Assembly: GCA_013694625.1 (NCBI GenBank)
Contig: JACDCD010000205.1
Location: 1 to 46,819, forward strand
Length of the DNA: 46,819 bases
Direction: 5' to 3'
Source of the DNA: Actinomycetota bacterium
GTDB lineage: Bacteria > Actinomycetota > CADDZG01 > WHSQ01
The translations under genes and the position numbers were made by a program. This document shows, in pieces, positions 1-46,819 of the stretch; position 1 is the stretch's first letter; each line of letters begins with the position of its first letter. The notes below the pieces were generated by a model that was not told where the DNA came from, made no database searches, and saw only the letters and a program-made list of their open reading frames with translations.

Positions 1-30
1 TCTGCTCTGTTTTCAGGACGGGGGGCGAGT

Positions 31-765
31 GTGAAGGGCGTTGTTCTGGCAGGGGGCCTGGGCACTCGATTTCATCCGGTGACGCGCGTCGTCAACAAGC
101 ACCTTCTCGATGTGTTCGACGAGCCCATGGTCTTCTATCCAATCAGGACGCTTGCGCAAGCTGGAGTGCGCGAGCTGGTACTGGTTACGGGTCACGAGAT
201 CGATCAATTCAAGTCCCTTTTGGGTACCGGTAGCGAGCTGGGCGTGGATATCAGCTATCAACGTCAAGAGGGCCACGGGGGCATAGCAGAGGCTCTCGGA
301 CTTGCCGCCCCGGACGTCGGGAGCGAGCCAGTCGTCGTCATTCTCGGGGACAACATCTATCAGGAGGACTTGACGCCCTACGTCGAAGCCTTTGCGGCGC
401 AGGGCGAAGGAGCCAAGCTGCTCTTGAAGCGAGTCTCGGTCGAGGATGCGAGGCGATTCGGGGTTGCGGCAATTGAGAATGACAAAATTACGTCCATTAT
501 CGAGAAACCCAAGGAGCCTCCGAGCGATCTAGTAATCACCGGCTGCTACATGTACGACGAACGGGTATTTGACATCGTCGAAGGACTAGAGCCATCGAAT
601 CGAGGGGAACTCGAGATAACCGATGTCAACAACGCCTACGTGGGTACGGGCAAGGCTACCTTCGACGTGCTGCGCGGGTGGTGGACCGATGCTGGAACAC
701 CTGCGAGCAAGCTGAAGGCCTCCATCCTCGTGGCTCTGGCCAAGGGTGTGACCTTCCATGCATAG
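31..765 (+). CDS. Sugar-phosphate nucleotidylyltransferase (RmlA-like, short form)
   Basis: Probably transfers a nucleotidyl group (dTTP or UTP) to a sugar 1-phosphate in the cytoplasm, making an activated sugar for the polysaccharide built by this locus. The N-terminus shows the NTP-binding signature LAGGLGTRFHPVT (residues 6-18) and a lysine in NKHLLD. LGDNIY near residue 110 matches the metal/sugar-binding Asp region of RmlA, and the EKP motif is at about residue 160. At 244 residues it lacks roughly the last 45 residues of classical RmlA (about 290), as in short RmlA-like proteins. The start is GTG with a G-rich ribosome-binding site just upstream. It overlaps the next gene by 8 bases. 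dTDP-glucose synthesis is plausible because rfbC and rfbD lie on the other strand, but the nucleotide and sugar are not proven. Confidence 0.85.
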   Translation: MKGVVLAGGLGTRFHPVTRVVNKHLLDVFDEPMVFYPIRTLAQAGVRELVLVTGHEIDQFKSLLGTGSELGVDISYQRQEGHGGIAEALGLAAPDVGSEPVVVILGDNIYQEDLTPYVEAFAAQGEGAKLLLKRVSVEDARRFGVAAIENDKITSIIEKPKEPPSDLVITGCYMYDERVFDIVEGLEPSNRGELEITDVNNAYVGTGKATFDVLRGWWTDAGTPASKLKASILVALAKGVTFHA

Positions 766-1669
766 GTCGGCCCCCCTCCCGGACGTAACGGTGGTCCTTC
801 TCGTCTATCGGCCCGGAGAGCGGGAGGTTCAAACGGCGAAGATAGTGCGCAAGCAACGCTACGACGGAGCGGTCTTCATACAGGTCATCGATTCGAGCCC
901 CGATAAAGCACTTCCCGCCAACCTCGAATTGCGCAGGGCCGCGGACACCTGGGTGTCCATAACAACCGAAAGCTTCGGGCACGGACAGACTCGAAACTTG
1001 GGAGTGGAGCACTGTTTCACACCTCTTGTGGTCTTTCTCTCACAGGATGCCCATCCCGTCGATGATGACTGGCTGAGGGCGCTGGTTCAGCCACTGGTCG
1101 ATGGGCGAGCAGACGCCAGCTACGGCAGACAGCGGCCTCCGGAGTCCGATCCTGAGCGCGAGGCAACCTACCGCTTCCTGTACCCGGAGGTCGGTGAGAT
1201 AAGGACGATGGAGAACGTCGCCAATAAGGGATTGCGAACGTTCCACTTTTCTGATGTGAGCTCGGCCTTTGCGATAGACGTGATCCGGCGGGTTCACTTC
1301 CCAGAGGAAATTCATACCTTCGAGGATATTGGCGTCGCGAAGCGATTGTTGGATGGCGGGTACCGCATCGCATACGTGCCCGAGGCGGCGGTCTGGCATG
1401 CGCACATCCTCACCAGGAGGGAGATGTTTGCACGCTACCGGGAGATCGGAATGATCTACGAAAGGCTCGGCATCTTCGGAGAGCTGCGACGGGCCGGGCG
1501 CTCGCCTTTTCTGGGGGAGGGTGTAAGGGTCGCCAAGGCCGTGGCACCGCGCGGGAAAGCAGGATTGAAGGGGAAGGCCGCTCCCATGGTCGTCGGAGCG
1601 TTGAAGGCGTCGGCGGTGACGTGGGGACACTGGGAAGAGCGCCTCGGGAAGGCTAGGGGCGGGCGGTAG
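758..1669 (+). CDS. Family 2 glycosyltransferase, rhamnosyltransferase-like
   Basis: A GT-A fold, inverting glycosyltransferase that probably adds a sugar from a nucleotide donor to the growing lipid-linked repeat unit at the inner membrane face. The N-terminus (VTVVLLVYRPG, residues 10-20) is the first GT2 strand. FGHGQTRNLG (about 75-84) and LSQDAHPVDDDWL (about 94-106) resemble the equivalent stretches of rhamnosyltransferases, with the DxD-type acidic cluster in the second. EDIGVAKRLL (about 189-198) is the expected catalytic acidic loop. The C-terminal 60 residues are basic and without clear domain. The start ATG lies inside the end of the preceding gene (8-base overlap), which suggests translational coupling. 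Rhamnose as donor sugar is an inference from motif resemblance and from rfbC/rfbD in the locus. Confidence 0.85.
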   Translation: MHRSAPLPDVTVVLLVYRPGEREVQTAKIVRKQRYDGAVFIQVIDSSPDKALPANLELRRAADTWVSITTESFGHGQTRNLGVEHCFTPLVVFLSQDAHPVDDDWLRALVQPLVDGRADASYGRQRPPESDPEREATYRFLYPEVGEIRTMENVANKGLRTFHFSDVSSAFAIDVIRRVHFPEEIHTFEDIGVAKRLLDGGYRIAYVPEAAVWHAHILTRREMFARYREIGMIYERLGIFGELRRAGRSPFLGEGVRVAKAVAPRGKAGLKGKAAPMVVGALKASAVTWGHWEERLGKARGGR

Positions 1670-1826
1670 GGCGGAGGCCATCTCTGCGGTCCTTGCGTTG
1701 CTTTCCGGAAGGCAGATAGAGGCCGGTCACTACGTATGTGCCGGGGATGCGGTATTATTAGACTGCGGTTAGAGGCGTGCGCAACGGACGAGCCGCCTGA
1801 TCGTTCCCTTGGGGAGGGTTTTATCG

Positions 1827-2723
1827 ATGCGGCTCATGACGCTCATATGGAAGCACCGGTTGGTGCTTCTGCTATCTATTGTGGTGTCGCTAGCCGTCGT
1901 GATCCCAGTCGCGTCCATAGCTCCGGTCACATATACGAGCTCTGGGGAATTTCTCATCCCTACCACCGATCCATTGACCGGCGACCTTACAGACACTTCG
2001 CCCCTCGGCCGTTCGACAGACGATTACGCACGGGAATCGCTTGCTGACGATGTCAGGGTTGGGCTCGAATCCAATTCCGATGAACTGATCTCCATTAGTG
2101 CCACACGAGATAACGATCAGGACGAAACCTACAGCTTGGTGGCGGAGGCATCTTCGGCATCAGTTGCTACTGAAGGTGTCAGCCTGGGGGCCAAAATCCT
2201 GAGCAGCGCAGCAGAGACGCTGAGCGCTTCGCAGATCAGCAGTTTTAACCGCCGGGTGGTGGATGAGCTTGTGGACTTGGAGGTCGAGCGAACACGGATC
2301 CACAAGCTCAGCCTTGTTCAGGCGAGAAAGACCGAATCGCTTAGAGATCTGATAGCCGTAGCCCGTAGCACGGGTGATGCAGATCTGAAAGCCCTCGAGG
2401 ACGAACTCTCGAAGGAACGTGTTGTGCTTGCCGGCTACCAGCAGCGCATCGACCTCATCAAGAGTAAGAGCGAGAACCTCAAGAGACTCATCGCAAACGT
2501 CAATGATGTGAGCATTACCCGTGTAGCCTCCTCGAGCCTTATCTCTTCTCCCAGTATTCCCACAACCGGGTCCGACGCACGGTTGATTCAACTCGCTGGA
2601 ATAGCGGTCCTGGCCGGGCTTATGGTGGCTCTCCTGGTTACTCTGTGGCTCGAGCGCCGCACGATGTTTGGTTGGCGACGCACGACGTCGTCCGACATGC
2701 GCCTGCACCGGGAGAACAACTAG
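1827..2723 (+). CDS. Wzz-like polysaccharide chain-length/co-polymerase protein
   Basis: Likely an inner-membrane polysaccharide co-polymerase that sets glycan chain length with the Wzy polymerase. It has a basic N-terminus, a first membrane segment (about residues 10-32), an extracytoplasmic central part rich in charged helix-forming residues consistent with a coiled coil (about 140-220), and a second membrane segment near 255-275, followed by a short basic cytoplasmic tail. No Walker kinase motif is present, so it is not fused to a BY-kinase. I chose ATG 1827 because GGGGAGG lies about 9 bases upstream; a TTG six codons earlier is possible but would overlap that site. A -10-like TATTAT at 1753-1758 in the 157-base gap suggests a separate promoter, without a clear -35. 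Family assignment rests on topology more than on sequence motifs. Confidence 0.65.
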   Translation: MRLMTLIWKHRLVLLLSIVVSLAVVIPVASIAPVTYTSSGEFLIPTTDPLTGDLTDTSPLGRSTDDYARESLADDVRVGLESNSDELISISATRDNDQDETYSLVAEASSASVATEGVSLGAKILSSAAETLSASQISSFNRRVVDELVDLEVERTRIHKLSLVQARKTESLRDLIAVARSTGDADLKALEDELSKERVVLAGYQQRIDLIKSKSENLKRLIANVNDVSITRVASSSLISSPSIPTTGSDARLIQLAGIAVLAGLMVALLVTLWLERRTMFGWRRTTSSDMRLHRENN

Positions 2724-2725
2724 AC

Positions 2726-4339
2726 TTGAATCGACTGGCGATCATCGGTCTCGACGGAGCTACGTTCGAGCTGATCCACCCATGGGTCGAGCAAGGACGG
2801 CTCCCCAACTTCGCCAGGCTTCTCGAGCATGGTGCGTCGAGCGGCTTGAAGTCGGTGCCCAATATGAATACGGCCCCCGCATGGACGACATTCATGACCG
2901 GGAAGAACCCGGGCAAGCACGGAATCTTCTGGTTTGCCGAGGAGGGTAACGAGGCAGGCAAGGTGCGCTTCGTCACCGCTGCCGACAGGGACGGCGCCAG
3001 CCTATGGCGGTTGCTCTCGGATGCAGATCGCAGAGTCTGTGTCATGAACGTCCCGCTCACCTACCCGGTGGAAGCGGTGAACGGTGTGATGGTGGCAGGC
3101 TTCGATGCCCCTTCGACATCGAGCCGTAGCTTCACGTACCCCGAGAACATCCTGCCCGATGTCGAGCGCCGATGTGGGCCGTACCATCTGCACGTTCCGG
3201 TCATTGCCCATGCTGAAGCCGGACGACGAGCGCGGGTCGCCGAGGACATTCTGAAAGCAGAAGAGACAAGGGTCCGGGCCGCAATTGATCTGCTGCAAAA
3301 GGAGCCCTGGGACGTCTTCATGTACATGATCAAGGCGACCGATATGGCCGCTCATTACCTCTGGAACTACGATTCCCTTTCGCAGGTTGATCTGTTGCCG
3401 GTTTATGAATATGCTGACGCTGCGTTGGGAAGATTCGCGGAGGCGGCGGGTGAAGATTGCGGCATGCTGGTCATGTCGGACCATGGCTTTGGATGGAGGC
3501 AGCCCGCGGCTGAGTATCTTAACGATATCCTGGCGCAACTCGGATATATGGGGAAGACTCAGTCTCACGGGGAAGGAGCAACGTGGCGGGCGTTTCACGT
3601 CGCGAAGCGACTCGGCCCCCGCGCCAAGGGGGCGGTCAAGCGGCTGCTGCCGGGGGCCTACAGCAGATTCGGCTACAGGGTCCGCTTCGGCGGAATCGAT
3701 TGGTCTCGAACGCGCGCCTATTGTGACAACACCCGTAGCTGTGTATGGGTCAATCTCCGCGGCCGGAATCCCAAGGGCCTCGTCGATCCGAGCGAATACA
3801 AGGCCCTGGTGGAAGACCTCCGAGAGGTTCTGCTCGGCCTCACCGACCCGGCCACGGGCGAGCGGGTGGTAGAGGCAGCGTGGCTTCCGTCAGAGATCTA
3901 CTCCGGGCCTCACACGTCGAGCGCACCTGATATCCAGATCGACTGGAATTACGATCGGCCGGTGAAGGGTTTGAAGTACGAAGGCAGATTGGGTAGCGCA
4001 GAGTCGGCGCAGTCGGCCAAGGGAACGATGAATGCACTCACCGGCGCCCATAGGCCGACCGGTGTTGTGCTCATGAGCGGACCACAGTTCGCGCCTCGAG
4101 GCGGTTTGGAGGACCCCAAGCTCCAAGACATTGCCCCAACCGTTCTCCACATCGCCGGCGTGTCTGTTCCGGAGGACATGGACGGCCGGGTTCTCGCCGA
4201 AGGGCTTGCCGAGCCCTTTGCGTCGGCGCCTGTGGCGAGAGGCGCTGCGAAGCAAGGCGAAGTCATGAGCGGGCCCGCCTACACCGACGAGGAGGCTGCC
4301 GAGATCGAGGCGCGTCTGAAGGCATTGGGCTACCTTTAA
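2726..4339 (+). CDS. AlkP-superfamily hydrolase, copy 1
   Basis: A soluble member of the alkaline phosphatase / nucleotide pyrophosphatase superfamily (COG3379-like) that hydrolyses or transfers phospho- or sulfo-esters with two metal ions. Visible residues are Asp10 in GLDGATF, candidate nucleophile Thr54/Thr55 in APAWTTFMTG followed by NPGKHG, the metal pair Asp252-His253 in MSDHG, and His442 in GAHRP. There is no signal peptide, so the enzyme is probably cytoplasmic. The C-terminus has the tail YTDEE...RLKALGYL shared by all six paralogues here. I prefer TTG 2726, two bases after the wzz stop and 11 bases after GGGAG, because it places the first metal Asp at residue 10; an upstream ATG at 2645 would add 27 unconserved residues. 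It most resembles the copies at 8579 and 10303. The substrate is unknown. Confidence 0.85.
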   Translation: MNRLAIIGLDGATFELIHPWVEQGRLPNFARLLEHGASSGLKSVPNMNTAPAWTTFMTGKNPGKHGIFWFAEEGNEAGKVRFVTAADRDGASLWRLLSDADRRVCVMNVPLTYPVEAVNGVMVAGFDAPSTSSRSFTYPENILPDVERRCGPYHLHVPVIAHAEAGRRARVAEDILKAEETRVRAAIDLLQKEPWDVFMYMIKATDMAAHYLWNYDSLSQVDLLPVYEYADAALGRFAEAAGEDCGMLVMSDHGFGWRQPAAEYLNDILAQLGYMGKTQSHGEGATWRAFHVAKRLGPRAKGAVKRLLPGAYSRFGYRVRFGGIDWSRTRAYCDNTRSCVWVNLRGRNPKGLVDPSEYKALVEDLREVLLGLTDPATGERVVEAAWLPSEIYSGPHTSSAPDIQIDWNYDRPVKGLKYEGRLGSAESAQSAKGTMNALTGAHRPTGVVLMSGPQFAPRGGLEDPKLQDIAPTVLHIAGVSVPEDMDGRVLAEGLAEPFASAPVARGAAKQGEVMSGPAYTDEEAAEIEARLKALGYL

Positions 4340-6006
4340 TGCAAGAAGTGCCTCCGAGACCTTTCCGCAAAGTATTCTGTGTCGGCCTCGATGGGGCGAC
4401 GTTCGACGTGATCGATCCTATGATCGAGCAGGGCCGGCTCCCAACTCTGGCCCGCCTCTTGGAAAGTGGTGCGCGTGGGTCTCTCGCCTCGACCGTGCCG
4501 CCCTTATCCGCTCCCGCGTGGGTGACTTTCATGACCGGAGAGAATCCAGGGCGGCACGGGATCTACCATTTCCGCGCCATGGAGCAGGGCGCTCTGGGGT
4601 CGGGACTCATGGGCTCCTGGGCTTATCGGGGACGGACGATCTTCGATCATGCGTCGCGTGCAGGCCTGAAGGTCACGGCTTTCCGGGTTCCCATGACGTA
4701 TCCTCCATGGCCGATCAACGGTGTGATGGTCGCCGGTTTTCCCACCCCCGACACCCGCACGACGTACTCGAGCCCGCCCGAGATCGCCGAGTGGGTCGGT
4801 TCTCTGATGAAGCTGTCGCCGATGAAGAGCATGGTAGCGAGCCCAGAGGTGCAGGCTCAAGATTACGACTACTACTTGGAGCGCTCAACCGAGACCCTGG
4901 TCGAGTTGGCCAAGGACTGCGAAGTGGACTTTTTCTGTTACGTCAACAGCCTAACCGATTGGATCGCGCACAAGTTCTGGCGCTTTGACGATCCCAACGC
5001 TCCCGGCTTCGACCCCGAAGCACCTCAGAACGGACTGTTGCAGAGGTTCTACGAAAAGACCGACGCCTCCCTGGGGGCCCTCTTGGAAGAGGCACCCTCC
5101 GATGCTTTGGTCGTGGTGATGTCCGACCACGGCACGGGTCCCCGCAGCCAGAGACGCTTCAATACCAATGCATGGTTGACGAGCGTGGGCATGCTGACCC
5201 CTTCCGAGGTCCGGGGAAGACTGTTCTTTTCAACGGTGGTGCTCCGGGCCAAGCAGGCTGTGCCAAACAAGACCTCCATGAAACAATGGCTGTGGAAAAA
5301 GGCGCCACCCCTCCGAGGCATGCTCCGGAAGTCGGCAGGTGGCCTCTCTTCCTATGGGCGGGGCATGGATTGCAGCCGATCCAAGGCCTACCGCATGAGC
5401 TTTCATGACCATGTGGAGGGCGTAAACATCAATCTAATAGGCCGCGAGCCGGAAGGCATTGTTGCCCCCGCCGACTACGAGAGGGCCAGGGACGCCCTGA
5501 TCCGGGCAGCCCAATCCACGGTGGACCCGAGCACCGGAGAGGATGTGTTCCAAGAGGTCTTCAAGCGAGAGGAGCTGTATGAGGGTGACCATGCCGAGCG
5601 CGCCCCCGACGTGATCCTCGTCCTGAAGCCCGTTTTCGAGTTCGGTTTGGGCTCCGGGAAGCAGGTCTTCTCAACGGTGTCGCCCTCCCGACTCATGCGC
5701 TCGAGCGCAACGCACCGCCCCGAGGGGATCCTCAGCATTGCGGGGCCGAAAGTTGTCCCGGGCAAGTTGGATGGTGCCCGCCTGATCGATGTTCCCGCCA
5801 CGCTGCTCTGGGCGCTGGGACTGCCCATCCCCCAGGATGTCGACGGCCGGGTCCTGACCGACGCCTTCGATCCCGAGCTCGTCGCCGAATGGCCAATTCG
5901 TGCGGGCGACCACGAGGCCTCGAAACAGGACAACGCCGGGGAAGCCTATACGTCCGAGGAAGAGGAACAGTTGGCGACTCACCTCGAAGACCTTGGCTAC
6001 ATCTGA
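4339..6006 (+). CDS. AlkP-superfamily hydrolase, copy 2
   Basis: Second soluble AlkP-superfamily enzyme; its ATG overlaps the TAA of copy 1 by one base, so the two are translationally coupled. Metal and active-site residues look intact: Asp18 in GLDGATFD, the SAPAWVTFMTG nucleophile region followed by NPGRHG, Asp263-His264 in MSDHGTG, and His459 in ATHRPEG. Its length is 555 residues. The tail YTSEEEEQ...HLEDLGYI closes the protein. It is clearly closer to the minus-strand copy at 11985 than to its neighbour: both share KVFCVGLDGATFDVIDPM and the phrase FCYVNS(L/I)TDW. No membrane segment or signal peptide is seen. Phosphodiesterase, phosphatase, sulfatase or phosphomutase-like activity is possible; the sequence does not decide. 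Confidence 0.85.
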   Translation: MQEVPPRPFRKVFCVGLDGATFDVIDPMIEQGRLPTLARLLESGARGSLASTVPPLSAPAWVTFMTGENPGRHGIYHFRAMEQGALGSGLMGSWAYRGRTIFDHASRAGLKVTAFRVPMTYPPWPINGVMVAGFPTPDTRTTYSSPPEIAEWVGSLMKLSPMKSMVASPEVQAQDYDYYLERSTETLVELAKDCEVDFFCYVNSLTDWIAHKFWRFDDPNAPGFDPEAPQNGLLQRFYEKTDASLGALLEEAPSDALVVVMSDHGTGPRSQRRFNTNAWLTSVGMLTPSEVRGRLFFSTVVLRAKQAVPNKTSMKQWLWKKAPPLRGMLRKSAGGLSSYGRGMDCSRSKAYRMSFHDHVEGVNINLIGREPEGIVAPADYERARDALIRAAQSTVDPSTGEDVFQEVFKREELYEGDHAERAPDVILVLKPVFEFGLGSGKQVFSTVSPSRLMRSSATHRPEGILSIAGPKVVPGKLDGARLIDVPATLLWALGLPIPQDVDGRVLTDAFDPELVAEWPIRAGDHEASKQDNAGEAYTSEEEEQLATHLEDLGYI

Positions 6007-6060
6007 TCTCTACGTGCAGGATCACCCGTTAACCGCGAGGCGCCGGCGCCACTCGGGGGA

Positions 6061-7617
6061 GTGACCCGCTCACCAAAGGAACGCGGGCGGGAGGAGGGGC
6101 ACGGGCGGGAGGAGGGGCACGGGGGCGAGTTGATCGGGGTCGTCAGCGGCGGAAGCCTCAACCTGCTGGGCAACGCCGTCAGTCAGGTGTTGCGGTTCGC
6201 AATGGTGGTAATGCTGGCGCGCCTGTTGGATACGGCGCAGGTGGGCCTCTATTTCCAAGCCTTCGCATTCCTGGCCATTCTCGGCCTCCTGTCCCTCAGC
6301 GGTTTCCAGAGCGCTCTCACTCGGTTTGTTGCGGTATTCCGGGTGGACGAGGACCACGCCTCTTTGCGAGGCACCCTGCGCCTTGGCCTCGGCCTGCCCA
6401 CCGTGTCGGCGGTGGCGTTGGGCGCGGTTCTGTTCGCAGTGTCATCGCGGCTCGCGGAAGAGGTGTTCCACGATCCTCGCTTGGCGAGCCCTCTCCGGTT
6501 CGTTGCGGTGGCTCTCCCCGCGACTGTCCTTACAGATGCGGCCCTGTCCGCCACCAGAGGCTTCAAGACGATGCGCCCCTATGCGCTCGTCGGCCTTATT
6601 TTCGAACCCGCATCCCGTTTGCTCCTTACTTGGGTGTTGGTCGCCGTAGGGTTTGGGCTGCGCGGCGCCATGCTCGGGCTCGTGGCAACAAATGTGGCCG
6701 CCGCCTGCCTCGCCGTTCTTGCCATACGCCGGCTTGCAGGGCCGTCGATGGCACCTCCCCGCTACAGATGGCGTCGCCTCTTCTCTTTTTCCACGGTCAG
6801 TTGGGTTTCGACTCTTGCATCGACGGGGTTGCTCTGGGCAGACACCATCCTGTTGGGGATCTATGGTTCGGCATCCGACGTGGCCATCTACCAGGTTGCA
6901 ACGCGGCTGACCCTGCTCGTGATGATCTTCATGCATTCACTAAATGCCTCCTTTGCTCCGCGCATTGCGGATCTTTATCGGAGTGGGCAAAGGGACAGCC
7001 TGAGAAAGCTCTATTCGCTGGTCACGAGCTGGATAGTGAGACTGTCACTCCCCGCTGTTGTGCTGATCATGGTCTTTCCGCGGGAGCTCCTGTCCATCTT
7101 CGGCAAGGAGTTCACAGCGGGTGCATCTATAACCGTGCTCCTGGCTGTGGGTACTCTGTTCGACGTCGTGTCCGGCCCGTGCGGACACATGCTTGTGATG
7201 TCGGGACGCCCGGCACTGACCATGGCCAACAACCTGTGCGGGCTGGCTCTGAACATAGGCCTGAACATTTGGCTCATACCTCGTTTCGGTTTGGTCGGCG
7301 CCGGGATCGCCTGGGCAGCGTCACTTGCATTGATCAACGTGTCGAGGCTGGCCCAGGTCTGGTTCACCATGGGGATGCTGCCTTTCGACAGGGGGTTGGT
7401 GAAAGGCGTGATAGCGGCCACCGTTGCTGCGATTGTGGCGCTTGTTGTGCAGCGCGCCGGAGGGAACGGGCTTTCCACTTTGGCTGTGGGTGCTCTATCA
7501 ATCGGAGCTGTCTACGGAGGGATGATCTTCCTCTTGGGCGTAGATGCCGATGATCGGCTCGTGTGGAGGACGCTCAGACGCCGTCTGTCGGGCGCCGGTC
7601 CCGCCGAGGCTGCGTGA
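6061..7617 (+). CDS. Wzx-like polysaccharide flippase
   Basis: An integral membrane protein of the MOP (multidrug/oligosaccharidyl-lipid/polysaccharide) exporter superfamily that would flip lipid-linked repeat units to the outer face of the membrane. About 12-14 hydrophobic segments span nearly the whole chain, beginning with GNAVSQVLRFAMVVMLARLL, where the Asn/Gln-Arg pattern and the ARLL motif are typical of Wzx. The first 20 residues are hydrophilic and come from an exact 18-base tandem duplication. The start is uncertain: GTG 6061 has a G-rich site only about 2 bases upstream, whereas TTG 6130, after the G-rich repeats, gives a 495-residue protein starting just before the first membrane segment. 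It is the last gene of the plus-strand block and ends 15 bases from the convergent sulfotransferase gene. Confidence 0.88.
   Translation: MTRSPKERGREEGHGREEGHGGELIGVVSGGSLNLLGNAVSQVLRFAMVVMLARLLDTAQVGLYFQAFAFLAILGLLSLSGFQSALTRFVAVFRVDEDHASLRGTLRLGLGLPTVSAVALGAVLFAVSSRLAEEVFHDPRLASPLRFVAVALPATVLTDAALSATRGFKTMRPYALVGLIFEPASRLLLTWVLVAVGFGLRGAMLGLVATNVAAACLAVLAIRRLAGPSMAPPRYRWRRLFSFSTVSWVSTLASTGLLWADTILLGIYGSASDVAIYQVATRLTLLVMIFMHSLNASFAPRIADLYRSGQRDSLRKLYSLVTSWIVRLSLPAVVLIMVFPRELLSIFGKEFTAGASITVLLAVGTLFDVVSGPCGHMLVMSGRPALTMANNLCGLALNIGLNIWLIPRFGLVGAGIAWAASLALINVSRLAQVWFTMGMLPFDRGLVKGVIAATVAAIVALVVQRAGGNGLSTLAVGALSIGAVYGGMIFLLGVDADDRLVWRTLRRRLSGAGPAEAA
6085..6120 (+). repeat. Exact 18-base tandem duplication
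   Basis: Two identical 18-base units (6085-6102 and 6103-6120) each contain a GGGAGGAGGGG core that looks like a strong ribosome-binding site. If translation of wzx begins at GTG 6061 they encode a repeated Gly-Arg-Glu-Glu-Gly-His hexapeptide. If it begins at TTG 6130 they are a duplicated Shine-Dalgarno region. The second reading fits the lack of conserved protein sequence there. Confidence 0.8.
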
Positions 7618-7632
7618 GGCGGCTGGTCGTTC

Positions 7633-8595
7633 CTATTCGAGCCACGAGGGCAGATTTTCGTACCCCTTTGCGCGCAGCTTCGTGGCGACCGTTCGGTTTG
7701 CGGCGTTGTACTGCTGCTCGATCCGGCCGGCCAACTCCGGGTCGAGACTTTCGCGCAACGGACCTGTGTTGACCCGGGCATAAGCCCCCCTGAGCCCTCG
7801 TCGCAGGGCTGGTGCCTTTCGCAAAACGCCATCGGTCCTCGTGTTGATGACGCGGGCGGTTCGGCTGAGCGTGGTGTTGCGGGAATGCGAGGTCTTGTTT
7901 CGAGCCCCGTAGTCGAACGAATCTCCAACACCCTCGTCAATCGAGAGCCAGGAGCAGATTCGCGCGACGACTGCGCCCGGATCCTCCGCTAGGTGCTCGG
8001 CAAATACTACTCTCACGTCGTCCCCGAATCTATCGAGCCACCTTCCCAGGTAGTCGTCGTAGAAGCCGATCGAGAGACCGTTGAAGTGACTGTCGGGGAC
8101 TATGTCGGCGCCTGCCCGGCGCTGCTTCTCACAAGCCGCGATGTAGTCCTCGAAGGAATCTATGCCGGGCAAGTTTCCCTTTGTCCGCTGGAAGGTGTAA
8201 GCGGACCACAGCCTTCTGACCGGATCACGGAGACTGATGACTATGCGGACGTGAGGCAGGGTCTTCTGGATGGCATCCAGCACCCGCTCACCGCCGTAAC
8301 AGTAGGACGGAGTCGCCTCCAGCCGATATCTCTCGGTGCGGCAATGGGAAAAGTGCTTCCTGTAGGTGTTCAGGTCGGCCAGCCGGCCCCCTTCTGTGAG
8401 CAATGGCTTGAAGTATCTGAGCTCTTTCTCGTCGGCGGGACAGATCTCCGGGTGCTGCGCGAGGTACCAGAACAACGACGTGGTCCCGGCTTTTGGGATG
8501 CCTGCGATCAACAGGTTCGCTAGGTCTCCACCGGAGTGAACGTCCGTGTTCTCACGCAAGGCGGGCGAACGCCGGCCTCTACTCGACGTAGCCAA
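7633..8595 (-). CDS. PAPS-dependent sulfotransferase, copy 1
   Basis: Predicted to transfer sulfate from PAPS to a carbohydrate or lipid acceptor. The 5'-phosphosulfate loop is in LLIAGIPKAGTTSL (about residues 27-40 from the TTG start), and the 3'-phosphate-binding motif is in ISLRDPVRRLWSAY about 90 residues later, where the Arg and Ser contacts are visible. The acidic/His region expected between them is present (KELRYFKPLL). The length of 308-320 residues is normal for bacterial carbohydrate sulfotransferases. The start is unclear: TTG 8595 overlaps the upstream stop by 17 bases, TTG 8559 lies 12 codons later, and neither has a strong ribosome-binding site. It is the last gene of the minus-strand block. 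The protein is paralogous over its whole length to the one at 24528, including the end GY-x-x-LPSWL. Confidence 0.87.
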   Translation of the reverse strand: MATSSRGRRSPALRENTDVHSGGDLANLLIAGIPKAGTTSLFWYLAQHPEICPADEKELRYFKPLLTEGGRLADLNTYRKHFSHCRTERYRLEATPSYCYGGERVLDAIQKTLPHVRIVISLRDPVRRLWSAYTFQRTKGNLPGIDSFEDYIAACEKQRRAGADIVPDSHFNGLSIGFYDDYLGRWLDRFGDDVRVVFAEHLAEDPGAVVARICSWLSIDEGVGDSFDYGARNKTSHSRNTTLSRTARVINTRTDGVLRKAPALRRGLRGAYARVNTGPLRESLDPELAGRIEQQYNAANRTVATKLRAKGYENLPSWLE

Positions 8596-10264
8596 GAGCT
8601 TGAAGACGGTCGTGCACCTCGGCCGCTTCCTCCTCCGAATAGCCTGCGTCGTCTCCGTCCTGTCGCACGGCCGACCCGCCCGTCTTGCCCTTGCGCGACT
8701 CGAGCAGCTGAGGCTCGATCGCAGCCTCCAGCACCACGCCGTCGAGGTCTTCTGGGATCGGTGCGTCGCGGAGGTAGAGCACCGTGGGAGCTATGTCCGC
8801 GATCTGAGCGTCTTGGAGGGAGGCACGGCGCACGCCGGGGCCGATAATGCCCACGATCCCGTGCTGGTCGTGTCCACCGTTGAGCAACCGGTCGTAGGGA
8901 TCGTCGGGGAGATGCTGCTTCGTCAGGCTGAGCTCGGTGCCGTCCGGGTAGCGAATGTCCAGACAGGCGCCTTCATCCATCCACTCCACGATCAGGTCCG
9001 GAGAGCGGTCCACATAGGGGCCGGAGTAGACGTCCTCGCGTCGCATGACCCGGCGCACTAGAGGCTTGCCGGTCGTCGAGCACACGGCCGAGCTCAGGCG
9101 ATCGATCATCTCCTGGCGCACCCGCTCGTAGTCTTCCGGCGCCACGATTCCCTGAGATTGGCGCCCCTTCAGGTTGACCCAGATCTCGGGCCGTTGGCCG
9201 TCCGTGTAGGCCTGGGTTTTCGCCCAATCGAGCTTGGCGAAAGACATCATTACCTGCATGCGCCGATGGATCCATGGCAGGCGCCCCGAGAGCTTGTGCT
9301 TGATCTCGGACGGCAGACGTTTGTCGACTTGACGATAGAGCTTGCTGGCCGTACCAACCATGAACGGGCGGAGGCCGGTCCGCCTGCTCTCGTCGCGATA
9401 TGAGAGCAATCCTAGCTGTTCGAGCCAGCTCGGAAGCGCTCGCGCCAGACCGTGATCGTAGCGCGCGCCATGATCGGAAACCACAACGTGCACGGTGTCG
9501 TCCCCCGCGAGCTCAATGAGCTCTCCGACTACTCGGTCGAGATGCTCGTAGGTGCCCCGGATGGCGTTGATTGCCCGGCTGGAGTCCCCGGGCGACGGAT
9601 TCGCCATATGACGCCAGAAGAAGTGCTGAACGACGTCCGACTCCGTGAAGACCACCATGAAAGCATCCCAGGGCCGGGTCGACATCAGATGCTTTGCGAC
9701 TGCGGAGCGTTTGTCGATCGAATTGTGGAGGCGGTCGAGCCCCTCGTCGATCTTGCCCGCTACAACATACTGAGCCAGAGCGGGGTGGACGTGATATTCA
9801 CCGCCGGCCGCCTCCTTGACCTCGGTGCGCAGGTCCGGGGGGTAGGTGAAGTTGGGGTGATCCACACTTGGGCTGTCGAGCCCCGCGACCATGGTTCCGT
9901 TCACGGTCTCGGCAGGAAAGGTGAGTGGCACGTTGACTATGCCTACCTGTTGCTTTTCTTCAGAGAGCACGTTCCAAAACGCCTTGCCACGGCGGAACGA
10001 GCCGTTCACGAACTTGTAGTCGTAGCTTTCGGGGTTGTCCTCGGTGAACCAGTAGATGCCGTGCTTGCCCGGATTGAGACCGGTGACCATGGTCGACCAC
10101 GCAGGTGCACTGTTGCGGTTGGGGACGGAATTCAAAGCCCCCCACGCCCCTTGCGACAGGAACTTGCCGAGATTGGGGAGTCGCCCTTCTGCAATCCACT
10201 CTTCGACCAGGCGGGGGGTCAGAGCATCCAGTCCGATGACCAGGACCTTTGGTATTGCGCTCAT
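8579..10264 (-). CDS. AlkP-superfamily hydrolase, copy 3
   Basis: Soluble AlkP-superfamily enzyme, 561 residues from the chosen start. Metal and nucleophile regions are intact: Asp in VIGLDALTPR near the N-terminus, SAPAWSTMVTG then NPGKHG, VVSDHGARYDHG, and GGHDQHG near the C-terminus. The tail YSEEEAAE...RLQALGYVE closes it. I chose ATG 10264 because GGGAGA lies about 7 bases upstream and because the resulting protein has exactly the same length as the upstream tandem copy and the same MS-x-x-x-KVLVIGLD start; an ATG at 10306 would overlap the previous stop by 4 bases and add 14 residues. It is very similar to copy 4 throughout, consistent with a tandem duplication. The substrate is unknown. 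Confidence 0.85.
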   Translation of the reverse strand: MSAIPKVLVIGLDALTPRLVEEWIAEGRLPNLGKFLSQGAWGALNSVPNRNSAPAWSTMVTGLNPGKHGIYWFTEDNPESYDYKFVNGSFRRGKAFWNVLSEEKQQVGIVNVPLTFPAETVNGTMVAGLDSPSVDHPNFTYPPDLRTEVKEAAGGEYHVHPALAQYVVAGKIDEGLDRLHNSIDKRSAVAKHLMSTRPWDAFMVVFTESDVVQHFFWRHMANPSPGDSSRAINAIRGTYEHLDRVVGELIELAGDDTVHVVVSDHGARYDHGLARALPSWLEQLGLLSYRDESRRTGLRPFMVGTASKLYRQVDKRLPSEIKHKLSGRLPWIHRRMQVMMSFAKLDWAKTQAYTDGQRPEIWVNLKGRQSQGIVAPEDYERVRQEMIDRLSSAVCSTTGKPLVRRVMRREDVYSGPYVDRSPDLIVEWMDEGACLDIRYPDGTELSLTKQHLPDDPYDRLLNGGHDQHGIVGIIGPGVRRASLQDAQIADIAPTVLYLRDAPIPEDLDGVVLEAAIEPQLLESRKGKTGGSAVRQDGDDAGYSEEEAAEVHDRLQALGYVE

Positions 10265-10302
10265 CTCGACGTCTCCCGCCGCGCCGGGATCAGCCCGCCC
10301 CG

Positions 10303-11988
10303 TCATTCGACATAACCAAGGGCTTGAAGGCGCTCGCGCACCTCTTGCTCTTCCTCTGAGGAGTAGCCCGTTCGGTCACCCTCGTCTGACAGCGTCGCTT
10401 GGCCGCCCTTACGAACCTGTCTAGAGCCGAGCAGATCCGGCAAAAGAGCGTCCTCGAGGACCTTTCCGTCGGTATCCGACGGTATGGGAGCGTCTCTCAA
10501 GTAGAGAACCGTCGGGGCTACGTCGGCGATCTGGGCGCCCTCCATGCTTCCGGGCTTCACCCCGGGGCCGAGGAGCGCCACGATTCCGTAGGGATCGTGA
10601 CCTCCGTTCACAAGGTGGTCGAAGGGGTCGTCCGGCAGGTGCTGCTTCAAGAGCTTGAAGTTGGTGCCATCCGGGTAGCTGATGTCGAGGCACGAGCCTT
10701 CGTCCATCCACTGCACGATCAGGTCGGGCGAGCGATCCACGAAGGGGCCACTGTAGACGTCGTCTCGTCGCAGCACCCTGCGCACCAAAGGTTTGCCGGT
10801 CCTGCTGCACTGCCCCGAGGTCAACCGCTCGATTATCTGCCCGCAGACCTTTTCGTAGTCCTCCGGTTCGACGATTCCCTGCGACTGGCGGCCCTTCAAG
10901 TTGATCCAGATCTCGGGGCGCTTTCCATCGGTGTAGGCAATGGTCTTCGACCAGTCCAGCTTTGCAAATGACATCATCGTTTCCACCCGGCGGCGCAGCC
11001 ATGGAACGCGGCGTGAAAGTTTGTGCTTGACCTCCGGCGGCAGCGTCTTGTCCAGCTTGCGAAACGTCTGCGACACAGCGGAGTATGCAAGGGTCCTTGG
11101 GTTGGCTTTACCCCCTTCGGTCTTGTACGTGAGGAGGCCGAGGTGCTGCAACCAACTTGGCAGTGTTCGCGCCAACCCGTCTTCCTGGCGAGCCCCGTGG
11201 TCGGACACGAGCATGACCAGAGTGTCCGGACCGACAACCTTCATCAAATCTCCCACGACCTCATCAAGATGCTCATACGTGTCTCGAATCGCGTCTCTGT
11301 GGTTCGCCGGGTCGCCCTCGGCTGGTTCATCCATGTGTCGCCAGAAGAAGTGCTGTACCACGTCGGATTCGGTGAAGACCACCATGAAGGTGTCCCAGGG
11401 CTTGGTCATCAGATGCTCGGCGACGGCGGCCCGTTTGTCGATGGAGCTGTGCAGCCGTCGGAGGCCTTCATCGGTCTCGCCGCCTATGACGTAGCGCGCC
11501 AGCGCCGGGTAGACGTAGTACTCGCCGCCCGCAGCGCGCTTGACCTCGTGACGCAGGTCAGAAGGGTGCGTGAAGCGCGGGTCGTCGGCGCTCGGGCTGT
11601 CTACCCCTGCCACGAACACGCCGTTGACGTCCTCGGCCGGAAAGCTCAGAGGGACGTTTATCACGCCGACTTTCTGACCCTCCTCTGAGAGCACACGCCA
11701 GAAGGCCTTCCCCCTGCGATAGGACCCGTTGATGAACTTGTAGGCGTAGTTCTTCGGGTCGTCCTCGGTGAACCAATAGATTCCATGCTTGCCTGGGTTC
11801 AGGCCCGTGACCATGGTTGACCATGCCGGAGCGCTGTTGCGATTCGGTACCGACTCCATCGGCCCCCAGGCGCCCTCGGCGATAAAGCGCCCGATATTCG
11901 GCAGGCGGTCCTCGGCGACCCACTTCTCCACCAGGCGAGGAGTGAGGGCGTCGAGCCCTATAACCAGAACTTTCGAGGGGCTGCTCAT
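10303..11988 (-). CDS. AlkP-superfamily hydrolase, copy 4
   Basis: Soluble AlkP-superfamily enzyme of 561 residues and the close tandem paralogue of copy 3. Asp13 in VIGLDAL, the NSAPAWSTMVTG nucleophile region, LVSDHGARQEDG and NGGHDPYG supply the expected two-metal site. It ends with YSSEEEQE...RLQALGYVE. The start ATG overlaps the stop of copy 5 by 4 bases, so expression is probably coupled. Long stretches such as the VVFTESDVVQHFFWRHM segment are identical to copy 3, while the C-terminal linker (about residues 510-540) has diverged. Copies 3, 4 and 1 form one subgroup. No signal peptide is visible, so the protein is expected in the cytoplasm. Confidence 0.85.
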   Translation of the reverse strand: MSSPSKVLVIGLDALTPRLVEKWVAEDRLPNIGRFIAEGAWGPMESVPNRNSAPAWSTMVTGLNPGKHGIYWFTEDDPKNYAYKFINGSYRRGKAFWRVLSEEGQKVGVINVPLSFPAEDVNGVFVAGVDSPSADDPRFTHPSDLRHEVKRAAGGEYYVYPALARYVIGGETDEGLRRLHSSIDKRAAVAEHLMTKPWDTFMVVFTESDVVQHFFWRHMDEPAEGDPANHRDAIRDTYEHLDEVVGDLMKVVGPDTLVMLVSDHGARQEDGLARTLPSWLQHLGLLTYKTEGGKANPRTLAYSAVSQTFRKLDKTLPPEVKHKLSRRVPWLRRRVETMMSFAKLDWSKTIAYTDGKRPEIWINLKGRQSQGIVEPEDYEKVCGQIIERLTSGQCSRTGKPLVRRVLRRDDVYSGPFVDRSPDLIVQWMDEGSCLDISYPDGTNFKLLKQHLPDDPFDHLVNGGHDPYGIVALLGPGVKPGSMEGAQIADVAPTVLYLRDAPIPSDTDGKVLEDALLPDLLGSRQVRKGGQATLSDEGDRTGYSSEEEQEVRERLQALGYVE

Positions 11989-13655
11989 AGATAGCCCAGA
12001 TCCTCGAGATGCGTCGCCATCTGCTTCTCCTCTTCCTCGGTGTATGCGCCGGTTTCAGTATCCTGGAGCTCGGTGGCGCTGCGCTGCACAGGGTTGGCCG
12101 CCATCACACTCTCGTCGAAGGCTTCCGCCAAGACTCGGCCGTCCATCTCGCGCGGCACCTCGAGGCCCAGGGCCCACATGATGGTGGCCGGGATATCGAT
12201 GAGGCTGGCGCCCTCGATCTCGAGTCCCTGTCTCACGCCCGGGCCGGCCATGGTCAAGATCCCTTCGGGCCGGTGAGTTGCGCTAGAGCGCCCGAGACGC
12301 GAAGGAGGGGTCTCGGTGAAGATCTCCCGCTCGGCTGCGATCCCGAACTCGTAATCACGATTGAGGACCAGAACAACATCCGGAGCGAAGCCGGCACTGG
12401 GCCCCGAGTACAGATCCTCGCGTCGAGAGGCTCTCTCGAAAACCGGGGCCCCGCTTGCCGGATCGGTGGCCGTCCGCGCTGCTTCGAGGATCTGATCCCG
12501 GACGGACTCATAGTCCGAGCTCGGCACACACCCATGAGGTTCGCGACCGGCGAGATTGACGTTGACCCCTTCGACGTGGTGGTCGAGCTTGACTGTAAAG
12601 GCACGCGATGAGGCCCATTCGATTGCTCCCCCATAGGACCGCAGGGCGCCTGCGCCCCGGCGAACCAGCTTGGGCGAGTGTTGCCACAGCCAGTATTTCT
12701 TGGGGGCCTTCTCTTTAGCCCATTCGAGCGCGCCCGAAGCGAATGTGCGGCCCCTATGACCGCCGGCGCGACTGAGAAAGCCGGTGCTCTCCAGCCACGC
12801 ATTAGTGTTGAAGCGCCTTGTGGAACGGGCCCCTGTGCCGTGGTCCGAGATGACGATCAACAATGCGTCGTCCGGAGCCTCCTGGAGAATGGCCCCAAGA
12901 GAATCGTCGGTCCTCTCATAGAAATAGTGCAGCGGCGTGGTACCGCTCACGGTGTGCGCTTCGAAGTCCGGTGCGTGAGGATCTGAGTGCCTCCAGAACT
13001 TGTGCGCCACCCAGTCTGTGATGCTATTGACATAGCAAAACAAGTTCACGTCCGTATCGATGAGGTCGACGATAGCTTTGGTTGACTGCTCGATGTAGTA
13101 GTCGAAGTTCTCTATTTGCGCGTCGACATCGGACATCATGCTTCGCATGGGGGAGAGTTTGAGCAGCGGGCCTATGCGCTCACCAACCTCGCGTGGCTCA
13201 GAGTAGGTGCTTCTCGGATCCGGTGTCGGGAAGCCCGATATCATGGATCCGTTCACGGGCCACGGCGGGTACGTGATCGGCACTCGAAAAGCAAGGACCT
13301 TCAGGCCGGCGCGCGACGCAAAGTCGAAGATCGTCCGCCCCCGAAACATCCATGTCCCCACGAGTCCTTCGCCGAGCTTGCCCTCGTCCATTGTGCGGAA
13401 GTGAAAGATCCCGTGACGGCCGGGGTTGCTGCCGGTCATGAAAGACACCCAGGCAGGCGCCGACAGCGGAGGCACGGTCGAGGCAAGCTCCCCGCGCACA
13501 CCCTGAGCCAGGAGCTTACCGAGGGTCGGCAGGCGGCCCTGTTGGACCATCGGATCTATAACGTCAAAAGTAGCGCCATCGAGCCCCACACAGAACACCT
13601 TCGAGAACGGAGCGCGCCCCTGTACGCGACTGTCACCGGCATCCGAAACCGCCAT
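11985..13655 (-). CDS. AlkP-superfamily hydrolase, copy 5
   Basis: Soluble AlkP-superfamily enzyme, 556 residues from the chosen start, closest to copy 2 (555 residues). Both carry FSKVFCVGLDGATFDVIDPM-type N-termini, SAPAWVSFMTG or a close match, SDHGTGARS or SDHGTGPRS, and SATHRPEGIL. The tail is YTEEEEKQ...HLEDLGYL. The start ATG 13655 lies 2 bases after the rfbD stop, with AAGGAG about 11 bases upstream; the longer reading back to 13790 would run through the end of rfbD and adds unconserved sequence. It sits between the rhamnose genes and copies 4 and 3 in one minus-strand operon. The substrate is unknown, but its place directly after rfbD suggests a role in making or editing the same glycan. 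Confidence 0.85.
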   Translation of the reverse strand: MAVSDAGDSRVQGRAPFSKVFCVGLDGATFDVIDPMVQQGRLPTLGKLLAQGVRGELASTVPPLSAPAWVSFMTGSNPGRHGIFHFRTMDEGKLGEGLVGTWMFRGRTIFDFASRAGLKVLAFRVPITYPPWPVNGSMISGFPTPDPRSTYSEPREVGERIGPLLKLSPMRSMMSDVDAQIENFDYYIEQSTKAIVDLIDTDVNLFCYVNSITDWVAHKFWRHSDPHAPDFEAHTVSGTTPLHYFYERTDDSLGAILQEAPDDALLIVISDHGTGARSTRRFNTNAWLESTGFLSRAGGHRGRTFASGALEWAKEKAPKKYWLWQHSPKLVRRGAGALRSYGGAIEWASSRAFTVKLDHHVEGVNVNLAGREPHGCVPSSDYESVRDQILEAARTATDPASGAPVFERASRREDLYSGPSAGFAPDVVLVLNRDYEFGIAAEREIFTETPPSRLGRSSATHRPEGILTMAGPGVRQGLEIEGASLIDIPATIMWALGLEVPREMDGRVLAEAFDESVMAANPVQRSATELQDTETGAYTEEEEKQMATHLEDLGYL

Positions 13656-13657
13656 GA

Positions 13658-14524
13658 CTAGATGTGCTCCTTTTCCGCCAGATACGCCTTGAGCGCATCG
13701 GCCCAGTCCCTCAGGAGCGCTCCGGTCGGCTGGTCCATGCGATCGCTGCTGAGTGACGAGTTGGCCGGACGTCGAGCCTTCGCGGGCCATTCATCCGAGC
13801 CGGTCGGTTCGAGAAGGACATCGTGACCCGTCAGATCCAGGATGGCGCGGGCGAACTCGTACCAGGTCGCGCTTCCGGCGTTGGTTACGTGGAAGACGCC
13901 TACGGAGTTGGCGCCCACCAGGCCCTCGAGTGCACGGGCAGCATCCAGGGTGTAGGTGGGTGACATGCGAACATCGTTCACGACCTTCAGCGGGCCGCCG
14001 GCCTTCGCCTTATTGATGATTGCTTCTACGAAGTTCCCGCCCTTCCCGCTTGCGCCGGCCACGCCGAACAAGCTGGCGGTGCGGGCGACCACGGAGTCCG
14101 CGCAAGCCTGGGCCACGAAGTGCTCGCCTGCAACCTTCGAGCTGCCGTAGACGTTGAGCGGCTGCGGCAGGTCGCCTTCGAGGTAGGACGTACCTTTGGC
14201 GCCGTCGAACACATAGTCGCTGCTGATGTACACACACTTGGCGGCGAGCTCCGTACACGCCCTGGCAACGTTCAGGGCGCCTATGGCATTAACACCGAGG
14301 GCATGCTCGGGCTGATCCTCACATTCATCGACCTTGTGATACGCGGCGCAGTTGATGACTGCATCCGGTTCGTGTTGACTCAGACTGTCGACCAGGCCGG
14401 ACGGCTGGGTAACGTCCACCTGCTCGTGGGAAAGAGCCGTCACCTGGTGACGTCCGCCTTCTGAGAAGGCCTTGCACAGATCTGTTCCCAGTTGACCCGC
14501 AGACCCCAAAATGCTGACTCTCAC
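13658..14524 (-). CDS. rfbD: dTDP-4-dehydrorhamnose reductase
   Basis: Catalyses the last step of dTDP-L-rhamnose synthesis, the NAD(P)H-dependent reduction of dTDP-4-dehydrorhamnose, in the cytoplasm. The N-terminus SILGSAGQLG is the Rossmann dinucleotide motif. Residues typical of RmlD follow: VDVTQPSGL, VINCAAYHKVDECE, ISSDYVFDG and YGSSKVAGE, which contains the catalytic YxxxK. Its 288 residues match the family. The start is GTG 14524, which overlaps the preceding stop as GTGA and has GAGGGTG about 7 bases upstream. Gene order rfbC-epimerase-rfbD supports the call. No rfbB (dTDP-glucose 4,6-dehydratase) is in the window, so the pathway must be completed elsewhere. Confidence 0.93.
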   Translation of the reverse strand: MRVSILGSAGQLGTDLCKAFSEGGRHQVTALSHEQVDVTQPSGLVDSLSQHEPDAVINCAAYHKVDECEDQPEHALGVNAIGALNVARACTELAAKCVYISSDYVFDGAKGTSYLEGDLPQPLNVYGSSKVAGEHFVAQACADSVVARTASLFGVAGASGKGGNFVEAIINKAKAGGPLKVVNDVRMSPTYTLDAARALEGLVGANSVGVFHVTNAGSATWYEFARAILDLTGHDVLLEPTGSDEWPAKARRPANSSLSSDRMDQPTGALLRDWADALKAYLAEKEHI

Positions 14525-15540
14525 AACAGAACACCCTCGATCTCTGTCTCTTTGAGGAAGTCGTGCATCTCGATCAGACTTCTGTACCAATCCACGGTAA
14601 TGGTCCTCGGGTCGTCGGCGTCGAGCTGGTTACTCTGCAGAGCCTCGTAGACCTCGCGCGCCCCGTCGGTCGGATCGTAGTTTGTTCGATAGCCGAGTAC
14701 CCGCTCGATCTTGGCGAAGGAGATCCGGTAGGAGCGATGGTCCGTGGATCCGTACCATTCGTACTCGAATGGGAGCCCCACAGCATCGGCTATGGACCGC
14801 GCCAGCGGCATCACCTGGTAGTTCTGAGCGTCCGAGCCGACGTTGAATATCTCTCCGTTGACCTGATCCGCCGGGGCTTCGAGCATGGCCAGCATCGCCC
14901 TGCAGGTGTCCTTCACGTGAACGAAGGGCCTCCATTGCAGTCCATCGCGAAGCAGCGGCAGGGAACCGTTCTTGAACAGCCCCCGGGTCATACCGTTGAT
15001 GGCAAGGTCAAAGCGCATTCTCCGGGACAAGCCGTAAACGGTCGCTTGTCTGAGGACCACGACGCAGTAATCACCGCTCGCCAGGGCCAGGGTGTCTCCT
15101 TCGGCCGCGAGGTTGGCCTTTGCGTACGTCGTCAGTGGGTTGACCGGTGAGGTCTCATCCAGAACGTCGTCGTGGAAACCGTAGATGCTGCAGGAAGAAG
15201 GGAGGATGTAGCGTTGGACCCCCTGATTCCGGGCGAGACGGGCAACGCGGGCTCTCCCTTGATGGTTTACGGCCCAGGTTTTCTCCTCGTCGAGTTCCCC
15301 GGCCGGGTCGTTCGACAACGCCGCCAAGTCGATGACGGCAAAGACGTCGTTCAACAGAGCCTCGTCCATCCAACGGATGTCGGTCCGGACGACCTCGAGC
15401 GATTTGCTCTCCGGCGGAAGGGCTTCGCGTCCGAAGAAGAACCGATCGACGGCGAGCACCCGATATCCGGCCTCAATCAGTGTGTCGGTGAGGACCGAGC
15501 CGATGTAACCCCCAGCCCCTGTGACTACGACTGTTTTCAT
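14521..15540 (-). CDS. NAD-dependent epimerase/dehydratase (extended SDR)
   Basis: An extended short-chain dehydrogenase acting on a nucleotide sugar. The Rossmann motif VTGAGGYIGS is at residues 6-15. The catalytic Ser and YxxxK appear as SSCSIYG (about 112-118) and TYAKAN (about 134-139), and the substrate-side motif RPFVHVKD is near residue 210. It has 339 residues. ATG 15540 overlaps the rfbC stop as ATGA. It occupies the slot where rfbB is often found, but the sequence does not look like canonical RmlB, so I do not call it a dTDP-glucose 4,6-dehydratase. A 4-epimerase, 4-ketoreductase or related enzyme making a second sugar is possible. It is part of the coupled minus-strand operon. Confidence 0.85.
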   Translation of the reverse strand: MKTVVVTGAGGYIGSVLTDTLIEAGYRVLAVDRFFFGREALPPESKSLEVVRTDIRWMDEALLNDVFAVIDLAALSNDPAGELDEEKTWAVNHQGRARVARLARNQGVQRYILPSSCSIYGFHDDVLDETSPVNPLTTYAKANLAAEGDTLALASGDYCVVVLRQATVYGLSRRMRFDLAINGMTRGLFKNGSLPLLRDGLQWRPFVHVKDTCRAMLAMLEAPADQVNGEIFNVGSDAQNYQVMPLARSIADAVGLPFEYEWYGSTDHRSYRISFAKIERVLGYRTNYDPTDGAREVYEALQSNQLDADDPRTITVDWYRSLIEMHDFLKETEIEGVLL

Positions 15541-16109
15541 GCCTGGCCTTCCGTTCCCCAGATGAATCCGTTGTCGGCGTCCGTCAGCTTTGGGAGATCC
15601 TTGTCCTTCTGCGACAACAGCGGTTCGGCCATCGGCAGTTCGAGCCCTATGGCAGGATCGCTCCATAAAATGCCGCGATCGTGTTGAGGGGAGTACTCGT
15701 TGTCAACTTTGTAGACGACGTCGGCATCGTCGCTGAGAGAGCAAAAGCCGTGGGCGAATCCGGCTGGAACGAACAGCAGCCTGTGATTCTTATGGGACAG
15801 GGTGGCTGTGACGTACTGGCCGAAGGTGGGCGATCCCTTGCGGATGTCTACAGCGACATCCAGAATCTCACCTCTGATCGCCTGAACCAGCTTTCCCTGC
15901 GCCATCGGGGGGTTCTGGTAATGCAGTCCCCGGAAGACCCCTCGGGTGGAATGTGAGTAGTTGTCCTGAACGAATGGCCCAGGGATCCCGGCTTCCGAGA
16001 ATGCCGAACGTTGATAGGTTTCCATGAAGAATCCCCGCTCGTCGTCAAAAGCACGCGCCTCGATCAAGACGACTGCAGGTATCTCAAGCGGTCGAAACTG
16101 GAACGGCAT
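15537..16109 (-). CDS. rfbC: dTDP-4-dehydrorhamnose 3,5-epimerase
   Basis: Epimerises C3 and C5 of dTDP-4-dehydro-6-deoxyglucose in rhamnose synthesis. It is a cupin of 190 residues, the normal length for RmlC. The signature RGLHYQNPP (about 60-68) carries the catalytic His, and VPAGFAHGF together with YKVDNEYSP contain the second His and the catalytic Tyr. The N-terminal ERGFFMETY segment is also characteristic. ATG 16109 has GGGAG upstream and overlaps the end of the LhgO-like gene by 26 bases. The next gene begins within its stop codon. Confidence 0.95.
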   Translation of the reverse strand: MPFQFRPLEIPAVVLIEARAFDDERGFFMETYQRSAFSEAGIPGPFVQDNYSHSTRGVFRGLHYQNPPMAQGKLVQAIRGEILDVAVDIRKGSPTFGQYVTATLSHKNHRLLFVPAGFAHGFCSLSDDADVVYKVDNEYSPQHDRGILWSDPAIGLELPMAEPLLSQKDKDLPKLTDADNGFIWGTEGQA

Positions 16110-17340
16110 TCGAGAGCTCCCTTCCTTCGGTTACGGTTTTGACAATTGTTTTTGCAAAGGACATGGAACAGGTGAAGGCGGGGGAAACGGCATTGAGGAC
16201 GTGCAGAGCGTCCTCATCCTGATGCGTTACGAAATCCATGACGAGTTGTCTGGTGGGCCAATGGACGAGCTGTGGTCTTATGCCTACCTTCGGTGTCCTG
16301 CCGAGGTCTTTCATCTCCAAGCTCGGGATAAGCTTGCGAGCTTCCTGGAAAAGAACTCTCTTGACATACTTCCTGGGCTCTGTCAGAGCTGCATCTCGAA
16401 AGGCTGCATTACTCATGAGCAGGACGCCTTCGCGCCCGATGATCTGAGGCGTCTCCCGTGACCAGCCCTCCCACATGCGGTAGTTCTCACGACCCGCTGC
16501 TGGGATCGCGGTGGGACCGACGTAGACGGCCCCGTCGGCGCTGCGGCTGAAGTGGACACCCAGGAAGGGATTGCGCAGATCCGGCACCGGATAGATGCTG
16601 CCCCTGACGAGAAAACTCCGAGACGGCGGCAGTTTCCTGTACGTGCCCTTGAACGGCAGGATCTTGTAGTCGTGCGCCACACCAAAACGGTGCGCGATCG
16701 AGTCCGCGTGTGCACCCGCGGCATTGATCAGGAACTCGTAGGAAAACGAGCCCCTTGTGGTCGAGACCTGTCGACGGCCCAGCGGGCCGTGGACGGTGGT
16801 GGAGCACAGGATCTTGACCCGACCGGAGCCCAGCAACTCTCTTTCCAGCGAATGGAGGATCTCGAGCGGCTTGATTGCTGCGGTGTCCGGCGAGTAGAGA
16901 GCTCGCCTGAAAGTTGCGGCGTTCGGTTCGATGGACTTAAGTTCCTCGGCGTCCACATAACGGGCCCTGGCGCCGCAGGCGTCGGCCCGCGCCTTCAGCT
17001 CGTCGAGTCGTTCCTCTTCGGTCGCATCCTTCGCGACGATCACCTTGCCGGTTTCATGGAGTGTCAAGGAATTGCTCCGGCAGAAGTCCTTCATGAGTCT
17101 GTTGCCTTCGGAGCAGTACTGCGCCTTCAAGCTATCGGGGGAATAGTAGAGTCCCGCATGGAGCACGCCACTGTTGCGACCGCTTGCATGCGCCCCGAGG
17201 CCCGGCTCTTTTTCGAGGATCACTACGCCGTCTGCGCCGCGCTGTACCAACTCACGTGCGATCGTCAAGCCGGTGATCCCCGCACCGACAATCAAGTATT
17301 GGCAAGTTTGAAACACGGCCCCCCTAACCCCGAAAACCAT
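16084..17340 (-). CDS. lhgO: L-2-hydroxyglutarate oxidase-like FAD oxidoreductase
   Basis: A DAO-family flavoenzyme of about 418 residues that probably oxidises L-2-hydroxyglutarate or a similar 2-hydroxy acid to the keto acid, passing electrons to quinone or oxygen at the membrane. The dinucleotide-binding motif LIVGAGITGLT is close to the N-terminus, followed by EKEPGLGAHASGRNSGVLHAG, the segment typical of LhgO. The C-terminal region has VGIRPQLV and the glycine-poor end seen in this family. ATG 17340 has GGAG about 6 bases upstream; GTG 17316 is an equally possible start 8 codons later. It is the first gene of the minus-strand operon leading into rfbC. A hydroxyglutarate oxidase in a rhamnose operon is unexpected, so another 2-hydroxy-acid substrate is possible. 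Confidence 0.75.
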   Translation of the reverse strand: MVFGVRGAVFQTCQYLIVGAGITGLTIARELVQRGADGVVILEKEPGLGAHASGRNSGVLHAGLYYSPDSLKAQYCSEGNRLMKDFCRSNSLTLHETGKVIVAKDATEEERLDELKARADACGARARYVDAEELKSIEPNAATFRRALYSPDTAAIKPLEILHSLERELLGSGRVKILCSTTVHGPLGRRQVSTTRGSFSYEFLINAAGAHADSIAHRFGVAHDYKILPFKGTYRKLPPSRSFLVRGSIYPVPDLRNPFLGVHFSRSADGAVYVGPTAIPAAGRENYRMWEGWSRETPQIIGREGVLLMSNAAFRDAALTEPRKYVKRVLFQEARKLIPSLEMKDLGRTPKVGIRPQLVHWPTRQLVMDFVTHQDEDALHVLNAVSPAFTCSMSFAKTIVKTVTEGRELSNAVPVSTA

Positions 17341-17576
17341 CGCCCACTCCAGAGGGGGGTCTCCCCCGAATGCGCTGCGCACCTGCAGACTCCGACAATG
17401 CAACCATCCGCACCGGGACCCTTGGAGCCGCTGACCGGAGTCGGCGCTGCGGGCCAAAGCTTACATTAACTTGAAGCTTATGCACACGGAGCCGAGCGAC
17501 AAGATCAGCCGAGCCGGGCGGCAGGATGGGCCTGGGAGTGCGGTACACGACTAGCAGTGTGCGGATGTACCGTCGT

Positions 17577-17606
17577 CCGGCCGTCACCCTGGAGGGTAAC
17601 GGCCGG
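17577..17606 (-). terminator. Hairpin terminator after the secreted-protein gene
   Basis: A near-perfect inverted repeat: CCGGCCGT (17577-17584) pairs with ACGGCCGG (17599-17606), then a C-A mismatch, then ACCC pairs with GGGT around a 4-base loop. It lies 28 bases beyond the stop of the minus-strand gene ending at 17635 and upstream of lhgO. There is no clear T-tract, so termination would rest on the GC-rich stem, as is common in actinobacteria. Confidence 0.5.
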
Positions 17607-17634
17607 CCGGTGGCGTCGGACTAGGAGATGAGAG

Positions 17635-19062
17635 TCACGGAGGGCATGCGCCGGTTGCGCCTCTGCAGTTGAACTGGATGGAGCCGTGCGTCAGCCCGTT
17701 TGTCGGGTCGTAAGCACCCTTCACGAATTCGAAGCTGGTCAGCGGCACCACAGCGAGAGCGTTCTCTCCGATGACGTTGCCGTCCGGGAAGCTGAAGCTG
17801 TTGTTCTCGGCGAAGATAATGTTGAAGTACTTGGCACTTCCTCCATCCACCACTAGACAACCGTAGTCCTGAAGCCCGTGAAGTACGGCCTTGACCTCAG
17901 GAGAAGTCCTGACGGCTTCAATGTCGACACTCCGCTTGATCCGGATAACGACGCCCTCTGGTACCGGCTCGGTGGTCCTGCTGCCGGCATCCCCTCCGGA
18001 GAGTGGCCACGAGAACGGCTGGCCATGGACATCTGGCACGATCGGAGCTGAGCATTGCATACGCATCCCTACCGAGGATGTGGGTGCGCCGTTTTGCCAG
18101 AGCTCATCTCGCAGAACCGCCTTGCGGGCAGAACCCGCTCCGCGATGTCCCGTGTTTCCGGCGGCGCCCCCGACCACGTTGGAGGCCAAACCGTTGCCGT
18201 CCACGCGGTAGGCATCCTCTACGGATGCCAGGCAGCCGTTGGTCATTCCATTTACCGTACCCAAAGCCCAGTTGGTCGCAGGATCGATGATCCCTCCCCG
18301 GCCACCACTGTCGGTGTTGAATCCTGCGGGGACGTGATACGAGTAGCCGCCCGTGGTACATGCTCGATCTGTGGATTTCGCTACAGCCGTGTCGTGCGCA
18401 TAGTAAATATGGACGCCGTTGAGGGCAACCCGCCTCAACATGTCATTGATCCAGACGCTCGAGCTCGGGTCGACCGGGGCGGGACCAGACCTGTCCAGCT
18501 TGGTCATGTAGTAGCCCCGAGGGTCCGAGAACACGGGCGTGTAGGTGGTGCCGGTCCCGGGTGGCGGGGCCGATGCGGCCACCTCGAACGTACGGCCGAC
18601 CACCGTCGAGCTGGTTCCGTCCGAAACCCTGGCGTAAAGCGTGTGAGAGCCGCTCTCCAAACCGGTAAGGGCGAACTCGCAGGAGGCCTTGGCCGTGCTC
18701 AGCCCGGTGCAGGTCGCAGAAGAGTAGTTGGCGGAATCGACCTTGGTTGAGACCCTGCGAACGGCCCGATTGTCAGACGCAGCAATGTGGGCCGTGTGGG
18801 GGAGTGAGAGGCTTTTCCCCGGCGTCGCAGGATCGGTGATGGAGGCGACGGGACTGGGGTTACCTCCCCGGGTGGGCGCCCCGCCAGAGGTGGCGAGCGG
18901 GGTCTCGGCCGCCCACACCGGCAAGCTCATCAGACCAACTCCCAGGCTCAGCAAGCCTGTTAGCAGGAACCGGCCCGGTGTCACACGGCCGGGTCGCTCA
19001 AGAGCTGCAGGACGAGCCTTCCGCGCTTGACGCGGCCATCGAACTCCGGTATGTCTTGCCAC
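17635..19062 (-). CDS. Secreted protein with Ig-like module and unknown C-terminal domain
   Basis: An exported protein of 475 residues, probably extracellular or wall-associated. A long basic N-region is followed by a hydrophobic core (FLLTGLLSLGVGLMSL) and a likely signal peptidase site after VWAAE, near residue 50. Residues of about 75-145 look like a bacterial Ig-like/Big domain with a TCTG...CEF cysteine pair and a SGSHTLYARVSDG strand pattern. The remaining 300 residues contain an early ...HIYYAHDTAV segment and a late RIKRSVDIE...YGCLVVDGGS segment. From memory the latter resembles a C-terminal module of secreted actinobacterial proteins of unknown function. GTG 19062 is chosen because GGAGGTGG lies 5 bases upstream. 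It is transcribed alone between two polysaccharide blocks, and a surface role linked to the glycan is only inference. Confidence 0.75.
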   Translation of the reverse strand: MARHTGVRWPRQARKARPAALERPGRVTPGRFLLTGLLSLGVGLMSLPVWAAETPLATSGGAPTRGGNPSPVASITDPATPGKSLSLPHTAHIAASDNRAVRRVSTKVDSANYSSATCTGLSTAKASCEFALTGLESGSHTLYARVSDGTSSTVVGRTFEVAASAPPPGTGTTYTPVFSDPRGYYMTKLDRSGPAPVDPSSSVWINDMLRRVALNGVHIYYAHDTAVAKSTDRACTTGGYSYHVPAGFNTDSGGRGGIIDPATNWALGTVNGMTNGCLASVEDAYRVDGNGLASNVVGGAAGNTGHRGAGSARKAVLRDELWQNGAPTSSVGMRMQCSAPIVPDVHGQPFSWPLSGGDAGSRTTEPVPEGVVIRIKRSVDIEAVRTSPEVKAVLHGLQDYGCLVVDGGSAKYFNIIFAENNSFSFPDGNVIGENALAVVPLTSFEFVKGAYDPTNGLTHGSIQFNCRGATGACPP

Positions 19063-19539
19063 GAGAACCACCTCCAAGTTGGGGTGCGCGTCGTGGACGG
19101 AAGACCACCTCTGCTCGAGGGGAAGCTGGGAACCGGGCCCTTTCTGATTTAATGGGCCGTGGGGGAAAGCTGGTCCCTGGCACTGTTTCCGTCGGCGAAC
19201 CGCATCTCTGTATGTTCTTGGGTTATCGACCCAATATTTGGAAGACTTGAGAGCGCCCCGAGACGGAGCTGCAGGTGGCTGAGAGGCCAAACTCTCCAGG
19301 GAGCCCGCGTACGCGCTACTAAAAGCGAAAAGGCAACATGATTAGGGTTGTCGCTGATCTTGGAGTCGAAGAGGTGGCGCTGGGTCGGCGGGAGATTGGC
19401 TATGGTTGGTTATGGGGCGGTTCCCGGGAAAGCCGGATAATCATGAGGGGGCGGGTCTTCTGTTTGGCGTAGATCGCCGGATCTATTTCGGCCTATTCAA
19501 CGTCGTCATGTCCGTGATGGGACATGGGGTAATCGTGTC
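19063..19539. other. 477-base divergent non-coding region with inverted repeats
   Basis: This gap separates two divergently transcribed genes and must hold both promoters. I see a perfect 6-base inverted repeat TTGGGT/ACCCAA with a 5-base centre (19218-19234), followed directly by CCAA-TAT-TTGG (19231-19241). There is also a hairpin GGCT-GAGAG...CTCTC...AGCC (19277-19305) and the palindrome CGCGTACGCG (19306-19315). No convincing -35/-10 pair, tRNA or known riboswitch core was found. Confidence 0.5.
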
Positions 19540-21066
19540 GTGAGCTCTCCCCCCACGCTCGCCAAGCGCGTGCTCATGCTCGGAATCGACGGTCTGTCCA
19601 CCTCTTTCATGCGGGCGCCCGTCGTGGCGGACAACATGCCCATCCTGAGCTCTCTCTTCGAGGCATCGGCCACCGGCCCTCTGTGGTCCACCTTTCCTCC
19701 CTACACGGGGCCTGCTTGGACCAGCATCACCACGGGGGTCGGACCCGGGAGGCACGGGGTCTTCGGCTTCACCGATCATGCCGGCCGGCCCTGCTCCGAC
19801 ACCACTGTGAGCGTTCCCAGGCTGTGGGACTACGTGGGTTCTGCGGGGGGCCGATCGATCGTCGTCAACGTGCCCATGACGCATCCCCCGAGACCAATCG
19901 ATGGAGTGCTGGTGTCCGGGATGCCGGCGCCGAGCGCAGAGATCACGTTTCCCCCTCGGGTCGCCTCCGAGTTGCAGTCGCGTGAGTACATTGTCGATAT
20001 TGCAGTCGCCGAAGGGGGCCGCGAGGGCGCCAGCACGCTCGACTCGCTGGCCGAGATGACCAGGCGTCGAGGCGAGATGGCGGCATGGCTCGCCAGGTCC
20101 CAGCCGTGGGACCTGTATGCGATCGTGTTCGTCCTACCCGATCGCCTCGGCCACCCATGGTGGAAGCAGCTCGTGCCCGGTGATGGGCTCTACGAGAGCC
20201 GCCGGGCGGAACGGGTTCGGCGTGGGGCGCAGGGCGCCCTCGTTGCCCTGGACGAGGCAATCGGCGCACTGTTGGAGACTCTTCCGCAAGACACCGCGAT
20301 CGTCCTCTGCTCGGACCATGGTTTCGGGCCCCTCCATGCAGATGTCTTCTTTGATCTCGTCCTTGCGGAGGCGGGCCTCGCCACGGCGGGCCCTCAGACT
20401 GGATTGCACCGGGCGCTCGCACGAGCCGGACGCTCGAGACCTGCTCAATTTGCCCCTAGGGCGCTTCACCGGTGGGCTCGGACGAAGGCAGCAGGGCCGA
20501 TCGAGCCACAGGAGAGACGGGCCTGGACCACTCCACCTTACGAGAGCGGGGTCCGTTTGGCCGACTCGTCGGACGAGGAGTTGCGCCAGAGGGTTACGAA
20601 GCTGCTCACAGATCTGAGGACGCCGGATGGCAGACAGGCGGTGAAGTCCGTCACCCGGCGGGGAGACCTCTACGGGGGTTCGCGCACAGACGAGGCCGCC
20701 GACTTGCTGTGTGAGATGGTCGACGAGACGGTTGGGCTCCACAACGGCATGCATGCGACAACGCCGTGGGTCTCCCGGGATCACCTCCCCTGGGGGACGC
20801 ACGCATCGGAGGGGGTCGTAGCAATAAGTGGCGTCCCCGCTTCCCGAAGACTCGAGGGAATGGCCCCCGACATCGCTCCGACCGTGTTGGGCCTATTGGG
20901 TCTCGAGGCGAAGGGGCTCGACGGACGTTCGCTCGTGGCCCTGGAGCCGGATCTCACCCCCGTTGCGGCGGGGAGTCACGCCCCACCTGAGGGTGAGCCG
21001 GCGTACACCGCAGACCAAGAGGCCGCCGTCATGGAGCAGCTCAGGAGCCTTGGCTATGTCGACTGA
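19540..21066 (+). CDS. AlkP-superfamily hydrolase, copy 6 (divergent)
   Basis: The most divergent of the six AlkP-superfamily proteins, 508 residues, about 50 shorter than the others. It keeps LGIDGLSTSF near the N-terminus, the nucleophile region TGPAWTSITTG followed by GPGRHG, CSDHGFG, and GTHASEG for the last metal His, so it is probably active. The tail is YTADQEAA...QLRSLGYVD. The start is GTG 19540 with only a weak G-rich site upstream; GTG 19570 is an alternative. No signal peptide is visible. It is the first gene of the third block, and its end overlaps the start of the Wzy-like gene by 11 bases, which ties it to polymer assembly. The substrate is unknown. Confidence 0.82.
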   Translation: MSSPPTLAKRVLMLGIDGLSTSFMRAPVVADNMPILSSLFEASATGPLWSTFPPYTGPAWTSITTGVGPGRHGVFGFTDHAGRPCSDTTVSVPRLWDYVGSAGGRSIVVNVPMTHPPRPIDGVLVSGMPAPSAEITFPPRVASELQSREYIVDIAVAEGGREGASTLDSLAEMTRRRGEMAAWLARSQPWDLYAIVFVLPDRLGHPWWKQLVPGDGLYESRRAERVRRGAQGALVALDEAIGALLETLPQDTAIVLCSDHGFGPLHADVFFDLVLAEAGLATAGPQTGLHRALARAGRSRPAQFAPRALHRWARTKAAGPIEPQERRAWTTPPYESGVRLADSSDEELRQRVTKLLTDLRTPDGRQAVKSVTRRGDLYGGSRTDEAADLLCEMVDETVGLHNGMHATTPWVSRDHLPWGTHASEGVVAISGVPASRRLEGMAPDIAPTVLGLLGLEAKGLDGRSLVALEPDLTPVAAGSHAPPEGEPAYTADQEAAVMEQLRSLGYVD

Positions 21067-22426
21067 TACCGCCGATGTCTCCAGGGTCACATTTCTGCTG
21101 CCATTGCTGGGAGCAGCAATCGCAGCAGCATTAGCAACCGCCGCAGCAACCACCCTGTCTCCGGTAAGCGTTGGGGCGTGGTTGTTCGGGGTGTTGGCTC
21201 TGCTGCTCGTCAGGTCGAACACCGAGTTGGCGTTGGTGGGACTTGCCGCCTCTCGGGCCACCCTCGAGGGGGCGCACGTGCTGCCCTTGGCAAACGTCGG
21301 GGGCAACGGCCTCAGCCCAGGCGACATCTTGAGCCTCGCGTTTCTTGCGGGAGCGGCGTGGCACTTGATAGACGAGGCCCGGTCGGGAACGCGTATTTGG
21401 CGCCTGCCCACGGTCTTGCCGGTTCTGCTTTTTCTGGGGGTAGCCGTGTTCAGCCTCAGCTACTCGCCGGTACCGAGTCTGGGCTTGAGGGACATCCTGA
21501 AGTTCATGGCCGCATACTGCGCCTACCTGATCGTCGTGGTTGGCCGCCCGGAGCCGCGTCGCTTGCGCATGTTGCTGGGTGCCTTGCTCATCGGATCGGT
21601 GATGCCCATCAGCTACGGCCTGTACGAGGCCTTCTTCTCGAAGGGCGAAGTCAACGTGTTCTACGGATGGGCTCGCGCTCAGTCCGTGTTCGACAGCCCC
21701 AACACCTATGGCTTCTATCTCGTCACCATCGTGGCCGCTGCCTGGGCCCTTCGCCAGCAGGTCACCGGCCGAGCCCGCGTTCTGACCACGGTCATGGGCG
21801 TGGCGGCTTTTTCGTCGGTTCTGCTGACCCTGAGCAGGAACTCCATGGCCGCCTTGGCCATTCTGGTGCTGTCCATAGGCTGGAATCATCGGTCGGTGCT
21901 GATCGTCGCCGCCCTCGCGACGGTGGGAGTGATTGCAGCAGCGCCTCAGGTGCTTGCAAGGGGCCTCGAATTCTTCAACTCCCAGAGCGACCAGGGCAAC
22001 TCTTTGTTGGGCCGGCTCGAGATCTGGCGAAGCGGGATCGCTTTTTGGCGCGGACAACCCCTATTGGGGCGTGGCTGGGGCGCCACGAGCACCTTCGTCA
22101 CCAAGAACGCCCACAATGACTATCTGCGCAGCCTTATCGAGGCCGGGATCGTCGGCCTCGGTTGCTTCATTGCGATGATGTCGTCGCTCCTGCGCCTTGG
22201 ACGAAATGCAGCCAGGGGCCGCGACGATGGTCCTCGCGCTCTGCTCGGGCTGTCTATCGGGTACGCGCTGGTGAGTCTGGCCAGCAACAACTTCGGCAAG
22301 GGCGCGTTCCAGATCCACTTTTGGCTCTTGGCGGGAGTTCTCTGCGTCTGGGCCGACGCCATTCCCGCTCGCGGCTTCGCTGCAAGGGGAGTCGTGACTG
22401 ACGCTCCGGACAAGTTCGCCCGATGA
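21056..22426 (+). CDS. O-antigen ligase/Wzy-like polysaccharide polymerase
   Basis: A multi-spanning membrane protein (about 10-12 hydrophobic segments in 456 residues) of the O-antigen ligase/polymerase family, expected to polymerise or ligate undecaprenyl-linked repeats on the outer face of the membrane. The family's large loop is recognisable near residues 310-350: GRLEIWRSGIAFWRGQPLLG, then GRGWGATS and AHNDYLRSLIEAG, with the conserved Arg and His-Asn. ATG 21056 has AGGAG 8 bases upstream, inside the end of copy 6; the longer reading back to 20828 is not supported. The following gene overlaps its stop by 4 bases. Together with wzz and wzx it gives a complete Wzx/Wzy-type assembly set. 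Confidence 0.87.
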   Translation: MSTDTADVSRVTFLLPLLGAAIAAALATAAATTLSPVSVGAWLFGVLALLLVRSNTELALVGLAASRATLEGAHVLPLANVGGNGLSPGDILSLAFLAGAAWHLIDEARSGTRIWRLPTVLPVLLFLGVAVFSLSYSPVPSLGLRDILKFMAAYCAYLIVVVGRPEPRRLRMLLGALLIGSVMPISYGLYEAFFSKGEVNVFYGWARAQSVFDSPNTYGFYLVTIVAAAWALRQQVTGRARVLTTVMGVAAFSSVLLTLSRNSMAALAILVLSIGWNHRSVLIVAALATVGVIAAAPQVLARGLEFFNSQSDQGNSLLGRLEIWRSGIAFWRGQPLLGRGWGATSTFVTKNAHNDYLRSLIEAGIVGLGCFIAMMSSLLRLGRNAARGRDDGPRALLGLSIGYALVSLASNNFGKGAFQIHFWLLAGVLCVWADAIPARGFAARGVVTDAPDKFAR

Positions 22427-24531
22427 GCCGCCCCCTGCTCCTGGTCTCGACGCTGGATGGTTCCGGACCAGGTCGCGTCATGGCGACTCTGGCCCAGCAA
22501 CTCGTTTGCATGGGTCAGGAGCCTGTCCTTGCCTCCACCCACGGAGTCGAAACCTCTTCGCTCATTCGGGAAGCGAGCGAATCGGGTGTGCCCGTCGAAC
22601 ATCTTCGTATGCACGGCATGGTCGATCCCGCAGGCGCCGCAAGAATGGCCGGTCTCCTCAGGAGGTGGCGGCCCAGCGTAGTCCATACCCGAACCATCAG
22701 GGCCGATTTGATCGGCCGCATAGCGGCCGGCTATGGCGTGCCGGTGATCAACAACGTCGTGAATCTCTATCCCGACGACTGCCTAGTGCGGCTCGGCCCG
22801 GCGGCGGGGCGGGGCGCGATGTTGCTTGCCCGCTCGACCAGGGGGGCGGTGCGGCTCTTCGTGGCAAACGCCGAGGCAGTGGCGTCCAACACCGGCGCCG
22901 CCTTCGGTGTGCCACCCGAACGCATCAGAGTTGTCTATGACGGCCTGGACCTCGGCGCTTGGGCCGGTGGAACGCCCACAGACCTCAGCGGATACGGGAT
23001 ATCGCCGGAGCACACAGTTTGCCTCACAGTTGCACGGCTCCACGCGCAGAAAGGTCTGGAGGATCTCGTGGAGGCGGCGCGCTCGATCCACGACCAACGC
23101 TCAGAAGTCGTATTCGTCGTGGCCGGTGGTGGGCCCGAGCGCGCGAATCTGACCCGTTTGATTCGTTCGGCGGGCCTCGAGGATGTGGTCTTTTTGGTGG
23201 GTGAACGCGACGACATCTCTAATCTGCTCGCCCGCTCGCGGCTATTTGTGCTTCCGTCCCTGTTCGAAGGGCTCCCCTCCGCCATCATCGAGGCAATGGG
23301 GGCCGGCCGGGCGGTGGTAGCCACCCGGGTCGCGGGGGTCCCGGAGCTCGTCGTGGAGAACGAAACCGGTTGGATGGTTCCGCCAGCTTCTCCACAGCTC
23401 CTGGCGAGTGCGATCCTCCGGGCACTCAGCGCAGATCTCGAATCGGTTGGCGAGGTGGGTCGCAATCGCGCTCTCCGCTACTTCTCGGCGGCTGCCATGG
23501 GCAGGGATTTTGAGGAGCTCTACGGCGAGGTGGGAAACCATCGGAGGACCGGCCCCGTATCTGCAGTTGTGAAGCCGACCCTGAAGGGGGCTACGCCCAC
23601 CACGCCACGAACTGCCCCTTCGACATTTCTGATCACCACGCGCAATCGGCCGCAGGAGCTTCGTCGTCTCATCGAATCGATCCTCGGACAGTCCGTGCTT
23701 CCGCAAGAGATCGTCTTGGTCGATGCCAGTGATGTTCCGGACGAGGGAGGTCTCAGAGAGCGCATCGAAAGCGCTGGAGTCGATTTCGTGTTCCTGACCT
23801 CCAAGCCGGGCCGGACACATCAGCTGAACATTGGGATCGACGCCTCCAGCGGCGACATCGTATTAATCAACGACGATGACGTGGTGCTGGAGCAGCGCTA
23901 TCACGAGGCGATGCTGTCCGTTTTCGAGCAGGGCGGCGCATCGGTTGGCGGCGTGCAGGGCACAATTATCGGCGACACGCTGAAGCCTCTTCCCATGCGA
24001 GCGTTTCGTGCCCTGTTCCTGCTGAGCCGTCACACCAAAGATGCGCCGGGAAGATTATTGCCGTCCGGCTACTACACCACACCGGTCCGTCCCACAAGGC
24101 TACGTGAGGCCGAGGCTTTGCGGCTCTGCGGGCTCGCCTTCCGGCGAGGGGTTTTTGCAGATCACCGTTTCGATGAAACGCTGGAAGGCTACGCGCTCAA
24201 GGAAGACATCGACTTATCCTACAGGGTGAGCCGCCGGTACAAGCTCTTCGTCACTCCCGATGCTCGGTTCCACCACCTCAAATCTCCAGGCGCTCGGATC
24301 AGCGTGAGACAGAAGTCGAGAATGCACGTCATCAACAACTATCGCATCCACCGGAGGAACCTCAAGCACACGCCGGCGAGCGGCATCGCCTTCGCTTGGG
24401 CAGTCCTCGGACGGGTGTTGCAGGAGCTTGGCAGAGCTGTAGCCGAGATGAACCCAGGTTATATCCTGGGAACGCTGCAAGGACTGTGGGACATCGCAGG
24501 GTCGACGAAAGAAGCGTTCAGAGCTCGATGA
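22423..24531 (+). CDS. Fused GT4-GT2 glycosyltransferase
   Basis: One 702-residue polypeptide with two glycosyltransferase modules. Residues 1 to about 370 are a GT-B fold GT4 enzyme: VARLHAQKGLEDLVEA is the donor-domain start, and FEGLPSAIIEAMGAGR (near 280) contains the retaining-type E-x7-E motif. After a Thr/Pro/Ala-rich linker (about 375-398), residues of about 399-640 form a GT-A fold GT2 enzyme with FLITTRNRPQELRRLIESI and the metal-binding cluster INDDDVVL near 482-488. The GYALKEDIDLSYRV segment near 585-600 provides the acidic catalytic loop. The two modules probably add successive sugars to the repeat unit. ATG overlaps the wzy stop (ATGA), and the sulfotransferase start overlaps its own stop in the same way. 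Confidence 0.88.
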   Translation: MSRPLLLVSTLDGSGPGRVMATLAQQLVCMGQEPVLASTHGVETSSLIREASESGVPVEHLRMHGMVDPAGAARMAGLLRRWRPSVVHTRTIRADLIGRIAAGYGVPVINNVVNLYPDDCLVRLGPAAGRGAMLLARSTRGAVRLFVANAEAVASNTGAAFGVPPERIRVVYDGLDLGAWAGGTPTDLSGYGISPEHTVCLTVARLHAQKGLEDLVEAARSIHDQRSEVVFVVAGGGPERANLTRLIRSAGLEDVVFLVGERDDISNLLARSRLFVLPSLFEGLPSAIIEAMGAGRAVVATRVAGVPELVVENETGWMVPPASPQLLASAILRALSADLESVGEVGRNRALRYFSAAAMGRDFEELYGEVGNHRRTGPVSAVVKPTLKGATPTTPRTAPSTFLITTRNRPQELRRLIESILGQSVLPQEIVLVDASDVPDEGGLRERIESAGVDFVFLTSKPGRTHQLNIGIDASSGDIVLINDDDVVLEQRYHEAMLSVFEQGGASVGGVQGTIIGDTLKPLPMRAFRALFLLSRHTKDAPGRLLPSGYYTTPVRPTRLREAEALRLCGLAFRRGVFADHRFDETLEGYALKEDIDLSYRVSRRYKLFVTPDARFHHLKSPGARISVRQKSRMHVINNYRIHRRNLKHTPASGIAFAWAVLGRVLQELGRAVAEMNPGYILGTLQGLWDIAGSTKEAFRAR

Positions 24532-25436
24532 CGTTGCCGAACCTCCTTATCGCAGGCGTGCCCAAGGGGGGTACGACCTCGTTGTTCCGTTACCTCGAGC
24601 AACACCCCGACATCTGCCCTGCGGACGTCAAGGAAATCGGGTTCTTCTCCTCCTTGCGGAGGGAAGGCGCGAGCTTGCCGAGCACCGAGTCCTACCGTCA
24701 GCACTTCGCCCACTGGAATGGTGAACGGTATTCGATGGAGGCCACTCCGGCCTATTGCTATGGCGGCCTGCGGATGCTTCGAGGGATAAAGGCAGTCCTC
24801 GACCGGCCCAGGATCATGATCGTTCTCCGCAATCCCGTGGACCGGCTGTGGTCGGCGTATACGTTTCAGAGAACGAAGGGCCACCTGCCGGCAGTCTCCT
24901 CGTTCGAAGAGTACGTTTCCATCTGCATCGATAAGCGGCGCAAAGGCGAGAAGCAAGGGCCTTACTTCGGAGGCGTGACCATAGGGTTTTACGGTGACTA
25001 CCTTCAGGACTGGTTCGATCTGTTCGGGCAAGACGTCAAGATTCTCTTTGCAGACGACCTCTTCGCAGATCCTCAGGCGGTCGTCACCGAACTATGCCGC
25101 TGGCTGTCCATCGATGAGAACGCCGTTGCGGACTTCGACTACGACGTCCGAAACAAGACTACCCATGCCCGCAATGTCGCGATCAGCCGGGCAGTGCGGA
25201 CGATCAAGAGAACCGGCGACGGTTTGCTGAAGCGCGCTCCGAGCCTCGAGCGCACCCTCCGCCAGACTTACCTGAGGCTGAATACCGGAGACCTCGAGGA
25301 GAAACTGTCAACCGAGACGAGGCGGCGGCTCGAGGACATGTATCTGCTTTCCAACGTCACGGTTGCGCAGCTTCTGGGTGCCAGAGGCTACAAGCGCTTG
25401 CCCTCGTGGCTTACGCTTGAGCCGGTGGGTTCATAG
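24528..25436 (+). CDS. PAPS-dependent sulfotransferase, copy 2
   Basis: A 302-residue carbohydrate-type sulfotransferase. The 5'-phosphosulfate loop is VPKGGTTSLFRYL at residues 10-22, and the 3'-phosphate site is IVLRNPVDRLWSAYTFQRTK near 98-117. ATG 24528 overlaps the preceding stop as ATGA. It aligns along its length with copy 1 on the other strand: both have HP(D/E)ICPAD, EATP(A/S)YCYGG, GFY(G/D)DYL and a GY-x-x-LPSWL end. Its place after the fused glycosyltransferase suggests that the glycan repeat is the acceptor. No PAPS-forming genes are in the window, so activated sulfate must come from elsewhere on the chromosome. Confidence 0.9.
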   Translation: MTLPNLLIAGVPKGGTTSLFRYLEQHPDICPADVKEIGFFSSLRREGASLPSTESYRQHFAHWNGERYSMEATPAYCYGGLRMLRGIKAVLDRPRIMIVLRNPVDRLWSAYTFQRTKGHLPAVSSFEEYVSICIDKRRKGEKQGPYFGGVTIGFYGDYLQDWFDLFGQDVKILFADDLFADPQAVVTELCRWLSIDENAVADFDYDVRNKTTHARNVAISRAVRTIKRTGDGLLKRAPSLERTLRQTYLRLNTGDLEEKLSTETRRRLEDMYLLSNVTVAQLLGARGYKRLPSWLTLEPVGS

Positions 25437-25467
25437 TGGGAGCACGCGCCGGCCGCGGCGCCGAATC

Positions 25468-26346
25468 GTGCAGGTCAACAGTCTGAAGCTTTTCGGACCT
25501 CGTCTGCTTCTGGCAGGCTCGCTCGTCCTGGTTGTTGTCGGAGCGGCACTCTTTCTCCGGACCGACGACAAGGTGGAGACGGCGACGCCGAGGCAGATTC
25601 GCGGCTACGAGTTTGTTGGACGGGGGCAGTTGATGGGCGCCGTTCGGAGGGAAAATGAGGCGCTTATCATCAGAGGGGAGGTCAGCACCGCGAGGTTCGA
25701 GGGGCTGAGGCGGGCGAATCCCGGCCTGCGTTTTGTCAACTACGAACAGGCCTTTGCTCTCAACGTGTCCGAGGCCGGCTATGCGCGCGACAGGGGTTGG
25801 CTGGCGACAACTTGCGACGGCAAGGAAATTCATCCTGCGAACATCCCTAACGTGACTCTGCTCGACGCCACGATCCGCACGTCGCTGGTGTGGCGCACCG
25901 ACCTCATAGCATCAGAAACGCGCCGGGGGTACGATCTCAACTACCTCGACACTCTGCGCTCGTTTTTCCCCCCGAACTTCTACGATGAGCTCCCTTGCGA
26001 CGTGTCGGACATTGAATGGCTCGATGCTTCGCTTGAGACGGTGGAGCTCGTGCGAAGTAAGTCCGGTAAGCCCGTGATCGTCAACGGCTCGGGGCTGGGG
26101 TCAGGCCGAAGCTATCTCGAGCACAAGGAGGAAGCAGATCGACTCGTTGCTTCGGCAGACGGCGTCCAGATAGAGCACTTTCTTCGCAGCCCGAACGAGG
26201 AAGACGAGGACATCGACTTAGTCGAAGCGATCAACGCGGCCGGCAAGGACGCATACGTGAAGTGCGCTCGATCGAGAGAAGCGTGCCGGTCCGCGTTCGC
26301 GAAGGCAGGGAGCCTTCAGCGCAACTACCTGCACATTCGCCGTTAG
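25468..26346 (+). CDS. Membrane-anchored protein, possibly glycosidase-like TIM barrel
   Basis: I do not recognise this 292-residue protein with certainty. A basic N-terminus and one hydrophobic segment (about residues 9-28) suggest a signal anchor or signal peptide, placing the rest outside the cell. The body has an alternating strand/helix pattern (ALIIRGEVS, LRFVNYEQAF, GWLATTCDG, VTLLDATIRTSLVW, YDLNYLD, KPVIVNGSG, DGVQIEHFLR, DAYVKCAR) that suggests a TIM barrel. The pattern resembles putative glycoside hydrolases of the GHL15 kind, with acidic residues at strand ends (YLD, IEH). The start is uncertain: GTG 25468 has no good ribosome-binding site, and GTG 25429, inside the sulfotransferase gene, is an alternative. 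It is the last gene of the third block and ends 21 bases from the convergent kinase gene. A role in trimming the exported glycan is conceivable. Confidence 0.5.
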   Translation: MQVNSLKLFGPRLLLAGSLVLVVVGAALFLRTDDKVETATPRQIRGYEFVGRGQLMGAVRRENEALIIRGEVSTARFEGLRRANPGLRFVNYEQAFALNVSEAGYARDRGWLATTCDGKEIHPANIPNVTLLDATIRTSLVWRTDLIASETRRGYDLNYLDTLRSFFPPNFYDELPCDVSDIEWLDASLETVELVRSKSGKPVIVNGSGLGSGRSYLEHKEEADRLVASADGVQIEHFLRSPNEEDEDIDLVEAINAAGKDAYVKCARSREACRSAFAKAGSLQRNYLHIRR

Positions 26347-26367
26347 ACATCAAGGATGCTGTTGCAT

Positions 26368-27846
26368 CTACCTGTCCGGCTTGCCGAAGGAGCCCAAGGG
26401 GATGCGAACGTTGTTGCCGACCCAGCGCGTGTTGTCGGCGAGCTGAGGAGAACGCATCAGGTTGCCCGACACCTGGGCCGCCCAGGAAGCGATCCCGACC
26501 GCGTCGAGCAGATCGGTGCCGGGCTCCAGTTCGAAACCCGCCCAATACTCCGCGGTCACCGACTTGAAGTGGATCGAGCGCCACGGACGCTCGATCCAGA
26601 TCTGGCCAAGAGGGCGTTTTTTCCTCAACCACAGCTCCGCCACCATGAGATACATGACATCGGTTCCGGGAATGCCCGCGGGATGCCACGCGTCCCAATC
26701 GACCACGCCGGATAGCCCTCCCCGATCTACGAGAAGGTTTCCGGCCCACATGTCACCGTGCGTCATCACCCCTGGAAGCGATGCGCACGCTTCGTGCAGG
26801 TAGGCCTTGATTCCTGCGAGCGCGGAGGCGTCCTGCGGAACCTGCTCGGCAATGATGTCGATAGCAGTCCCGACCGAGGTGGCCTCATGGCGACGGGGCA
26901 GGCGCAAGCAGAAGGCGATCGCCTCCGCTATCACTCGAGGGGTGAGCTGTTTGGGCCGATGGCCCTTCAGCAGTGACTCGGTGCTCCAGGACGCACCACA
27001 GATCTCGCCCGAAGCCATCAAGTGAGGGACCGGACCCACCTCGGACGCCGCCAGATGCTCGAGAGCCGCTGCCGCGTGAACCACAGGGAGCGCCCCCATC
27101 GAGCCGCCCGCCCGCAGGAGGACGCTGTCGCCGCCGGAGTCCTCGATGAGCGCCAGGGCGGTGCCGCCGGACCCAAGACGAAGCCCGGCTACGGTCTCCT
27201 TCGCTCCTGCGGCGTTTGCTGCTGCGTCAACCACCCTCAGCTCGCCGGTGCGGGCCGTCATCTCGACCAACACCCCCTGTTGGAGGGCGGCCCTCAACTC
27301 ACTCCTGACCGAGCTGCCGCGCAACCGCGGCGGCGGCAGCCGGTGGATGCCCCGGATCCTGAAAGGGGTGGGAGCATGGCGTCTCAGCTTGAGCAGTTGG
27401 GCCTCACGTCGCACCGCGCTCAGAAGGACGGCCGAAGGTCTGGCCGGCGAGATGGCAGCGGCACCCCATAGGAAGACATCCGTCCCGCGTGGCAACGCCG
27501 ACCGTTCGAGTCTCCACCGCTCATCGGTCTCGACCAACACCCCATGGCGCCCCGGTTCTGCGGGCATCAACAGAGAGGCCAACGCCTCGAGTGTCACCCT
27601 CCGGCCTGAGTCCATCTGTCTCACGGCGCCCTCAATTTCTTGCCACCGACGAACCCACCGGTCTCGTTGAAAGATGCGCCCAAGAGGGCGAGCCGCACTT
27701 GCAGGGAGCTTTCTCCGGCGAGGACACAAAGGGACCGGGTAGTCACTCGATGATGGGGCGCCACCGTCTTCACCCTCGGCGAATACGGGCGTCGCTCTTT
27801 TCCCCGGGAAGACCCCAATACTCCAGTGTACGCACGGTGAAACCAT
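26368..27846 (-). CDS. APH-fold phosphotransferase with extra N-terminal region
   Basis: A 492-residue protein whose C-terminal half has the aminoglycoside/choline kinase fold. The Brenner-type catalytic motif is MTHGDMWAGNLL (near residue 358-369) and the metal-binding Asp is in GVVDWDAWHPAG about 15 residues on. A glycine-rich ATP loop (LRLGSGGTALALIED) is near 222-236. The first 220 residues do not match a domain I recognise and are rich in Arg, Leu and Ala. The kinase could phosphorylate a sugar, choline-like or lipid substrate; antibiotic resistance is not implied. It is convergent with the surface locus and divergent from the pseudokinase gene. The ATG at 27846 has no strong ribosome-binding site, so the N-terminus may be shorter. 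Confidence 0.7.
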   Translation of the reverse strand: MVSPCVHWSIGVFPGKRATPVFAEGEDGGAPSSSDYPVPLCPRRRKLPASAARPLGRIFQRDRWVRRWQEIEGAVRQMDSGRRVTLEALASLLMPAEPGRHGVLVETDERWRLERSALPRGTDVFLWGAAAISPARPSAVLLSAVRREAQLLKLRRHAPTPFRIRGIHRLPPPRLRGSSVRSELRAALQQGVLVEMTARTGELRVVDAAANAAGAKETVAGLRLGSGGTALALIEDSGGDSVLLRAGGSMGALPVVHAAAALEHLAASEVGPVPHLMASGEICGASWSTESLLKGHRPKQLTPRVIAEAIAFCLRLPRRHEATSVGTAIDIIAEQVPQDASALAGIKAYLHEACASLPGVMTHGDMWAGNLLVDRGGLSGVVDWDAWHPAGIPGTDVMYLMVAELWLRKKRPLGQIWIERPWRSIHFKSVTAEYWAGFELEPGTDLLDAVGIASWAAQVSGNLMRSPQLADNTRWVGNNVRIPLGSFGKPDR

Positions 27847-28054
27847 ATCGACTGTGGGATGAGAGGTTGCATGCTCAAAAGGGGATCGTTTGGCATCTGC
27901 ATGCTACAGCTCGCTCACCGGCGGCACGAGGAGAACGGCCCTATGACAGGCGACCACTTACAATCACTTGGAATGAGACGACCCTAGGCTCTGTCCGAGG
28001 CGCTTAGGATGGTTGGCTGCACGGGTCGACTGTGTACTACACAGGGGGCCAGAA

Positions 28055-29530
28055 TTGCTCATCGATCGACGCCGGCGAGTCGGCGGCTATACCCTGCGAG
28101 AGCAGATCCGCGCTGGATCGAATGGCGCTCTCTTCAGGTCCGGCAACCCCTTCGGGCGACTTGCCGTGACCCTCGTGGCCGACGACCTGGTACCGGCGGA
28201 GGCGTTCCTGCGGAGGGCGGAAGCCGTCGCTGCGTTGCGGCACAAGAGCATAGCCCCGCTGTACGACTTCGGTTCGGACGATGGCTGCTTGTACCTGGTC
28301 ACGAAATACGTGGACGGTGAGACGCTCGCCGGCCTTTTGGCGGCGGAGGGGCGTCTGCCACCGGTGGAGGCGGCAGAGATCGCATCAGACATACTCGACG
28401 GACTCGCCTTCGCCCACAAGAAGGGGCTCGTTCACGGAGGGTTGATGCCCTCGAGCGTCCTGGTCTCTGCGTGGTCCAGGGCCATGATCACAGACTTGGC
28501 ACTCCCTTCGGCGCTGGGCCTGGGGGACTCCGCAGGCAAGGTAACCGAGGAATCACAGGGTGTGGCTGCCGGCCCCCACGCGTCCATCTACGCGCCGCCC
28601 GAGCAGCTTCGAGGCGGTGAGCCGGGCGCCCCCTCGGATATCTATTCCGTAGGGGCGCTGCTCTTCGAAATGCTCACCGGGAACAAGCCGGTGCGTTCCG
28701 GAGGTGGGGAACCGGGCGGGACCGTCATGGAGTGGCCCCCGAGCCGGATCGAGGCGGTGGCTCCCCCACTCGAAGCGAGCGTGCTGAAGGCACTCGCCAC
28801 CGAGCCCGGCGAACGATTCTCCAGCGCAGCCGAGATGCGCGCTGCCTTGTCCGGTTCCTCCCGGCGCAGGAGCGCCCTGAATGAGGCACTCGAAGTCCCT
28901 GGCGGTGCCGGAGTCCCGGATGCCGCCCGGCCTGTCCCGGAGGCGGGACCGAAGACCGCTCCCCGACATCCCCTGTCGCCTCCGGCCGCCTCCGAGATGG
29001 ATGGTCCCGTGGGCCCGGAGGCCGGGACGAAAGCGGCCACTCGCTCGACGCCTCCTCGGCGGGATGGAAGGGCTCCGGCATCAAGGCGGGCGTCTCGCAG
29101 CCGCAGGAGGCAGTACAAGCACGAGGCCCGAAGGCCGGCAAGGGGACCCATCTATTTCGGCCGGTGGCGCCCCGTGGTGCTCGCAGCCGCGGTCGGGGTA
29201 AGCGCGATCCTGGCGCTCTTCGCGGTCTTCGCCCTTTCGACTGCTGTGTTTTTCGAAGACGCCAATTCCGGTGGCCAACGAGCCTCGACCGAGGCTCCAA
29301 CAGCCGCGCAGCAGGGGCGCTCGAGCACTCCATATCTCTCCGGCAAGACCGTCGAGGCGGCAGCCGCAGACCTCGAGCAAGTGGGGCTGAGACTGGGGCA
29401 AGTCACCTCGGCGCCAAGCGACTCGGTTGCTCCAGACCACATCCTCGAGCAGAGCCCTGCCGGCGGTACCCGGATTCCGCGGAACGCCACTGTGGATCTC
29501 GTGGTCGCCACGGAGCCCTCGAAGGGCTAG
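28055..29530 (+). CDS. Membrane pseudokinase with one PASTA domain
   Basis: This has the architecture of a PknB-type Ser/Thr kinase: a cytoplasmic kinase fold (about residues 10-265), a Pro/Arg/Ala-rich linker, one membrane segment (about 373-399) and a single extracellular PASTA domain (about 425-486, ending ILEQSPAGG...VDLVVA). The catalytic residues are missing. The HRDLKPxN loop reads HGGLMPSS (from residue 127), so Arg, the catalytic Asp, Lys and Asn are all changed. The DFG motif reads TDLALP, and the VAIK lysine is absent from LAVTLV. Structural motifs YAPPEQ and SDIYSVGALLFEMLTG are kept. It is therefore probably a non-catalytic sensor or scaffold binding peptidoglycan. TTG 28055 is preferred because AGGGGG lies 6 bases upstream; TTG 28013 is an alternative. 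Confidence 0.85.
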   Translation: MLIDRRRRVGGYTLREQIRAGSNGALFRSGNPFGRLAVTLVADDLVPAEAFLRRAEAVAALRHKSIAPLYDFGSDDGCLYLVTKYVDGETLAGLLAAEGRLPPVEAAEIASDILDGLAFAHKKGLVHGGLMPSSVLVSAWSRAMITDLALPSALGLGDSAGKVTEESQGVAAGPHASIYAPPEQLRGGEPGAPSDIYSVGALLFEMLTGNKPVRSGGGEPGGTVMEWPPSRIEAVAPPLEASVLKALATEPGERFSSAAEMRAALSGSSRRRSALNEALEVPGGAGVPDAARPVPEAGPKTAPRHPLSPPAASEMDGPVGPEAGTKAATRSTPPRRDGRAPASRRASRSRRRQYKHEARRPARGPIYFGRWRPVVLAAAVGVSAILALFAVFALSTAVFFEDANSGGQRASTEAPTAAQQGRSSTPYLSGKTVEAAAADLEQVGLRLGQVTSAPSDSVAPDHILEQSPAGGTRIPRNATVDLVVATEPSKG

Positions 29531-29607
29531 GCACTCTAGTGGCTCGAGCCGCCGGTTCGCCGCCCTGAGAAGACCAGGGGCGTTGCCTGAATCTCGCTCG
29601 CATTAAG

Positions 29608-30825
29608 ATGCCGAGCATGACCAGCTCAGACGGCCTCCGGCTCTTCACGTCCGAATCTGTGACCGAGGGCCACCCCGACAAGATGGCCGACCAGATCTCC
29701 GACGCAGTGCTCGACGAGATCCTGGCGCGCGATCCCGAAGCCCGGGTCGCGTGTGAGACGCTCATCACCCTCGGCCTGGTGGTCGTCGCAGGGGAAATCA
29801 CTACGAAGGCCTATGTCGACATCCCCTCGGTGGTACGGCGGACGGCAACCGACATCGGTTACACGAGCTCGCGTATCGGCTTCGACGGCGCCACCTGTGG
29901 GGTGTCTGTGGTCATCCAGGAGCAATCGCCCGATATCTCGGTGGGCGTCGAGCATGCTCTGGAGGAACGGCAGGGGGAGGCGCTGGACACGACGCTCGAT
30001 TCTCAGGGGGCCGGCGACCAGGGAATGATGTTCGGCTACGCCTGCAACGAGAACGAAGATCTCATGCCGATGCCTATCTGGCTCGCCCACCGTTATGCAC
30101 ACCGGCTGGCCGAGGTCCGGAAGTCGGGCGTGCTGCCCTATCTGCGCCCCGACGGCAAGGTCCAGGTAACCGTGGGCTACAGGGACGACAAGCCCGTCAC
30201 CCTCGAGACCGTTGTGTGCTCGACCCAGCACCAGCCGAATGTGGACATCGAAACCCTCTTGAAGCCCGATCTGGTCCAGCATGTGATCGAGCCGATGACC
30301 CCCTCCGGACTCGATGCCACCGACGTCAAGATCCTGGTGAATCCGACCGGCGTGTTCGAGATCGGCGGCCCGCGCGCCGACACGGGACTCACCGGACGCA
30401 AGATCATCGTCGACACCTACGGGGGAATGGCGCGCAACGGTGGAGGTGCCTTCTCCGGGAAGGATCCGACGAAAGTCGACCGCTCGGCGGCCTATGCCGC
30501 CCGCCATGTGGCCAAGAACGTGGTCGCCGCCGGTCTGGCCGAGCGCTTCGAGCTCCAGGTTGCGTACGCCATAGGGGTCGCGCACCCGGTGTCCCTGACG
30601 GTCGAGACCTTCGATACCGAGACCGTTGCCCCGGAGATGATAAGCAAGGCGATCGACCAGTGCTTCGACCTTCGTCCGGCGGCAATCATCGAGCGGTTGG
30701 ACCTTCGGAGGCCGATATACCAGAGCACCGCCTCCTACGGCCACTTTGGACGCTCCAACGCAGACTTCACGTGGGAGCAGACCGAGTTCGCCGACGAGCT
30801 TCGGCGCCTGTGTGGGGCTCCCTGA
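29608..30825 (+). CDS. metK: S-adenosylmethionine synthetase
   Basis: Makes S-adenosylmethionine from methionine and ATP in the cytoplasm. The N-terminus carries [20 protein letters not shown], and both family signatures are visible: [11 protein letters not shown] (about 131-141) and [16 protein letters not shown] (about 272-287), with the P-loop-like Lys. Its 405 residues are normal. ATG 29608 is taken; an in-frame ATG three codons later is possible, and neither has a clear ribosome-binding site. The 77-base gap to the upstream pseudokinase gene holds no recognisable SAM riboswitch. priA follows with an overlap. Confidence 0.97.
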
Positions 30826-32836
30826 GCCACCGGCCGCTTCGCCACGAAGGCCCCGCCTGACGGCGGGCAGGGGGCCCTCGACCATCGCCGATCCATCCCT
30901 GCCCGAGCCGAGCGCCGCCCCCGGCGAGCCAGCCGCATCGGGGCCGATCCTTGTCGCCAGGGTGGTTCCGCTGGTGCCGGTCTGGCGGGTGGACAAACCC
31001 TTTTCCTACTCGGTACCGGAGACGCTCGCCGATCTCGCCCCTGGAAACCTGGTGCGCGTCCGGTTCGGAGGCAGAAGCGTCCGGGGAATCGTGATCTCCG
31101 TCGCCCCCGAGTGCCCGCGGCTCCCATTGGAACCAGTCCTCGGGGCCGTGGTGGGTCCGCCCCTGGCGCCCCCGCCCCTGCTGCAATTGATCCGGTGGAC
31201 GACCCGCCGCTACGCCGCTCCACCGGGCCGGACGCTGCGGCGCGTTGTGCCGCCGCGTGTGCGGGTCGAGCCGCTTCCCCCGTGCGCGATCAGCGGGGGC
31301 CCTCCGGGCGAACGCCTGCCGACCTACAAGGGGGGCGACGGCCTGATCGCCGCGATCGAGAGGGGCCTCACCGGGACCTGGGCCTTGCGATGGAGATCCG
31401 GAGAGGATCGTGCCGCTGCGATAGGGGAGCTGGTCGCCGCGGCGGGGCGGGCGGGGGGCGCCGCCCTCGTGTGCGTCCCCGAGGTCCGCTATGGATCCTC
31501 GGTTCTCGAAGGCCTCCACGGCCACTTCCCCGAATTGGCCCGGGTCGACAGCGCCATGGGCGCCGGTGACCGCTCGCGTTCGTGGCTGAGGCTGGCTTCG
31601 GGGCACGCCCTGGGTGGGGGCGGACGGGCCGCGGTGCTTGCACCGACCCCTTCTCTACGCCTCATCGTGCTCGATGAGGAGCACCATCGCACCTACAAGG
31701 AAGACCGGTCCCCTGCATATGACTCACGCCGGGTGGCGGTGGAGCGCGCCCGGTTGCAGGAAGCCGTATGCGTGCTGGCGAGCTCCTGTCCGTCCGTGGA
31801 GGTGGGAGCCCAGGCGTTGTGGGGCCGCATCGGATCGGCCGCTCCGTCACGGGAGGCAAGCCGGGCGGCTCGTCCCATCATCGAGCTGCTCGGCCGTCCC
31901 GAGGGCGGAGCGCTCGCCACCGATCTTCATCACCGAATCAACGACACTCTCCGCCGGGGAGCGCGCGTCGCCCTGCTTACGACGAGCCGGGGTTACGCCC
32001 GCACAATCTGGTGCGCCATGTGCAGACGCTCACTTCGTTGCCCGCGCTGTGAAGCGGGCGTCGCGTCGCAGCAAGGGCGCGCTGAGGTGGCCTGCCCCCG
32101 ATGTGGGTGGAGCGCCTCGGCGCCCGCGGCCTGTCCATCATGCGGCGCGGACGATTTCAGACTTCTGGGAGCGGGAAGCGAACGCCTCGCCGAGCAGGTC
32201 CGCCTGTCGTTTCCGCGTGCCGCGGTTGCCCGGATCGACCCCGACGTCATCGAGGAACCGCGTGATGCGCTCGCAGCGGATATCTACGTCACGACATGGA
32301 TCGGCACCAAGGCGGCGATACGGCCGCCTGTGGAGCTGGTTGGGGTCCTGGACGCCGATGCGCTGATCCGCCGGCCCCACTGGCGGGCGGCCGAAAGCGC
32401 CTATCAGGCGCTGTCCGAGATGGCCGAGTGGGCGGGTCCGGCATCGGAGGGGGGTCGGCTCGTCATCCAGTGCTCGGAGCCGGGCCATCACGCGCTCCAG
32501 GGTGTCGCCAGGGCCGATTACGGCTACTTCCTGGAGCGGGAGCTGCCCGGGCGCGCCGAGCTCCTCTATCCGCCCTACCGCGAGCTGATCAAAGCCACCG
32601 CATCGGGCCCCGCCCGCAGCGAGTTGCTGGACGCCGTAGGGGAGACTTGCCGGCGGGCAGGGGCGCTCGTGCTGGGCCCCATACCTTCGGCACCGAACCG
32701 GGGGCGGGAGGCCCGGGAGGCTCTCGAGCTCCTGGTCAAGTGCGCCGACGCCGGAGAGGTTGCCGCAGAGCTACGGGGTATTCTCGCCTCAGTGCCATCC
32801 GGAAGTCGACTCGGAGTGGACGTCGATCCCCGTTAG
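30812..32836 (+). CDS. priA: PriA-like primosomal protein N' (helicase-deficient type)
   Basis: Belongs to the PriA family that restarts stalled replication forks. The N-terminal DNA-binding domain is recognisable ([19 protein letters not shown], then [17 protein letters not shown]). The zinc-binding region keeps CAMC, CPRC, CPRC and CPSC (within about residues 410-470), and GSERLAEQV matches the conserved GTERxxE motif. The Walker A region is replaced by Ala/Gly-rich sequence without a GKT, while DEEHH and the YKED segment remain. This degeneration is known for actinobacterial PriA, which is not expected to be a helicase. GTG 30812, inside the end of metK, is the only good in-frame start after that gene's conserved region. 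It has 674 residues. Confidence 0.88.
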
Positions 32837-32872
32837 AAAACACATCACACCGCGCGAACGGATCATGAGGAC

Positions 32873-33424
32873 ATGGCCATACTTCCGATAAGGACCTGGG
32901 GAGACCCAGTGTTACGGCAGCGCTCCCGGCCGGTCGAGCGGATCGCCCGAGTGCACCGCCGGCTCATAAAGGACATGATCGACACGATGCGAGACGCGCC
33001 CGGCGTGGGGCTGGCGGCCCCGCAGGTGGGCGTCTCCGAACGCATCTTCGTTTGGGAGTACGAGGGCGAGGCCAGCGCCGTGATCAATCCAACCGTTGTG
33101 TCGCTGACGGGGGAGTCGATCGACGACGAGGAGGGCTGCCTGTCGATACCGGGCATCTACTATCCGGTGGCGCGGTCGGAGACGGCCCGGATTGAGGGCA
33201 CCGATGTCGACGGAGATCCCCTCCTCCTCGAAGGCACCGGGTTCCTCGCCCGCATCCTTCAGCACGAGACCGATCATCTCGACGGCGTCCTGTTCCTCGA
33301 CCGCCTCGCTCCGGAGCATCGCCGGGAGGCGCTCGCCCGGTTGCGAGAGGAGGCGCTCGGCCTTCCACCACGCGCCATGCCGGCGGATCGTCCGAATGGA
33401 CTCATGGACCGAGAGACGCTCTGA
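32873..33424 (+). CDS. def: Peptide deformylase
   Basis: Removes the formyl group from the N-terminal Met of new proteins. All three family motifs are present: GVGLAAPQVG (about 44-53), EEGCLSIPG with the metal-binding Cys (about 86-94), and QHETDHLDG with two metal-binding His and the catalytic Glu (about 129-137). It has 183 residues. The ATG is preceded by GAGG at a very short distance. Directly downstream and overlapping lies fmt, which adds the formyl group, so the two opposing steps are encoded together. Confidence 0.96.
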   Translation: MAILPIRTWGDPVLRQRSRPVERIARVHRRLIKDMIDTMRDAPGVGLAAPQVGVSERIFVWEYEGEASAVINPTVVSLTGESIDDEEGCLSIPGIYYPVARSETARIEGTDVDGDPLLLEGTGFLARILQHETDHLDGVLFLDRLAPEHRREALARLREEALGLPPRAMPADRPNGLMDRETL

Positions 33425-34347
33425 GGACCATCTTCTTCGGCACCCCCGCGTGGGCGGTGCCGAGTCTGCAGGCGGTGCTGTCCTCCGGACTCGAGCTCAC
33501 CGCCGCCGTGACCAACCCGGACCGTCCGGCGGGGCGGGGCCTGAGGGCGCGTCCGTCGCCGGTCAAGGCGGCGGCCCAGGTGGCCGGGATCAAGGTGCTC
33601 CAGCCCAAAAGCATCAAGGATCCGTCGTTCCAGGGTGTCATGCGCGCCCTGTCGCCGGAGATCTGCATCGTGGTCGCCTACGGAAAGATTCTGCCCAAGG
33701 TGCTTTTGGAGGCGCCCGAGCTCGGTTTCGTCAACGTCCACTTCTCCCTGCTGCCCGCCTATCGGGGAGCGGCACCGGTGCAACGAGCTCTCATGGACGG
33801 GGCCACCGAGACGGGTGTTTCGATCATGTCGCTGACCGAGGGCATGGATGAGGGGCCGGTGCTCGCAATCCGCACGGTAACGGTGACCCAGGAGGACACC
33901 GCGGGCGCCCTGGGTGATCGCCTGGCGGCCGAGGGCGCGGACCTCCTGGTCCCCACGGTCCTGGGCTACGCCGCCGGCTCTGTGGTCGCCCAACCCCAGG
34001 ATGACAAGAGGGCCACCTACGCCCCCAAGATCTCCGACGAGGAGACGAGGATCGAGTGGAGCAAACCTCACCGGGTGATCCAGAACCTGGTGCGTGGCCT
34101 CGAGCCCGCCCCTGGAGCGTGGACGACCTTCCGGGGCAGGCGCATCAAGATCCGCAGGGTCGCCGTCGCTGAGACGAGTCCGGGACTGGCGCCCGGCGAG
34201 CTCCTCGCCGGAAACCCCCTTATCGTCGGCACGGGTAGCGATCCGCTGGAAGTGTTGACGGCCCAGTCCGAGGGAAAGCGGGCGATGTCGGGCGCCGACC
34301 TGGCCCGCGGACTGAGGCTCGAGCAATCAGACGCGTTCGACAACTAG
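33421..34347 (+). CDS. fmt: Methionyl-tRNA formyltransferase, probable CTG start
   Basis: Formylates initiator Met-tRNA with 10-formyl-tetrahydrofolate. The catalytic region VNVHFSLLPAYRGAAPVQRAL has the Asn and His, and EGMDEGPV has the Asp. The C-terminal OB-like domain is present. The conserved N-terminal strand TIFFGTPAWAVPSL begins at 33427, but the frame has no ATG, GTG or TTG before GTG 33457, and starting there would delete FFGTP. The best reading is CTG 33421, which overlaps the def stop as CTGA with GAGAG 5 bases upstream, giving 308 residues. A sequence error at the start cannot be excluded. ribD follows after 33 bases. Confidence 0.92.
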   Translation: MRTIFFGTPAWAVPSLQAVLSSGLELTAAVTNPDRPAGRGLRARPSPVKAAAQVAGIKVLQPKSIKDPSFQGVMRALSPEICIVVAYGKILPKVLLEAPELGFVNVHFSLLPAYRGAAPVQRALMDGATETGVSIMSLTEGMDEGPVLAIRTVTVTQEDTAGALGDRLAAEGADLLVPTVLGYAAGSVVAQPQDDKRATYAPKISDEETRIEWSKPHRVIQNLVRGLEPAPGAWTTFRGRRIKIRRVAVAETSPGLAPGELLAGNPLIVGTGSDPLEVLTAQSEGKRAMSGADLARGLRLEQSDAFDN

Positions 34348-34380
34348 CCACCGGCCCAGAGAGTTGAGGTCTTCGCCCTG

Positions 34381-35472
34381 ATGTCCTCGGATCAGACCTT
34401 CATGGCAAGGGCGGTCGACCTCGCTCTCGGGCCCTCCTTCACCTACCCGAACCCGCGCGTCGGCGCGGTGCTCGTAAGGAATGGCGAAATCGTGTCGGAG
34501 GGGGCCCATCGAGGCAGCGGGACGCCCCATGCGGAAGCAGAGGCGCTCCTGGGAGTCGACGCACGCAGCGCCACCATGTACGTGACCCTCGAACCCTGTG
34601 CGCACCATGGCCGGACGCCGCCGTGCGCTCCGGCAGTGGTGGACGCCGGCGTCAGCCGGGTGGTTGCGGCGATGGAAGACCCGGACGCGAGAACGAGGGG
34701 CCGGGGCTTGGCCTATCTCCGGGCCCACGGCGTCGACGTGACCATCGGCGTGCTCGAGGATGACGCCCGGGCCCTCAACCGGGAGTGGGCTCACCAGCGG
34801 GTCACCGGAAGGCCCTGGGTCACGCTCAAGCTCGCCTTGAGCCTCGACGGCCGGCTGGCGGCGCCCGACGGATCAGCCCGCTGGATAACCGGCCAGGGAG
34901 CACGTCGTGATGTCCATGCCCGGCGCCGGGTGTCCGATGCCGTGATGGTCGGCGCCGGGACCGTCCTCGCCGACGACCCCTCGCTGCGAGTGAACGACGT
35001 GACTCCAACCAGGCGGCAGCCGGCGACCATCGTGGTCGACGCAGCGGGGCGTGTGCGGCCGACCGCCCGGCTGTTCGCCAACCATGACGTCGTGATGGCA
35101 ACGACCGAATCCGTCTCGCCCGACGCCCGGGTCGGGTGGGCCGAGGCGGGAGCGGACGTTCTGGTTCTTCCTTCGTTTGAGGAAGGTGTGGATCTGGCCG
35201 CACTGCTCGACGTTCTAGGAGGAGGCCAAGGGGCGCGCCGCGACTGGGTCGAGCTGGTCTGCGAGGGGGGTGCGGAGCTGGCGACGTCTCTACTGTCGCG
35301 GCGGCTTGTGGATCTGCTCGAACTCCACCATGGACCCGTGCTGCTCGGGGCCGGAGGCCCGTCGATCGGACGGGTTGGAGTTGCCTCGATGTCCGAGGCC
35401 CTACGCTGGACCTGCGAGGAGGTACGGCGCACCGGCGACGACGTCATCGCCACCTATCGCCCGCCCGGCTGA
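34381..35472 (+). CDS. ribD: Bifunctional riboflavin deaminase/reductase
   Basis: Carries out the deamination and side-chain reduction steps of riboflavin synthesis. Residues 1-145 are the deaminase: HAEAEAL with the zinc His and catalytic Glu, and EPCAHHGRTPPC with the two zinc Cys. The reductase follows from about 146 (RPWVTLKLALSLDGRLA), with SARWITGQGAR and VMVGAGTVLADDPSL as typical substrate and NADPH-binding segments. Its 363 residues match the family. ATG 34381 is used. It starts the run ribD-ribE-ribBA-ribH, with no FMN riboswitch visible in front. Confidence 0.96.
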   Translation: MSSDQTFMARAVDLALGPSFTYPNPRVGAVLVRNGEIVSEGAHRGSGTPHAEAEALLGVDARSATMYVTLEPCAHHGRTPPCAPAVVDAGVSRVVAAMEDPDARTRGRGLAYLRAHGVDVTIGVLEDDARALNREWAHQRVTGRPWVTLKLALSLDGRLAAPDGSARWITGQGARRDVHARRRVSDAVMVGAGTVLADDPSLRVNDVTPTRRQPATIVVDAAGRVRPTARLFANHDVVMATTESVSPDARVGWAEAGADVLVLPSFEEGVDLAALLDVLGGGQGARRDWVELVCEGGAELATSLLSRRLVDLLELHHGPVLLGAGGPSIGRVGVASMSEALRWTCEEVRRTGDDVIATYRPPG

Positions 35473-35514
35473 ACGTCGGGCGACGGAGGGGGGAGTTCGG
35501 CAAGGGAGACGCTT

Positions 35515-36129
35515 TTGTTCACTGGCATAGTGCAACGTGGGGTGTTGAGCAGCGCCCGCCGGCGCAAAGGAGTGCTGGGACTGAAGATCTCCTCGCGCTC
35601 GGTTGCGAGAGACCTCCGGGTGGGTGACTCGGTAGCGCTGAACGGCGTTTGTTTGACGGCCAGGAAAGTCGGCCGTCGCTCCTTTCACGTGGAGGCGACC
35701 AACGAGACCGTCACACGTTCGACTCTGGCCGGATTGCGGGCAGGGCAAGCCGTGAATCTAGAGCTGCCACTGCGGCTCAACGATCGTCTGGGGGGCCACA
35801 TCGTCCAGGGGCACGTGGACAGGACTGCAAGCCTGGCTGGGGCCATCTCCGACGGCGCTTCGCGCCGTATGTGGTTCGAGGTTGACCCGGAGCTCTCCCG
35901 ATACCTGATCCCCAAGGGCTCGGTGGCGGTGGACGGAGTATCGCTCACGATCGTCGAGACCGAGGGCAGCAGCTTCGAAGTAATGCTCATTCCGCACACT
36001 TTGCAGGCCACCACTCTCGGGCAGCTCGAAAGTGGAGACATTGTCAACGTCGAGGTCGACATGATGGCGAAGTACGCTGAACGCCTGATGTCGGCCCGGA
36101 GTGAAAGAGGCGGCAACGGTGCCTTTTGA
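35515..36129 (+). CDS. ribE: Riboflavin synthase alpha chain
   Basis: Condenses two 6,7-dimethyl-8-ribityllumazine molecules to riboflavin. It has 204 residues in two lumazine-binding repeats. The first opens MFTGIVQRG and contains [14 protein letters not shown]; the second contains [10 protein letters not shown] and [17 protein letters not shown] 35515 is supported by AGGGAG about 6 bases upstream and by the invariant MFTGI start. Its end overlaps the beginning of ribBA. Confidence 0.96.
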
Positions 36130-37402
36130 CAAGATAGAGGATGCAATCGCGCACATCGGCGAGGGCCGAATGGTGATCGTGGTCGACGATGAGGATCGCG
36201 AGAACGAAGGTGACCTCATCTTCGCGGCGGAAAAGGTCACGCCCGAGCACATCGCCTTCATGGTCCATCACACCTCCGGTCTCATTACGGTGCCGATGGA
36301 AGCAGAACGCCTCGAAGAGCTTCATCTGCCGCCCATGGCATCGCACAACACCGAGTTCATGGGGACCGCCTTCACCATCAGCGTCGACGCGCGTGCAGGG
36401 ACGACCACGGGGATCTCAGCGGCCGATCGCGCCTGCACGATCAGGGCGCTCGTCGACCCGGACACCAAACCCGCCGACCTGGCCCGTCCCGGCCACATCT
36501 TTCCCCTGCGTTACACCGAAGGCGGTGTGCTCCGGAGGACCGGGCATACAGAGGCCGCAGTCGACCTCTCACGCCTCGCCGGGTTGTACCCTGCGGGGGT
36601 CATCTGCGAGCTGGTGAATGAAGACGGATCGATGGCGCGTCTCCCCGCCCTTGAACGCTTTGCGGCTCAACACGACATCCTGATCGTGTCCATCGCCGAC
36701 CTCATCGCCTACCGGCGCCGCTCCGAGAAGCTCGTGCATCGGATAACCGAGGCGCGCATTCCCACCGACCATGGAGTGTTCCGTGCGGTCGCTTATGAGT
36801 CTCACGACGGCCGCACCCACATGGCCCTCGTCGCCGGTGAGCCTGCAGGTAAACAGAACGTCCTGGTCCGGGTCCACTCGGAGTGCTTCACCGGAGACGT
36901 GCTGGGCAGCATTCGGTGCGATTGCGGACTGCAGCTTTCCGACGCCATGCGAAAGATCCAGGAGCACGGCGAGGGAGTGCTGGTCTACATACGTGGCCAC
37001 GAGGGGCGCGGTATCGGGCTCCGCCACAAGGTCGAGGCCTATGCGTTGCAGGACGGCGGGCTTGACACAGTCGAAGCCAATATCGAATTGGGCTTTCCGC
37101 CCGACGCCCGTGACTACGGCGTTGGTGCTCAGATACTCGGCGATCTGGGCATAACCACGATGCGATTTCTGACCAACAATCCGACCAAGCGAGCCGGCCT
37201 GGAGGGCTACGGGCTCGAGATCGTCGAACGGGTTCCACTCGAGACGGCTCCGAATCCGGAGAACCTCAGGTATCTGCAGACAAAGAAAGAGAAGATGGGC
37301 CATCTTCTCGAAGCGTTTGTGGCCGCCCCCCAGACTGTGCTCACCGCCGGAGATGTGGATATCACCCATAAGCCGGTGGGCGAAGACGAAGGCACCGCAT
37401 AA
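36119..37402 (+). CDS. ribBA: Bifunctional DHBP synthase / GTP cyclohydrolase II
   Basis: Supplies both precursors of lumazine: 3,4-dihydroxy-2-butanone 4-phosphate from ribulose 5-phosphate, and the pyrimidine from GTP. The N-terminal RibB half has [11 protein letters not shown], the acidic metal/substrate loop, and RPGHIFPLR...[11 protein letters not shown]. The C-terminal RibA half (from about residue 205) has [17 protein letters not shown] with the three zinc Cys and [10 protein letters not shown] with the catalytic Arg. GTG 36119 is chosen for the AAAGAGG 8 bases upstream; GTG 36101, six codons earlier, is possible. Both overlap the end of ribE. Confidence 0.96.
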
Positions 37403-37884
37403 TGCGAAGTTTTTCCGGCGACCTGGATGCAGGCCACCTGCGGATAGCCGTCATCGCCGGCCGATTCAACGAAACCATCTCCAGGCGCCTGGTCGATGGC
37501 GCGCTGGATTGCCTGAGGCGCCACGGCGCAGCCGAAGACGACATCTGGCTTGTCTGGGTGCCCGGCGCCTTCGAATTACCCATGGCGGCCAGGTCAATCG
37601 CGGTTTCTAAAGAGGTCGACGCGATCGTCTGCCTGGGTGCGGTCGTGCGTGGGGAAACCCCGCACTTCGATTACGTCGCGGGTAGTGCGGCTCGTGGAAT
37701 CGCCGACGCCATGGCGGCCACAGGCATACCCATTGCGTTTGGAGTTCTCACCACCGACGACAGTGCCCAGGCCGAGGCGCGCGCCGGAGGCAAAGCCGGC
37801 AACAAGGGGTTCGAGGCCGCTCTGGCGGCGATCGAGATGGCGAATCTGCTGACCGCCCTTCCCAAGCCGGCGGCCGACATCTAG
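37402..37884 (+). CDS. ribH: 6,7-dimethyl-8-ribityllumazine synthase
   Basis: Forms the lumazine from the two RibBA-derived precursors; the family assembles as a pentamer or 60-mer shell. It has 160 residues with IAVIAGRFNETI, VPGAFELP (substrate site) and GAVVRGETPHFDYV, which contains the catalytic His. ATG shares a base with the TAA of ribBA, so the two are coupled. It is the last gene of the metK-rib block. Confidence 0.97.
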   Translation: MRSFSGDLDAGHLRIAVIAGRFNETISRRLVDGALDCLRRHGAAEDDIWLVWVPGAFELPMAARSIAVSKEVDAIVCLGAVVRGETPHFDYVAGSAARGIADAMAATGIPIAFGVLTTDDSAQAEARAGGKAGNKGFEAALAAIEMANLLTALPKPAADI

Positions 37885-37977
37885 CGGTCACTGAGTCTGA
37901 GGCTCGTGAGAAGTGTCGCCAGAGGTAGTCCTCCAGATGGTCCTGTCCAGGGGACCGTGCCCTTTGGGGTGGTGGTG

Positions 37978-37986
37978 TGCTAGCGT
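37978..37986 (+). promoter_or_regulatory. Probable extended -10 promoter of the cold-shock gene
   Basis: TGC directly followed by TAGCGT fits an extended -10 element (TGN-TANNNT). No good -35 lies at the usual distance. It would give a leader of roughly 70 bases containing GTTGC...GCAAC, a short potential hairpin. It is the only promoter-like element I see in the 180-base gap between ribH and the cold-shock gene. Confidence 0.35.
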
Positions 37987-38064
37987 TGCGCGCGCAAGCA
38001 ACGGGGGTATCAACACGCGGGGAAGATGCCTGCGAGCCCTCGTTACGAGAAAGGAAGTGAAGTA

Positions 38065-38271
38065 GTGGCAGTAGGTACGGTCAAGTGGTTCAGCAACGAG
38101 AAGGGTTATGGCTTCATCTCGCAGGAGAACGGCAACGACGTGTTCGTCCACTTCTCCGCAATCGAGCAGGAGGGCTACAAGTCGCTGGAGGAGGGTCAGG
38201 CGGTCGAGTTTGACGTCACAAACGGCCCCAAGGGCGAGCAAGCGTCAAACGTCCGCTTAGCAAGCGCCTAA
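38065..38271 (+). CDS. csp: Cold-shock-domain RNA chaperone
   Basis: A 68-residue single-domain cold-shock protein that binds single-stranded RNA and [18 protein letters not shown] contains RNP1 and DVFVHFSAI contains RNP2. GTG 38065 follows AAAGGAAG at about 7-8 bases; an upstream ATG at 38026 would add 13 residues not found in this family. The gene stands alone, with a hairpin terminator 12 bases downstream. Confidence 0.95.
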
Positions 38272-38282
38272 GAGAAGCATCG

Positions 38283-38309
38283 GCGGCCCCTGGCAAAACC
38301 AGGGGCCGC
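38283..38309 (+). terminator. Hairpin terminator after the cold-shock gene
   Basis: A perfect 11-base stem: GCGGCCCCTGG (38283-38293) pairs with CCAGGGGCCGC (38299-38309) around the loop CAAAA. No T-tract follows. It lies between the convergent cold-shock and DUF1844-like genes (stops at 38271 and 38336), so it may act in both directions. Confidence 0.75.
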
Positions 38310-38335
38310 TGCGCGCCCGCTGCCCTGCAATTGAG

Positions 38336-38932
38336 CTACGGGGCGGGAGGTGCCATGGCCTGAGCGTAGGCGAGTTGCAATTGCGCCAGGGTCTGTCGGA
38401 GCGGGTTCTCCGCGTCGCCTAGGGACGTTCCAGCCCCGTTGACGATCCCCGCAAGAGCATCGATTGCGAGCCGTGCATCGGTCGCATCGCCAAGGTCGAG
38501 TTTCGTTCCGGCGACGTTGGCGAGAGTTACCGCCACGTTGACCACCCATTCCAGACTAGGACGGGCGGAGATCTCCTGGGCGATGCGCTGGGCTTCCGCC
38601 TCCTCCTCGGGGGTCCAGATCCGCTCCGCCTCCCCGGCCGCCGTCGGAGGGCCGCTGGTGGGAGGCTCGGGTGGGGAGTGAGGCTCGGGTGGGGAGTGAG
38701 GTTCGGGTGGGGAGTGAGAGGGAGGGCCGGCCGGCGGGGGCGGTCGCCCGGCCGAAGCCGGCTCGGCGAGGCTCGCTCCGTCCGGCCCAGGCGCGCCGAC
38801 CGGGGTGGCATCTTTTGTGAGGCCAGGGCTTGGACGTGCCCCCTGTGCCCGCCGTGCCGAGACGCGCTTGTCCACAATACGAGGGCGCGCCCTCTCCGCC
38901 TGTTCCTCTTCTCGTCTCTCCTCGTCGCTCAC
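38336..38932 (-). CDS. DUF1844-like protein with Pro-rich linker
   Basis: A 198-residue protein of unknown function. The C-terminal 100 residues ([13 protein letters not shown], then [20 protein letters not shown], then [16 protein letters not shown]) look like DUF1844, a small helical family often encoded beside infC in actinobacteria. The N-terminal part is charged, and a Pro-rich middle holds three HSPPEP repeats. GTG 38932 is chosen because the divergent promoter's minus-strand -10 (TATAAC) ends only 10 bases before it, implying a nearly leaderless mRNA. The longer reading to 39208 would run through the infC leader and contains no conserved sequence. Confidence 0.7.
38663..38716 (-). repeat. 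Three 18-base tandem repeats
   Basis: Units at 38663-38680, 38681-38698 and 38699-38716; the first two are identical and the third differs at one base. They encode the hexapeptide His-Ser-Pro-Pro-Glu-Pro three times in the linker of the DUF1844-like protein. Such repeats probably vary in number between strains. Confidence 0.9.
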
Positions 38933-38942
38933 TGTGGTCGTG

Positions 38943-38950
38943 GTTATACT
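38943..38950. promoter_or_regulatory. Overlapping divergent -10 elements for infC operon and DUF1844-like gene
   Basis: On the plus strand TATACT (38945-38950) is a -10 for the infC operon, without a good -35. On the minus strand TATAAC (38948-38943) is a -10 with GCGACA exactly 17 bases upstream (38971-38966). The two share four base pairs, so one short AT-rich site could serve both directions. The plus-strand leader would be about 235 bases long, and the minus-strand leader close to zero. Confidence 0.5.
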
Positions 38951-39059
38951 CGCTTTTGACAGCAGTGTCGCCAAGAAGGGGCCAGGACGGCCCCTCACCT
39001 CCCGGCCAGCTCGTCCCAGTCCATCTGCAAAGGGGCGTTTCGGCGGTAGTGGGGTTGTT

Positions 39060-39135
39060 GTCACCGGTGGGCTGGGCCGCAACGGCCCGGCAAGATCGCA
39101 ACCGGGGACGCCGGCCGTTGGCGTCACCGGTTTTT
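39060..39135 (+). promoter_or_regulatory. infC leader: antiterminator and intrinsic terminator (attenuator)
   Basis: An intrinsic terminator is formed by CCGG-G-GACGCC (39102-39112), a 7-base loop, and GGCGTC-A-CCGG (39120-39130), followed by five T (39131-39135). The nonamer GTCACCGGT of the 3' arm (39123-39131) also occurs upstream at 39060-39068. There it can pair at 8 of 9 positions with 39101-39109, the 5' arm, enclosing a strong 9-base-pair hairpin (39071-39091). The two structures exclude each other. In Bacillus the infC operon is attenuated through ribosomal protein L20; the effector here is not shown. Confidence 0.7.
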
Positions 39136-39192
39136 GCGTTGGGCGGCCTCGGCCGGCGGCGCAGATGTGTAGATCGTCGGAAGGAGAAGCGA

Positions 39193-39861
39193 ATAGCAAC
39201 TGAGCCACGGGTCAACGATCGCATTCGCGTTCCACGTGTCCGGGTTGTGTCGGCCGAAGGCGAACAGGTCGGAATCATCGGGACACAAGAGGCGCTCGAG
39301 ATGGCTTCCGAGCAGGACCTCGACCTCGTCGAGGTGGCGCCTCAAGCCGAACCTCCCGTAGCTCGGATCATGGACTACGGGAAGTACAAATACGAACAGG
39401 CCGTGCGCCAGCGAGAATCTCGAAAAAAGCAGACGCAGGTGACGGTCAAAGAGATGAAGATGCGGCCGAAGATCGACCGTCACGACTACGAAACAAAAAA
39501 GGGTCATGTCCAGCGGTTTTTGCGTCAAGGCGCCAAGGTCAAGATCACGATCATGTTTCGTGGGAGGGAGACCGCCCACACCGACCTCGGGCGGCGGTTG
39601 CTGGACAGTCTTGCCGACGAGCTCTCGGAGATCGCCAAGATCGAAGCTTGGCCCAAGCTGGCAGATGCACGGAACATGACCATGGTTCTGGCTCCGCAGA
39701 AGGAGGCAATCGCTCCCAAACCGGCGCCGGCTCCGAAGAAGACATCACACAGGGACTCCGGAAGAAGCGCCCCGGAGACCCCGGCCCCGGCGCCTGAACC
39801 TGAGCCTGAGCCGGTTCCGACTAGGCGTCCGGTGAAGGTCACCCGCGCCGAGGGAGGTTAG
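39193..39861 (+). CDS. infC: Translation initiation factor IF-3, ATA start
   Basis: Binds the 30S subunit, prevents premature 50S joining and checks the start codon and initiator tRNA. Conserved sequence begins at once ([16 protein letters not shown]), then [11 protein letters not shown], the [10 protein letters not shown] linker region and [11 protein letters not shown] of the C-terminal domain. A Pro/Ala/Glu-rich extension of about 50 residues follows. The start is ATA 39193, placed exactly 6 bases after GGAAGGAG; no ATG, GTG or TTG fits. Rare start codons in infC are known from other bacteria and let IF-3 repress itself. It has 222 residues. Confidence 0.93.
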
Positions 39862-39863
39862 CC

Positions 39864-40058
39864 ATGCCGAAGATGAAGAGTCACCGCGGCGCCGCGAAGC
39901 GCTTCAAGATCTCTCCCAACGGAAAGATCATGCGCCGACGCGCCAACGCCAACCACATACTTGAAAAGAAGTCGGCAACGCGTAAGCGGCGGCTGAACTC
40001 CCCGGCGCAGGTATCGCCGGCGGACGCCCGGAACGTTCGCCGGTCGCTCGGCAAATAA
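39864..40058 (+). CDS. rpmI: Ribosomal protein bL35
   Basis: A small basic protein of the large ribosomal subunit, 64 residues. It opens MPKMKSHRGAAKRFK, the standard bL35 start, and contains NHILEKKSATRKRRL. ATG lies 2 bases after the infC stop, and rplT follows after 24 bases containing a GGAGG ribosome-binding site. In the usual infC-rpmI-rplT order, it falls under the same leader attenuator. Confidence 0.97.
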   Translation: MPKMKSHRGAAKRFKISPNGKIMRRRANANHILEKKSATRKRRLNSPAQVSPADARNVRRSLGK

Positions 40059-40082
40059 GAGAACCGGTACAGGAGGAAACTG

Positions 40083-40448
40083 ATGCCACGGGTGAAAAGA
40101 AGTGTCGCCGGCAGAAAGAAACGGCGTGCCGTCCTCAAGGAGGCCAAGGGCTATTACTCGTCGCGTGGGCATCACTATCGTGCCGCACGCGAACAGGTGC
40201 TTCACTCAGGCGTCTATGCCTACCGTGACCGGCGCGCCCGCAAGGGCGACTTCAGGAGACTGTGGATCACTCGCATCAATGCTGCGGCCCGCAACAACGG
40301 CCTGACCTATAGCCGATTCATGGCCGGACTCCGGCTTGCCGAGATCGAGTTGGACCGCAAGATGCTGGCCGAGATGGCGGTCAATGATCCCGCGGCCTTC
40401 ACCTCGCTCACCGAGGTTGCACGGCAGTCGCTCGACAAGGCGTCTTAA
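40083..40448 (+). CDS. rplT: Ribosomal protein bL20
   Basis: A large-subunit assembly protein of 121 residues. It starts [15 protein letters not shown] and contains [31 protein letters not shown] and YSRFMAGL, all typical of bL20. GGAGG precedes the ATG by about 8 bases. In several bacteria L20 represses its own operon by binding leader or intergenic RNA, which makes it a candidate effector for the structures upstream of infC. Confidence 0.97.
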
Positions 40449-40454
40449 ACGAGC

Positions 40455-41255
40455 ATCATAGCGAGCCTGCAGAACCCGCGTGTCCAGGCGGCGCGCAAGC
40501 TTCGCCGGCGCCCGGTCCGAAAAAGCGAAGGAGCGTTTCTCGTCGAGGGCCATCTCCTGGTGGACGACGCCCTGCGCTCGGATGCCGAGGTGCTCGAGGT
40601 ATATCTGTCCGACGCCGGCTACGCGGTCGGCGTCCTGGCCGAAGCCTCGGGAGTCCCGGTTTGCTTCACCTCGGAGCGGGTGATTGCCGCCCTTTCCGAA
40701 ACCACGACCCCCCAGGGGTGTGTTGCGGTCGTACGGACGCCGGAGGCGTCACTCGAGGTAGCTGCGGGGGCGAATCTGGTGCTCCTCCTGGCGGAGGTGC
40801 GCGATCCCGGCAACGCTGGGACTCTCATTCGTTCGGCCGCGGCGATGGGAGCCGACTGTGTGGTGGTGAGCTTGGAGAGTGTCGATGTCTGGGGCTCGAA
40901 GACGGTAAGGGCATCGGCGGGGTCGGTCTGGCGTATTCCCGTCGTCACCGAGGCGCCGCTTGACGAGACGGTGGAATCTCTTCGTTCGTTCGGTCTCGGT
41001 CTGCTGGGGACCGACGCCCGGGCGGCCGTGTCCGTCGATCATGCCGATCTCACCGGGCCGATTGCGTTCGTTGTCGGGAACGAGTCGCGGGGGGTGCGGG
41101 AGGACGTCCGTCGCCTTGTGGACCGCGACGTGAGCATCCCCATGTCCGGAAACGCCGAGTCTCTCAATGCCGGGGTCGCAGGTTCGGTGTTGCTGTACGA
41201 GGCGGCCCGGCAGCGGCGGGAGGCGGCCCGTCTATCCTTGCGCTCAGATGAGTGA
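40455..41255 (+). CDS. SpoU-family RNA 2'-O-methyltransferase, non-standard start
   Basis: Methylates ribose 2'-hydroxyls of rRNA or tRNA using SAM. The three SpoU motifs are LLLAEVRDPGNAGTLIRSA, FVVGNESRGV and IPMSGNAESLNAGVAGSVLLY, the last forming the trefoil-knot SAM site. The typical N-terminal substrate-binding start ASLQNPRVQAARKLRRRP is encoded from 40461 on and is followed by FLVEGHLLV. The frame has only ATC 40455 or ATA 40458 before it, because the rplT stop TAA lies in the same frame, and the first ordinary start is GTG 40560, which would remove this part. I therefore place the start at 40455/40458 with caution. The exact RNA target is unknown. Confidence 0.82.
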   Translation: MIASLQNPRVQAARKLRRRPVRKSEGAFLVEGHLLVDDALRSDAEVLEVYLSDAGYAVGVLAEASGVPVCFTSERVIAALSETTTPQGCVAVVRTPEASLEVAAGANLVLLLAEVRDPGNAGTLIRSAAAMGADCVVVSLESVDVWGSKTVRASAGSVWRIPVVTEAPLDETVESLRSFGLGLLGTDARAAVSVDHADLTGPIAFVVGNESRGVREDVRRLVDRDVSIPMSGNAESLNAGVAGSVLLYEAARQRREAARLSLRSDE

Positions 41256-42312
41256 CGAGATCGACACCGAGGTTACCCAGCTCTTCGAGGGCGCCCGCAA
41301 GGAAGGACTGAGTGTCATCGAGACGGCCCATGACCTCCACGCGCTCGGGGAGGCAAAGGTGCGAGTCCTGGGACGCAAGTCGGCCCTGTCGAGCGCACGC
41401 TCGGGACTCCGCGGCGCGCCAGAGGAAAAGCGGCGGTCGCTGGGACAGCTAGCAAACGCCGTGCAGACCGAGCTCGAGGCGGCGGTTGCGGCCAAGCAAA
41501 GAGGCTTCGAAGCCTCCGAACGCGCCGCTCGCTGGGACCGGGAAGCGATCGACGTCACCCTTCCGGGCGACGCACCTTCGCTTGGATCGCTGCATCCGCT
41601 GACTCAGACCGTCTGGGAGATCGTCGACATCTTCATCGGACTGGGTTTCAAAGTGGCCGAAGGGCCGGAGGTCGAGCTCGCCAAGTACAACTTCGACGCG
41701 CTAAACACGCCGGCCCACCATCCGGCCAGGTCACCTCAGGACACCTTCTACATCAAGGAGGGCGAGGAAGAGTTCGTCCTTCGGACCCAAACCTCTCCTA
41801 TGCAGATACGGGTGATGGAGTCTCAGGAGCCGCCCGTCTATGTGGTAGTCCCGGGGCGCTGCTACCGCCGTGACGTGCAGGACGCGACACACCTCAGTGG
41901 TTTCACACAGATCGAGGGCCTTGCCGTCGACGAGGGCATCACCATGGGCGATCTCAAGGGTTCGCTCCAACTGGTGGCCCGAGAGATCTTCGGACGCGAC
42001 CTTGACGTCAGACTGAGGCCTCATCACTTCGACTTCACCGAACCGTCCGCGGAGCTCGACGTTCAATGCTTCGCGTGCCGCGGCTCGGGGTGCCGTATTT
42101 GCAAGCAGGAGGGGTGGATCGAGGTACTCGGTTGCGGGATGGTGCATCCCTACCTGCTCGAGTGGGTGGGATACGACACCCATCGATATTCGGGCTTCGC
42201 CTTCGGTATGGGGCCGGAGCGAATAGCCGCCCTCGCCCACGGCGTTGCCGATATCAGAATGTTCTATGAAAACGACCTCCGCTTCCTGAATCAGTTCGGG
42301 GGCATCCGGTGA
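41248..42312 (+). CDS. pheS: Phenylalanyl-tRNA synthetase alpha subunit
   Basis: Catalytic subunit of the heterotetrameric PheRS that charges tRNA-Phe. It has 354 residues: an N-terminal coiled coil (about 1-95), then the class II core with motif 2 in GRCYRRDVQDATHLSGFTQIEGL and motif 3 in GFAFGMGPERIA. PHHFDFTEPSAELDV and CGMVHP are also characteristic. ATG 41248 overlaps the end of the methyltransferase gene by 8 bases; earlier in-frame starts lie inside that gene. pheT begins within its stop codon. Confidence 0.96.
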   Translation: MSDEIDTEVTQLFEGARKEGLSVIETAHDLHALGEAKVRVLGRKSALSSARSGLRGAPEEKRRSLGQLANAVQTELEAAVAAKQRGFEASERAARWDREAIDVTLPGDAPSLGSLHPLTQTVWEIVDIFIGLGFKVAEGPEVELAKYNFDALNTPAHHPARSPQDTFYIKEGEEEFVLRTQTSPMQIRVMESQEPPVYVVVPGRCYRRDVQDATHLSGFTQIEGLAVDEGITMGDLKGSLQLVAREIFGRDLDVRLRPHHFDFTEPSAELDVQCFACRGSGCRICKQEGWIEVLGCGMVHPYLLEWVGYDTHRYSGFAFGMGPERIAALAHGVADIRMFYENDLRFLNQFGGIR

Positions 42313-44696
42313 GGGTGAGCTTCAACTGGCTCAGGGAACTGGTCCCGGTTGAAGAGACACCATCGAAGGTCGCGGAGTTGCTGACTCTGTCGGGGACAAA
42401 GGTTGAGGCGATCCACAGGCCGGGCGAATCGATCAATGGCGTGATCGTTGCCGAGGTGATCGATATCGGCGAGCATCCCAACGCAGACAACCTCTCCCTG
42501 GTCGAGGTCCGGATCAACGACGCAGACACCAGGCGCGTCGTGTGCGGGGCCCGCAACTTTGCGGTCGGCGACCACGTGGCGCTTGCACCGGTTGGATCCA
42601 CCCTGCCCGAGATGGCGGTATCGGAGCGCAGGATCCGCGGGGCCATCAGTCAGGGCATGCTGTGCTCGGGCGCAGAGCTCGGGGTTTCCAAAGACCACTC
42701 CGGAATCTTGGTACTGCCGCCGGATTCGGCCGAAGGCGAGGATGTGGTGACGGCGCTGGGACTCGACGACACCATCCTCGAGTTCGAGATCACCTTCAAT
42801 CGCCCCGACTGTCTGGGCATGATCGGAATTGCACGCGAGGTTGCGGCACTCACAGGGACCGAGCTCGAGATGCCCGACGCCGCCCCCGCCACCCCCTCGG
42901 ATGGTGCCTCTCCCGTGGACGTTGCCATTCTGGACCCGTCGGGCTGTCCGCGCTACGTCGCCCGTTATATCGAAGGCCTTCGGACCGGGCCGTCGCCCGG
43001 CTGGATGGCGACGCGCCTCGCCGCGGCCGGCTTCCGTCCCATTTCGAATGTCGTGGACACCACGAACTACATCCTGCTAGAGACGGGCCATCCCATTCAC
43101 GCTTTCGACGCAGACAAAGTTACCGACCACCAGATCGTGGTCCGGCGCGCCGAAGGGGGCGAGTGCATCACTACCCTCGACGGCATCGAGCGCACTTTGG
43201 ACGCAGCCGACCTGATGATCGCAGATCCGTCTCGCGCTCTTGCGATCGCCGGCGTCATGGGCGGCGCGGATTCGGAGGTGACAGAAGGGACCGCCGATGT
43301 GATCCTCGAGTCGGCGTACTTCGATCCAGCGTCGGTGGGCGCGTCAAGCAGACGCCATCTGTTGCGAACAGAAGCTTCCGCTCGCTTCGAGCGCGGCGCG
43401 GACTTCGACGCGGCGCCGTACGCAGCCGCCCGCGCTACAAAGCTCATCGTTCAGCTGGCCGGGGGGCGTCCGTCGGGAGACATGACCGACGCATATCCGG
43501 TCCCACTCGAGCGCCGGAGTATTTCCCTGGCGCCTCGGAAGACGGAGGCTTTGCTCGGCATGAGAATCGCAGCCGCCCGGCAGGTGTCGTATCTGGAGTC
43601 TCTGGGGTTTCGCGTCACGATCGGTGATGAGACTTTGGCTGCGGAAGCGCCGAGTTTCAGACCCGATATCCAGCGCGATGTCGACCTTATCGAGGAGGTT
43701 GCCCGGCTTGCGGGATTCGACGGGCTTCCATCCACGCTCCCGCGCGGCGTTGCGGGTGGGCTGGACAGCAGACAGTTGGCCGAACGGAGGCTTCGCCGCA
43801 CGTTGGCGGCTGCCGGCATGCACGAAGCGTGGACCACCTCGTGGGCTTCGGAGCGCGACCTCGATGCTCTGGCGCTACCCACCGACCATCCCGCACGTTC
43901 AGTGGTCGAGGTCGCCAACCCAATGTCCGAGGACGAACGCCATCTCCGGACGACGCTGCTCCCCGGCCTTCTCCGATCGGCGGCGCACAACCTGGCTCAC
44001 AGGGTCGAAGGCGTGGCCATGTTCGAAATCGCCCGCATTTACAGGCCGACGGGAGGGCTCCCCCAGGAACCCTTGCTGCTGAGCGCGGTCTTCTGCGGGC
44101 TTCACCGGCCGCAGCGGTGGCACGGCCCCGGTGAGCACTGGAGCTTCTGGGCCGCGAAGGGTGTGCTCGAAGCCGTGCTGACCGCCATGGGTGTGGGGGA
44201 GACCGAGTGGTCCAAAGTCACCGGGATGCCCTGGCATCCGACCCGCGCCGCCAATATCACTGCGGCCGGGGTGACTCTCGGGACGATGGGTGAGCTTCAT
44301 CCAGACGTGTGTGAGCGCTTCAAGGTGGAACAGGGGGCTGTCGTCGCCGAGCTCGCACTCGGGCCGCTTGTGGACGCTCAGCCGGGCCGGGTCAAGGTTC
44401 GCGATCTGCCTCGGTTTCCGGCGGCGTACATGGACCTGTCCGTGGTCGTAGAGGAGGCTGTACCGGCGCAAACGGTCGAGACGATCATTCGCCATGCCGG
44501 CGCACCGGAGCTCGTAGAGGTGCGGATGTTCGATCTTTACCGGGGCGAACAGGTGCCCGGGGACCATAAGAGCCTCGCCTACGGGCTCGAGCTCCGGGTC
44601 CCGGACGGGACTCTGACAGACACGCAGGCGAACCAGGTACGCGACCGCGTCATCCGGGCACTGCACGATCAGGCCGGCGCCGAGCTCCGGTCGTAA
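42309..44696 (+). CDS. pheT: Phenylalanyl-tRNA synthetase beta subunit
   Basis: Non-catalytic and editing subunit of PheRS, 795 residues. In order: an N-terminal domain starting MRVSFNWLRELVP, a tRNA-binding OB fold (about 40-150, with GEHPNADNLSLVEV), B3/B4 editing domains (about 205-380), a B5 domain (about 395-470), a core-like region with MSEDERHLRTTLLPGLL, and a C-terminal FDX-ACB anticodon-binding domain (about 700-795, VRMFDLYRGEQVPG). GTG 42309 overlaps the pheS stop by 4 bases. Confidence 0.96.
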   Translation: MRVSFNWLRELVPVEETPSKVAELLTLSGTKVEAIHRPGESINGVIVAEVIDIGEHPNADNLSLVEVRINDADTRRVVCGARNFAVGDHVALAPVGSTLPEMAVSERRIRGAISQGMLCSGAELGVSKDHSGILVLPPDSAEGEDVVTALGLDDTILEFEITFNRPDCLGMIGIAREVAALTGTELEMPDAAPATPSDGASPVDVAILDPSGCPRYVARYIEGLRTGPSPGWMATRLAAAGFRPISNVVDTTNYILLETGHPIHAFDADKVTDHQIVVRRAEGGECITTLDGIERTLDAADLMIADPSRALAIAGVMGGADSEVTEGTADVILESAYFDPASVGASSRRHLLRTEASARFERGADFDAAPYAAARATKLIVQLAGGRPSGDMTDAYPVPLERRSISLAPRKTEALLGMRIAAARQVSYLESLGFRVTIGDETLAAEAPSFRPDIQRDVDLIEEVARLAGFDGLPSTLPRGVAGGLDSRQLAERRLRRTLAAAGMHEAWTTSWASERDLDALALPTDHPARSVVEVANPMSEDERHLRTTLLPGLLRSAAHNLAHRVEGVAMFEIARIYRPTGGLPQEPLLLSAVFCGLHRPQRWHGPGEHWSFWAAKGVLEAVLTAMGVGETEWSKVTGMPWHPTRAANITAAGVTLGTMGELHPDVCERFKVEQGAVVAELALGPLVDAQPGRVKVRDLPRFPAAYMDLSVVVEEAVPAQTVETIIRHAGAPELVEVRMFDLYRGEQVPGDHKSLAYGLELRVPDGTLTDTQANQVRDRVIRALHDQAGAELRS

Positions 44697-44705
44697 AGGG
44701 GGCCG

Positions 44706-45626
44706 ATGGCACGCAAGCGCGATTTCCTTTCGGTGGACGACCTGGCGCCCTCAGAGCTATTGACACTGCTTGATAAGGCGGATGAGTTCAAGGCCCGCCC
44801 CGAAGATGCCGCTGAGCGGATCGCGGGCCGGCAGGTGTTGTTGATCTTCGAGAAGCCATCCACTCGCACGCGTGTGTCTTTCGAGGTTGCAGTCACCTCC
44901 ATGGGCGGGCACGCGATTGTGCTTCGCAGCGACGAGCTGCAGCTTGGCCGAGGCGAGACCGTTCAGGACACCGCGCGTGTGCTGTCTGGTTACGCAGATG
45001 CGATCGTTCTTCGGACCTTCGGGCAAGACCGACTCGAGATGTTCGCAGAGGCCGCCGACGTGCCCGTCGTCAACGCGCTCAGCGACTTCTCGCACCCCTG
45101 CCAGGCTCTCGCAGACCTTCAGACCATCCGCGAGCAGAAGGGAGCGCTCGAGGGGGTTGCGGTGGCCTATCTGGGGGACGGCAACAACGTCGCCCATTCG
45201 TTGATGTTCGCGGGGGCGAAGGCGGGCATGGAGGTGCGCATAGCAAGCCCACCCGGGTACGAACCGTCGGCGCAGGTCGCTGAGCGCTCGAGTCTCATCG
45301 GCGCCGAAACGGGCGGACGGACGACTGTGACCAACGTCGTGGCCGAAGCGGCGAGCGGGGCGGATGTTCTTTACACCGACGTGTGGGCCTCGATGGGCCA
45401 GGAGTCCGAGTCCGGTGAGCGAGCCGAGGTACTTGCCCACTACCGCTTGGACACCGATGCGGTCAACCTCGCCAAAGACGACGTCATCGTCATGCATTGT
45501 CTGCCTGCCCATCGCGACGAGGAGATCGCAGCCGATGTGCTCGACGGGCCGCGCTCAGTGGTGTGGGATCAGGCGGCCAACCGACTGCATACACAAAAGG
45601 CGTTGCTCGCCTGGCTCCTGGACTGA
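44706..45626 (+). CDS. argF: Ornithine carbamoyltransferase
   Basis: Makes citrulline from ornithine and carbamoyl phosphate in arginine synthesis. It has 306 residues with the carbamoyl-phosphate motif STRTR (in FEKPSTRTRVSFEVA), HPCQALADLQT, and the ornithine-side motif HCLPAHRDEEI with the conserved Cys. A G-rich site precedes the ATG by few bases, and it starts 9 bases after pheT. In many actinobacteria argC-argJ-argB-argD come between pheT and argF; here they are missing from this place. Confidence 0.96.
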   Translation: MARKRDFLSVDDLAPSELLTLLDKADEFKARPEDAAERIAGRQVLLIFEKPSTRTRVSFEVAVTSMGGHAIVLRSDELQLGRGETVQDTARVLSGYADAIVLRTFGQDRLEMFAEAADVPVVNALSDFSHPCQALADLQTIREQKGALEGVAVAYLGDGNNVAHSLMFAGAKAGMEVRIASPPGYEPSAQVAERSSLIGAETGGRTTVTNVVAEAASGADVLYTDVWASMGQESESGERAEVLAHYRLDTDAVNLAKDDVIVMHCLPAHRDEEIAADVLDGPRSVVWDQAANRLHTQKALLAWLLD

Positions 45627-45634
45627 GCGGGGGT

Positions 45635-46234
45635 GTGAGGCGGCTGCCCCGGGCGTTTTACTCACGCGACGCCCTTGAGGTCGCCAAGGAGCTGATCGGT
45701 TGCCTGTTCCTCTTTGACGGTCCGGAGGGCCGGGTGGGGGTAAGGCTGGTCGAGGTCGAGGCCTATCGAGGGTCGATCGATCCGGGTTCGCACGGGTATC
45801 GTGGCATGACGGCACGGACGACCGTGATGTTCGGTCCTCCCGGGCGTCTTTATGTCTACTTCACCTATGGCATGCATTGGTGCGCCAATATCGTGTGCGG
45901 TTCACCGGGCCGGGCCGCTGCGGTTCTTCTGCGAGCGGGCGAGCCGGTCGAGGGAATCGAGGTCATAAAGGCTCACCGACCTGCAATCAGAGACGATCGC
46001 CTCCTGACAGCCGGGCCGGCGCGCCTGACTCAGGCGATGGGTATCGACGGGAGGCAAAATGGCGAAAGTTTGTTGCGCGGAGGAGTGCTGTGGTGCGCCG
46101 AGGACCGGCTGACTGAGGAATCGCGCGAATGGATCGTAGCCACTCGCCGGATAGGTCTCACTTTGGGGAAGGGAGACGATCTGCCATGGCGCTTCATGAT
46201 CCGAGGTCACCCGTACGCGTCGCGCAGAGGGTGA
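45635..46234 (+). CDS. mpg: 3-methyladenine DNA glycosylase (AAG/MPG family)
   Basis: Removes alkylated purines from DNA as the first step of base excision repair. It has 199 residues with the N-terminal FYSRDALEVAKELIGC, the catalytic Glu in VRLVEVEAYRG, and MFGPPGRLYVYFTYGMHWCANIV, the typical AAG core. GPARLTQAMGID near residue 130 is also conserved. GTG 45635 is chosen as it gives the usual start MRRLPRAFYSRD; it begins 8 bases after the argF stop. The neighbourhood argF...mpg fits actinobacterial gene order. Confidence 0.93.
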   Translation: MRRLPRAFYSRDALEVAKELIGCLFLFDGPEGRVGVRLVEVEAYRGSIDPGSHGYRGMTARTTVMFGPPGRLYVYFTYGMHWCANIVCGSPGRAAAVLLRAGEPVEGIEVIKAHRPAIRDDRLLTAGPARLTQAMGIDGRQNGESLLRGGVLWCAEDRLTEESREWIVATRRIGLTLGKGDDLPWRFMIRGHPYASRRG

Positions 46235-46602
46235 TCGATTATCCAGTCTGTCGGCGCATTTTCCGGCCTTCCCATGCCGACGTGTTGTTGCGACGCCATG
46301 CACACTGCAGAGCTAGGGGTGCGAGTTGACCGACCGTGGCGGGTGCGCTAGGTTTCGAGAACGGTTGGGAGGCCGTAAGAGTCCGATCATCTGAATCATA
46401 GGGCCGTCGCAGCTTGCGGTGTAGACGTGTGTCTGGCGGGACCTACCAAGTTCCACACCGTGAGCGTGACTGGGGGCGTGGTGAACACGGGGGATGAGAG
46501 GCTATTCGGCTTTTCATGGCCACCTCGGCGCGGTGAGAGTCCACTCCACCGTCGCCGCTCCGTATCAACAGGCGGTGACCGGATTCGGCAAGGGACGTTT
46601 GG
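46235..46602. other. 368-base non-coding region before a secreted-protein gene
   Basis: After the mpg stop this stretch has no convincing gene. It contains the promoter described separately and then a leader of about 240 bases before the GTG at 46603. The leader is GC-rich and has several short self-complementary stretches, but I could not match it to a known riboswitch. Confidence 0.5.
46326..46354 (+). promoter_or_regulatory. Sigma70-type promoter
   Basis: TTGACC (46326-46331) and TAGGTT (46349-46354) are separated by exactly 17 bases, a good match to the housekeeping consensus (TTGACA, TANNNT). Transcription would start near 46361 and run into the secreted-protein gene at 46603. This is the clearest promoter in the window. 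Confidence 0.6.
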
Positions 46603-46819
46603 GTGATCAGGGGACGGCGACAGAGGCATCGTCTGGTGACTGTGTCTCACCTGGCGGTGGTCTTCTCACTCCTGATCTGGATGTTGTCTGGCGGGGCGCT
46701 GGCAGACGAACTGCCGAGCGCCGAAGCCCCGAGCACCGAATCACTCAACCCCCCGAGCGCCGAACCACCCAATGATGGGCCGAGCGCCGAACCACCCAAT
46801 GATGGGCCGAGCGCCGAAC
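46603..46819 (+). CDS. Secreted repeat protein, cut by the window end
   Basis: The first 72 codons of a gene that runs past the end. GTG 46603 is preceded by AAGGGA with 7 bases spacing. The N-terminus is basic (MIRGRRQRHR), then hydrophobic (LAVVFSLLIWML), then has a likely signal peptidase site GALA-DE, so the product is exported. After it come Pro/Ser/Ala/Glu segments and the nonapeptide repeat PSAEPPNDG, encoded by exact 27-base repeats. Nothing of a functional domain is visible yet, so no function is assigned. Cell-wall or peptidoglycan-acting enzymes often have such linkers. Confidence 0.75.
   Translation, partial: MIRGRRQRHRLVTVSHLAVVFSLLIWMLSGGALADELPSAEAPSTESLNPPSAEPPNDGPSAEPPNDGPSAE
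46753..46819 (+). repeat. 27-base tandem repeat, truncated by the window end
   Basis: Two identical units (46753-46779 and 46780-46806) and the first 13 bases of a third. Each encodes PSAEPPNDG. Related but degenerate copies precede them from about 46711 (PSAEAPSTES). The array may continue beyond the window. Confidence 0.9.

Follow-up and report, generated by a model that had tools for sequence, protein, structure and literature searches.

The window, by which we mean the whole 46,819-nucleotide stretch of DNA analyzed here, carries a gene whose 491-residue product resembles a PASTA kinase with its catalytic residues replaced. We consider it about an even chance (probability roughly 0.5) that this product is a non-catalytic, membrane-anchored scaffold of envelope signaling, related to the PknB-type PASTA kinases and encoded at the edge of a genomic island. 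The gene and its parts are as follows.

28055..29530, + strand: pseudokinase gene, 491 aa, with kinase-like domain, linker, transmembrane (TM) helix and one PASTA domain (open reading frame, Pfam, NCBIfam, Foldseek)
28160..28171, + strand: beta3 strand LAVT, where Thr39 replaces the ATP-binding Lys (sequence; strand at residues 36-41 of the AlphaFold (AF2) model)
28214..28216, + strand: Arg54 replacing the alphaC Glu (alignment of 61 domains)
28433..28465, + strand: HGGLMPSSVLV replacing HRDxKPxNILx (sequence and alignment)
28493..28501, + strand: DLA replacing DFG, with the Asp (Asp147) kept and Phe and Gly lost (sequence and alignment)
28592..28606, + strand: APPEQ, the retained APE motif (sequence and alignment)
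28694..28747, + strand: alphaG region turned into a Gly/Pro-rich segment (alignment; AF2 pLDDT <50 at residues 214-224 and 228-230, with a 4-residue helix only)
29174..29254, + strand: single TM helix, approximate (hydropathy peak of 2.74 from residue 374)
29324..29515, + strand: single PASTA domain of the PknB PASTA2 type (profile and single-sequence matches)

The frame is uninterrupted from a TTG start at 28055, which has GGGGG six bases upstream, and a second in-frame TTG lies at 28013. A kinase-like domain (about residues 9-270) is followed by a long, basic, low-complexity linker bearing Ser and Thr, a TM helix from about residue 374 and the PASTA domain at residues 424-487. Pfam recovers Pkinase at 74.8 bits (cut-off 31.7) and PASTA at 46.8 bits (cut-off 23.2), and the NCBIfam model PknB_PASTA_kin (NF033483) matches residues 46-489 at 183.4 bits, which is under its curated cut-off of 450 bits. 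The kinase part has the position-specific G+C of ordinary coding sequence (0.70/0.53/0.78), and third-position G+C of the gene is high, like that of its neighbors. A sequencing error or frameshift as the cause of the motif losses is ruled out, since the losses are spread over several separate motifs in an intact frame with ordinary coding bias.

The motif survey used a single alignment of 61 kinase domains, drawn from the window genome and its relatives, and it shows 8 of the 10 conserved catalytic or ATP-site residues to be replaced in the window protein. Its catalytic loop reads HGGLMPSS for HRDIKPSN (R to G, D to G, K to M and N to S); the change of the beta3 Lys to Thr39 was read by eye, the aligner having shifted that strand. 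What remains is the HRD His, the DFG Asp, the APE Glu, the alphaF Asp and the alphaH Arg. Fifty-five of the 57 active-type domains hold every listed residue, the two others being L146, which lacks only the catalytic-loop Lys, and L135, which has DLG for DFG; the four inactive domains are the window protein and three of the C157 lineage described below. The general mark of a bacterial Ser/Thr pseudokinase is a kinase fold lacking at least one of the beta3 Lys, HRD Asp and DFG Asp; the window protein has lost the first two and keeps the DFG Asp. An earlier note made from the sequence had described a PASTA pseudokinase in which the HRD-loop Asp, Lys and Asn, the VAIK Lys and the DFG Gly are replaced, and the alignment confirms it, while the Pfam match bears out the single PASTA domain on a non-catalytic protein; to that list we add the alphaC Glu, the alphaG segment and a generally eroded N-lobe. 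Lacking both an ATP anchor and a catalytic base, the protein would be very unlikely to transfer phosphate.

The losses are uneven along the domain. The window protein retains 2/10 catalytic columns vs. 26/43 other conserved columns (Fisher p = 0.034, with one or two beta3 columns imperfectly aligned), and the conserved non-catalytic columns kept are 7/22 in the N-lobe and 16/18 beyond alphaE, the latter despite about 3.4 changes per column on the protein's branch. The earlier statement that the loss of catalysis is specific therefore stands for the C-lobe, whose fold motifs are kept, but fails for the N-lobe, alphaG and the dimer-interface Arg, which have gone as well. The AF2 model, built from a five-row alignment, is confident across most of the kinase core and poor elsewhere, without an ordinary alphaG, and its best Foldseek match is M. 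tuberculosis PknB 6i2p (TM-score 0.72 by target). In the 61-domain alignment the activation loop is longer than that of PknB. Retention of the C-lobe, TM helix and PASTA domain would speak for a structural function of the protein in the membrane region. Among R10, L33 and D76, which we take to be the back-to-back dimer residues of M. tuberculosis PknB, only the Asp is clearly kept, and this would weaken the case for heterodimerization with PknB.

A catalytic PASTA kinase, which the earlier note had proposed to look for elsewhere in the genome, is present as the four-PASTA PknB of contig C26, together with FhaA, a second FHA protein, a PP2C phosphatase (PstP), FtsW/RodA and PbpA. These putative partners speak for a scaffold, as do the lower retention of catalytic than of other conserved columns, the kept C-lobe columns, the intact coding-biased frame, the PASTA match and the superposition of the model on PknB. 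Having lost the ATP-anchoring and phosphotransfer residues, the window protein would not phosphorylate; it would take part in envelope signaling non-enzymatically, docking with PknB, serving as its substrate or competing with it. This role would most likely fall to the long basic linker, whose Ser/Thr residues may be targets of PknB phosphorylation and be recognized by FHA proteins, much as phosphorylated MviN is read by FhaA in M. tuberculosis according to the text of a 2025 review (PMC12599244). It might in addition be tuned to the island's own surface polymer. Against a scaffold stand the loss of the alphaG surface, the lack of a sigma-70-type promoter match upstream of the gene (weak evidence) and the orphan status of the protein, so that selection on the gene itself is not measurable.

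In most relatives a single-PASTA kinase adjoins PknB (e.g., L117:1320-6054, between PbpA and PknB); no member of this group was found in the window protein's genus (L110:2661-6176, L114), and in the window genome about 100 bases separate PbpA from the PknB gene that comes next. The earlier note had also drawn an analogy with a pseudokinase domain partnering MviN, which does not carry over to this genome: its two MurJ open frames, of 574 and 594 aa, are too short to include a pseudokinase domain, and in this family the MurJ-linked kinase is separate and catalytically intact. A same-strand pair of MurJ and, after it, a transmembrane Ser/Thr kinase that is catalytically intact and lacks PASTA occurs in 13/13 relatives in which the upstream side is covered (L121, L136, L145, L143, L131, L124, L138, L152, L133, L147, L115, L126 and L128), and also at G000 C152:17301-20946; in mycobacteria, by comparison, MviN joins MurJ and a pseudokinase in one protein. 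One locus considered as a MurJ-pseudokinase fusion, L008:307-2715 (- strand, 802 aa), appears by eye to join a PAP2-like phosphatase, a kinase-like domain (HRDMRLANW) and a polytopic membrane domain instead.

The window genome holds a second PASTA pseudokinase, which is better supported as functional than the window protein.

L109:7519-9306 (G000 contig C157): four-PASTA pseudokinase of the window genome
L111:8661-10475: C157-type pseudokinase locus in a relative
L129:1-957: C157-type pseudokinase locus in a relative

The C157 protein reads VAVR at beta3, Gln for the alphaC Glu and HGALRPES in the catalytic loop, with DFG intact and four PASTA domains. Its ortholog in the sister species of the same genus has the same losses, and L129, a relative from a second genus and a fragment cut by the contig end, has worse ones, so the series is dead in two genera, while seven more orthologs, spread over six genera, are catalytic. 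The ten group in a single clade (100/100), within which the dead three cluster (96/94). When the two species of the window protein's genus are compared, dN/dS of the C157 protein is 0.19 in the kinase domain and 0.15 in the PASTA array, vs. 0.019 and 0.30 for PknB. Judged by these ratios the C157 pseudokinase is kept by selection, its kinase domain being relaxed relative to that of PknB and far from neutral. This shows that dead PASTA kinases are kept in this lineage and speaks for the scaffold reading of the window protein. The C157 and window proteins share the HGA/HGG loop and have both lost Lys, Glu, Asn and alphaG; however, the C157 type has an intact DFG, four PASTA domains and all three dimer residues (R10, L33 and D76), and is orthologous to active kinases. 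By profile scores the window protein is no closer to the C157 protein than to PknB.

In searches of 60 relatives the window protein matches PknB-type and similar kinases at about 30-42% identity, and no ortholog was found among them, 24 genomes of the class included. Its C-terminal half, used as the query for the whole phylum, has no match at E <= 1e-10 in 295 other genomes, and a peptide-pattern scan of GTDB genomes returned only six distant kinases and no ortholog. In the kinase tree its branch measures 3.4 changes per column and the grouping with PknB is unsupported (50/0); topology tests gave AU p = 0.41 for placement with the single-PASTA kinases and 0.36 for the C157 group. Kinase-domain profiles score 150 bits for single-PASTA kinases, 142-144 for PknB and 93-119 for the C157 lineage. 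The PASTA domain scores 63.6 bits with the profile of PknB PASTA2, followed by PASTA3 (38.2), PASTA1 (28.9), PASTA4 (24.9) and the single-PASTA kinases (20.1), and its nine best single-sequence matches are all PASTA2 domains of PknB-type proteins. Because this domain clearly fits PknB PASTA2, the window protein resembles a PknB-related kinase cut down to a single PASTA domain. Two other origins were rejected. A displaced single-PASTA kinase is attractive for its architecture, with the same length, one TM helix and one PASTA, but the PASTA types disagree (20 bits) and the tree gives no decision; the single-PASTA kinases themselves are catalytic. Shared ancestry with the C157 pseudokinases, to which the HGGxMP loop common to the window protein and L129 had pointed, finds no support in the profile scores (93-119 vs. 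142-150 bits), and convergence on this loop is easy because single-base changes suffice.

The orphan status of the gene bears on the main rival reading, a serious one that we regard as less likely than a scaffold: that an island-borne PASTA kinase has lost its function and is drifting, its product having no role. A gene confined to a single species, an extreme branch length, an N-lobe eroded well beyond the catalytic residues and a single remaining PASTA domain are all consistent with decay, but the 491-codon frame is intact and coding-biased, the C-lobe motifs, TM helix and PASTA are kept, and the losses are substitutions with no stops or frameshifts.

The location of the gene, at the end of a lineage-specific island, raises another possibility.

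1..29603, no strand: lineage-specific island between coaBC and metK, its leftmost ~0.1 kb on contig C39; homology with the sister species ends at 29603
26368..27846, - strand: APH-fold phosphotransferase gene, divergent from the pseudokinase gene and in the same island (Pfam APH 38.3 bits; 492 aa)
29608..30825, + strand: metK, the right-hand core gene beside the island, 95% identical to metK of the sister species

In the sister species the order runs pyrF, pyrE, gmk, coaBC directly into metK (gene names assigned by eye, coaBC excepted), metK itself being 95% identical in protein and 89% in DNA. Six of seven relatives checked for coaBC have it directly upstream of metK and the seventh (G004) about 2.7 kb upstream; the pseudokinase is absent from all metK regions fetched from relatives, several of them on short contigs. 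In the window genome, where this metK is the only copy found, coaBC lies on contig C39, the end of which matches window positions 1-127 exactly, a sequence present in these two places only. Most simply, about 29.7 kb has been inserted between coaBC and metK, the pseudokinase being the last gene of the insert. A chimeric contig is unlikely, as the island ends join coaBC and metK, which are adjacent genes in the sister species. The gene does stand next to metK in the window, as noted earlier, but at an island junction, so a conserved linkage is rejected. Downstream of metK, PriA (window 30746-32836) has a Pfam match only in the 3' DNA-binding domain and shows no Walker-type helicase motif by eye; such a motif is usually missing in actinobacterial PriA.

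The island encodes polysaccharide functions (an NTP transferase, glycosyltransferases, Wzx- and Wzy-type genes, RmlD and an epimerase), two sulfotransferases, an L-2-hydroxyglutarate-oxidase-like gene, the APH-fold gene and six type I phosphodiesterases (at 2645, 4339, 8579, 10303, 11985 and 19540), an unusual number. We find it doubtful that the pseudokinase regulates this island independently of PknB, sensing or anchoring its surface polymer together with the divergent APH-like gene. Its place as the last gene of a polysaccharide, sulfotransferase and phosphodiesterase island would fit, and the APH gene is equally restricted to the window genome, its product being unmatched at E<=1e-15 across the 23 other genomes of the class. 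However, most island genes have a G+C of 0.56-0.64, one phosphodiesterase reaching 0.67 and the APH gene 0.66, whereas the pseudokinase has 0.68, like core genes, and so may have come in separately; and no other case of a pseudokinase-APH pairing was found.

The proposal of the earlier note, a lipid II or muropeptide receptor implied by the single PASTA domain, is in our view quite improbable. One PASTA domain does lie outside the membrane, but it is of the PASTA2 type, while in M. tuberculosis PknB the ligand site has been placed in the PASTA3-4 linker and PASTA4 is required for function (PMC6428115), and PknB-like binding of lipid II by the lone domain would therefore not be expected. Finally, an atypical enzyme using the retained DFG Asp and migrated residues is almost certainly not the answer: Asp147 is kept, Glu56 stands two positions beyond the missing alphaC Glu and some pseudokinases may still bind ATP, as stated in the text of PMC12599244, but the beta3 Lys, alphaC Glu and catalytic Asp, Lys and Asn are all gone.

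Among known systems, the window protein is best compared with the PknB/StkP/PrkC kinases (NF033483), its best match in sequence and fold, with which it shares the order kinase, linker, TM and PASTA. The fold, single TM helix and PASTA of that family are present and its intact Lys, Glu, HRD Asp, Asn and DFG are absent, and there is one PASTA domain rather than three or four and no alphaG. Seven bacterial pseudokinase families (ActPs1-3, GLW, CP1, DYD and DLHK) are named in the 2025 review, in whose text PASTA appears only in the reference list and no PASTA protein figures among the seven (PMC12599244). MviN (ActPs3) of M. tuberculosis is likewise membrane-linked and has the same beta3 Lys to Thr change (VALT; PMC12599244 Table 1), but the window protein is unfused to MurJ, having only one TM helix, carries PASTA, has its catalytic loop and DFG replaced differently and shows no deletion in the activation loop. 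The mostly actinobacterial ActPs1 lacks alphaG in about 60% of members, as the window protein does, and many of its members carry a PQQ_2 domain, none being described with PASTA in the text of that review (PMC12599244). The GLW family (GLW for HRD, poly-Leu beta3) and the DYD family (beta3 Arg, DYD motif) differ from the HGG and LAVT, and from the Thr and DLA, of the window protein. Going by the descriptions in the review text, it fully matches none of the described families, and a search of titles and abstracts of openly available papers yielded no PASTA pseudokinase.

The switch from enzyme to scaffold seems to have occurred more than once in this lineage. A wider reading, which we offer tentatively as possible rather than probable, is that PASTA kinases here repeatedly became selected non-catalytic envelope receptors, a live PknB working beside dead PASTA partners of the C157 and island-borne kinds that fall outside the seven families named in the review text (PMC12599244). 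If true, this would add a tier of regulation comparable to animal and plant receptor pseudokinases. In a dead kinase that carries a PASTA ectodomain, wall sensing is uncoupled from phosphorylation, which raises the question of whether PASTA receptors can signal without chemistry. The C157-type series, with catalytic members in seven genomes (six genera) and dead ones in two genera, offers a natural before-and-after comparison.
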